A program made the translations under genes and the position numbers. The notes beneath the pieces are model-generated. The model did no database searches and was not told the DNA's origin. It was given only the letters and a program-made list of their open reading frames with translations. Below are positions 1-38,411 of a stretch of 38,411 bases of DNA, in pieces. The stretch covers positions 1-38,411 of the forward strand of contig NZ_AXWW01000065.1 of the NCBI RefSeq assembly GCF_000482865.1. The letters run 5' to 3'. The stretch comes from Actinokineospora inagensis DSM 44258 (GTDB lineage: Bacteria > Actinomycetota > Actinomycetes > Mycobacteriales > Pseudonocardiaceae). How positions within the stretch are numbered: position 1 is the first letter of the stretch; every line of letters starts with the position of its first letter.

Positions 1-241
1 CCCGCCGGCCGGCTTAGGCCACCGCTTCCCCCAAACAAAACAACTTCACCACAACGGGCGGTTGGTATCGGCGGGTTTCGAGGCGCGGGGGGTGGGTTGG
101 CGGCCTTTGTCGATGGGGGAGTGGGGGTGGGGGTGGGGTGGCGCCTTGTACCTCGATGGGGTTGCTTTCGTGGTGCCTCGGGCTGGGGTGCGTGCGAGGC
201 TGGGTGGGGTACTGGCGTCCAGTCCATGAGGGGGAACGGTG

Positions 242-1357
242 ATGAGTGAGCATTACCCGATTGCGGTTGTGGGGGCGGGGTTGGGCGGGCTGGTGGTGGC
301 TCGGGTTTTGCGGGTGAACGGGGTTGAGGCGGCCGTCTTTGAGGTGGAGGCGTCGGCGGGGGTGCGGGGGCAGGGGGGGATGTTGGACATTCATGAGGAG
401 TCGGGGCAGGTGGCGTTGCGGGCGGCGGGGCTCTATGCGGAGTTTCGGGCTCTTGTGCATCCGGGTGGGGAGGCGTTGCGGGTTGTTGACAAGTGGGGGC
501 GGTTGCGGCTGGCTGAGGAGGATGACGGTACTGGGGGGCGGCCTGAGGTGGATCGGGGGCAGTTGCGGGATTTGTTGCTGGGGTCGCTCGCGGGCGACAC
601 TGTCCATTGGGGACGTAAGGTTGTCGCGGTAAAGTCCATTGGGGACGGTGTGCATGAGGTTGGGTTTGCCGATGGGACGAGTATTACCACCGACTTGTTG
701 ATTGGTGCGGATGGTGCGTGGTCGCGGGTTCGGCCGTTGCTCTCCGGCGCTGTGCCTGCCTACACGGGTATTTCCTTCATTGAGGTCGACCTGCTTGACG
801 CTGATGAGCGGCATCCGGGTAGTGCGGCGTTGATTGGGCCGGGGTCGTTCATGTGTTTGGGGGACGGGAAGGGGTTTTTGGCGCACCGCGAGTCGGATGG
901 GAGTTTGCACGTCTATGTCGCGCTGCCTGCCACTGTGGACTGGCTTGCCGGGGTCACTGATCCCGAGGTGATCAAGGCGGCTGCGTTGGCGCGGTTTGAC
1001 GGGTGGGCGGATGAGCTACGGGCGTTGATTGTCGAGGCGGATGGCGGGGTGGCGCATCGGCTCATTCACGCGTTGCCGGTTGGGCATCGGTGGGCGGCGA
1101 AGGCGGGGGTGACGTTGGTTGGTGACGCCGCTCATCTGATGTCGCCGTTTGCTGGGGAGGGGGCCAATTTGGCGATGCTTGACGGTGCCGAACTGGCCCT
1201 CGCCGTCGCGGGTGGGGTGGCGTTGGCCGAGTACGAGCGGGAGTTGTTCGCGCGTAGTGAGGTGGCGGCGGCGGAGTCGGCGGCCAATCTCGAGATGATG
1301 TTCGGGGTGGACGGGTTGGATCGGTTGCTGGGTATGTTCGCGGGCGGACAGCCGTGA
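242..1357 (+). CDS. FAD-dependent monooxygenase (TetX/PHBH-like)
   Basis: A 371-aa class A flavoprotein hydroxylase that would oxygenate an aromatic or polyketide-like substrate using NAD(P)H. The N-terminal dinucleotide fold shows VVGAGLGG (about residues 8-15). The second FAD motif is GDAAHLMSPFAGEGANLAM at about residues 294-312, typical of the TetX/PgaE-like group. Length is normal. GTG 239 and ATG 242 are adjacent; I prefer ATG because GAGGGGG lies about 7 bases upstream. Codon use is unlike every cluster gene: many TTG (Leu), GTT (Val) and GGG (Gly) codons, where neighbours use CTG/GTC/GGC. It is convergent with the regulator that follows. I infer it lies outside the polyketide operon, although a tailoring or resistance role cannot be excluded. 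The family is confident, the substrate unknown. Confidence 0.85.
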   Translation: MSEHYPIAVVGAGLGGLVVARVLRVNGVEAAVFEVEASAGVRGQGGMLDIHEESGQVALRAAGLYAEFRALVHPGGEALRVVDKWGRLRLAEEDDGTGGRPEVDRGQLRDLLLGSLAGDTVHWGRKVVAVKSIGDGVHEVGFADGTSITTDLLIGADGAWSRVRPLLSGAVPAYTGISFIEVDLLDADERHPGSAALIGPGSFMCLGDGKGFLAHRESDGSLHVYVALPATVDWLAGVTDPEVIKAAALARFDGWADELRALIVEADGGVAHRLIHALPVGHRWAAKAGVTLVGDAAHLMSPFAGEGANLAMLDGAELALAVAGGVALAEYERELFARSEVAAAESAANLEMMFGVDGLDRLLGMFAGGQP

Positions 1358-1389
1358 TTGTCTGTCTACTTCGGACCAAATGGGAGGGG

Positions 1390-2226
1390 TCAGCCGGATG
1401 CGACGGCGGCGGCGAGGCGAGGGGCGATGGCGGGGAGGCGGGTGGGCAGCGCGGCGGCGGGAACCGGTGTTGGCTGCTGCGGGGTGACCAGGCCCAACTG
1501 GCCCGCCAGCACGCCTGCCTGGAAGCGGGAGGTCGCGCCGATGTCCTGCATGATGCGGGCGACGTACCGCCGGTACGTGCGCACTGAGACGCCCAGTTCG
1601 CGGGCGGCGCTCTCGTCGGTCTGGCCGCGGGCCAGGCAGCCGAGCACACGGGCGGTGGGTTGCTCGTCGGTCTCACCGCCGCGTGGGGCGGGGGCGGCGG
1701 TGTCCCAGATGCTGTTGAGCAGGGTCTGCAGCGCGTTGGCGATGGCGGGCTGGTGCAGGATGATCGCGTAGTTGTGCTCCGGCTGGGCGCCGTGCACGAT
1801 CGCCGAGGCGCCGTCGACGATGATGATCTCTTCCTGCGAGCAGGTGGCGACCCGCAGCTCCACCTCCGGGGTGACCGCGTCGGTGAACCAGCTCTCCCTG
1901 GTCAGGCCCACCGAGTCCGGCGACCACAGCAGCCGCACCTTCACCCCGCGCTTGACCACCGCGTTGAGCGAGCCGTTCATCACCTGCAGGCAGGTCGGCG
2001 ACATCCGCCGCTGCGGCAGCACCGCGATCAGCTCGTGCCGCGCGGACGCGGTCAGCTCCTCGGCCGCGGCGAGCACGGCCTGGTCGGTCGGGGCGATGCG
2101 GACCGTCAGGTGGCGCGGCTCGCCCACCTCCTGCCGCGACATCGCCAGTTCGAGCAGTGAGTGCGCCTGCAGCAGCACCTGCTCCAAGTAGTTCCCCGAA
2201 CCCACCATCGTCGTCGCCTGTGCCAT
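1390..2226 (-). CDS. LuxR-type transcriptional regulator 1
   Basis: A 278-aa DNA-binding protein. The C-terminal helix-turn-helix (about residues 191-247) contains GQTDESAARELGVSVRTYRR, a LuxR/GerE-like fold. The N-terminal part (about 1-180) resembles the effector-like segment found in actinobacterial TrmB/LuxR fusion regulators, but no N-terminal TrmB winged helix is seen. An in-frame extension to 2334 exists. I chose ATG 2226 because AGGGAGG sits 6-7 bases upstream and the extra residues look random. A proline-rich tail of about 30 residues follows the HTH. It is paralogous to the regulator at 2816-3556, sharing SVRTYRRYVA and SRFQAGV. Position at the cluster edge suggests it controls the polyketide operon. 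The ligand is unknown. Confidence 0.85.
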   Translation of the reverse strand: MAQATTMVGSGNYLEQVLLQAHSLLELAMSRQEVGEPRHLTVRIAPTDQAVLAAAEELTASARHELIAVLPQRRMSPTCLQVMNGSLNAVVKRGVKVRLLWSPDSVGLTRESWFTDAVTPEVELRVATCSQEEIIIVDGASAIVHGAQPEHNYAIILHQPAIANALQTLLNSIWDTAAPAPRGGETDEQPTARVLGCLARGQTDESAARELGVSVRTYRRYVARIMQDIGATSRFQAGVLAGQLGLVTPQQPTPVPAAALPTRLPAIAPRLAAAVASG

Positions 2227-2815
2227 CCGCCGCCTCCCTCGGCCATGACTCCGCGCACCCAGGACACCGGAGAGGACCGCGCGAACTGCCCCGAAACCAG
2301 TGTCCGGGCGCCCTCGACCGGAGTCGTCCTTCACACCAAAGCGTCGCCACTGTGGTGCTGACGATACTAGGACGTTCGAACTGATCCTTGAGTTCCATTT
2401 CGCTAAACAAGGAGCGGCCTGGACGGTTTCCGATACGCCGAAAGGCCGTATCCAGGTCGTTGATTTCGCAAATATATACCCGGGTAGCCGCCGCGGCGTT
2501 GGTCCTGGTAGGACGCGTGGTGTCCGGAGTGGTCCCCGGTCCGGTTGACACTGGACATCGCGGGTTCACCCGCTGGTCGGAACCGCGTCCCAGTGTGTGC
2601 GGTAGGGAATGCGACTACCATGGACTGTGCACTTGCGACGAATGTCGCAGCGGCGGCGGCAGTTGGCTGCCCGCCGCGCGCACCATACCGGACCTGTTCG
2701 ACGCGTCGATCATCGGTGTGAATTGCGCGACTCCGACGAACCGCCAACCTGCCGTTCCGGCCGGGGTGAACGCCATTCACGTCTGGATATCGCCGGTGTT
2801 TGCGTTGGTAATTGT
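2227..2815. promoter_or_regulatory. 589-bp gap between the two regulators
   Basis: No convincing gene is visible; the open frames here have atypical, Ser/Arg-rich translations. The stretch is AT-richer than its surroundings, especially 2340-2480, which fits a promoter for regulator 1 (minus strand). A perfect inverted repeat TGCGAC-GAAT-GTCGCA lies at 2634-2649. TGGACTGTGCA at 2621-2631 recurs at 5552-5562 upstream of the main operon. Either could be a binding site for these regulators; this is inference only. Confidence 0.4.
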
Positions 2816-3556
2816 TCAGGGTTCAAGCAAACCGAGGCGGCCCGCGCGCACCCCGGCCTGGAACCGGGACGCGGCGCCGAGGTCGCGGGTGATCTGCGCG
2901 ACGTACCGGCGGTAGGTGCGCACCGAGATGCCCAGCATCCTGGCCGCCACCTCGTCGGTCTGCCCGCCGTCGAGCAGGCTCAGGATGCGCCGGGCCAGGT
3001 CGAGCGGCACCCGCAGCCGGGCCAGGTCCGCGCGCGGGGTCGCCGCCGCCCACGCCGAGCGGGCCAGCAGCTCCACCGCGGCCACCGCGGCCCGGTCGCG
3101 CATCAGCACCGCGCCCGCACCCGGCGTCGCCCGCACCAGGGCCACCCGCCCGTCGCACACCAGCAGGTCGGCCAGCGGCAGCGGCGCCAGCCGCACCTCC
3201 GCCAACGCGTCCAAGGTGGCCAGCAGCCTGGTCGCCTGCTTGTCCTCCAGCGACAGCGGCGAGCTCAGCACCCTCGTCCGCGCGCCCGCGCGGGACGCCG
3301 AGGCCACCGCGTCGAGCACCCGGTCCGCCTCGTACGGACCGAGTTCACGCGCGGGCAGCGCCCACACGACCTCCGCGGTGGCCTGCGAGGCCAGCTTGGT
3401 GGCCAGCGCGCGCACCGCGGCGGCGTCGCCGGGCAGGCCGCCGGACTCCAGACCGCGGTCGGACCGGTGGTGCGTGATCGCCGACTCGATGAGGTTCTGC
3501 GCCTCGCGCAGCACGTCGAGCAGCTCGCCGCCGTCCGGACCTGTGCGCGGTTCCAC
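2816..3556 (-). CDS. LuxR-type transcriptional regulator 2
   Basis: A 246-aa paralogue of regulator 1 with the same architecture: a divergent N-terminal segment and a C-terminal HTH (about residues 188-246) with GQTDEVAARMLGISVRTYRR. The frame stays open upstream to 3868, but the extra 104 residues are low-complexity and Ser/Gly/Arg-rich. I chose GTG 3556 because GGGAGG lies 8-9 bases upstream. The N-terminal segment has diverged much more from regulator 1 than the HTH, so the two may bind related DNA but respond to different signals. It is divergent from the exporter at 3839, with 282 bp between, so direct control of that exporter is plausible. Function is inferred from family and position. 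Confidence 0.83.
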   Translation of the reverse strand: MEPRTGPDGGELLDVLREAQNLIESAITHHRSDRGLESGGLPGDAAAVRALATKLASQATAEVVWALPARELGPYEADRVLDAVASASRAGARTRVLSSPLSLEDKQATRLLATLDALAEVRLAPLPLADLLVCDGRVALVRATPGAGAVLMRDRAAVAAVELLARSAWAAATPRADLARLRVPLDLARRILSLLDGGQTDEVAARMLGISVRTYRRYVAQITRDLGAASRFQAGVRAGRLGLLEP

Positions 3557-3781
3557 CGACCAGACCTCCCGAGGGTTTTCCGGCGCCCGGGTCCCGCTCG
3601 GTTCCGCGGTCCGCGACCCACTGGCCCCACCACACCGAACGCCCGCCGAACGCGCCGTCGACGACGAGTCCAGAGTAGACGCGGCGGTGCCCGGCGACGG
3701 GCTCGTCGACAACAAGGTGTCGCCGTACCAGGCGGTAATGCCCTGGCCGGAGCAAACGCGACTGCCCGGTGGCGGGCGGCG

Positions 3782-3838
3782 TGACAGGTTTGTGTCAACG
3801 CCCGCGCACGTTCCGCCGAATGCCCTACCCTCCGACTC
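3782..3838 (+). promoter_or_regulatory. Putative leaderless promoter of the exporter, with inverted repeat
   Basis: TACCCT at 3826-3831 fits an actinobacterial -10 and ends 7 bases before ATG 3839. No Shine-Dalgarno sequence is present, so the transcript is probably leaderless. Upstream, TGACA (3782-3786) and TGTCA (3793-3797) form an inverted repeat, a possible operator for the divergently encoded regulator 2. No good -35 is seen. Confidence 0.4.
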
Positions 3839-5374
3839 ATGACCGCCCTGCCGGACGTATCGCCCCACTCGCAGGCCATCCGGAACCCCCGGCGGTGGCT
3901 CGCCTTGGCTGTCCTGGTGGTTGCCCAGTTGACCGTGTGGCTGGACAACACCATCCTCAACGTCGCCATCAGCACCCTGGCCGACCCGGTGAAGGGCGTC
4001 GGCGCCTCACCGAGCGAACTGCAGTGGAGCATCAGCTCCTACACCCTCGTCTTCGCCACCTTGTTGTTCACCGGTGGTGTGCTCGGCGACCGCTACGGCC
4101 ACCGGCTGGTGCTGCTCGCGGGGATGGTGGTCTTCGGCGCCGCCTCCACCTGGGCCGCCTACGCGGACAGCGCGCACGAACTGATCGTGGCCCGCGCGGT
4201 GATGGGCGTCGGCAGCGCGCTGGTCATGCCCGCGACGCTGGCGATCATCAACTACGTCTTCGACGGCAAGGAGCGGGCGACCGCCATCGCGATCTGGTCC
4301 GGGTCGTCCGGGCTGGCCATCGCCGCCGGGCCGCTGGTCTCCGGCGCGCTGCTGGAGCACTTCTGGTGGGGCTCGATCTTCCTGGTCAACCTGCCGTTCG
4401 TCGTGGTCGGTGTCGCGGGCGCGCTGGCGTTCATCAAGGAACACCGCTCCACCAAGAAGGTCCGCTTCGACCCGCTGGGCATGGTCCTGTCCACGGTCGG
4501 GTTGTTCGCGTTGGTCTACGGGGTGATCGAGGGCGGGCACCAGGGCACCTGGGCGACGCTCGACGTGCTCGGCCCGATGGTGCTCGGCGCCGTGCTGTTG
4601 GTGGTTTTCGTACTGGTGGAACTGCGGATCACCGCGCCCAGTTTCGACGTGCGGCTGTTCCGCAGCGCGGGCTTCACCGGCGGCAGCGTCTCGGTGATGC
4701 TCACCTTCTTCGGTCTCACCGGCACCATGTACTACTCGAACCTCTACCTCCAGGGCGCGCGCGGGCTGTCCCCCCTGGAGTGCGGCCTGACGTTGGCGCC
4801 GGTCGCCGCTGGTGTGGTCATCGGCGCCCCGCTGTCGGCGGTGCTGGTGCGCGCGCTGGGCATCCGTCCGGTGGTGACGGTGGCCATGCTGGTCGCGGTC
4901 GCCACCTTCTACGCGTACGTGTGGTTCGGCATGGACACGCCGCTGGGCTGGTTCGCGGTGCTGATGGTGGTGCAGGGCCTGGCGCTGGGCGCGGTGATGG
5001 CGCCCACCACCGAGGCGATCATGGCCTCGCTGCCGCAGGAGAGCTCCGGCGCGGGCTCGGCGGTGAACAACGCCATGCGCCAGATCGGCGGTGTGCTCGG
5101 CGTCGCGGTGCTCGGCTCGGTGCTGTCGATGACCTATACCGCCGACGTCTCCGGCAAGCTCCCGCCGCTGCCCGAGGCGGCCCGCTCGGCGGCGACCGAG
5201 TCGGCCGAGGGCGCCAGGGTCGTCGCCGCGCACGCCAAGCTGCCCCAGTTGGTCGACGTCGCCAACACCTCTTTCGTGCACTCGATGCACGTCACCACCG
5301 TGGTGGGCGCCGCGGTGTCCGCGCTCGGCGTCGTCGTCGCGCTGGTGTTCTTCCGCAAGCGCCGCGAAGCCTGA
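3839..5374 (+). CDS. MFS drug:proton antiporter, DHA2/EmrB-QacA family
   Basis: A 511-aa integral membrane exporter with about 14 hydrophobic segments, the length usual for 14-helix DHA2 antiporters. It opens with a short cytoplasmic stretch, then a first helix ending in QLTVWLDNTILNVAIS, matching the family's helix-1 D-x-TIVNVALP motif. GGVLGDRYGHR at about residues 80-90 is the MFS loop 2-3 motif A. It would export a small molecule at the cell membrane using the proton gradient. It lies between the regulators and the polyketide operon but is separated from the latter by a strong terminator, so it is an independent unit, probably self-resistance or product export. The family is very secure; the substrate is inferred. 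Confidence 0.92.
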   Translation: MTALPDVSPHSQAIRNPRRWLALAVLVVAQLTVWLDNTILNVAISTLADPVKGVGASPSELQWSISSYTLVFATLLFTGGVLGDRYGHRLVLLAGMVVFGAASTWAAYADSAHELIVARAVMGVGSALVMPATLAIINYVFDGKERATAIAIWSGSSGLAIAAGPLVSGALLEHFWWGSIFLVNLPFVVVGVAGALAFIKEHRSTKKVRFDPLGMVLSTVGLFALVYGVIEGGHQGTWATLDVLGPMVLGAVLLVVFVLVELRITAPSFDVRLFRSAGFTGGSVSVMLTFFGLTGTMYYSNLYLQGARGLSPLECGLTLAPVAAGVVIGAPLSAVLVRALGIRPVVTVAMLVAVATFYAYVWFGMDTPLGWFAVLMVVQGLALGAVMAPTTEAIMASLPQESSGAGSAVNNAMRQIGGVLGVAVLGSVLSMTYTADVSGKLPPLPEAARSAATESAEGARVVAAHAKLPQLVDVANTSFVHSMHVTTVVGAAVSALGVVVALVFFRKRREA

Positions 5375-5388
5375 GCTCTCTCCAGGAC

Positions 5389-5427
5389 GAGCGGGGGTGG
5401 GCCGAATGGCCCACCCCCGCTCTTTTT
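5389..5427 (+). terminator. Rho-independent terminator after the exporter
   Basis: A perfect 15-bp GC-rich stem (left arm 5389-5403, loop GAAT 5404-5407, right arm 5408-5422) is followed directly by five T residues (5423-5427). It begins 14 bases after the exporter stop codon. This is the clearest terminator in the window and isolates the exporter from the polyketide operon. Confidence 0.93.
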
Positions 5428-5794
5428 GGTTTCATTGTCCCCGCAATCGAAGTGCGGATGATCGGGGAAATGCCGACGAGGTTGCCTTTTTCGCGAAAAG
5501 CGTGACCCACGCCTCAACTCGGAACCACTGGCGGTTTCCGGACGGCCCAAGTGGACTGTGCATCGGACCGCGCTGATGACCACCCGGATGACCTTGCGGA
5601 TAACGCCGGTGAACGCCCGGGTTCCTCGGCGGTCGAACTCCACGTGTATTGCCGGGGATTTACCGCGGGGGCCCTGGCAGCAAGGTGTCAGCGGCGTTCA
5701 CAGCGTGACAGCTTGTGGCAATACGCGGGTGTGCGGACTCTTCCGGCACTTAGGCTCGGGCCATCCACTCCACACCGGACATTGGAGATCCTTC
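5428..5794 (+). promoter_or_regulatory. 367-bp leader/promoter region of the main polyketide operon
   Basis: No gene is supported here; the in-frame extension upstream of ACP1 translates to unconserved sequence. TAGGCT at 5751-5756 could be a -10, and the same hexamer occurs ahead of the acyl-CoA dehydrogenase at 24059-24064. TGGACTGTGCA at 5552-5562 is shared with the inter-regulator gap at 2621-2631. This is the only sizeable gap before a run of 20 genes, so the operon promoter should lie here; its exact position is uncertain. Confidence 0.45.
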
Positions 5795-6049
5795 GTGCCC
5801 ACGATCACCGAAGAGCGCACGGTACAGATCAAGGACATCGTGTGCGACATCCTTGAGCTCGAGCCGGAGGAGGTCACCCCGACCTCTCTGTTCAAAGAGG
5901 ACCACGACGCGGACTCGTTGCGCGCCATCGAGATCCTGGCCTCGCTGGAGAAGGCGTTCAACATCACCATCGACCAGAGCGAGCTGCCCCGGATGGTGAA
6001 CCTCGAGGGCGTCTACACCGTGGTCGCCGAGAGCGCCAACTGGAACTGA
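5795..6049 (+). CDS. Acyl carrier protein 1
   Basis: An 84-aa acyl carrier protein that would hold the growing acyl chain as a thioester on phosphopantetheine. The modification site is Ser41 in DADSLRAIEIL, within an acidic four-helix ACP. The frame is open upstream to 5558, but GTG 5795 is chosen because GGAG lies 7 bases before it and the protein then has normal ACP length. It is the first gene of the long operon, one base ahead of the first ketosynthase, the usual carrier-before-KS order of dissociated synthases. The Asp-Ser-Leu motif is intact, so it should be functional once modified by a phosphopantetheinyl transferase, which is not encoded in the window. Confidence 0.93.
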   Translation: MPTITEERTVQIKDIVCDILELEPEEVTPTSLFKEDHDADSLRAIEILASLEKAFNITIDQSELPRMVNLEGVYTVVAESANWN

Positions 6050-6050
6050 C

Positions 6051-7277
6051 ATGACCCAGGCAGCCAATCGGGTAGTCATCACCGGCCTGGGCGTCGTGTC
6101 CAGCATGGGGCTGGGTGTGGACGAGTTCCGCGCGGGCCTGCGGGCAGGCCGGGACACCGCCCGGCCCATCACCGCGTTTTCCACGGTCGGGTTCGACCAC
6201 GCCAATGGTTGCGAGATCACGGGCTTCGAGCCCGCGGCCTGGATCACCGAGCTGGTCCCGGCTGAACTCGGCCGGGCCAGCCAGTTCGCCGTGGCCGCGG
6301 CGCGGATGGCGATCGACGACGCCGCGCTGTCCGTGCCGCGGCTGCGCGACGCCCGGTCCCTGGTGACCATCGGCACCACCGACGGCGAGTCGCGCGACCT
6401 CGACGGACTGGTCGAGGTCGAGGTCGGGCAGGGCCCGGCGGCGATGGACCCGGTCGCGGCCCGGCGGGTGCCCGCCGGTCGGCTCGCCGCCGCCATCGCC
6501 CGCGAGTTCGCCCTCACCGACACCGAGGCGGTCACCATCCCGACCGCGTGCTCCGCGGGCAACTACGCCATCGGCTACGGTTACGACGCGGTGCGCTCCG
6601 GCGAGGTCGACTTCGCCCTCGTGGGTGGCGCGGACGCGTTGTGCCGCAAGACTTTCACCGGCTTCTACCGGCTGGGCACGATCGCGCCGCAGCGGTGCCA
6701 GCCGTTCGACGTCGACCGCAAGGGCATCCTCACCGGCGAGGGCGCCGGCGTGCTGCTGCTGGAGAGCGAGCAGTCCGCCAAGGCCCGCGGCGCGCGGATC
6801 TACGCCGAGGTGCTCGGCTACGGCCTGTCCTGCGACGCCGACCACCCGGTCGCGCCGAACCAGGCCGGTGTGGCCCGGTGCATGCGGCTCGCGCTGGAGA
6901 ACGCCGGTGTCAAGCCGGACGAGGTGGACTTCATCTCCGCGCACGGCACCGGCACCAAGGCCAACGACGTCACCGAGGCGGGCGCGATCCGCCAGGTGTT
7001 CGGCGACACGCCGCCGCGCACGGTGTCCATCAAGTCCATGATCGGCCACTCGATGGGCGCGGCGAGCGCGCTGGCCTCCATCGGCTGCGCGCTGGCGATC
7101 ACCGACGGGTTCATCCCGCCGACGATCAACCACAACCAGACCGACCCCGAGATCAACCTGGACTGCGTGCCCAACCACGCGGTCGAGGCGGAGCTCAACG
7201 TGGTGCAGAACAACGGCTTGGCCTTCGGCGGCAACAACGCCGTCACCGTCTACGGCCGCTACCGGGAGGCGTCGTGA
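6051..7277 (+). CDS. Beta-ketoacyl-ACP synthase, FabF-like, catalytically intact (KS1)
   Basis: A 408-aa elongating ketosynthase that would condense malonyl-ACP with an acyl chain. All active-site residues are visible: Cys167 in TACSAG, His298 in SAHGTGT, Lys328 and His333 in SIKSMIGHSMGAAS. Length matches FabF. It starts one base after ACP1 with no strong ribosome-binding site, so translational coupling is likely, and it overlaps the next ketosynthase by four bases (GTGA). It is one of three intact KS enzymes in the operon. Which degenerate KS-like partner it pairs with, if any, cannot be told from sequence; it may act as a homodimer. Family assignment is secure. Confidence 0.95.
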   Translation: MTQAANRVVITGLGVVSSMGLGVDEFRAGLRAGRDTARPITAFSTVGFDHANGCEITGFEPAAWITELVPAELGRASQFAVAAARMAIDDAALSVPRLRDARSLVTIGTTDGESRDLDGLVEVEVGQGPAAMDPVAARRVPAGRLAAAIAREFALTDTEAVTIPTACSAGNYAIGYGYDAVRSGEVDFALVGGADALCRKTFTGFYRLGTIAPQRCQPFDVDRKGILTGEGAGVLLLESEQSAKARGARIYAEVLGYGLSCDADHPVAPNQAGVARCMRLALENAGVKPDEVDFISAHGTGTKANDVTEAGAIRQVFGDTPPRTVSIKSMIGHSMGAASALASIGCALAITDGFIPPTINHNQTDPEINLDCVPNHAVEAELNVVQNNGLAFGGNNAVTVYGRYREAS

Positions 7278-8440
7278 GCTGGTACGTGACCGGCACCGGT
7301 GCCGTGTGCAGCGTCGGCCGCGGCACGGACGCGGTGTGGGAGGCGTTGTGCGCGGGCACTTCCGGCCTGTCGCCGCTGCGTTCGTTCGACCAGGACAAGT
7401 TCCGGGTCACCCACGCCTACGAGATCGACGACCGCGAGGGCGCCGAGGACACGCCCGCTCGGGCGACCGCCTGGCTGATCGATGCCATCGCGGAAGCCCT
7501 GTCGGACGCGGGTCTGGACGAGGACCTGTCCGGCACCCCCGTGCTCGTCGGCACCGGCCTGCGCGAGCTGCGCTCGGTGGAACTGTGGTGGGACAAGAAC
7601 AAGGGCGCGGACAAGGACGGTACAGCGCAGCCCGGTGACCTGGACCGGCTGCACTTCGGCACCGCGCTGCGCGAGCGGTTCGGCGCCACCAACACCTACA
7701 CGTTCTCCAACGCCTGCTCCGCGTCGCTCTACGCGCTGGCGCTGGCCACCGACCTGCTGGCGGTCGGCGAGGCGGAAACCGTGGTGGTGGCCGGGGTCGA
7801 CGGGATCACCACCAGCATGCACGGCCTGCTCGACCGGGTGCACCCCGAGCCGCCGGACGCGGTGCGGCCGTTCGACCGCGCCCGCAAGGGCGTGCTGATG
7901 GGCGAGGGCGCCGCCGCCGTCGTGCTGCGCAAGCAGGACGGGGTCGACCCGGCCACCGCCAAGGGCCTGCTGCGCGCGGTCGGCGTCTCCTGCGACGCGT
8001 TCCACGTGACCGCGCCGGACCCGGTCGGCATCGCCGCCTCGGTGCGGCAGGCGCACGCCAGGGCGGGCATCAAGCCCGAGGACGTCGACCTGGTGATGCT
8101 GCACGGCACCGGCACGCTGCTCAACGACGAGGCCGAGGCCGCCGCGGTGGCCGAGGTGTTCGGCGAGCACGCGGGCGGCCCGGTGATGACCGCGGTCAAG
8201 TCGATGACCGGCCACACCTCCGGCGGCTCCGGCCTGCTCGGCCTGGTGCTGGCCACCCGGGCGCTGACCGAGGGCCGGGTGCCGCCGACCGTGGGTCTGG
8301 TGCAACCGGTCACCGAGGCCGCCGAGTTCCGGTTCGCCCGCCCCGGCGACGGCCCGGCCGACCTGTCGGTCGCCCAGGTCGACGCGTTCGGCTTCGGCGG
8401 CGTCAACGCCGTCGCCGTGATCGAGAGGACGACAGCGTGA
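7274..8440 (+). CDS. Beta-ketoacyl synthase, catalytically intact (KS2)
   Basis: A 388-aa ketosynthase with a complete triad: Cys148 in SNACSASLYAL, His277 in LHGTGTLLND, Lys309 and His314 in AVKSMTGHTSGGSG. It is more divergent from FabF than KS1. GTG 7274 overlaps the KS1 stop in GTGA, and the gene overlaps the degenerate KS-like gene downstream the same way, so KS1, KS2 and the KS-like protein form a translationally coupled trio. In type II systems such adjacency often marks a KS/chain-length-factor heterodimer, so pairing of KS2 with the 8437-9354 product is the simplest inference. The step or chain length it serves is unknown. Confidence 0.93.
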   Translation: MSWYVTGTGAVCSVGRGTDAVWEALCAGTSGLSPLRSFDQDKFRVTHAYEIDDREGAEDTPARATAWLIDAIAEALSDAGLDEDLSGTPVLVGTGLRELRSVELWWDKNKGADKDGTAQPGDLDRLHFGTALRERFGATNTYTFSNACSASLYALALATDLLAVGEAETVVVAGVDGITTSMHGLLDRVHPEPPDAVRPFDRARKGVLMGEGAAAVVLRKQDGVDPATAKGLLRAVGVSCDAFHVTAPDPVGIAASVRQAHARAGIKPEDVDLVMLHGTGTLLNDEAEAAAVAEVFGEHAGGPVMTAVKSMTGHTSGGSGLLGLVLATRALTEGRVPPTVGLVQPVTEAAEFRFARPGDGPADLSVAQVDAFGFGGVNAVAVIERTTA

Positions 8441-9354
8441 CCGGGGTGATCGGGGTCGGCGTCGCGCTGCCCGGCGTGACCGACCTGGCGGACATCGGCG
8501 GCGGTACCTTCGACCGCTCCGCGAAGGTCGACCCGGCCGCGCGGATCGGTCGCAAGGGCTTGCGCTACAAGGACCGGGCGACCCAGCTCGGCCTGGTCGC
8601 CGCGCACGACGCGCTGGTCGACGCGGGACTGTGGGTGGACGGCGCGCTGACCGTGCCCGGCGAGTCCGTCGCCGTGCTGGCCAGTTCCAACCTCGGCAAC
8701 CTGGACACGGTCTGCGAGGTGTCGGCCACCATCGCCGCCGAGGGCGTGGTCAGCACCAGCCCGATGGCGCTGCCCAACGCCTCCAGCAATGTGGTGGCCT
8801 CCACCACCGCGATCCGGTTCGGTCTCAAGGGCGCGAACCTGATGGTGTGCAACGGCGCAACGTCCGGCTTGGACGCGGTGCACTGGGCGGCGACCATGCT
8901 CAACGCGGGCCGCGCCGAGTACGCCGTGGTGATCGGCGTCGAGGTGGCCAACGAGGTGACCGAGCGCTTCACCGGCAGCACCGATCTTCTCGACGGCGCC
9001 GCCGCGATCGTGCTCCAGGCGGGCGCGCACGGGGTGCCGCTCGGCCGGTTCACCCGGTCCGGTGCACTGTCCGATGTGGTCAGTGGTACCGACGGCGCCT
9101 GGTTCGTGCCGGAGGGCTTCACCGGCGAGGCGCCGATCCCGGGCCTGGCCAACGCGACCCGGCACGACCTGGCCGAGTCCTTCGGCCGGTGCGGCGGCGC
9201 CCTCGGCGTGCTGCAGTGCGCCGCGGCGACGGTGCTGCTGCGGGCGGGCGCGACCGAACCGGTCGTGGTCAGCAACGACGGCCACGAGGCCGCCGCCGGA
9301 CTGGCCCTGCTGCCCACGGGGGGCAGCGCACAACCGGAGGGCAACGGGAGATGA
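8437..9354 (+). CDS. Degenerate ketosynthase-like protein (KSL-A)
   Basis: A 305-aa thiolase-fold protein, about 100 residues shorter than a true KS. The segment VCNGATSGLDAV (about 137-148) aligns with the KS nucleophile elbow but has Ala141 where the Cys should be. No HGTGT or GH(T/S) histidine motif follows. It can therefore not catalyse standard condensation. A basic motif IGRKGLRYKDRATQ (37-50) recurs in two other KS-like proteins of the operon (12266-13150 and 16023-17048), defining a related set. It resembles chain-length-factor-like or KS N-terminal-domain proteins of reducing type II and aryl polyene systems. Probable role: non-catalytic partner of KS2, coupled by the GTGA overlap. 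The role is inference. Confidence 0.8.
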   Translation: MTGVIGVGVALPGVTDLADIGGGTFDRSAKVDPAARIGRKGLRYKDRATQLGLVAAHDALVDAGLWVDGALTVPGESVAVLASSNLGNLDTVCEVSATIAAEGVVSTSPMALPNASSNVVASTTAIRFGLKGANLMVCNGATSGLDAVHWAATMLNAGRAEYAVVIGVEVANEVTERFTGSTDLLDGAAAIVLQAGAHGVPLGRFTRSGALSDVVSGTDGAWFVPEGFTGEAPIPGLANATRHDLAESFGRCGGALGVLQCAAATVLLRAGATEPVVVSNDGHEAAAGLALLPTGGSAQPEGNGR

Positions 9355-10151
9355 CCGACCAGACCGCTCCGATCACCGTCAACCTGGTGCGCCCCGCGCG
9401 CGGATCGGCCGACCCGGTCCGGGTGCTGCTGATGCACGGTTTGGCCAGCAGCGGCGCGGTCTGGGACGCCTTCCTCCCGTTGGCGGCCGACGCCTGCGAA
9501 CTGTGGGCGGCCGAGCTGCCGTGGCGGGTGGAGGGTGTGCCGGGGTGGGCCGAGCGCACCGACGTCGGTGCCTGGGCGGCCGAGGCACTGGCCATGGTTC
9601 CCGGTGGGGTGGACGTGGTGGTGGCGCATTCCTTCGGCGCCAACACCCTGCTCGCCCACCTCGCTCACACGGACGACCTGCCCGGCGCGGTCGTCCTGGT
9701 GTCCCCCTTCTACCGACCGTCGACGGCCGACTTCGACTGGCGGGCCATCGACTACTACCTCAACGACTTCCACCTGATCCTGGCCGACGGCATCCGGGTC
9801 CGCGCGGGCGGACGGCTGACGCCGGACCGGCAGGAGGCCATGGCGGTCAAGGTCCGCGACCGGGTCGGACCGTACGGGTGGGTGCGCTTCTTCGACACCT
9901 ACCTGCGCACACCGCGCCTGCCGCTGGACGGCGTGACCGCGCCGTGCCTGGTCGTCGCCGGGGAGACGGACTTCGCCGCCTTCCCCGCTGACGCCATCGC
10001 GTTGACCGGGGCGCTGCCCGACGCCCGCGTGCACGTCGTGTCCGGCTGCGGCCACTTCGCCATGGCCGAGCGGGCGGGCGAGTTCGCCGCCCTGGTCAAC
10101 CAGTTCCTCAGCGACTTCCTCCGCAACCGAGCATGGGAGCCCCTTAAGTGA
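9351..10151 (+). CDS. Alpha/beta hydrolase (possible thioesterase or cyclase)
   Basis: A 266-aa alpha/beta hydrolase. MHGLASSG gives the oxyanion region, VAHSFGANTL (nucleophile Ser) is a G-to-A variant of GxSxG, GETDFAAF provides the acid, and GCGHFAMAE the catalytic His. ATG 9351 overlaps the previous stop (ATGA). Its place between KS genes and the tandem-hotdog gene suggests it acts on an ACP-bound or released acyl chain: editing thioesterase, release enzyme or cyclase. It is about the size of type II thioesterases, though it lacks features that would prove that role. Family secure, substrate unknown. Confidence 0.82.
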   Translation: MTDQTAPITVNLVRPARGSADPVRVLLMHGLASSGAVWDAFLPLAADACELWAAELPWRVEGVPGWAERTDVGAWAAEALAMVPGGVDVVVAHSFGANTLLAHLAHTDDLPGAVVLVSPFYRPSTADFDWRAIDYYLNDFHLILADGIRVRAGGRLTPDRQEAMAVKVRDRVGPYGWVRFFDTYLRTPRLPLDGVTAPCLVVAGETDFAAFPADAIALTGALPDARVHVVSGCGHFAMAERAGEFAALVNQFLSDFLRNRAWEPLK

Positions 10152-11074
10152 GCACCGACCTGCAGACCGCGCTCAAGGCGCTGCTGACGACCACCACCAC
10201 GGTGTCGCTGCGGCCGCGCTACGAGGGCAACAACATCAACACCTGGATCGGCTTCAAGCACGTCAACTACCTGGTCGAAGAGGCCGTGCTGGAGCACTTC
10301 CGGGCGGCCGGGCTGCCGACGCGGGAGCTGTTCGAGTCCTACGGCCTCGGCCTGGAGATCTCCACGATCGACACCCGCATCCTCAACGCGTTCCACCTCG
10401 ACGAGGTCGGCACCGCCACCGTCACCCCGAGCAGTGAGTCCGAGCTGGCGTTCCGCGTGGTGATCACCAAGGAGGGCAAGTCCGGCAAGGACGTCACCTC
10501 CAAGGTCAAGGTCACCCTGCGCCGCGAGACCTATGTCGCCCCGGCGAACGTGGTCCCCGCCGAGCTGGCCCCGTTCTCGGTCGACCGCATCGGCGGCACC
10601 GAGACCGGCGCGGACGCCGAGGACGACGTGCTGGCGCAGCTCACCCGCGACCAGAACGCCTACGGCTGGAAGTGGCGGATCCCCTACCCGTACTGCCACA
10701 ACAACGAGCGCCTGCAGATGTCGGGCTACCTGCGGCTGATGGAGGAGGTCGTCGAGCTGTTCCTCGCCGACCGCGGCATCTCCATCAAGACCCTGCTCGA
10801 CGAGCGCAAGTGGATCCCGGTCGTGCCGCACTCGAAGATCACCCAGGTCGACGAGGCGTGGATGGAGGAGGACCTCTACACGATCTACACCGTCGAGGAG
10901 GTCTTCAAGGACGTCACCTACACCTCGCGGATGGACACCTACGTGGTGCGCGACGGCAAGCTCGTGCTCACCTCGACCGGCACCATCACCCACGGCTACG
11001 CGATCTTCCACGACCGCAGGGACTGGAGCCTGGTCAACTTCGACGAGCGCGTGCTCAAGGCTCTGCGGGGCTGA
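10148..11074 (+). CDS. Tandem (double) hotdog thioesterase-like protein
   Basis: A 308-aa protein that reads as two hotdog units. Unit 1 (about 20-130) has the long helix signature GFKHVNYLVEEAVLEHF; unit 2 (about 175-290) has NERLQMSGYLRLMEEVVELF followed by WIPVVPHSKI, like acyl-ACP or 4-hydroxybenzoyl-CoA thioesterases. Neither unit shows the usual Asp-x-x-x-His-x-N catalytic signature in standard form; unit 2 carries CHNN at 183-186. It may hydrolyse an acyl-ACP thioester or work as a dehydratase or isomerase, since all use this fold. GTG 10148 overlaps the hydrolase stop in GTGA. The fold is fairly secure, activity inferred. Confidence 0.7.
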   Translation: MSTDLQTALKALLTTTTTVSLRPRYEGNNINTWIGFKHVNYLVEEAVLEHFRAAGLPTRELFESYGLGLEISTIDTRILNAFHLDEVGTATVTPSSESELAFRVVITKEGKSGKDVTSKVKVTLRRETYVAPANVVPAELAPFSVDRIGGTETGADAEDDVLAQLTRDQNAYGWKWRIPYPYCHNNERLQMSGYLRLMEEVVELFLADRGISIKTLLDERKWIPVVPHSKITQVDEAWMEEDLYTIYTVEEVFKDVTYTSRMDTYVVRDGKLVLTSTGTITHGYAIFHDRRDWSLVNFDERVLKALRG

Positions 11075-11081
11075 GCGGACC

Positions 11082-12269
11082 ATGACCGTGCTCATCACCG
11101 GACTGGGCGTGCTGTCCTGCCTGGGCGCCGGGACCGACAAGTTCTGGGCGGGCATGCGCGCCGCGCGCAGCGCCCCCGGCCGGGCCGCTGACCCGCACGC
11201 GAACATGGCGCACCCGCTGATGTACTCGGTGCCCGCGGCCGACGTGCCCTCCGGTCCCGCCGCGCTGGGCGGGTCGCCGCTGGGCCAGGCCTCGCGTTAC
11301 GCGCTGGCGGCCGCCGCCGAGGCGGTGGCCGACGCGGGCCTGGGTCAGGTCGCGGACCCGACCCGGGTCGCGGTGGTGGTGGGCACCGGCATGGGTGACT
11401 CCGGGATGCACGAGCAGTGGCATCTCGACGGCGCCCCGGAGGGTGAGTGGTCCCCGGTGTTCTCCCCGGCCGCTTCCATCGGCGGCTGGTTCGGGGCCGC
11501 CGGGTCCAACACCAGCATCAGCAACGCCTGCGCGGCGAGCGGGTTCGGGCTCTCGGTGGCCGCCGACCTGATCAACTCCGGCGAGGCCGACGTGGTCATC
11601 GCCGGTGGCGCCGAGGCCTACTCCCGGGTCGCGCTGGGCTGCTTCAACCGGCTCGGCGCGATCGACGCCGAGCGGTGCAGGCCGTTCGACCGCCACCGCG
11701 GCGGCACGGTGTTCGGCGAGGGCGCCGCGATCATGGTGCTGGAGTCCGCCGAGCACGCCGCCGCCCGCGGTGCCACGGCGTACGCCGCGCTGGCCGGTGC
11801 GGGCTGGAGTTGCGACGCCTACCACTCGACCGCCCCGGAGCCGACCGGCGAGCAGATCGTCCGGGCCATGTACCAGGCGTTCGACGACGCCGGTGTCAAG
11901 CCGGCCGACATCGGCGCGGTCGTCCCGCACGGCACCGGCACCCAGCTCAACGACGTCGTGGAGAGCGGTTCGCTGGCCCAGGTGCTGGGCGGGGCGGGCC
12001 TCTCGATGGCACAGGTGCCGCTGTACAGCCTCAAGGGTCTGATCGGGCACACCGGCGGCGCGGCGGGTGCGCTGGCCGCGCTCGCAGGCGCGCTCATCGT
12101 GTCGAACCGCGAGGTCCCGCCGAGCGTCGCGCTGGGCGAGCAGGACCCGGAGTGCCCGGTGCTGCTGCCCACCCAGGCCGTCCCGCTGGAGGGCTCGGCC
12201 GTGCTGGTCAACGCCTACGCCTTCGGCGGCAACAACGTGTCCCTCGTGCTGCAGGAGGTCGAGTCGTGA
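11082..12269 (+). CDS. Beta-ketoacyl synthase, catalytically intact (KS3)
   Basis: A 395-aa ketosynthase with the whole triad: Cys150 in SNACAASGFG, His283 in VPHGTGTQLND, Lys318 and His323 in SLKGLIGHTGGAAG. It starts 7 bases after the hotdog gene with only a weak ribosome-binding site, and overlaps the next, degenerate KS-like gene by GTGA. The pair layout mirrors KS2/KSL-A, implying a second KS/partner heterodimer. Three intact condensing enzymes in one operon are more than one iterative chain builder needs, so separate priming, early or late elongation roles are plausible. Family secure, the division of labour is inference. Confidence 0.94.
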   Translation: MTVLITGLGVLSCLGAGTDKFWAGMRAARSAPGRAADPHANMAHPLMYSVPAADVPSGPAALGGSPLGQASRYALAAAAEAVADAGLGQVADPTRVAVVVGTGMGDSGMHEQWHLDGAPEGEWSPVFSPAASIGGWFGAAGSNTSISNACAASGFGLSVAADLINSGEADVVIAGGAEAYSRVALGCFNRLGAIDAERCRPFDRHRGGTVFGEGAAIMVLESAEHAAARGATAYAALAGAGWSCDAYHSTAPEPTGEQIVRAMYQAFDDAGVKPADIGAVVPHGTGTQLNDVVESGSLAQVLGGAGLSMAQVPLYSLKGLIGHTGGAAGALAALAGALIVSNREVPPSVALGEQDPECPVLLPTQAVPLEGSAVLVNAYAFGGNNVSLVLQEVES

Positions 12270-13150
12270 CCGTGGACCTCGTGGTGACCGGTGTCGGCGT
12301 GGTCGACCCGGCCGCGGGCTTCGACTACAAGGTCGAACTCGGCAAGCGCGGCTACAAGTACCTGCCGTCCGCGTCGCAGTACCTTCTCGCCGCCACCAAG
12401 CGGGCCGTCGCCGACGCCGGTGACGCGCTCGCGACGGTGCCGGAGGAGTCCCGCGCGGCGGCCGTCGGCACCAACTGCGCGGCGTCCGCGCTGCACGCGC
12501 AGATGGACCGCACGGTCATCGACGCCGACGCCAACGACCTGAGCCCGGCCACCGCGCCGTACTTCTCGATCAACCTGTTCGGCAGCCGCCTGGCCACCGA
12601 GCACGCGCTCAAGGGCTTCAACCTGACCGTCACCAGCCCGCGGGTCGCCGGACTGGAGGCGGTGCAGGCCGGTGGCCGCTCGATCGCGCTGGGCCGGGCG
12701 GGCTGGCTGGTCGCCGGTGCCGCCGAGGAGGCGCTGGACCCGGCCGAGCCGGGCGCCGACACCGCCGAGACCGGCGCGGTCGCCATCGTCTTCGAACCGG
12801 CCGCCGCCGTCGCCGCGCGTGGTGGCCGGGTGCTCGGCCGCTGCGTGGTGCGCACCGCGTTCCTCGCGCCGACCGGGCTCACGCCCGACTTGGTCGCTGG
12901 CGTCATCGGCCCGGTTCGGGCGTGGGCCGGGGACGTCCCGGTGCGCGCCGTCGTCGACTCGTCCCCGGTGGGCGAGGCGCTGGCCGCCGCGTTCGGCCCG
13001 GACACCACCGTGGTGCGGGCCGGTGCGGGCTGCCTGCGGCCGATGGCCGAGGTCGCCGCCGTGCTCGCCGCCGGTGAGCGGGCCCTGGTGGTCACCGCCG
13101 CCGCCCAAGGAAACGTCGCGTTCGCGCTCGTCACCCCCGGAGGGAACTGA
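12266..13150 (+). CDS. Degenerate ketosynthase-like protein (KSL-B)
   Basis: A 294-aa short thiolase-fold protein. The nucleophile position is Arg126 (TSPRVAGLEAV, 123-133), and the C-terminal histidine motifs are absent, so normal condensation is impossible. It carries the same basic motif as KSL-A in altered form: LGKRGYKYLPSASQ (25-38). It starts at GTG 12266 inside the stop of KS3, which strongly suggests coupled expression and a complex with KS3, in the manner of a chain-length factor. The fold assignment comes from the KSL motif and the alignable elbow rather than strong overall similarity, so confidence is moderate. Confidence 0.75.
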   Translation: MTVDLVVTGVGVVDPAAGFDYKVELGKRGYKYLPSASQYLLAATKRAVADAGDALATVPEESRAAAVGTNCAASALHAQMDRTVIDADANDLSPATAPYFSINLFGSRLATEHALKGFNLTVTSPRVAGLEAVQAGGRSIALGRAGWLVAGAAEEALDPAEPGADTAETGAVAIVFEPAAAVAARGGRVLGRCVVRTAFLAPTGLTPDLVAGVIGPVRAWAGDVPVRAVVDSSPVGEALAAAFGPDTTVVRAGAGCLRPMAEVAAVLAAGERALVVTAAAQGNVAFALVTPGGN

Positions 13151-13944
13151 TGCTCACCTCGCTGCAGGGCACCTGGTGCCTGATCCTCGGCGCGTCCAGC
13201 GGCATGGGCGAGGCCACCGCGCGCGCCTGGGCGCAGGCGGGTGGCAACGTCCTCGGCGTCCACTTCGACACCGCCGAACGGCAGGAGAAGGTGACCGTGC
13301 TCCAGGAGGAGTTGCGGTCGAAGGGCGTGCAGGCGCACTTCTTCAACTACAACGCCGCCAGCGCGGACACCCGCAACGAACTGGTGCCGCGGTTCGCCGA
13401 ACTCGTTGGTGCCGCGGGCATCCGGGTGCTCATGCACTCGCTCGCCTTCGGCAGCCTGGTGCCGTTCATCGCCGAGGACAAGCGCAAGGCGTTCACCTCG
13501 AAGCAGATGGACATGACGCTCAACGTCATGGCGCACAGCCTCGTCTACTGGACGCAGGACGTGCACCGCGCCGGTCTGCTCAAACGCGGCTCGAAGATCT
13601 TCGCGATGACCAGCGCGGGCGACGAGAAGGTCTCCCCGAACTACGGCGGCGTCTCGGCGGCCAAGTGCGCGCTGGAATCGCACATCCGCCAGTTGGCGCT
13701 GGAACTGGCGCCCGCGGGCATCTCGGCGAACTCGCTGCGCGCCGGTGTCACGGTGACCCCGTCGCTGGAGCGCATTCCCGAGCACAAGCAGCTCATCGAG
13801 CTGGCCACCCGGACCAACCCGCACGGCCGCCTCACCCAGTGCGACGACGTCGCCGACACGATCGTCCTGCTGGCGAGCACCGACTCGTCCTGGATCACCG
13901 GCAACATCATCGGCGTCGACGGCGGCGAAGCGCTCACCGCCTAG
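13150..13944 (+). CDS. Enoyl-ACP reductase, FabI/FabL-like SDR
   Basis: A 264-aa short-chain dehydrogenase-type enoyl reductase. The cofactor loop is LGASSGMGEA (14-23). The catalytic pair is Tyr165 and Lys172, spaced Y-x6-K as in FabI and FabL rather than the Y-x3-K of ketoreductases. It would reduce trans-2-enoyl-ACP to the saturated acyl-ACP. Its stop-start overlap with KSL-B is one base (TGATG). The presence of an ER means that at least some cycles can be fully reducing, which separates this locus from purely polyene-making type II clusters. A housekeeping copy should exist elsewhere, so this gene might also double as resistance to a FabI inhibitor. Confidence 0.85.
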   Translation: MLTSLQGTWCLILGASSGMGEATARAWAQAGGNVLGVHFDTAERQEKVTVLQEELRSKGVQAHFFNYNAASADTRNELVPRFAELVGAAGIRVLMHSLAFGSLVPFIAEDKRKAFTSKQMDMTLNVMAHSLVYWTQDVHRAGLLKRGSKIFAMTSAGDEKVSPNYGGVSAAKCALESHIRQLALELAPAGISANSLRAGVTVTPSLERIPEHKQLIELATRTNPHGRLTQCDDVADTIVLLASTDSSWITGNIIGVDGGEALTA

Positions 13945-13989
13945 CCGGTTTTCGGGCAGCAGTCTCTTCAGGACAGACAGGGGAAGCAC

Positions 13990-14925
13990 GTGACCGACAC
14001 CGCGGAGATCGCCGCCGCGCCGCGCGGGGGGACGCTGCCCGCCACCGTCCGCGCGTGGCTGGCGGCGCTGCGGCTCGCGGCCCAGGACGCTTACGGCGTC
14101 TACCACCCGCCCACGGCGAAACCCGGTCGCACTCCGGAGCAGAAGGGGTTGACCAGCGAGCCCGTGCACGTGGTCACCTCACGGGACAGGGTTCGGCTGG
14201 ACGGCTGGTTCGTGCCCGGCGACGGTCCGCACACGGTCGTCGTCTGCCACGGCATGGGGCGCACCAAGTCCGCGGTGCTCGACCACATCAAGCTGCTCAA
14301 CGGCGCCGGCTACCACGTGCTCGCGTACGACCTGCGCAACCACGGTGCCAGCGGGCGTGACGGCAAGGTCACGGCCATGGCGAAGCGGTTCACCAGCGAC
14401 CTGCGCGATGTGCTCCGGTTCGTGGCCGCCGACCCGCGCACCAAGGGCGGCAAGATCGCCGTGCTGGCGTTCTCCTTCTCCACCTGGCCCGCGATCTACG
14501 CGTTGAAGGCGGGCGGCCCCCGGGTCGCCGCGGTGATCTGCGACAGCGGACCGATGTACGACATCCCCGGTGGTTTCCGGCACTTCAGCGCGCTGCGCTG
14601 GGGGACGCTACCCGCCGAGGCGACCAGGCCGGGCGCACAGGCGTTGTACCGCAAGGTTTTCACGCTGATCGGCACCCGCATGCTGGCCGTGCGCGGCTGG
14701 CCGCCCGCGCTGCCCACCACGGTGACCCGGATGCTGTTCATCGGCGGGGCCAAGGACCAGGTCGTGCCCGCCGCCCAGGTGATGCGGGTGGCCGCCGAGT
14801 ACCCCGACGCGCAGCGGTGGGTGGCGCCCGGGGCCCAGCACATGAACGGCGTCCGCCTCGATCGCGAGGAGTACCGCGAGCGCGTCACCGCTTTCCTCGC
14901 CGAAGCCTGTGGAGGGACTGCGTGA
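13990..14925 (+). CDS. Alpha/beta hydrolase, atypical nucleophile elbow
   Basis: A 311-aa alpha/beta hydrolase of the family 'extended' type. VVVCHGMGRTKS (about 77-88) is the oxyanion region, LAFSFSTWPAI the elbow, GAKDQVVPA carries the acid and GAQHMNG the His. The elbow reads FSFST rather than GxSxG, with the glycines replaced, so activity may be altered. An N-terminal stretch of about 50 residues precedes the domain. GTG 13990 has AGGGGA 5-8 bases upstream. The GTGA overlap with the sulfur-relay gene downstream ties it to that trio. It could act on an acyl or sulfur-containing intermediate; this is inference only. Confidence 0.75.
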   Translation: MTDTAEIAAAPRGGTLPATVRAWLAALRLAAQDAYGVYHPPTAKPGRTPEQKGLTSEPVHVVTSRDRVRLDGWFVPGDGPHTVVVCHGMGRTKSAVLDHIKLLNGAGYHVLAYDLRNHGASGRDGKVTAMAKRFTSDLRDVLRFVAADPRTKGGKIAVLAFSFSTWPAIYALKAGGPRVAAVICDSGPMYDIPGGFRHFSALRWGTLPAEATRPGAQALYRKVFTLIGTRMLAVRGWPPALPTTVTRMLFIGGAKDQVVPAAQVMRVAAEYPDAQRWVAPGAQHMNGVRLDREEYRERVTAFLAEACGGTA

Positions 14926-15248
14926 GCGCGCACCTGTTGATCGAGACCCACGGCCCGTGGGCAGGCCCCGCCTGCTCCCGCTTCCTGGCCGACGCCACCG
15001 AGTTCCTCTCCGCCGGTGACAAGGTCTGCGTGTTCCTCTTGCAGGACGGCGTGACCGCTGCCGTCGGCAAGCCGTTGCCCGAGGTGGGTGTGTTGTTGGC
15101 GGCGGGCGCCCAGGTCTGGGCCGACCGGTTCTCGTTGGAGCAGCGGGCTTTGCAGTCCGCGCCCAGAGTTGACGGCGTGCGACTGGTCACTGTGGACGAA
15201 GTGGCCCAGTTGCTGCTCGACCCGGATGTGCGGGCGGTGTGGCACTGA
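14922..15248 (+). CDS. DsrH/TusB-like sulfur-relay protein
   Basis: A 108-aa protein resembling DsrH/TusB, the small subunit of the DsrEFH/TusBCD heterohexamer that passes persulfide sulfur. The core VCVFLLQDGVTAAV matches the family's strand followed by Q-D-G-V, and the C-terminus LVTVDEVAQLL...VRAVW matches the terminal helix ending in Trp. GTG 14922 overlaps the hydrolase stop; its own stop overlaps the next gene by one base. It is followed directly by DsrE-like and DsrF-like genes, completing a three-subunit set. The family call rests on the order and on these short motifs. Confidence 0.7.
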   Translation: MSAHLLIETHGPWAGPACSRFLADATEFLSAGDKVCVFLLQDGVTAAVGKPLPEVGVLLAAGAQVWADRFSLEQRALQSAPRVDGVRLVTVDEVAQLLLDPDVRAVWH

Positions 15249-15652
15249 TGGCACGCGTCCCGGAAGCTGACCTGCTGCTGGCGATCATGGGCGCCCCGCA
15301 CGCCTCGGACATGGTGGCGTCCGCGCTGCGCGTCGCCGAGGCCGTTGTCGGACAAGGCGGCCGGGTCCAGGTGTGGACCTGCGGGTACGCGACCATGCTG
15401 ACCCAGTCTTCGCTCGGCGACACCAAACCGCGCAACGTGGTCGACTGGTCCCGCGACTACCCGTCCACCGCGAAGACGATCGGCGACCTGCTCGGCCGCT
15501 GCGGCGGCGGGCTGACCTGGTACACCTGCCGGTTCTGCGGTGAGGAACGCGGGGTCACCACGCACATCCCCGAGGTGAAGGTGCGCCCGCCGTTCAAGTT
15601 CGGCGAACACGTCGCCGCCGCGGGCAAGACGCTGTTCCTGGGGGTGATCTGA
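15248..15652 (+). CDS. DsrE/TusD-like sulfur-relay protein with CxxC
   Basis: A 134-aa DsrE-fold protein. The N-terminal ADLLLAIMGAPHASDMVASA fits the TusD/DsrE opening (nucleotide-like fold with GAP-x-x-S). In TusD a single Cys precedes a conserved helix and carries persulfide; here the matching region, GLTWYTCRFCGEERGV (89-104), has a CxxC pair at Cys94 and Cys97, plus Cys85 and Cys45. ATG 15248 lies in TGATG, giving a start 9 bases downstream of an alternative GTG. It should be the sulfur-carrying subunit. The doubled Cys is unusual and might bind metal or form a disulfide instead. Confidence 0.72.
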   Translation: MARVPEADLLLAIMGAPHASDMVASALRVAEAVVGQGGRVQVWTCGYATMLTQSSLGDTKPRNVVDWSRDYPSTAKTIGDLLGRCGGGLTWYTCRFCGEERGVTTHIPEVKVRPPFKFGEHVAAAGKTLFLGVI

Positions 15653-16009
15653 GTGCGGTACCTGGCGATCGTGGAACGCGGCTACCGGGGCTCGGTGGAG
15701 ACCCAGTTCGCCGACGTGCTGTACCTGGTCCGCGAGCTGAACCGCCAGCTCGACGGGCTCGACCTGAGCCTGCGCGGGCTCGCGGTGACCTACGCGGTGA
15801 CCGCCGACCCGGTGCCGCCGGTGGTCGGGCTGGACACCCTGCCCGACCCGCGGGCGTCCCTGCGGACCCTGCTCGACGAGGGCGTCACCGTCACCGTCAC
15901 CGACGACGACCTGGCGGCCGCTGGCCTGCCCGGCGACGTCCAACTGCTTCCCGGCGTGGTTCGTGGCGCCGCCCGCTGGACCGACTACCGAGCCGTCTGG
16001 TTCCTCTGA
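15653..16009 (+). CDS. DsrF/TusC-like sulfur-relay protein
   Basis: A 118-aa protein starting directly after the DsrE-like stop (TGA-GTG). It opens RYLAIVERGYRGSVETQFAD, matches the length of DsrF/TusC and ends ...YRAVWFL, comparable to the family's terminal strand. A region V-T-V-T-D-D-D-L-A-A-A-G-L resembles the 'auxiliary' helix of TusC. It has no cysteine, as expected for a structural subunit. Together with the two preceding genes it gives a DsrH-E-F arrangement. Alone the similarity would be weak; the context raises confidence. Confidence 0.6.
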   Translation: MRYLAIVERGYRGSVETQFADVLYLVRELNRQLDGLDLSLRGLAVTYAVTADPVPPVVGLDTLPDPRASLRTLLDEGVTVTVTDDDLAAAGLPGDVQLLPGVVRGAARWTDYRAVWFL

Positions 16010-16022
16010 AGGAGAGTCTCAG

Positions 16023-17048
16023 GTGAGCACCACCCGTTACCCCGTCATCGCCGCCTGGTCCGCGGTCTCCCCGCTGGGCATGGGCGCCGCCGCGTTCACC
16101 GAGGGCCTGCGCGCGGGCGAGGTCGCCTCGTCCACTGTGGACGAGAGCTGGGCCGCCCCGGTCGAGCGGGCCTGCCTGGTGCCGGGCTTCGACATCAAGG
16201 CCATCCTGGGCCGCAAGGGCACCCGGTCGATGGACCGGGCGACCGGCCTCGCGGTCACCGCCGTCGGCCAGTTGCTCGACGGCGCACAGGGCGACGAGCG
16301 GACGGCGCTGGTCCTGGGCACCAGCACCGGCAGCGCCCAGTCCATCATGGACTTCACCAGGGACTCGCTGACCGGCGCCCGGCCGCACCTGGTCGACCCG
16401 GCCCGGTTCCCCAACACGGTGATGAACTGCGCGGCGGGCCAGTGCGCGATCTGGCACAAGCTGCAGGGCCCGAACACCACGATCGCCGCGGGCCGCGCGT
16501 CCGGCCTGCTCGCCCTGCGCTACGCGCTCCGGTTGCAGCGCAACAAGCACGCGGACCCGGTGTTGGTCGGCGCCGTGGAGGAGTTCTCCCATGCCCGCGC
16601 CTGGCTGGAGCAGCGCGCCCGCGGCCAGGTCGGCCTGCTCGGTGAGGGCTGCGCGGTGCTGCGGGTCGAGCCCAGCGGTGACGGCCTGGCCGAGGTGTTG
16701 AGCCTGGAAACCGCCATGTACCACGAGTCCGCGGGTATCCGCCCGGTGGTCAAGGCCCTGGTCGAGCGGGTCCTGCGCAGCGCGGAGATCACCCCGGCCG
16801 ATGTCGCGCTGGTGTCCGAGTCCGGTTTGGATGGTGAGCTGGCCGGGGTGCGGGACGTGCTGCCGGAGGCCGAGGCCGTTGTGTGCGCCGACCTGATCGG
16901 TGAGACCTCCGCGGCGTCGGCGGCGTTCCAGACCACCGCCGTCCTCGCCACCGCGGAGGGCCGGTCCGAGCTGTCCGGCAAGTCCGCCCTGATCACCTCG
17001 GTCGACCACGACGGTGTGGTCGCCGCCGCCGTCCTGCGCCTGCGCTGA
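16023..17048 (+). CDS. Degenerate ketosynthase-like protein (KSL-C)
   Basis: A 341-aa KS-fold protein. The motif LGRKGTRSMDRATGL (62-76) matches KSL-A and KSL-B. At the elbow, IAAGRASGLLAL (154-165) places Arg158 at the Cys position. HGTGT is replaced by VSESGLDGE and the K-x-x-x-GH site by DLIGETSAAS, so Glu replaces His. Condensing activity should be lost. GTG 16023 is supported by AAGGAGAG 6-7 bases upstream; the frame extends to 15963 but lacks support. Unlike the other two KSL genes it has no adjacent active KS, so it could pair with KS1 or serve another complex. It precedes the carboxylase genes by 29 bases. Confidence 0.82.
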   Translation: MSTTRYPVIAAWSAVSPLGMGAAAFTEGLRAGEVASSTVDESWAAPVERACLVPGFDIKAILGRKGTRSMDRATGLAVTAVGQLLDGAQGDERTALVLGTSTGSAQSIMDFTRDSLTGARPHLVDPARFPNTVMNCAAGQCAIWHKLQGPNTTIAAGRASGLLALRYALRLQRNKHADPVLVGAVEEFSHARAWLEQRARGQVGLLGEGCAVLRVEPSGDGLAEVLSLETAMYHESAGIRPVVKALVERVLRSAEITPADVALVSESGLDGELAGVRDVLPEAEAVVCADLIGETSAASAAFQTTAVLATAEGRSELSGKSALITSVDHDGVVAAAVLRLR

Positions 17049-17077
17049 TCGGCACACCTACGCGGAAAGGAGGTCTC

Positions 17078-18808
17078 GTGACCATCGAACTCGCTGAGCG
17101 TGGCCGGGCCGTCCTGACGCGCATCGCGGCCCTGCCCGACGACGCCTGGGTGTCCTGCCGGGGCTGCCGGGCCGTGGTGCACGGCAGCAAGCTCCGGCGC
17201 GCGGACAACGTCTGCCCCGAGTGCGGCCACCACGGCAGGCTCGGCGCCCGTGAGCGCGTCGGTCAACTCGCCGACCCGGGGTCGTTCGAGGAGCACCACG
17301 CGGACGCCACCGGGGGAGACCCGCTGGAGTTCACCGACAAGCTCGCCTACCCCGACCGGCTTGCCAAGGCCCGCAAGGGAACCGGCCTGACCGAGGCCGC
17401 AGTCGTCGGCACCGCGACCATGGGTGGCAAGCCGGTCGTGCTGGCGGTGCTGGACTTCGCGTTCCTCGGCGGCAGCATGGGTTCGGTGGTCGGCGCGAAG
17501 ATCACCTACGCCGCCGAGTTGGCCGGGTCACTGCGGGTTCCGCTGATCGCGGTCTCCTCGTCGGGTGGCGCGCGGATGCAGGAAGGCATCCTGTCGCTGC
17601 TGCAGATGGCCAAGACGTCCGCCGCCATCGGCCGGATGCGGCGGGCGGGCGTGCCGTTCGTCAGCGTGCTGGCCGACCCGGTGTACGGCGGTGTGTCCGC
17701 GAGTTTCGCCGCGCTGGGCGACATCATCATCGCCGAGACCGGGACCAGGGCGGGTTTCGCCGGTCGGCAGGTCATTGAGCAGATCATCCGCCAGGCGCTG
17801 CCGAAGCGCTTCCAGACCGCGGAGTTCCTGCACGAGCACGGCCACCTGGACCTGGTGCTCAACCGGTCCGAGCTGTTCCTGGTGCTGCGCGACATCGTCG
17901 CCTGCCACGCCGCCGCCGGTACCAAGCCCGCGGAGGCGGTCCCTGCGGTCGCGGTTCAGAGCGAGGAGGCCGACGTGTGGGACGTGGTCAAGCTGGCCCG
18001 CCACCCCGGTCGCCCCAACGCCTTGGGCTACATCGAGCGCGTGTTCACCCGGTTCGTCCCGCTGCACGGCGACCGCTGGTCCGGTGACGACGAGGCCATC
18101 GTCGGCGGTCTGGCCTGGCTGGACGAGAGCCCGGTGGTCGTCATCGGCCACTGCAAGGGCCGGGACACCCCGGAGAACGTGCGCCGCAACTTCGGTATGC
18201 CGCACCCGCACGGCTACCGCAAGGCCATGCGGCTGATGACCCTCGCCGAACGCTTCGGTGTCCCCGTTGTGACCCTTGTGGACACTCCGGGCGCGTACCC
18301 CGGCATGAAGGCGGAAGAGGACAACCAGAGCGGCGCGATCGCGGAGGCGCTTGTGCTCTCGGCGGGCCTGCGGGTTCCGGTCGTCACCGTGGTCACCGGT
18401 GAGGGTGGCAGCGGCGGCGCGCTGGCCCTGGCCACTGGCGACCGGCTGCTGATGCAGCAGAACACCGTGTACTCGGTGATCAGCCCCGAGGGCTGCGCCA
18501 CCATCCTGTTCGGCGACGCGGGCAAGGCACCCGACGCCGCCCGCGCGTTGCGGATGAGCGCCCCGCAGGTGCGCGGGCTCGGGATCGCCGACGAGTTGAT
18601 CCCGGAGCCCGAGGGCGGCGCGCACACCGACCCCGCCGCCGCGGCTGCCGCCATCGCCGACGCCCTGCGCCGTGCTCTGCGCGAGCTGCACGGCACCGCG
18701 CCGGACGCGCTGGTGGCCGCCCGCTACCGCCGCCTGCACGGGTACGGCTCGGTCACCCTGCCCAGCCCCACCGGCCACCACCCGATCGAGGAGAACGCCC
18801 ATGTCTGA
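17078..18808 (+). CDS. accDA: Acetyl-CoA carboxylase carboxyltransferase, fused AccD-AccA
   Basis: A 576-aa fusion of the beta (AccD, about 1-285) and alpha (AccA, about 290-560) subunits of carboxyltransferase, which moves the carboxyl group from carboxybiotin to acetyl-CoA to make malonyl-CoA. The AccD zinc finger has Cys27, Cys30, Cys46 and Cys49. SSSGGARMQEG and GEGGSGGALA are carboxyltransferase signature segments, and LVDTPGAYPG marks AccA. Actinobacterial primary metabolism normally uses AccD-type acyl-CoA carboxylases, so a bacterial-style AccDA fusion inside this operon is likely a dedicated malonyl-CoA supply. GTG 17078 has a near-perfect AAAGGAGGT 5 bases upstream, the strongest ribosome-binding site in the operon. 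It overlaps accB by 8 bases. Confidence 0.95.
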   Translation: MTIELAERGRAVLTRIAALPDDAWVSCRGCRAVVHGSKLRRADNVCPECGHHGRLGARERVGQLADPGSFEEHHADATGGDPLEFTDKLAYPDRLAKARKGTGLTEAAVVGTATMGGKPVVLAVLDFAFLGGSMGSVVGAKITYAAELAGSLRVPLIAVSSSGGARMQEGILSLLQMAKTSAAIGRMRRAGVPFVSVLADPVYGGVSASFAALGDIIIAETGTRAGFAGRQVIEQIIRQALPKRFQTAEFLHEHGHLDLVLNRSELFLVLRDIVACHAAAGTKPAEAVPAVAVQSEEADVWDVVKLARHPGRPNALGYIERVFTRFVPLHGDRWSGDDEAIVGGLAWLDESPVVVIGHCKGRDTPENVRRNFGMPHPHGYRKAMRLMTLAERFGVPVVTLVDTPGAYPGMKAEEDNQSGAIAEALVLSAGLRVPVVTVVTGEGGSGGALALATGDRLLMQQNTVYSVISPEGCATILFGDAGKAPDAARALRMSAPQVRGLGIADELIPEPEGGAHTDPAAAAAAIADALRRALRELHGTAPDALVAARYRRLHGYGSVTLPSPTGHHPIEENAHV

Positions 18809-19289
18809 GCAGACCCTTGCCGACTCCGTCGAGCGGGCCTTCGCCGAGCGGTCCCAGGTCGACCTCGGGACCCTGGTGGCGCAGGTGCGCGAGCTGGTCC
18901 GGCTGGTGGACACCACCTCGGTCAACCGCATCCGGCTCGAGTCCGGCTCGTTCCGGGTCGAGATCGAGGCCGACCAGCCGGTGATCACCGCTGTTGCCGG
19001 TGCTCAGGTCGCCGTTGCGCCGGTTGCCGCAGAGACCCCGGCTCCGGCGGGCATCGAGGTCAAGGCGTTGCTGGTCGGTGTGTTCTACCGCTGCCCGGCC
19101 CCCGGTGAGGCGCCGTTCGTCGAGGTGGGCGACCGGGTCGAGGCCGGGCAGCAGTTGGGCATCGTCGAGGCGATGAAGATGATGAACCCGGTCGTGGCCG
19201 ACCGCGCGGGTGTCATCGCCGCCGTCCCGGCCACCGACGGCGAGGTCGTCGAGTTCGACCAGCCGCTGTTCGTGATCGGGGCGAGCTGA
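18801..19289 (+). CDS. accB: Biotin carboxyl carrier protein AccB
   Basis: A 162-aa biotin carboxyl carrier. The biotinylation motif EAMKMMNPV holds Lys126, in a C-terminal biotinyl domain (about 85-162). The N-terminal helical segment (1-60) and an Ala/Pro-rich linker (about 62-84) are typical of AccB. ATG 18801 overlaps the accDA reading frame by 8 bases. It would be biotinylated by a host ligase, not encoded here, and work with AccC and the carboxyltransferase on either side. Confidence 0.95.
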   Translation: MSEQTLADSVERAFAERSQVDLGTLVAQVRELVRLVDTTSVNRIRLESGSFRVEIEADQPVITAVAGAQVAVAPVAAETPAPAGIEVKALLVGVFYRCPAPGEAPFVEVGDRVEAGQQLGIVEAMKMMNPVVADRAGVIAAVPATDGEVVEFDQPLFVIGAS

Positions 19290-19290
19290 C

Positions 19291-20649
<1,359 letters not shown>

Positions 20650-20674
20650 TAACCGACAACAAGAGGAGTTCGAA

Positions 20675-20923
20675 ATGGCTTCCGCCACCCTGGACCTGGA
20701 AGACCTGCGCGCCACCGTCGCCGACGTGCTCGACGTCGACGTCCCCGAGGTCACCGACGAGGTCGACTTCATCGAGGACCTCGGCGTCGACTCGCTGATG
20801 GCGCTGGAGGTCATGGTCGTGCTGGAGAAGAAGTACAGCGTGAAGATCGCGGAGAACGAGCTGCGCGAGGTCACCAACCTGAAGAAGGCCTACGACCTGC
20901 TGACCGCGAAGCTGGCCGCCTGA
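20675..20923 (+). CDS. Acyl carrier protein 2
   Basis: An 82-aa acyl carrier protein. Ser40 in DLGVDSLMALEVM is the phosphopantetheine site, and the sequence is strongly acidic with the usual helix pattern. ATG 20675 has AGAGGAG 6-7 bases upstream. It overlaps the first dehydratase by one base (TGATG). It is more canonical than ACP1 and sits next to the dehydratases and ketoreductase, suggesting it is the main elongation carrier while ACP1 might serve priming or another KS. That split is inference. Confidence 0.95.
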   Translation: MASATLDLEDLRATVADVLDVDVPEVTDEVDFIEDLGVDSLMALEVMVVLEKKYSVKIAENELREVTNLKKAYDLLTAKLAA

Positions 20924-21315
20924 TGGCAGGCGTGGCGGCCAGTCCGGTCACCGCCGCGGTGACCGTCCTGGACCACGGCGACCGGCACGCCGTCACGGAG
21001 GTCGTGGTGGACCCGGGGCAGCAGGTCTTCCCCGGGCACTACCCCGGCTTCCCGATCTTCCCCGGGGTCTGCGTCGTGGAGTGCGTGAACCTCGGTGCCC
21101 AGGCCGCGCCGCCGGTGGCCGGTCCGCCGCTGGGCCTGGTGGCCGTCGAGTCCACCCGGTTCCAGAGCCCGGTCTTCCCCGGCGACACGGTCAAGTCGGA
21201 GTTCGACTGGGTCGCCGACGGCGCGGACTGGCTGTGCAAGGCGCAGGTGCACACCGCGCGCGGTCGGGCCGCCCAGGTCCGGCTGCGCTACCGGCCGGTC
21301 GAGACGGGAGCCTGA
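20923..21315 (+). CDS. FabZ/FabA-like hotdog dehydratase, active-site intact (DH-A)
   Basis: A 130-aa single-hotdog dehydratase that would remove water from 3-hydroxyacyl-ACP. The signature GHYPGFPIFPGVCVVE (38-53) supplies His39 and Glu53, matching the catalytic His and acid of the family. It starts in the ACP2 stop (TGATG) and is followed after two bases by a second, His-less FabZ-like gene. In aryl polyene systems two different hotdog dehydratase proteins form a heterodimer in which each gives part of the site; the same is likely here. Confidence 0.87.
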   Translation: MAGVAASPVTAAVTVLDHGDRHAVTEVVVDPGQQVFPGHYPGFPIFPGVCVVECVNLGAQAAPPVAGPPLGLVAVESTRFQSPVFPGDTVKSEFDWVADGADWLCKAQVHTARGRAAQVRLRYRPVETGA

Positions 21316-21317
21316 TC

Positions 21318-21809
21318 ATGACCGCTGTCGCCACCACCGTCGGCACCCTCGGGTTGGCCGAGATCAAGAAGGTGCTGCCGCACCGCTTCCCGATGCTGTT
21401 GGTCGACCGGGTCACCGACCTGGAGCCCGGTGTCGGCCTGACCGCGTACAAGGCGGTCACCGCGAACGAGCCGTGGTACGCCGCCCTGCCCGACGACGCG
21501 ACCGACGCGAGCTACCCGCGGGTGCTGCTGGTCGAGTCCTGGTGCCAGGCCGCCGGTGTGCTGGTGGCCTGGGAGAACCCGAACCCGGACGTGCTCACCG
21601 GCCAGGTGATGCTGTTCGGCGGCATGGCCGACATCGAGTTCACCGCCCCGGTGCTGCCCGGCTCGGTGCTCGAACACCGCATCCGGTTGATGCGCGCGCT
21701 CAGCGACACCGTCATCTTCGAGGGCGAGTCCCTTGTGGACGGTGAAGTGGTGCTGACCGTGGGCCGCGTGGTCATGGCCATGCGCCCGGCAAGTGAACTG
21801 ACCGGCTGA
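21318..21809 (+). CDS. FabZ-like hotdog protein lacking the catalytic His (DH-B)
   Basis: A 163-aa FabZ homologue. LPHRFPMLLVDRV (20-32) is the characteristic FabZ N-terminal motif, and VLLVESWCQAAG (69-80) retains Glu73. Between them, where FabZ has NEPFFxGHFPGxPxxPG, this protein has NEPWYAALPDDATDASYP (50-67): the His-Phe-Pro-Gly element is gone. On its own it should not dehydrate. I infer it is the structural or second-acid partner of DH-A. ATG 21318 follows GGGAG by 9 bases. This gene ends the uninterrupted 20-gene run; a 133-bp gap follows. Confidence 0.85.
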   Translation: MTAVATTVGTLGLAEIKKVLPHRFPMLLVDRVTDLEPGVGLTAYKAVTANEPWYAALPDDATDASYPRVLLVESWCQAAGVLVAWENPNPDVLTGQVMLFGGMADIEFTAPVLPGSVLEHRIRLMRALSDTVIFEGESLVDGEVVLTVGRVVMAMRPASELTG

Positions 21810-21942
21810 GTCCCGCTCGCGCCCGCACCGCGCGGGCCGGGCGGGCTCACCCGCGCACATCCACAGTGGACTCATATGGACCGTGTGGTCGGCGGGTCCA
21901 CGTCGGAAACCCAGTCTGAGTACGGAAACGAGGAGGGACATC
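21810..21942 (+). promoter_or_regulatory. 133-bp gap between DH-B and ketoreductase
   Basis: Holds the palindrome TCCACAGTGGA at 21860-21870, an element that recurs in several intergenic sites of the window, and GC-rich inverted sequence at about 21825-21850 without a T-tract. It is the first break in the main operon and may carry a secondary promoter for the ketoreductase set. Evidence is weak. Confidence 0.3.
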
Positions 21943-22680
21943 GTGGCCAAGGGGATCGCCCTGGTGACGGGCGGGTCGCGGGGCATCGGCCGGGCGGCCG
22001 TGCTGCGGCTGGCCGAGGACGGGTTCGACGTGGCGTTCTGCTACCGGTCGAACGCCGACGCGGCGCGAGAGCTGGAGAAGGAGGTCAGCGAGTTGGGCGT
22101 CCGGTCGCTGGCCTGGTCTTGCGACGTCGCCGACCACGCCGCCGTGCGCGAGTTGGTGCAGGTCACCGGCGAGCGGCTGGGCTCGGTCGACGTGCTGGTC
22201 ACCTCCGCGGGCATCGTGCGGGACAACTCGCTGCTGATGATGACCGAGCAGGAGTGGCACGACGTGCTCGACACGAACCTGGACGGCACCTTCAACGCCT
22301 GCCGCTCGGTGGTCTTCGAGATGATGAAGGCCCGCAGCGGCTGCATCATCAACATCTCGTCGGTGGCGGGTGTCTACGGCAACCCGACCCAGACGAACTA
22401 CTCGGCGTCCAAGGCCGGGATCATCGGTTTCAGCCAGGCGCTGGCCAAGGAGGTCGGCCGCTACGGCATCCGGGTGAACGTGGTGGCGCCGGGCTTCATC
22501 GAGACCGACATGACCGACGCGCTCTCGGACAAGGTCAAGGCCGCCGCGGTCAAGAGCATCCCGCTGGGTCGTCTCGGTCACCCGCAGGAGGTCGCCGACA
22601 TGGTGTCCTTCCTGGCCTCCGACCGCGCCGCGTACGTGACCGGCTCGGTCATGCACGTCGACGGCGGGATCGTGCTGTGA
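21943..22680 (+). CDS. 3-ketoacyl-ACP reductase, FabG-like
   Basis: A 245-aa SDR ketoreductase. The NADPH loop is VTGGSRGIGRA (8-18). The catalytic residues are Ser140, Tyr153 and Lys157 (NYSASKAG). The C-terminus VTGSVMHVDGGIVL is standard. It would reduce 3-ketoacyl-ACP to 3-hydroxyacyl-ACP in the same cycle as the DH pair and ER. GTG 21943 has AGGAGGG 5-6 bases upstream, giving a normal FabG length; upstream in-frame ATG 21883 is not supported. A GTGA overlap joins it to the DsbA-like gene. Confidence 0.94.
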   Translation: MAKGIALVTGGSRGIGRAAVLRLAEDGFDVAFCYRSNADAARELEKEVSELGVRSLAWSCDVADHAAVRELVQVTGERLGSVDVLVTSAGIVRDNSLLMMTEQEWHDVLDTNLDGTFNACRSVVFEMMKARSGCIINISSVAGVYGNPTQTNYSASKAGIIGFSQALAKEVGRYGIRVNVVAPGFIETDMTDALSDKVKAAAVKSIPLGRLGHPQEVADMVSFLASDRAAYVTGSVMHVDGGIVL

Positions 22681-23366
22681 GCAAGCCCAAGAAGGCCGTC
22701 TACTACTTCTCGCTGCGCAGCCCGTACGCCTGGCTCGCGCAGTACGACCTCGCCACGAAGTACGCGGACGTGGCCGAGGTCCTGCGGTGGCGGCCGTTCT
22801 GGGAGCCGACCGAGCGCGGCGACGCGGACCTGCGGGCGGCCGGTGGCCGGTTCGTCTACACCCCCATGTCCAAGGAGAAGCACCTCTACATCCTGCAGGA
22901 CGTGCGGCGGCTGGCGGCGGCCCGCGGCCTGTCGGTGAAGTGGCCGGTCGACCGCGACCCGGACTGGGAGATCTCGCACCTGCCCTGGTTCGCCGCCGCC
23001 GACGCGGGCATCGGGCAGCGCTACGTCGAGGCCGTGCAGCGCGCCCGGTGGCAGGAGGGCCGCGACATCTGCGATCCCACCGTCATCAAGGAGATCTGCG
23101 CCGAACTGGGCATCGAGGCGTTCGACGGCACACTCAGCGACTCGTTGCGCGAACGGTCCACCGCGGCACTGATGGACCTGCACCACGACGACGTGTTCGG
23201 CGTCCCGTTCTTCGTGTACGGCCGCGACAAGTACTGGGGCCTGGACCGGCTCCCGCAGTTCGTCGACGCCGTGCGCGCGGGTCTCCCGGCGCCGGAGGCG
23301 GCTGTCCCCGAGGTGGCGCTGAACACCCGGGACAGCGACTTCGGTCACGCGGGCGGCTGCGGCTGA
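22677..23366 (+). CDS. DsbA-family / 2-hydroxychromene-2-carboxylate isomerase-like protein
   Basis: A 229-aa thioredoxin-fold protein of the kappa-GST/HCCA-isomerase type. YYFSLRSPYAWL (9-20) matches the family's glutathione-binding S-P-Y segment, and DVFGVPFFVYGRDKYWGLDR (about 176-195) the conserved C-terminal region. There is no CxxC, so it is not a disulfide oxidase. HCCA isomerases use a thiol to flip a C=C bond; in a polyene or unsaturated-chain pathway it is a good candidate for double-bond E/Z isomerisation (inference). It is coupled to the ketoreductase by GTGA. The last residues are Gly/His/Cys-rich (GHAGGCG). Confidence 0.8.
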   Translation: MSKPKKAVYYFSLRSPYAWLAQYDLATKYADVAEVLRWRPFWEPTERGDADLRAAGGRFVYTPMSKEKHLYILQDVRRLAAARGLSVKWPVDRDPDWEISHLPWFAAADAGIGQRYVEAVQRARWQEGRDICDPTVIKEICAELGIEAFDGTLSDSLRERSTAALMDLHHDDVFGVPFFVYGRDKYWGLDRLPQFVDAVRAGLPAPEAAVPEVALNTRDSDFGHAGGCG

Positions 23367-23372
23367 CGTCGC

Positions 23373-23378
23373 TACACT
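23373..23378 (+). promoter_or_regulatory. Possible -10 of the SRPBCC gene
   Basis: TACACT lies 32 bases before the start codon, in the 44-bp gap after the DsbA-like gene. It is a close match to an actinobacterial -10, but no clear -35 is seen. Confidence 0.25.
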
Positions 23379-23410
23379 GTGGCGCGGCGGGGGAACGGGA
23401 GTGGTGGACC

Positions 23411-23953
23411 ATGCGCGTACCAACACACTGGGGTGTGCACCCCGTCGAGATCGATCGCGACTACCCGTGTGACGAGGTGATGTCGACCCCGCGGGCCGTC
23501 TGGTACCGCGGCGTCGACATCAAGGCGGACCCGTCGGTGGTGTACCGCTGGCTGTGCCAGATGCGGGTCGCGCCGTACAGCTACGACCTGCTGGACAACC
23601 TCGGCCGCCGCAGCCCGCGCACGCTCACCCCGGGGGCCGAGGAGCTGGCGGTCGGCCAGCACATCATGACCATCTTCGAGTTGGTGTCCTTCGAACCGGA
23701 CCGCCACCTCACCATCCGGATGCGGCCGGGCCGGGGCTACCAGCTCTTCGGCGACTTCGCCCTCACCTACGACGTCCGCGAGGCGTCCCCTGGTACCACC
23801 CGGCTCGTCGCCAAGCTCCTGGTCGGTGGCTCCGCGGGCCCGCTGCACGAGGCGCGCAGGCGCGCGCTCGCCTGGGGCGACCTGCTGATGATGCGCAAGC
23901 AGTTGTTGACCTTCCGCACCCTGGCCGAACGCAGCGCCGCCGCGGTCGGTTAG
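23411..23953 (+). CDS. SRPBCC-fold protein (polyketide cyclase-like superfamily)
   Basis: A 180-aa protein of the START/SRPBCC type, with VDIKADPSVVYRWLCQMRVA (about 37-56) matching the first strand and helix of the fold and a C-terminal long helix ending ...LLTFRTLAERSA. The fold makes a deep hydrophobic pocket used by aromatic polyketide cyclases, lipid carriers and others. ATG 23411 follows a GGGAG about 10 bases upstream. It is transcribed with the cluster strand. A cyclase role would fit, but most of these stand-alone SRPBCC proteins have no known reaction, so I leave the function open. Confidence 0.68.
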   Translation: MRVPTHWGVHPVEIDRDYPCDEVMSTPRAVWYRGVDIKADPSVVYRWLCQMRVAPYSYDLLDNLGRRSPRTLTPGAEELAVGQHIMTIFELVSFEPDRHLTIRMRPGRGYQLFGDFALTYDVREASPGTTRLVAKLLVGGSAGPLHEARRRALAWGDLLMMRKQLLTFRTLAERSAAAVG

Positions 23954-24024
23954 CCGGGGTTCGACCCGCTGGTAGTGCGTCGACGAATGGTGGTGGAACG
24001 GGCCGGGACGGCTTGTCAGCTACC

Positions 24025-24064
24025 GGACAAATCCCGTTCCGGCCTGGGGTTTGTCCTCTAGGCT
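24025..24064 (+). promoter_or_regulatory. Putative promoter and operator of the acyl-CoA dehydrogenase
   Basis: An inverted repeat GGACAAA (24025-24031) / TTTGTCC (24050-24056) brackets the likely promoter: TTCCGG (24037-24042), 16-bp spacer, TAGGCT (24059-24064). The -10 ends 8 bases before ATG 24073, so the message would be leaderless or nearly so. The palindrome spacing fits a dimeric repressor. Confidence 0.45.
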
Positions 24065-24072
24065 GGGGAGTC

Positions 24073-25848
24073 ATGAGCCACTACCGGGCGAGCCTGCGCG
24101 ACCTGGAATTCGTCCTCTTCGAGATGCCGGGCGTGACCGACGCCTACGGCACCGGGCCGTACGCCGAAGTGGATGTCGACACGGCCCGGGTCGCGTTGGC
24201 CGAGGTCGCCCGGTTGGTCACCGAGGAGGTCGCGCCCTCGCTCGCCGCGGGCGACCGCGAGCCGCCGGTGTACGACCCGGTGACCCGCGAGGTGACCGTC
24301 ACCAAGGCGGTCGGCGAGGCGTACCGGACCTGGCGGGCGGCCGAGTTCTGGCGGTTCGGCCTGCCGCCGGAGCTGGGCGGCACGCTCGCCTCGCCACGGC
24401 TGTTCTGGGCGCTGGCGGAACTGGTGCTCGGCGCGAACCCGGCGGTGTACATGTACACGGCGGGGGTGAACTTCACCCGGCTGCTGCACGACCGCGGCAC
24501 CGAGGAGCAGCAGAAGATCGGCCGCCTGATGGTCGACAAGGCGTGGGGCGCCACCATGGTCCTCACCGAGCCGGACGCGGGGTCCGATGTCGGCGCGGGC
24601 CGGTCCAAGGCGGTCCAGCAGCCCGACGGGACCTGGCACATCGACGGCGTCAAGCGGTTCATCACCGGCGGTGAGCACGACCTGGCCGAGAACATCGTGC
24701 ACTTCGTCTTGGCCCGCCCGGAAGGCGCCGGTCCGGGCACCCGCGGCCTGTCGCTGTTCCTGGTGCCCAAGTACCTCTTCGACTGGGACAGCGGCGAACT
24801 CGGCGAGCGCAACGGCGTGTACGCGACCAACGTCGAGCACAAGATGGGCCTCAAGGCGTCCACCACCTGCGAACTCGTCTTCGGCGCCGAGCGGCCCGCG
24901 GTGGGCTGGCTGCTCGGCGAGGAGCACGACGGCATCAAGCAGATGTTCCACATCATCGAGAACGCCCGGATGACCGTGGGCACCAAGGCGATCGCCACCC
25001 TGGCCACCGGCTACCGGAACGCGGTGGAGTTCGCCCGCACCCGGGTACAGGGTGCCGACATCGGCCAGTTGGCGGACAAGACCGCGCCGCGGGTCACCAT
25101 CATCCACCACCCCGAGGTGCGCCGGAGCCTGCTCACCCAGAAGGCGTACGCGGAGGGCCTGCGCGCCCTCGTCGCCTACACGGCGGGGTGCCAGGAGGCC
25201 GCCGCCCTGGGTGACGAGTCCGCCGCCGGGCTCAACGACCTGCTGCTCCCGCTGGTGAAGGGGTACGGCGCGGAGCGCTCATCCGAGCAGTTGATGCACG
25301 CCCTGCAGATCTTCGGCGGGTCCGGCTACCTGCAGGACTACCCGCTGGAGCAGTACGTCCGCGACGCCAGGATCGACAGCCTCTACGAGGGCACCACGGC
25401 CATCCAGTCGATGGACCTGTTCTTCCGCAAGATCGTCCGCGACAACGGCGTCTCACTCGGCCTGCTGGTCGGCCGGATCGCCGAGTACGACGGCGCCGAG
25501 GCCGACCTGCTGCGCGCGGCGCTGGAGCAGACCCAGTCGCTGCTCGGCCTGATGGTCGGCGAGCTGACCGCCCAACCGCCCAACCCGTACCTGGTCGGCG
25601 AGAACACCACCCGCCTGCTGTTCGCCCTCGGCGACGTGGTGGTGGCCTGGCTGCTGCTCACCCAGGCCGAGGTCGCCGCCGCCAAGCTCCCCACCGCCAA
25701 GCCCGCCGACGTGCCGTTCTACCAGGGCAAGGTCGCCACCGCCCAGTGGTTCGCGCGGACGGTGCTGCCCGAGGTCACGGCCTTCCTCACCGCCGCCACC
25801 GCGACCACGGACGGCCTGCTGATGGCGATCCCGGAGGACGCCTTCTAG
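24073..25848 (+). CDS. Acyl-CoA dehydrogenase (FadE-type, long form)
   Basis: A 591-aa flavoprotein, longer than the usual 380-aa acyl-CoA dehydrogenase and matching the long actinobacterial FadE5-like form with an extra C-terminal domain. VLTEPDAGSDVG (about 163-174) is the FAD/substrate loop, and YEGTTAIQSMDLF (about 438-450) carries the catalytic Glu. It would introduce a trans-2 double bond into acyl-CoA (or possibly acyl-ACP). Its own promoter and operator-like palindrome suggest separate control, so it may belong to fatty-acid catabolism or be a desaturating tailoring enzyme. Nothing in the sequence decides this. Confidence 0.92.
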   Translation: MSHYRASLRDLEFVLFEMPGVTDAYGTGPYAEVDVDTARVALAEVARLVTEEVAPSLAAGDREPPVYDPVTREVTVTKAVGEAYRTWRAAEFWRFGLPPELGGTLASPRLFWALAELVLGANPAVYMYTAGVNFTRLLHDRGTEEQQKIGRLMVDKAWGATMVLTEPDAGSDVGAGRSKAVQQPDGTWHIDGVKRFITGGEHDLAENIVHFVLARPEGAGPGTRGLSLFLVPKYLFDWDSGELGERNGVYATNVEHKMGLKASTTCELVFGAERPAVGWLLGEEHDGIKQMFHIIENARMTVGTKAIATLATGYRNAVEFARTRVQGADIGQLADKTAPRVTIIHHPEVRRSLLTQKAYAEGLRALVAYTAGCQEAAALGDESAAGLNDLLLPLVKGYGAERSSEQLMHALQIFGGSGYLQDYPLEQYVRDARIDSLYEGTTAIQSMDLFFRKIVRDNGVSLGLLVGRIAEYDGAEADLLRAALEQTQSLLGLMVGELTAQPPNPYLVGENTTRLLFALGDVVVAWLLLTQAEVAAAKLPTAKPADVPFYQGKVATAQWFARTVLPEVTAFLTAATATTDGLLMAIPEDAF

Positions 25849-26236
25849 TCCACAGTGGATGGTAGGCGGCCCGCCCGACCGCGGGCCGCCACCACGTCCA
25901 CCTGGACCGGGCCACCGCCGCCACGGTCGCCACATCCACCCGCATCGGCGGCTCGTCGGTGCCGAAAGCCCGGCCGAGCAGGGCTTTCACCGGTTCCATC
26001 GCGCTCACTCCGCTCCTCACCGTCCTCGAGAGGAGATACCGCCCCATCCCCACCCGAGGTTGCCCACCCAACGGCTTCGATCTGGTCACGATCCGGCCGC
26101 CGTCGCTGGGCGGGGGTGTTCGTGGTGCCGTCACCGGTCGGGCCGGTCAGGATCGCCTCTCCCTCGCTCGAGCGAGATCACCGCACTTGGGAGGTGCGAG
26201 CGGTATTAGGGGAACTGACACCGCTGGGGGCTGCCG
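25849..26236. other. 388-bp convergent gap with a vestigial ORF
   Basis: It lies between two convergent genes. It contains TCCACAGTGGA (25849-25859) directly at the dehydrogenase stop and a perfect 14-bp palindrome CTCGCTCGAGCGAG (26163-26176). On the minus strand an ATG near 26001, with GGAG 8 bases upstream, opens MEPVKALLGRAFGTDEPP..., which resembles the N-terminus of small actinobacterial proteins (an L-L-x-x-A-x-x-x-D-E-P-P opening) but soon becomes Arg/Trp/Pro-rich, suggesting a decayed gene. No intact gene is supported. Confidence 0.4.
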
Positions 26237-27463
26237 TCAGTCCTCGCTGGACCGGTAGCGCGCGAACCGCGGCAACGTCACCCAGAGCAGCACGGCCGTC
26301 CCGGCGGCGGCCAAGCCACCACCGACCGCGCTCGCCGTGGTCGACGTGAGTGTGGCCACCGCTCCGGCCCGGAACCGCCCGGCCTGCGGGCCGCTGACCC
26401 CGACCACGTAGTCCGCCGCGGTGATCCGCCCCCGGTACCGGTCCGGCGTCACCGCCTGCACCACCGCCGACCGGAGCACCACGATCAGCGCGTCCGCCGC
26501 CCCGGACAACGTGAGGAACACTAATGCGGGCACCAGGCCGTACGACAGACCGAACCCGCAGGTGAACACCCCCCACGCGATACACAGGATCAACTGGGCT
26601 CGCCCCTGCGCCCGCACCCGCAGCGCGGGCCCGGAGAACGTCGACCCGAGCAGTCCGCCCACCGCGACCGCCGCCGTGAGCAGCCCCAACGTCTGCGCCG
26701 CCCCGCCGAACCGCTCCACGTTGACCGCCGGGAACAGCGCGACCGGACTGCCCACCAGCGTCACGCACAGGTCGGCCAGGAACGCCCCCAGCAGCACCCG
26801 ATCCCGCTTGACCACCCCCAACGCCTCGCCCACCGCCCGCAGCCCCGGCCGGGCAGGCGCACCCTCCGGCCGCATCGACGGCAACCGGGCCACACCGATG
26901 AACGACGCGGCGAACGACAACGCGTCGACCAGGTAGCAGACCTTCAGCCCCCACGCCCCGGCGATGACCCCCGCCACCACCGGTCCCGCGATCGCGCTCG
27001 CGTGCATCGCCGCCATCGTCAACGCCGCGCCCGCCGCCAACTGCCGTTTGGGCAACAACCGCGCCACGAACGTCCGCCGCGCGGGCGCGTTGACCGCGCT
27101 GACCAGGCCCTGCACCACCACCAGCGCGTACAACACCCACACGGCCCGGTTCCCCAGCGCCGCCTGGACCACGAACCCCACCGACACCAGCGCCAACCCG
27201 CTGGTCGTCCCCAACACCAACTTCCGCCGATCCACCGCGTCCGCGGTGCTCCCGCCAAGCAACGCCAACCCCACCGACGGCACCGCGGCGCACAGCCCGA
27301 CCGCCCCCACCGCCAACGAACTCCCCGTCACGGTGAACACCTGCAACGCCACCGCGAACAAGGTCAACTGACTCCCGAACTGGGACACCGACGACCCGAC
27401 CCACAACCACCGAAACCCCGGCGACTCCTTGAGCGGGCTGACATCCAGCACCAGCCGAGCCAC
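26237..27463 (-). CDS. MFS exporter, 12-helix EntS/DHA3-like
   Basis: A 408-aa membrane transporter with about 12 hydrophobic segments, like enterobactin exporter-type MFS proteins. The N-terminus SPLKESPGFRWLWVGSSVSQ is a typical opening (cytoplasmic F-R-x-L-W-x-G followed by helix 1). GGSTADAVDRRKL fits MFS motif A. The frame extends to 27586, but GTG 27463 is chosen because GGGGGA lies 5 bases upstream and the protein then starts at the conserved N-terminus. The upstream extension is the fossil end of a HAD gene (see the repeat). Role: export of product or a siderophore-like compound, inferred. Confidence 0.88.
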   Translation of the reverse strand: MARLVLDVSPLKESPGFRWLWVGSSVSQFGSQLTLFAVALQVFTVTGSSLAVGAVGLCAAVPSVGLALLGGSTADAVDRRKLVLGTTSGLALVSVGFVVQAALGNRAVWVLYALVVVQGLVSAVNAPARRTFVARLLPKRQLAAGAALTMAAMHASAIAGPVVAGVIAGAWGLKVCYLVDALSFAASFIGVARLPSMRPEGAPARPGLRAVGEALGVVKRDRVLLGAFLADLCVTLVGSPVALFPAVNVERFGGAAQTLGLLTAAVAVGGLLGSTFSGPALRVRAQGRAQLILCIAWGVFTCGFGLSYGLVPALVFLTLSGAADALIVVLRSAVVQAVTPDRYRGRITAADYVVGVSGPQAGRFRAGAVATLTSTTASAVGGGLAAAGTAVLLWVTLPRFARYRSSED

Positions 27464-28145
27464 CCGGTTCCCCCTGCTCGCGCCGCCAGTCAATCCACAG
27501 TAGACAGAAGTCCCGCGCCGAACAGGCCTGTCGTGCTCAGTAGGGTACGCCGGCCATGGGCAGCGGCTTCCGGCGCCGCGGCGCACGGCCCGACCACACT
27601 CACCGCCAACGAGCTCCTCGTCACAGTGAACACGTGCAACGCGACTGCGAATAAAGCCAACTGGCTGCCACCACCGTCGACCCGACCCACAACTACCGGG
27701 ACCCCGGCGATTCTTTCAGTGGGCTGACATCCGGTACCAGTCGAGCCACCCTGTTCCCCTGTTCGCGCCGCCGATCAATCCACAGTAGACAGAATCTCGC
27801 GCTGAGTGGGCCTGTAGTGTCCGGCAGGGTACGCCGGTCATGGGCGGCGGCTTCCGATGCCGCGGCGAGCAGCCCGACTGCTCCTAACGCCAACGATCTC
27901 TCCGTCACGGTGAACACCTGCAACGCGACCGCGAATAATGTCAACTGGCTGCCGACACCGTCGACCCGACCCACAACCACCGAAACCCCGGCGATTCCTT
28001 GAGCGGGCTGACATCCAGCGCCGGCCGAGCCACTCGGTTCCCCCTGCCCGTGCCGCCGGTTAATCCACAGTGGACAGAAGTCCCGCGCTGAGTGGGCCCG
28101 TGGTGCCCGGCAGGGTGCGCCAGCCGTGGGTGGTGGCTTCGGCCG
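27291..28145. repeat. Three tandem copies of a ~285-bp gene-junction segment
   Basis: Units: A 27291-27583, B 27584-27867, C 27868-28145, all in direct orientation and mostly identical apart from point changes. Anchor sequences repeat at 27490, 27775 and 28060 (exactly 285 bp apart). Each unit holds, on the minus strand, the last ~28 codons of the HAD gene, a ~26-bp spacer and the first ~55 codons of the MFS gene. Unit C keeps the real HAD end and a truncated MFS start; A keeps the real MFS start and a fossil HAD end; B has both as fossils. Units B and C share a net loss of 7-8 bp near the MFS-derived segment QFGSQLTL relative to A. Junctions sit at a short shared GC tract (GCCGCGGCG-like). 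This is segmental amplification, not an insertion element. Confidence 0.92.
27584..28033 (-). pseudogene. Two truncated fossil copies of the MFS 5' end
   Basis: In unit C, GTG 28033 with its GGGGGA ribosome-binding site opens VARPALDVSPLKESPGFRWL and runs to a stop at 27941, about 30 codons, because the small deletion shifts the frame. In unit B, GTG 27749 opens VARLVPDVSPLKESPGSR and stops at 27693. Both were exact starts of the exporter gene and are now dead. The HAD C-terminal fossil (HGRRTLL...AGLLSTVD) remains readable in the frame ending at 27490. Confidence 0.85.
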
Positions 28146-28743
28146 CGAGCACCGGGTCCGATCCGACCGCCACCGGGTCGCCGACCAGGGACAGCATGCC
28201 GAGGTCGGTGTGGTGGTCGCCGTAGGCGGAGCAGTTGGCGGGGTCGAGGCCGAGTGACGCGATGCGGGCGGCGACGGCGGCGGTTTTGTTGTCGCCGATC
28301 ATCGGGATGGGGACCTCGCCGGTGTAGCGGCCGTCGACGTCGATGACCGGGTCGCTGCAGAGGGCCTCGTCGGCGCCGATGTCGGCCATCAGGGGGCCCA
28401 GGATGGGGCGGAACGAGCCGGTGACCAGGACGACCAGGTCGCCGCGGGTGCGGTGGTCGGCGAGGGCGCGCAGGGTGGCGACGTGGAAGGCGTTGGGGCC
28501 GCGGCGGTAGCGCTGGTACCAGTCCGCGCCCGCGGCGCGGACCTCGGCGGCGGGGACGCCGGTGAACTGCCGGTAGTAGAAGCGGTTGATCTCGGTGCGG
28601 TGCACGCCGCCCTCGGCCATGGCGTGCACGCGGTTCATGGTGGCGGCGTAGCTGGTCTCGTCGTCGAGCCAGTGCCGGAGGAACTCGAACATGCTCTTGA
28701 CGGTGATGACGGTCTCGTCGACGTCGAAGAAGGCGGCTCGCAT
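28060..28743 (-). CDS. HAD-superfamily hydrolase, subfamily IB (SerB-like)
   Basis: A 227-aa phosphatase-like protein. FFDVDETVITVKS (about 5-17) holds the DxDxT nucleophile motif, VTGSFRPILGPL the second motif with its Ser, and YGDHHTDLGMLSLVGDPVAV the acidic motif IV. This is the HAD-IB group (phosphoserine phosphatase-like). ATG 28743 begins at the first motif; the longer frame to 28860 is rejected because it has no family similarity and no ribosome-binding site. Its last 28 codons lie in the tandem repeat. Before the amplification it sat about 26 bp upstream of the MFS gene, so the two formed an operon. Substrate unknown. Confidence 0.86.
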   Translation of the reverse strand: MRAAFFDVDETVITVKSMFEFLRHWLDDETSYAATMNRVHAMAEGGVHRTEINRFYYRQFTGVPAAEVRAAGADWYQRYRRGPNAFHVATLRALADHRTRGDLVVLVTGSFRPILGPLMADIGADEALCSDPVIDVDGRYTGEVPIPMIGDNKTAAVAARIASLGLDPANCSAYGDHHTDLGMLSLVGDPVAVGSDPVLAAEATTHGWRTLPGTTGPLSAGLLSTVD

Positions 28744-28822
28744 GGCACCGAGTTGACCGCACCCGGGCCGCGCCGCGCCAGTGCCCGACCGGCTACCCCC
28801 TCCAGCATGGCCGGCCTGAGAC

Positions 28823-28863
28823 CTCACAGTGAGCGTTGTGGGTTGGTTTTCCACTGCCATAGC
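28823..28863 (+). promoter_or_regulatory. Putative promoter and operator of the ligase operon
   Basis: Between the divergent HAD and ligase genes, TTGTGG (28836-28841) and CATAGC (28858-28863), 16 bp apart, form a reasonable plus-strand promoter. Just upstream, CTCACAGTGAG (28823-28833) is a perfect 5+1+5 palindrome that could be an operator. Confidence 0.4.
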
Positions 28864-28926
28864 GTCAATCCCGTCGCCGCGGCCACGCCGCGCCCCTACT
28901 CCTCAACCAGATCCCCGGAGAACACC

Positions 28927-30264
28927 GTGCATCACCCGTTCCTCGACCGCCTCGCGGGCTTCGAAGACGCCGAGGCGATCGTGTTCGACGGCACCACCAC
29001 CTACCGAGAGCTGCTCGACCGCGTCGCCGACTGGCAGGACCTGCTCGACCGGCACGACGTCGCGCCCGGCCAGGTCGTCACCCTGGAGGGCCCGTACTCG
29101 CCGGACCTGTGCGCCGGGCTGCTCGCGCTGATCGCCCGCGACGTGATCGTCGTGCCGCTGACCGTGCTGCCCGCCGACAAGCGGGCCGAGTTCCTGGACG
29201 TGTGCGCCGCCGAGGTGCTCATCGCCGCGGACGGGACCAGCCGGGTGGTGACCCGCACCGGCAAGGTCGCCGACCACGAGCTGTACCGGCGGTTGCGCGC
29301 CGTCGGCGCGCCCGGCCTGGTGCTGTTCAGCTCCGGCACGTCCGGTCGCAGCAAGGCGTCCGTGCTGGACTTCGACAAGGTCATCGCCCGCTACGGCGAG
29401 CCGACCAAGCCGCGCCGGATCCTGTCCTTCCTGAGCCTGGACCACATCGGCGGCGTCAACACGCTGCTGGCCACGCTGAGCCAGGGCGGCACCGTCGTCA
29501 CCGTCGCCGAGCGCACCCCGGACGCCGTGTTGGCCGCCGTCGCCGCGCACGACGTGCAGGTCCTGCCGACCACGCCGACCTTCCTCAACATGGTGCTGAT
29601 CTCCGGCGCCGCCGACCGGCACCGCCTCGACTCGCTCCAGCTCATCACCTACGGCACCGAGCCGATGCCGCTGACCACCCTGCGCAGGCTCAAGGAGGTC
29701 TTCCCGCAGATCCGGTTCAAGCAGACCTACGGCCTGTCCGAGCTGGGCATCCTGCCGACCCGCTCGCGCGGCGACGACTCGCTGTGGGTGAAGCTGGGCG
29801 CGGCCGGGTTCGAGCACAAGGTCGTCGACAACGTGCTGTGGATCCGCTCCGAGATGGCCATGCTCGGCTACCTCAACGCGCCCGCCCCGTTCGACGACGA
29901 GGGGTTCTTCAACACCCAGGACGTGGTGGAGACCGACGGCGAGTGGGTGCGCATCCTGGGCAGGCGCTCGGAGATCATCAACGTCGGTGGGGAGAAGGTG
30001 TACCCCAGCGAGGTGGAGAGCGTGATCCTCGACGTGCCCAACGTCGCCGAGGTGACTGTGTCGGGCAAGCCGAGCCCGGTCACCGGCAACGTCGTGGTGG
30101 CCACGGTGAAGCTGGTCGCCGCGGAGGACCAGCGGCTGGTGGGCCGCCGGGTCCGGGAGGAGTGCGCCCGCCGCCTTGAGGCGTTCAAGGTGCCCGCCGT
30201 GGTCACCGTGTCCGCCGCCGAGCACCACTCCGACCGGTTCAAGAAGACCAGGAAAGTCTCGTGA
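28927..30264 (+). CDS. AMP-dependent acyl/aryl ligase (short form)
   Basis: A 445-aa adenylating enzyme, shorter than typical 500-550-aa ligases. Core motifs are LFSSGTSGRSKA (phosphate-binding loop), TYGLSELG, GFFNTQDVVETDGEW, NVGGEKVYPSEVE and the C-terminal catalytic Lys in RFKKTRKVS. It would activate a carboxylic acid as AMP ester and load it on a carrier, most simply ACP3 encoded two genes downstream. GTG 28927 has GGAG 6 bases upstream; a longer in-frame extension to 28453 runs through the HAD gene and is rejected. The substrate acid is unknown; an aryl or fatty acid are both possible. GTGA overlap with the SDR. Confidence 0.9.
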   Translation: MHHPFLDRLAGFEDAEAIVFDGTTTYRELLDRVADWQDLLDRHDVAPGQVVTLEGPYSPDLCAGLLALIARDVIVVPLTVLPADKRAEFLDVCAAEVLIAADGTSRVVTRTGKVADHELYRRLRAVGAPGLVLFSSGTSGRSKASVLDFDKVIARYGEPTKPRRILSFLSLDHIGGVNTLLATLSQGGTVVTVAERTPDAVLAAVAAHDVQVLPTTPTFLNMVLISGAADRHRLDSLQLITYGTEPMPLTTLRRLKEVFPQIRFKQTYGLSELGILPTRSRGDDSLWVKLGAAGFEHKVVDNVLWIRSEMAMLGYLNAPAPFDDEGFFNTQDVVETDGEWVRILGRRSEIINVGGEKVYPSEVESVILDVPNVAEVTVSGKPSPVTGNVVVATVKLVAAEDQRLVGRRVREECARRLEAFKVPAVVTVSAAEHHSDRFKKTRKVS

Positions 30265-31091
30265 CCGCCGTCAGCGAGGCGGCCCCGGCAGCCACCGCGG
30301 TCGATGTGGTCGAGGCCGTCGAAGCGGCCGAGCCTGCCAAGGCGCTGGTCCGGCCGGGGCTCGACAGCCCGGTAGCGGTGGTCAGCGGCGGCAGCCGCGG
30401 CCTCGGTCGGGTGCTGGTGGAACGGCTGCTCGACCGCGGTTACCGGGTCGCCACCTTCGCCCGCTCCGACACGGAGTTCACCACCGGCACCGCCACCGAG
30501 CGGCCCGACCAGTTCCACTTCGCCCGGGTCGACCTGACCGACACCGACGCCGTGCGGGCCTTCGTCCGCGAGGTGGCCACGGGGTTCGGCCGGGTGGACG
30601 CGCTGGTCAACAACGCAGGCGTGCTGCAGCACAGCGAACTCGCCCTGACCACGCCCGGCGACCAGATCGACAACCTGGTGCGGGCCAACCTGGTCGCCCC
30701 CATCGTGCTGACCCAGGTGTGCGCGCGGGCCATGTCGCGCACCGGCGGCGGCACCATCGTCAACGTCTCGTCGATCAACGCCATCCGCGGTCACCGCGGC
30801 GTCGCGGTGTACTCCGCGGCGAAGGCGGGCCTCGACGGGTTCACCCGCAGCCTGGCCCGCGAGCTCGGCGCGCTGGGCATCCGGGTCAACTCGGTTGTCC
30901 CCGGGTTCTTCGAGTCCGACATGACCGCACTGGTCACCGACCGCGACCGCGAGCGCATCCGCAGGCGGACCCCGCTCGGTCGGGTCGCCGCCGTCGACGA
31001 GATCGCCGACGTCGTGCAGTTCCTGGTGTCCGCCCAGTCCTCGTTCATCACGGGGCAGAGCATCGTCGTAGACGGAGGTATCACATGTTGA
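30261..31091 (+). CDS. SDR oxidoreductase, FabG-like, in ligase operon
   Basis: A 276-aa SDR with a 35-residue Ala/Glu-rich N-terminal extension before the fold. Cofactor loop VSGGSRGLGRV (41-51), NNAG at 117-120, and Ser171, Tyr184, Lys188 (YSAAKAG) are complete. Likely a ketoreductase or alcohol dehydrogenase for the ACP3-bound intermediate. It begins in the ligase stop (GTGA) and overlaps ACP3 by 7 bases, so ligase, SDR and ACP3 are translationally coupled. Confidence 0.9.
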   Translation: MTAVSEAAPAATAVDVVEAVEAAEPAKALVRPGLDSPVAVVSGGSRGLGRVLVERLLDRGYRVATFARSDTEFTTGTATERPDQFHFARVDLTDTDAVRAFVREVATGFGRVDALVNNAGVLQHSELALTTPGDQIDNLVRANLVAPIVLTQVCARAMSRTGGGTIVNVSSINAIRGHRGVAVYSAAKAGLDGFTRSLARELGALGIRVNSVVPGFFESDMTALVTDRDRERIRRRTPLGRVAAVDEIADVVQFLVSAQSSFITGQSIVVDGGITC

Positions 31092-31354
31092 GCACGCTCG
31101 ACGTCAGATCCGCTGTGCACGGGAGGATCACCGACCTGCTGGCCGAGGCGGGGGTCGCGGCCCGGCCGGTCACCGGGGCGGAGAGCCTGCACGAGCTGGC
31201 GCTCACCTCGCTGCTGCTGGCCCGGCTGATCATCGAGCTGGAGGCGGAGATCGGCGCGGACCCGTTCGCCGACGACGTCGTGCTCGCCGACATCTCCTGC
31301 GTGGACGACCTGGTCGCCGCGTACCAGCGGGCCGCGGCCAAGGCGCTGGTGTAG
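31085..31354 (+). CDS. Acyl carrier protein 3
   Basis: An 89-aa carrier protein with Ser42 in LHELALTSLLLARLIIELE. The usual D-S-L is T-S-L here, a PCP/aryl-carrier-like deviation, and the protein is less acidic than ACP1 and ACP2. Helix lengths fit an ACP. It lies directly after the SDR (7-base overlap) and two bases before the AfsA-like gene. I infer it is the carrier for the acid activated by the ligase rather than an elongation ACP. Confidence 0.85.
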   Translation: MLSTLDVRSAVHGRITDLLAEAGVAARPVTGAESLHELALTSLLLARLIIELEAEIGADPFADDVVLADISCVDDLVAAYQRAAAKALV

Positions 31355-31356
31355 CC

Positions 31357-32088
31357 GTGACCGCCGAGATCACCAACTTGTCCACTGTGGACACCTTGGT
31401 CGCGACGCCGGTTGTCGTGGTCGGGGACCGGTTCGCCGAGTTCCTGGCCAACCGGGACACCGTGTCCGTGTCGACCTACCTCGCGGGCGGGGAGTACGCG
31501 GACCGGCCGGTCGTCGTCGGGCAGGGCCTGTCCGACGACGAGCTGACCCGGCTCGCCGCGCACGCCGTGGCAGCGGTGGGGGTGGAGGTGCCGCGCCGGG
31601 TCGAGAAGTCGTTGACCCACAAGCGCGAGGACCGCAACGTCATGATCGGCCCACCCCGGCAGGTCGACGCCGTGACCTTCACCGCCGACCTCCTGGTCGA
31701 CCAGGCCAACGAGACCCTCGAAGACCACCTCACCGGTCAGCACATCCCGGCCGTCGCGCTGATCGAGGCGGCCAGGCAGACCTGGACCGCGGTGTCCGAG
31801 CGGTTCCTGCTGGACGGTTCGGTGAAGACCCGGTTCGTGGTCGGCTCGGTGCGTTCGCGGTTCCTCCGGTTCGTCTTCCCGCTGCCCGCCATCGTGCGGC
31901 AGCGGGTGGTCGAGCGGACCCGCACCCCGGTCGACGAGGTGTTCGAGGTACTGCTGACCGTCGAGCAGGGCGGCTTGGTCGCCGCCGAGATCGAGGCGCA
32001 GTACCGGGTGGTGCCGGAGACCTTCAGCGCCAAGCAGGAGGCCCTCGCCGCCCGCCAGGCCGTGCGCGACCACGTCCGCCCTGCCTAA
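31357..32088 (+). CDS. AfsA-like hotdog protein (A-factor biosynthesis domain)
   Basis: A 243-aa protein with one full and probably one reduced AfsA hotdog domain. The hallmarks are THKREDRNVMI (87-97) and PAVALIEAARQTW (131-143), the family's V-H-K and E-x-x-R-Q segments. In gamma-butyrolactone synthesis AfsA joins a 3-ketoacyl-ACP to dihydroxyacetone phosphate. Such enzymes normally have about 300 aa with two domains; this one is shorter and sits in a ligase/ACP3 operon rather than with a receptor gene, so it may be a biosynthetic condensing, dehydrating or thioesterase enzyme instead of a signal maker. No gamma-butyrolactone receptor-type regulator is visible in the window. Confidence 0.78.
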   Translation: MTAEITNLSTVDTLVATPVVVVGDRFAEFLANRDTVSVSTYLAGGEYADRPVVVGQGLSDDELTRLAAHAVAAVGVEVPRRVEKSLTHKREDRNVMIGPPRQVDAVTFTADLLVDQANETLEDHLTGQHIPAVALIEAARQTWTAVSERFLLDGSVKTRFVVGSVRSRFLRFVFPLPAIVRQRVVERTRTPVDEVFEVLLTVEQGGLVAAEIEAQYRVVPETFSAKQEALAARQAVRDHVRPA

Positions 32089-32100
32089 CCAACTGTCCTC

Positions 32101-32142
32101 AGTAGAACGAACGAAGTAGAACGTACCAAGTGGAACGCACGA
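32101..32142 (+). repeat. Three 14-bp direct repeats upstream of the YciI gene
   Basis: AGTAGAACGAACGA, AGTAGAACGTACCA and AGTGGAACGCACGA follow one another without a gap (consensus AGTRGAACGNACSA). They lie 14 bases upstream of the YciI-like start, directly before its AAGGAGGAG ribosome-binding site. They could be an operator array or a slipped-strand duplication. Confidence 0.8.
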
Positions 32143-32156
32143 AGGAGGAGGCCGCC

Positions 32157-32513
32157 GTGTTCTGGGCCGTCCACTGCCTCGACCACCCCGACGCGGCGAA
32201 CCGCAGGGCGGCCGCCCGCGCCGAGCACTCCGCCCGGCTGGCCCGGCTGCGCGACACCGGGACCGGACCGCGGGTGCTGCTGTACGGCCCGCTGCTCGGC
32301 CCGGACGGCGAGACCCAGGTCGGATCGCTGTTCCTGGTCGAGGCCGGGCACCTGGCCGCGGTCGAGGACTTCGTCGACCAGGACCCGTTCAGCACCGGCG
32401 ACGTGTGGGGCGTGGTCGACATCCGCGCCTTCACCCCGTCCGGCAACTCGGTGGTCACCCTCCCGGTCACGCCGGAAACCCCCGAACCGCGCAGGCCGCC
32501 CACCCCCATCTAG
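32157..32513 (+). CDS. YciI-like (dimeric alpha+beta) protein
   Basis: A 118-aa protein starting VFWAVHCLDHPDAANRRAAA, the standard opening of the YciI family, followed by YGPLLGPDGETQVGSLFLVE and a Pro-rich tail of about 20 residues. YciI proteins have a conserved H-D catalytic-like pair (here His7 and Asp9). The frame opens at 32130, but GTG 32157 is chosen because AAGGAGGAG is 6-7 bases upstream and it gives the conserved N-terminus. It heads a block of four small genes of unclear role. Reaction unknown; dehydrohalogenase- or isomerase-like roles are known for some members. Confidence 0.82.
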   Translation: MFWAVHCLDHPDAANRRAAARAEHSARLARLRDTGTGPRVLLYGPLLGPDGETQVGSLFLVEAGHLAAVEDFVDQDPFSTGDVWGVVDIRAFTPSGNSVVTLPVTPETPEPRRPPTPI

Positions 32514-32573
32514 TGACCCGCGCCGCTGCCCGCGGGCCGCCGCCTCCCGACGCGGCCCGTGGGCGGCCCACCC

Positions 32574-32599
32574 CTGCCCGAAAGAGCTGCCCGAAAGAG
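32574..32599 (+). repeat. Two 13-bp direct repeats
   Basis: CTGCCCGAAAGAG occurs twice in tandem (32574-32586 and 32587-32599) in the 120-bp gap before the next gene, 35 bases before its start codon. The rest of that gap is GC-rich inverted sequence at about 32525-32570 without a T-tract. Confidence 0.8.
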
Positions 32600-32633
32600 C
32601 CCCGCGCACCACCACCCGTGGAGAGGAGTCGAC

Positions 32634-33266
32634 ATGGCAGCCACGCTGCTGCTGGTCACCGAGGTGCCCGTCCGGCCGGAGTCCGTCGACCAGGTCCAGG
32701 CCACCTGGCTCACCGAGAACCGGTCCCAGCCCACCTACACCCAGTCCTCGGTGCTCTACCGCGCCGTCGGCGCGCCCGCCCTGATGGAGCTGACCGCGCT
32801 GGGCGAGCCGGGTGAGCTCGCCGACCAGGAACGCCGGTGGCGCAAGCTCGGCGGCGAACTGGCCCCCGCGCTGGCGGGCGACTTCCGCCGCCAGTTGCTG
32901 GAGTTCGTCGAGGCGCCCAAGCCGACCGCCGACCCGATCCCGGCCACCGAGTACGTCGAACTGCGGCACGTCGAGGTCCGCCCGCCCGCCTACCACGCCT
33001 ACCGCGCCTGGCGGGACCGCACGATCTTCGAGACCGTCCGCAAGGCCGATCAGGTCGACGTGTTCCTCGCCTACCACTCGCTGGTCAGCACCCGCCCCGG
33101 CGTGGTCTTCGTGTCCGGCTTCGACTGCGCGCCCGAGGAGTACCTGCCGGTGTTCGCCAGCCAGGAGTACCGGGACATCCTGGTCGAGGCGCGCGACAAC
33201 TACATCATCCCGGCGGGCGGCGACGACCGCGGCCTGTCCACCACCGTGTTCCAGCGGGTGGGCTGA
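32634..33266 (+). CDS. Possible tandem ferredoxin-like (dimeric barrel) protein, function unknown
   Basis: A 210-aa protein I cannot assign firmly. It appears to hold two similar alpha+beta halves: residues 4-95 (opening TLLLVTEVPVRPESVDQVQA) and 108-208 (opening YVELRHVEVRPPAYHAYRAW), each with the strand-helix-strand spacing of antibiotic-biosynthesis monooxygenase or dimeric-barrel proteins. ATG 32634 has GAGAGGAG 5-6 bases upstream. It lies between the YciI-like gene, which also has a dimeric-barrel fold, and an unknown beta-rich protein. Such folds catalyse cofactor-free oxygenation or cyclisation in polyketide pathways; this is a guess. Confidence 0.55.
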   Translation: MAATLLLVTEVPVRPESVDQVQATWLTENRSQPTYTQSSVLYRAVGAPALMELTALGEPGELADQERRWRKLGGELAPALAGDFRRQLLEFVEAPKPTADPIPATEYVELRHVEVRPPAYHAYRAWRDRTIFETVRKADQVDVFLAYHSLVSTRPGVVFVSGFDCAPEEYLPVFASQEYRDILVEARDNYIIPAGGDDRGLSTTVFQRVG

Positions 33267-33269
33267 GCC

Positions 33270-34112
33270 GTGGCCGAGCGACACAGCTACGAGCTGACCG
33301 TCACCACCCAGGGCCCGGTCTACCCGCCCAGCGAGGTCATGGACACCAACGGCGACTTCGTGGTCGTCGGCTGGATCCTTGAGCGCGGCGCGGACGGCGG
33401 CGTGACCCGCCGGTGGGGCCGGGCGATCGTCTCCCCGGACAGCGAGGTCCCGCCGTTCGGCGAGGTCGCCCCGTACACGGTCGTGCGGCACCTGCCGGAC
33501 ACGCTGACCCCGGCCGACGAGGACATCGTGCTCGCCACGCTGCCGACCCCGTTGCCCACCAACAACTACGCGATGGTGTTCGCCCCCGAGCAGATCCCCG
33601 ACACGGCCCCGATCGTGCGGCCGAGCTACCCGTTCCACGCGGTGCCGATCCCGGACGTCCGCAAGGAGGACGGCCCGAAGATCACCGCCCCGATCACCCT
33701 GGGCGAGTGGCTCAAGGCGCGGGGCGCGGTGGACATCACCATCGCCGACGACCGGCGCAGTGCCGAGTTCCGTTGTGAGTTCACCGGTCTGATCCCGGAC
33801 AGCCTTTACACGGTGATGTCCTTGCGCGAACATGATCTCGACCCGGCTGGCCCGACCCGGCCCGGTCCGCTCGGCATCCCGAACGTCTTCGTCGCCGACG
33901 AGCACGGCAACGGCACCTACCGGGCCGTGCTGCCCAACCCGTTCCCCGAACCCGGCCCCGGCGTCAACCGGATCGTCAACGTGATCCTGCTGTGGATGAG
34001 CCACCAGACCAACTACGGCGGTGCCATCGGCCACTTCGGACTCGGCGGCGACGTGCACGCCCAGCTCAAGCTGCCCACCCCCGGCCTGCACGAACTCCGC
34101 ACCACCGACTGA
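33270..34112 (+). CDS. Hypothetical beta-rich protein
   Basis: A 280-aa protein not recognised. It is rich in Pro, Thr and Val and looks all-beta. The C-terminal half (about 145-260) has DITIADDRRSAEFRCEFTGL followed by LIPDSLYTVMSL and GPLGIPNVFVADEHGNGTYR, the strand-and-loop pattern of an immunoglobulin-like or lipocalin-like domain seen in several uncharacterised bacterial families. No signal peptide, lipobox or membrane segment is present. GTG 33270 is 3 bases after the previous stop, so it belongs to the same transcript as its neighbours. Confidence 0.7.
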   Translation: MAERHSYELTVTTQGPVYPPSEVMDTNGDFVVVGWILERGADGGVTRRWGRAIVSPDSEVPPFGEVAPYTVVRHLPDTLTPADEDIVLATLPTPLPTNNYAMVFAPEQIPDTAPIVRPSYPFHAVPIPDVRKEDGPKITAPITLGEWLKARGAVDITIADDRRSAEFRCEFTGLIPDSLYTVMSLREHDLDPAGPTRPGPLGIPNVFVADEHGNGTYRAVLPNPFPEPGPGVNRIVNVILLWMSHQTNYGGAIGHFGLGGDVHAQLKLPTPGLHELRTTD

Positions 34113-34128
34113 CACGAGGAGCACCCCG

Positions 34129-34341
34129 ATGCCGTTCATCACCGTCACCACCTGGCCCAACCAGACCGACGAGAAGTGGCAGGAGCTGATCGAGGAGATC
34201 ACCGCCACCGTGCACAAGACCATCGGCGCGCCGCTGGACAAGATCACCGTCGTGGTGAACACGATCCCGCAGACCCAGTGGGGCGAGGCCGGGGTGATCG
34301 GCTCGAACCCGCAGTTCGCCCGGCTGAGCAGGCTGCAGTGA
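34129..34341 (+). CDS. 4-oxalocrotonate tautomerase family protein
   Basis: A 70-aa member of the tautomerase superfamily. After Met removal the N-terminal residue is Pro1 (MPFITVTTWPNQTDEKWQEL), the catalytic base of the family, and the length equals 4-OT. Arg or other auxiliary residues at the usual C-terminal place are changed (SNPQFARLS). It may tautomerise keto-enol intermediates or add water to an unsaturated acid. ATG 34129 has GAGGAG 7 bases upstream. It overlaps the formamidase gene by GTGA. Confidence 0.85.
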   Translation: MPFITVTTWPNQTDEKWQELIEEITATVHKTIGAPLDKITVVVNTIPQTQWGEAGVIGSNPQFARLSRLQ

Positions 34342-35135
34342 CCTCCGCGATCCCGGCGCTCGACCACGCCTACCTCCCCGGCCGGTCGGTGCCCTCGGTC
34401 CAGCCCTACCTCGACGAGTACGCCACCCGGTCCGCCGCCGCCCGCGCCACCCTGCCCTGGCGGGAACTGCCGCACCAGACCCACTACTTCCCGGCGGCAC
34501 CCGACGCGCCGCTGGTGGTCTTCGTGCACGGCGGCTACTGGCAGCTCCTCGACGAGCGGGACTCGGCCTACCCGGCGGGCGGCCTGGTCGGCGCCGGGAT
34601 CGCGTTCGCCGCCATCGGGTACCCGCTCTCACCGGCCGCGTCCGTCGGCGAGATCACCTCGTCGGTGGTGGAATCCCTGTGGCACTTGGTGTCGAGCGCG
34701 GACCAGGTGGGGTTCGACCCGGGGCGGATCGTGCTCGTCGGCCACTCGGTCGGGGCGCAACTGGCCGGAATGGCCCTGGCGGACGGGTTTCCCGCCATCG
34801 GCGCGGTCCTGCTCAGCGGCCTCTACGAACTGGGTCCGCTGCGCCGCACCACCATCGGCGCCGAGGTCGGGCTGACCGAGGACGAGGTCGCCCGCTGCGG
34901 TCCGGCCCGGTCGCTGCGACCGGGGTGGCCGCCGCTGGTGCTGGTCCGCGGCGACGACGAGCCGGTCGGGTTCGCCGAACAGCAGTCGGTGTTCGGCGCC
35001 CGCGCCCGCGCCGTGGGCGTCTCGGTCACCGACGTCGTGGTGTCCGGTCGGAACCACTTCGACCTCCCGTTGGGCCTCGGCGATCCCGCCGACCCCGTCG
35101 GGTCCCTGGTGCACGCCCTGGCCCGGTCCTGCTGA
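34338..35135 (+). CDS. Arylformamidase (kynurenine formamidase-like) alpha/beta hydrolase
   Basis: A 265-aa alpha/beta hydrolase of the arylformamidase type. HGGYW at 64-68 is the hallmark motif, GHSVGAQL (135-142) holds nucleophile Ser137, GDD at 205-207 the acid, and GRNHFDLPL (238-246) catalytic His240. In the kynurenine pathway this enzyme removes formate from N-formylkynurenine. The tryptophan 2,3-dioxygenase at the window end makes that very substrate, which raises confidence. It starts within the tautomerase stop (GTGA). A 100-bp gap follows. Alternative: a general esterase of the same subfamily. Confidence 0.82.
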   Translation: MTSAIPALDHAYLPGRSVPSVQPYLDEYATRSAAARATLPWRELPHQTHYFPAAPDAPLVVFVHGGYWQLLDERDSAYPAGGLVGAGIAFAAIGYPLSPAASVGEITSSVVESLWHLVSSADQVGFDPGRIVLVGHSVGAQLAGMALADGFPAIGAVLLSGLYELGPLRRTTIGAEVGLTEDEVARCGPARSLRPGWPPLVLVRGDDEPVGFAEQQSVFGARARAVGVSVTDVVVSGRNHFDLPLGLGDPADPVGSLVHALARSC

Positions 35136-35161
35136 GACCCGGCGCCCGAGTGCCGCTTGAG

Positions 35162-35204
35162 TTGCGCTTGATCGCGGCGGCCTTCACTGTCCCCGCACCG
35201 TGAA
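35162..35204 (+). promoter_or_regulatory. Putative promoter with inverted repeat before the SDR/PLP/AurF operon
   Basis: TTGCGC (35162-35167), a 17-bp spacer and CACTGT (35185-35190) resemble a sigma-70-type promoter. TTCAC (35183-35187) and GTGAA (35200-35204) form an inverted repeat across the start region. It would drive the four coupled genes to the window end. Confidence 0.4.
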
Positions 35205-35235
35205 CAGCGCCACCCGGCGCGGAGAGGAATGTCCT

Positions 35236-36033
35236 ATGCGGACGGTACTGGTGACCGGCGGGTCCAGCGGGATCGGCGCCGCGCTGGTGGCCCGGTTCGC
35301 CGCGGCCGGAGACCGGGTGTGGTTCACCTACCGCTCCGGTCGCGAGCGGGCCGGGCGGATCGCGGCCGAGTTGACCGCGGCGGGCCACGAGGTGGCCGCG
35401 TTCGAGTTCGAACAGGGCGACTGGGTGTCGCACCAGCGGCTGGCGGCCGAGCTGCCCGGCCCGGTCGACGTCCTGGTCAACAACGCCGCGGTCGGCTCCG
35501 AGACGGTGCGCCGCCAGGTCGACGGCGGTGAGGCCGAGTTGGCCGCGGTGTTCCTCAAGGTCAACAGCGTCGGCCCGCTGTGGCTGGTCGACCAGGTGCT
35601 GCCGGACATGCTGCGCCGGGGCCACGGCGTGATCGTCAACATCGCCAGCGTCGGCGGGGGAGTGGCCACCTTCCCCGGCTTCCACATCGCCGACGGGATG
35701 AGCAAGGCGGCGCTGGCCTACCTGACCCGGCACCTGGCGGCCGAGCTGACGCACCAGCCGGTGCGGGTCGCCGCCGTCTGCCCCGGCGCGGTCGACACGG
35801 AGATGCTGCGGGCCAGCACCCTGGACAAGCTCACCGACCAGGGCCGCGCCGAGCTGTGCGCGCGCCTGCCCGGCGGCCGGTTGATCGAACCGGCCGAGGT
35901 CGCCGAACTGGTGCACTGGCTGACCACCCCGGCCGCCGCCCTCATGCACGGCGCCGTCCTGGACGCCTCGATGGGTCTGGGTGTCCACCCCGGACTGTTG
36001 TCCGCGCGGGAACCCGTGGGGAGCGCGAGCTGA
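35236..36033 (+). CDS. SDR-fold protein with catalytic Tyr replaced
   Basis: A 265-aa short-chain dehydrogenase fold. The cofactor loop VTGGSSGIGAA (6-16) and NNAA (82-85) are intact, and Ser138 is present, but where Y-x-x-x-K is expected the sequence is D-G-M-S-K: Asp153 takes the Tyr position while Lys157 is kept (FHIADGMSKAAL). Proton transfer must therefore differ, or it has become an isomerase, lyase or structural protein. ATG 35236 follows GAGAGG; an in-frame GTG at 35200 is weaker. It overlaps the PLP gene by one base (TGATG). Confidence 0.85.
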   Translation: MRTVLVTGGSSGIGAALVARFAAAGDRVWFTYRSGRERAGRIAAELTAAGHEVAAFEFEQGDWVSHQRLAAELPGPVDVLVNNAAVGSETVRRQVDGGEAELAAVFLKVNSVGPLWLVDQVLPDMLRRGHGVIVNIASVGGGVATFPGFHIADGMSKAALAYLTRHLAAELTHQPVRVAAVCPGAVDTEMLRASTLDKLTDQGRAELCARLPGGRLIEPAEVAELVHWLTTPAAALMHGAVLDASMGLGVHPGLLSAREPVGSAS

Positions 36034-37271
36034 TGGTCTCCCGAGCCGCCGCGCGGATGGCCGCCGCCACGCCCGCCATCGCCGCCGCCCACTTCCAGGC
36101 CGAGGCGGACCCGTACCACCCGAGCCACAACCCGGACGGCTTCATCAACCTCGGCACCGCCGAGAACCGCCTGCTCTGGGACCTCCTCGAACCCGCCATC
36201 ACCGCCCCGCGCCGCCGTACCGCCGCGGACACCCACTACGGCCTGCCGCACGGCGATCCTGGTCTGCGTTCGGCCATCGCGGGTGTGCTCACCCGTCGAT
36301 GGCGTGGCCCGGTAGACCCCGATGACCTCGTCGTGGCCGCGGGCGGCACCGCCGCGCTGGACATCGCCGCCACCACGCTCTGCGACCCGGGGGACGTCAT
36401 CATCGTCCCCGCCCCGTATTACTCGGCGTTCGCCGAAGACCTCACCGCCCGCTCCGGCGCGCGGATCATGCCGGTCCCAATGTCCGAATCGGACGGTTTC
36501 GCGCTCGACGCCGACCTGCTCGCCCGCGCCGTCGTCCGCCTCCGCCGCGACGGCCACACCGTGCGCGCGGTCGCCATCAGTTCGCCGGCCAACCCGCACG
36601 GCCTCGTCCACACCCCCGAGTCCCTGCGCGACCTCCTCCGGATGACCACGCGGCACGATCTGGACCTGATCTCCGACGAGGTCTACGCCCACTGCGCCTT
36701 CGGCCCGCGCCCCTTCCGCAGCGCGCTCGATCCCTCCATAGTGGACGGATTCGACGCCGAGCGGGTGCACGTGGTGTGGGGGTTCGCCAAGGACTTCGGC
36801 CTCTCCGGCCTCAAAGTCGGCGTCCTCCGGGCGGGTTCGGCCATCCGCCCCGCCGCCCGCGCCCTGGCCTACTTCGCCACCGTCTCCGCCGACACCCAGG
36901 CCCTCCTCCGCGACCTCCTCACCGACGACGCCCTCGTCGCCCGCCTTGTCACGGAGAACAACCGCCGCCTCGCTGCCTCTTATGAACACCTGGCTGCCCG
37001 CCTCACCACCCACCGCATCCCGCACCTCCCGGCCACCGCGGGCTTCAGCATCTGGACCGACCTCCGCACCACCCTCCCCGAACCCACGGTCGACGCGGAA
37101 ACCGCCCTGTGGCAAGCGATCCTGCGCGCGAAGGTCAACGTGTTGCCGGGCACATCGTTCGGCGCGGCCGAACCGGGTTGGTTCCGCGTCTGCTTCGCCC
37201 AGGCCCCCGACCAGGTCGGTTTGGGTGTCGACCGGTTGGCCGCGGCCGTCGCCCCGGTGGTGACCCGGTGA
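36033..37271 (+). CDS. PLP-dependent fold-type I enzyme, ACC synthase/aminotransferase-like
   Basis: A 412-aa class I/II PLP enzyme. FINLGTAENRLLWDLL (37-52) resembles the ACC synthase opening (L-G-x-A-E-N-x-L). Cofactor contacts include SPANPHG (184-190), SDEVYAHCAF (214-223) and the Schiff-base Lys253 in WGFAKDFGLSGLKVG (249-263), also ACC-synthase-like, with Ala where S-x-S-K has Ser. A carboxylate-binding Arg is in GWFRVCFA near the end. It could be a kynurenine (or other amino acid) aminotransferase or a C-C/C-N forming enzyme acting on SAM. Coupled between the SDR and AurF-like genes by one- and four-base overlaps. Confidence 0.85.
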   Translation: MVSRAAARMAAATPAIAAAHFQAEADPYHPSHNPDGFINLGTAENRLLWDLLEPAITAPRRRTAADTHYGLPHGDPGLRSAIAGVLTRRWRGPVDPDDLVVAAGGTAALDIAATTLCDPGDVIIVPAPYYSAFAEDLTARSGARIMPVPMSESDGFALDADLLARAVVRLRRDGHTVRAVAISSPANPHGLVHTPESLRDLLRMTTRHDLDLISDEVYAHCAFGPRPFRSALDPSIVDGFDAERVHVVWGFAKDFGLSGLKVGVLRAGSAIRPAARALAYFATVSADTQALLRDLLTDDALVARLVTENNRRLAASYEHLAARLTTHRIPHLPATAGFSIWTDLRTTLPEPTVDAETALWQAILRAKVNVLPGTSFGAAEPGWFRVCFAQAPDQVGLGVDRLAAAVAPVVTR

Positions 37272-38206
37272 ACGCGCCCTTCTCCACCTGGTACGACACC
37301 TCAGGTGTGCGCTCCGGTGTGCGCAGGCTGTTCCACGACGAAACCGACCAGGGCAAGGTGTTCTACCCGGCCCAGCACGTCCCCCACCTGTCGCACGAGG
37401 TCGTCGTCGCGTTGCCGGCCGCGCAGCGCCGTGATCTCGCGATCCGCCACCTCTACCAGTTCCTGTTGTCCACCACGCACTTGGAGACCCGGGTCGTCAA
37501 CCCCGCCGCCGAGCTCATCGCCAACGGTCGCAGCGGGGTCGACCTCACCGGCAGGCACCGGCTCGACGCGTTCAAGGTCTACTGCGACGAGGGTTACCAC
37601 GCTCTCTACAGCCTCGACCTCGCCGACCAGGTCGCCCGCGAGACCGGTGTCCCCATCCCGGACTGGGACTTCGGCGGTTTCGTCGACGCGCTCGCCGCCG
37701 CCGGTGCCCGCACCCTGCCCGAGGCGCCCGCGCTCGTCCCGCTGCTGCAGGCCGTCGTGTTCGAGACGTTGGTGACCGCGGTCCTCAACGAGATCCCCAA
37801 CGACCCGACCGTGCTCACCGTCGTCCGCGACCTCACCCGCGACCACGCCCGCGACGAAGGCCACCACCACCGGTTCTTCGCCGACTTCTTCCAGCACCTG
37901 TGGGCCGGGCTCGACCGCTCCCTGCGCGGCCCCGTCGCCCGCGCCCTCCCCGCCCTCGTCCGCGCCTGCCTCGACTGGGACACCGCTCCCGTCCTCGGCG
38001 CGCTGCGGCTGGCGGGGCTCGACACTGCCACCGCCACCGCCGTCGTCACCGATTCGTACTTGTCCGGCGCGGGCGAGGACCGCGTCGCCACCATCTGCCG
38101 AGCCACCGTCCGGGTCTTCCGCGCCGCAGGGGTGTTCGACGTCCCCGGCGCCCACGAGGCGTTCGCCGCCCACGGGCTCGTGGCCACCGGGAAGGAGACC
38201 CCGTGA
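37268..38206 (+). CDS. AurF-family diiron N-oxygenase
   Basis: A 312-aa non-haem diiron protein of the p-aminobenzoate N-oxygenase family, which turns aryl amines into hydroxylamines, nitroso or nitro groups. The seven metal ligands known in AurF have counterparts with identical spacing: Glu73, Glu108, His111, Glu166, His193, Glu197 and His200 (HLETRVV; YCDEGYHALY; VVFETL; DHARDEGHHHRFF). So the site is intact. GTG 37268 overlaps the PLP gene (GTGA), and its own stop overlaps the dioxygenase start (GTGA). With formamidase and tryptophan dioxygenase nearby, a kynurenine-type aryl amine is a reasonable substrate, though unproven. Confidence 0.9.
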   Translation: MNAPFSTWYDTSGVRSGVRRLFHDETDQGKVFYPAQHVPHLSHEVVVALPAAQRRDLAIRHLYQFLLSTTHLETRVVNPAAELIANGRSGVDLTGRHRLDAFKVYCDEGYHALYSLDLADQVARETGVPIPDWDFGGFVDALAAAGARTLPEAPALVPLLQAVVFETLVTAVLNEIPNDPTVLTVVRDLTRDHARDEGHHHRFFADFFQHLWAGLDRSLRGPVARALPALVRACLDWDTAPVLGALRLAGLDTATATAVVTDSYLSGAGEDRVATICRATVRVFRAAGVFDVPGAHEAFAAHGLVATGKETP

Positions 38207-38411
38207 CCGACTACCAGGACTACCTGGCCCTCGACACCCTGCTCGACCTGCAACGCCCCCGCGTCCCCGCCACCGAGGGCCCCCGCGTCCACGCCGCCGA
38301 GCACTTCTTCATCATCGTCCACCAGGCCAGCGAACTCTGGGTCGCCCAACTCCTCCTCGACCTCGACCACGCCACCACCACCCTCCGCGACGGCCAGTAC
38401 GACACCGCCAC
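38203..38411 (+). CDS. kynA: Tryptophan 2,3-dioxygenase-like protein, 3'-truncated by the window end
   Basis: The first 69 codons of a haem dioxygenase. YQDYLALDTLLDLQRPRVPA, then HAAEHFFIIVHQASELWVAQ, match the tryptophan 2,3-dioxygenase N-terminus, including the His and the H-Q-x-x-E-L-W helix. The enzyme makes N-formylkynurenine. The rest lies beyond 38411, so haem ligands cannot be checked. GTG 38203 lies in the AurF stop (GTGA). TDO-like superfamily members that hydroxylate other aromatics exist, so the exact reaction needs the full sequence. Confidence 0.85.
   Translation, partial: MTDYQDYLALDTLLDLQRPRVPATEGPRVHAAEHFFIIVHQASELWVAQLLLDLDHATTTLRDGQYDTA

Follow-up and report, generated by a model that had tools for sequence, protein, structure and literature searches.

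We identified, in a 38,411-nt stretch of DNA from Actinokineospora inagensis DSM 44258 (the window; contig NZ_AXWW01000065.1, positions 1-38,411), a gene cluster that, by analogy with characterised systems, very probably encodes a highly reducing, cinnamoyl-lipid type II PKS with three ketosynthase/chain-length-factor (KS/CLF) pairs. The cluster is a conserved example of a described kind of pathway and not a new system, and its layout is already known, as in the globisporamic acid cluster (gla) of Streptomyces globisporus C-1027 (PMC9381841). The window contains three KS and three CLF-type genes, fitting the two or three pairs of this class if paired as predicted; an intact KS (Cys-His-Lys-His) closest to a polyene-type KS; a CLF that lacks the Cys and is a homologue of 6KXD chain B; and KR, DH and ACP genes in the same cluster. 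By the same analogy, the product is probably a long unsaturated, benzene-containing fatty chain.

Ketosynthase-fold genes and their conservation

Gene content, residues, relatedness and gene order were read directly from the sequences. All six KS-fold open reading frames reported by the initial annotation in 6051-17048 were recovered at the same coordinates, and all lie on the forward strand. Three are intact ketosynthases, KS1 (6051..7277, at the position of GlaE), KS2 (7274..8440, GlaF; with N- and C-terminal Pfam ketoacyl-synt domains) and KS3 (11082..12269, GlaJ), and alignment gave the annotated Cys-His-Lys-His set in each. The other three, KSL-A (8437..9354, GlaG), KSL-B (12266..13150, GlaK) and KSL-C (16023..17048, GlaQ), carry Ala, Arg and Arg, respectively, at the Cys position, as previously noted, and are also without the His, Lys and His of the other catalytic columns; they are the predicted CLF partners of KS2, KS3 and KS1. 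The N-terminal ketoacyl-synthase Pfam domain scored above cut-off in all six proteins, and the C-terminal domain was matched, among the six, only by KS1, KS2 and KS3. GTGA overlaps join the two annotated active/degenerate pairs (junctions at 8437 and 12266), and we additionally identified a third, absent from the initial annotation, between KS1 and KS2 at 7274.

The comparison set comprised 40 fetched related loci plus the window (41 loci), with hosts including Streptomyces, Saccharothrix, Streptosporangium and Actinomadura. All six genes were present in 30/40 related loci, and in the same order and strand in 29; with the window counted, 31/41 loci held all six and 30 of these 31 kept order and strand. 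Thus, the six-gene arrangement is not a product of chance. The Cys column contained Cys in 35/36 KS1 rows (the remaining row being a gap), in 32/32 KS2 rows and in 40/41 KS3 rows (His in the other), and never in the 32 rows of KSL-A (one of them X), the 41 of KSL-B or the 35 of KSL-C, indicating that the KSL proteins are conserved families and not decaying copies. Among 60 relatives of the host, with at most 39 candidates scored per genome, KSL-B had weak matches (E<=0.001) in 24, of partial length and 22-40% identity (best E 7.6e-9), and none at the level seen in the related loci.

Relationship to a solved KS-CLF complex

KS1 and KSL-C have their closest PDB chains in a single entry, 6KXD (chains A and B, respectively), which we take to be Iga11-Iga12 of ishigamide synthesis. 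This entry is described as a typical KS-CLF complex (PMC10698177), and Iga11 has been named as a polyene type II KS (PMC6510318). In the PDB search KS1 matched 6kxd_A with E 5.9e-164 (63% identity, clade support 0.998) and KSL-C matched 6kxd_B with E 1.6e-63 (46% identity, clade support 0.997), chain B resembling KSL-C in its Arg at the Cys column. The structure differs from the window in holding one KS-CLF pair only. An aromatic type II PKS of the actinorhodin kind was rejected on the same searches, with E 2.5e-49 for KS1 against 1tqy_A and 5e-5 for KSL-C against 1tqy_B.

For KSL-A and KSL-B, profiles matched 6kxd_B over positions 31-310 of 315 and 17-302 of 307, respectively, whereas the best stretches against the other chains listed ended by position 175 for KSL-A and by 176 for KSL-B (223 for 6smo_C). 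These near-full-length matches suggest that both proteins have a CLF-like fold. A 95-sequence tree parted all KSs and chain A from all KSLs and chain B (support 0.97 and 1.0).

Comparison with other multi-pair systems

Several discrete KSs also occur in the nonactin and pamamycin clusters, where they make macrodiolides. The initial annotation held that type II pathways normally use one KS/CLF pair, and knew of no described system with the present layout. Neither statement is true of this class: according to published descriptions, two or three pairs are the rule in cinnamoyl-lipid PKSs, with three in gla and ysf (PMC9381841) and four in mbg (PMC13311259).

The gla pairs are given as GlaE-GlaQ, GlaF-GlaG and GlaJ-GlaK (PMC9381841), in the interleaved order of the window (KS1, KS2, CLF2, KS3, CLF3, CLF1), and gla likewise has an ACP, two DHs, a KR and an isomerase. 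Counted from the ACP at 5558 up to the isomerase that ends at 23366, 19 window genes agree with GlaD-GlaV in number and order; the agreement extends to function for the 12 whose gla functions are described, and it was drawn from gene letters and published function and not from sequence. The match also rests on loci L017 and L027, in a listing that displays only genes matching those of the window, extra genes in these loci staying invisible. Their hosts, S. anulatus and S. californicus, are presumably near S. globisporus. The window differs from gla in an acetyl-CoA carboxylase set placed between CLF1 and ACP2, and the malonyl acyltransferase/PPTase genes described for gla (GlaA and GlaB) have no counterpart among the window genes scanned.

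We likened the youssoufene cluster ysf (BGC0002547) and mbg (BGC0002441) to the window by published description and not by sequence. In ysf, three KSs and three CLFs are reported to act in turn, as in the scheme proposed below, and the isomerase YsfG to be glutathione-dependent (PMC9381841, PMC13311259). The window has a DSBA-fold gene at the GlaV position; the ysf pairs carry neighbouring letters (B-C, D-E, J-K), unlike GlaE-GlaQ and KS1/KSL-C. The mbg cluster is described with several KS-CLF pairs, some of whose partners are not numbered next to each other (Mbg7-Mbg3); pairing there was tested experimentally and four pairs were validated (PMC13311259), against the three predicted for the window. 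The same paper cautions that high scores in structure prediction can also be obtained by non-cognate pairs. For the epoxinnamide cinnamoyl PKS, two KS/CLF complexes were proposed to act sequentially on the polyene, and that cluster differs from the window in its two pairs and its NRPS genes (PMC9321520); no NRPS condensation domain was found among the window genes scanned.

Predicted pairing of KS and KSL proteins

By analogy with gla and ysf, the predicted heterodimers are KS1/KSL-C, KS2/KSL-A and KS3/KSL-B. Homology favours the earlier suggestion that up to three KS/partner complexes would share chain building, and likewise its pairs KS2/KSL-A and KS3/KSL-B; KS1 and KSL-C, which it left unpaired, are most likely the third pair. 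Its further suggestion, that one complex handles priming, has a published analogue in YsfB-YsfC, reported to start the chain (PMC9381841). The KS1 and KSL-C genes are 8.7 kb apart in the window and adjoin each other in L024, L038 and L039, while KS3 and KSL-B remain together. In a full partial correlation of distance matrices (29 loci, including the window), the predicted KSL was the best KSL partner for each of the three KSs (KS1/KSL-C 0.433, KS2/KSL-A 0.316, KS3/KSL-B 0.335), although this is a weak test, and two of the three predicted pairs are gene neighbours anyway.

Promiscuous pairing, with the three KSLs interchangeable between the three KSs or a single KSL serving two of these, would accommodate co-variation beyond these pairs (KSL-B/KSL-C 0.425 and KS1/KS2 0.434 in the full partial test, as strong as the predicted pairs), the raw correlations, which set KS1 marginally nearer to KSL-A (0.917) than to KSL-C (0.913), and the position of KSL-A and KSL-B as sister families in the tree (support 0.946). 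We nevertheless consider it improbable, given the ranking of predicted partners in the full partial test, the three loci in which KS1 stands beside KSL-C, and the report that in mbg a non-cognate Mbg7-Mbg5 mixture failed to co-elute (PMC13311259). Slightly less probable again is a cyclising or otherwise non-elongating role for one pair, like that of the KS-CYF pair AmcF-AmcG (cispentacin): AmcG is described as a Cys-less KS-like partner in a heterodimer with AmcF (PMC10698177), and KSL-A weakly matches the AmcG model. This match, at 32.6 bits, is however far below the cut-off of 80, and at E<=0.01 neither KSL-B nor KSL-C had an AmcG match listed, so membership of the KSLs in the AmcG family was rejected; moreover, each of the three ysf pairs reportedly contributes to chain extension (PMC9381841). 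Finally, the absent catalytic residues and unmatched C-terminal domain might suggest functionless, decaying paralogues in the three short genes, a reading to which we give next to no credence in view of the conserved non-Cys nucleophile column of each KSL across related loci and the many columns that do not vary when 25 members of KSL-A, or of KSL-B, are aligned. Three KS/CLF pairs, matched as predicted above, remain our preferred reading.

Other genes of the operon

The remaining operon genes are also on the forward strand. ACP1 (5558..6049, GlaD position; Pfam PP-binding 2.5e-10) directly precedes KS1 in most loci. Four genes were assigned gla positions by gene count: an alpha/beta hydrolase (9348..10151, start approximate; GlaH; Abhydrolase_6 3.6e-15; 23/40 loci), a hotdog thioesterase-like protein (10148..11074; GlaI; 4HBT_2 3.7e-6; 35/40), an SDR reductase (13150..13944; GlaL; adh_short_C2 2.7e-42; 37/40) and a further alpha/beta hydrolase (13990..14925; GlaM; Hydrolase_4 3.3e-14; 27/40). 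In a test for an enoyl reductase, an enzyme that PKSs of this class lack, the SDR scored best with FabL, at 133.7, far below the cut-off of 328. Further downstream are ACP2 (20597..20923, start approximate; GlaR; PP-binding 2.7e-13), dehydratase 1 (20923..21315; FabA-like 5.2e-6; ApeI-like 2.5e-6, just under the ApeI-like cut-off) and dehydratase 2 (21081..21809; FabA-like 5e-15) at the GlaS/T positions, a ketoreductase (21883..22680; GlaU; TIGR01830 3-oxoacyl-ACP reductase above cut-off) and a DsbA-fold protein, a predicted cis-trans isomerase (22677..23366, start assumed; GlaV; DSBA 1.9e-17). The dehydratase 2 frame overlaps dehydratase 1, and its true start is probably about 21312.

Three small genes, at the GlaN, GlaO and GlaP positions by gene count, each occur in 31/40 loci. 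Small protein 1 (14817..15248, true start probably about 14922) is faintly DsrE/DsrH-like, with DsrE matches at E<=0.05 in 7/10 aligned members (best 3.2e-4). Small protein 2 (15239..15652) has three invariant Cys across 12 aligned members, 3 of which, the window copy not among them, matched DsrE (best 0.0011); its PDB search gave no match. Small protein 3 (15653..16009) had no Pfam match, and the window copies of the trio stay under the Pfam cut-off for a DsrE/DsrF identity. Four loci (L034-L037) contain all six KS-fold genes and none of the small genes, indicating that the six-gene layout has no fixed link to any ring closure by the small genes.

Acetyl-CoA carboxylase set and downstream genes

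Following KSL-C on the forward strand are an acetyl-CoA carboxylase carboxyltransferase (17078..18808; ACCA 6.2e-110), a biotin carboxyl carrier protein (18672..19289, start approximate; Biotin_lipoyl 1.3e-17) and a biotin carboxylase (19291..20649; CPSase_L_D2 1e-72), a set found inside the operon only in the window and in 3/40 loci (L003, L004 and L037).

Genes for an AurF-like N-oxygenase, a PLP enzyme, an acyl ligase, an AfsA-like protein and an acyl-CoA dehydrogenase lie downstream. The PLP enzyme scores near GntC, below cut-off; it and the AfsA-like gene were compared with the fetched loci only, which often end before this region. In 7/7 related genomes the acyl ligase had matches at family level only; the best of them stood at 33% (E 8.6e-22), with values of up to 43% over short stretches. 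The AurF-like gene matched in 2/7, once strongly (2.1e-51, 35%), at 2.15 Mb of contig 1 of genome G061, the cluster of that species being near 1.42 Mb of its contig.

It is conceivable, if rather unlikely, that the product is a cinnamoyl lipid of a kind not yet described. A gla-like ring-bearing chain, built with the acetyl-CoA carboxylase of the cluster, would then be joined to the unusual nitrogen chemistry of the downstream AurF-like N-oxygenase, PLP enzyme and acyl ligase, and the trio at 14817-16009 would act as a DsrE/F-like complex in closing the benzene ring.

Proposed pathway and significance

In the scheme we propose, KS1/KSL-C would start from malonyl- and acetyl-ACP and, with the KR and two DHs, make a short trans polyene in which the DsbA-fold isomerase would set one cis double bond. 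KS2/KSL-A would then extend the chain, ring closure to benzene would probably come next, and KS3/KSL-B would lengthen the ring-bearing chain. The KSL proteins would not catalyse condensation; their part would be to complete the tunnel and to determine how long the chain becomes or which substrate is chosen. The benzene ring and the product are predicted from gla and ysf, as is the order in which the pairs act, of which we are less sure.

No new enzyme class is opened by this cluster. Its six-gene layout is a recurrent, conserved module in actinobacteria and not an oddity of one genome, and about 30 natural KS/KSL triples make pairing specificity testable. The cluster is also flagged for discovery work, as one of cinnamoyl-lipid type with a built-in malonyl-CoA supply.

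Six ketosynthase-fold genes and their probable pairing

All six open reading frames described in the initial annotation were present in the window, as three intact ketosynthases (KS) and three shorter proteins without the catalytic Cys (KSL). The four catalytic residues expected of an active ketosynthase (Cys, two His and Lys) are all in place in KS1 (6051-7277), KS2 (7274-8440) and KS3 (11082-12269); the Cys column holds Ala in KSL-A (8437-9354) and Arg in KSL-B (12266-13150) and KSL-C (16023-17048), with the other three catalytic residues absent from each. The three KSLs matched the N-terminal ketosynthase domain, and a domain search found no match to the C-terminal ketosynthase domain in any of them. 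GTGA occurs at three junctions (7274, 8437 and 12266).

KS1 and KSL-C matched chains A and B, respectively, of one entry, 6KXD, which we take to be Iga11-Iga12 (E 5.9e-164 and 1.6e-63). The KSL-A and KSL-B profiles matched chain B across nearly the full length; for every other listed structure, the best-matching segment ended by position 175 for KSL-A and 176 for KSL-B (223 for 6smo_C). A tree of 95 sequences covered 16 hand-picked loci (window included) and three PDB references. In it, the six families each formed a single clade, with 6KXD chains A and B counted under KS1 and KSL-C, respectively. Every KS grouped with chain A and every KSL with chain B, and KSL-B was sister to KSL-A (support 0.946). 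6KXD is a typical KS-chain-length factor (CLF) complex, according to PMC10698177. Judged from these profile matches and the tree grouping, all three KSLs look like CLF partners of the 6KXD lineage. Relatives covering at least 80% of KSL-C, at below 60% identity, were also identified on 30 Streptomyces plasmid records, so CLF genes of the KSL-C lineage are also plasmid-borne.

Conservation across related loci

Searching genome contigs with the KSL-B profile returned 60 pattern matches, 40 of them encoding a relative. All six KS-fold genes were found in 30/40 loci (31/41 with the window), shares that do not represent population frequencies, since loci were selected through KSL-B and fetched with at most 10 kb per side. 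Order and strand were kept in 30 of the 31 six-gene loci, window included, the exception being Streptomyces palmae (L024), where KS1 adjoins KSL-C. Among the ten incomplete loci, three (L005, L032, L040) are short or truncated close to the match; in L038 and L039 just two pairs occur, with KS1 beside KSL-C; L011, L020 and L033 have KS3-KSL-B without the remaining genes, in two copies in the latter two; and L041 and L042 have KS3-KSL-B plus weak KS1-like matches. The nearest locus was that of Saccharothrix algeriensis (L003; KSL-B 82%, KS1 94%), followed by Streptosporangium pseudovulgare (L004), and a search of 60 genomes related to that of the host gave no KSL-B match of this quality.

The nucleophile column, counted with the window over best ORFs taken mechanically without row-by-row checking, held Cys in 35/36 KS1 rows (one gap), 32/32 KS2 rows and 40/41 KS3 rows (one His). 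Cys was absent from KSL-A (32 rows: 21 Ala, 5 Pro, 2 Val, 2 Glu, 1 Gly, 1 X), KSL-B (41 rows: 39 Arg, 2 Gly) and KSL-C (35 rows: 30 Arg, 3 Ala, 1 Thr, 1 Glu). Isolated odd residues may represent fragments.

Pairing and proposed mechanism

Three lines of evidence point to the pairs KS1/KSL-C, KS2/KSL-A and KS3/KSL-B. KS1 and KSL-C are related to the chains of one solved pair, 6KXD, and their genes adjoin in L024, L038 and L039; the genes of the other two pairs adjoin. In full partial correlations of distance matrices from 29 loci, each KS prefers its predicted partner among the three KSLs (0.433, 0.316 and 0.335, respectively). This test is weak, because raw correlations place KS1 marginally closer to KSL-A (0.917) than to KSL-C (0.913), and non-pairs reach the same partial level (KSL-B/KSL-C 0.425, KS1/KS2 0.434).

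The genes, residues, relatedness and order were observed directly; the complexes, their sequence of action, the ring and the product are predictions. By analogy, KS1/KSL-C would start the chain, KS2/KSL-A would carry it on, and KS3/KSL-B would act on ring-bearing intermediates; its counterpart in the globisporamic acid (gla) cluster, GlaJ-GlaK, is reported to be a homologue of YsfJ-YsfK (PMC9381841). The carboxylase encoded at 17078-20649 probably supplies malonyl-CoA.

Comparison with known systems

The loci of S. anulatus (L017) and S. californicus (L027), counting matches to window genes only, share the order ACP, KS1, KS2, KSL-A, hydrolase, hotdog, KS3, KSL-B, SDR, hydrolase, three small genes, KSL-C, ACP, DH, DH, KR and isomerase. 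These nineteen genes equal in number the letters D to V of gla, and the twelve published gla functions fall in place: the three KS-CLF pairs GlaE-GlaQ, GlaF-GlaG and GlaJ-GlaK, the ACPs GlaD and GlaR, the dehydratases GlaS and GlaT, the ketoreductase GlaU and the isomerase GlaV (PMC9381841). The window has the same nineteen, plus three carboxylase genes between KSL-C and ACP2. As far as is checkable by order, count and function, with GlaH, GlaI and GlaL-GlaP placed by gene count alone, each gene of the KS/CLF layout has its counterpart in gla. The six-gene layout is thus a published kind of assembly line and not a new variant, although the initial annotation knew of no described system arranged in this way. 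Papers on other multi-pair systems report four validated KS-CLF pairs in mbg, where a non-cognate mixture gave no co-elution, and three KSs and three CLFs in the youssoufene cluster (PMC13311259), and two KS/CLF complexes proposed to act sequentially for epoxinnamide (PMC9321520).

Accessory and downstream genes

The acetyl-CoA carboxylase set (17078-20649; three genes) lies inside the PKS operon, and occupies the same place in 3/40 loci (L003, L004 and L037). Three consecutive small genes (14817-16009) were each matched in 31/40 loci; two show faint DsrE/DsrF similarity, in some members only, and one has three invariant Cys. This trio may be the counterpart of Kcn17-Kcn18-Kcn19, a ring-closing set named in PMC9321520. 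Four loci (L034 to L037) have the six KS-fold genes with the trio unmatched, and their products might remain acyclic polyenes.

Directly after the isomerase, a large acyl-CoA dehydrogenase-like protein (764 aa) is encoded at 23554-25848. L011 encodes a 61% relative, and in L017, L022 and L027 matches to it follow the core genes. Further downstream (28453-38206) are genes for an acyl-AMP ligase, an AfsA-like hotdog protein, SDRs, a YCII protein, a PLP enzyme scoring near GntC, below the cut-off, and an AurF-like N-oxygenase. In seven related genomes, neither the acyl-AMP ligase gene nor the AurF-like gene has a close counterpart next to the cluster. The genes of this region are either tailoring genes or a separate cluster, and they may make the product new.
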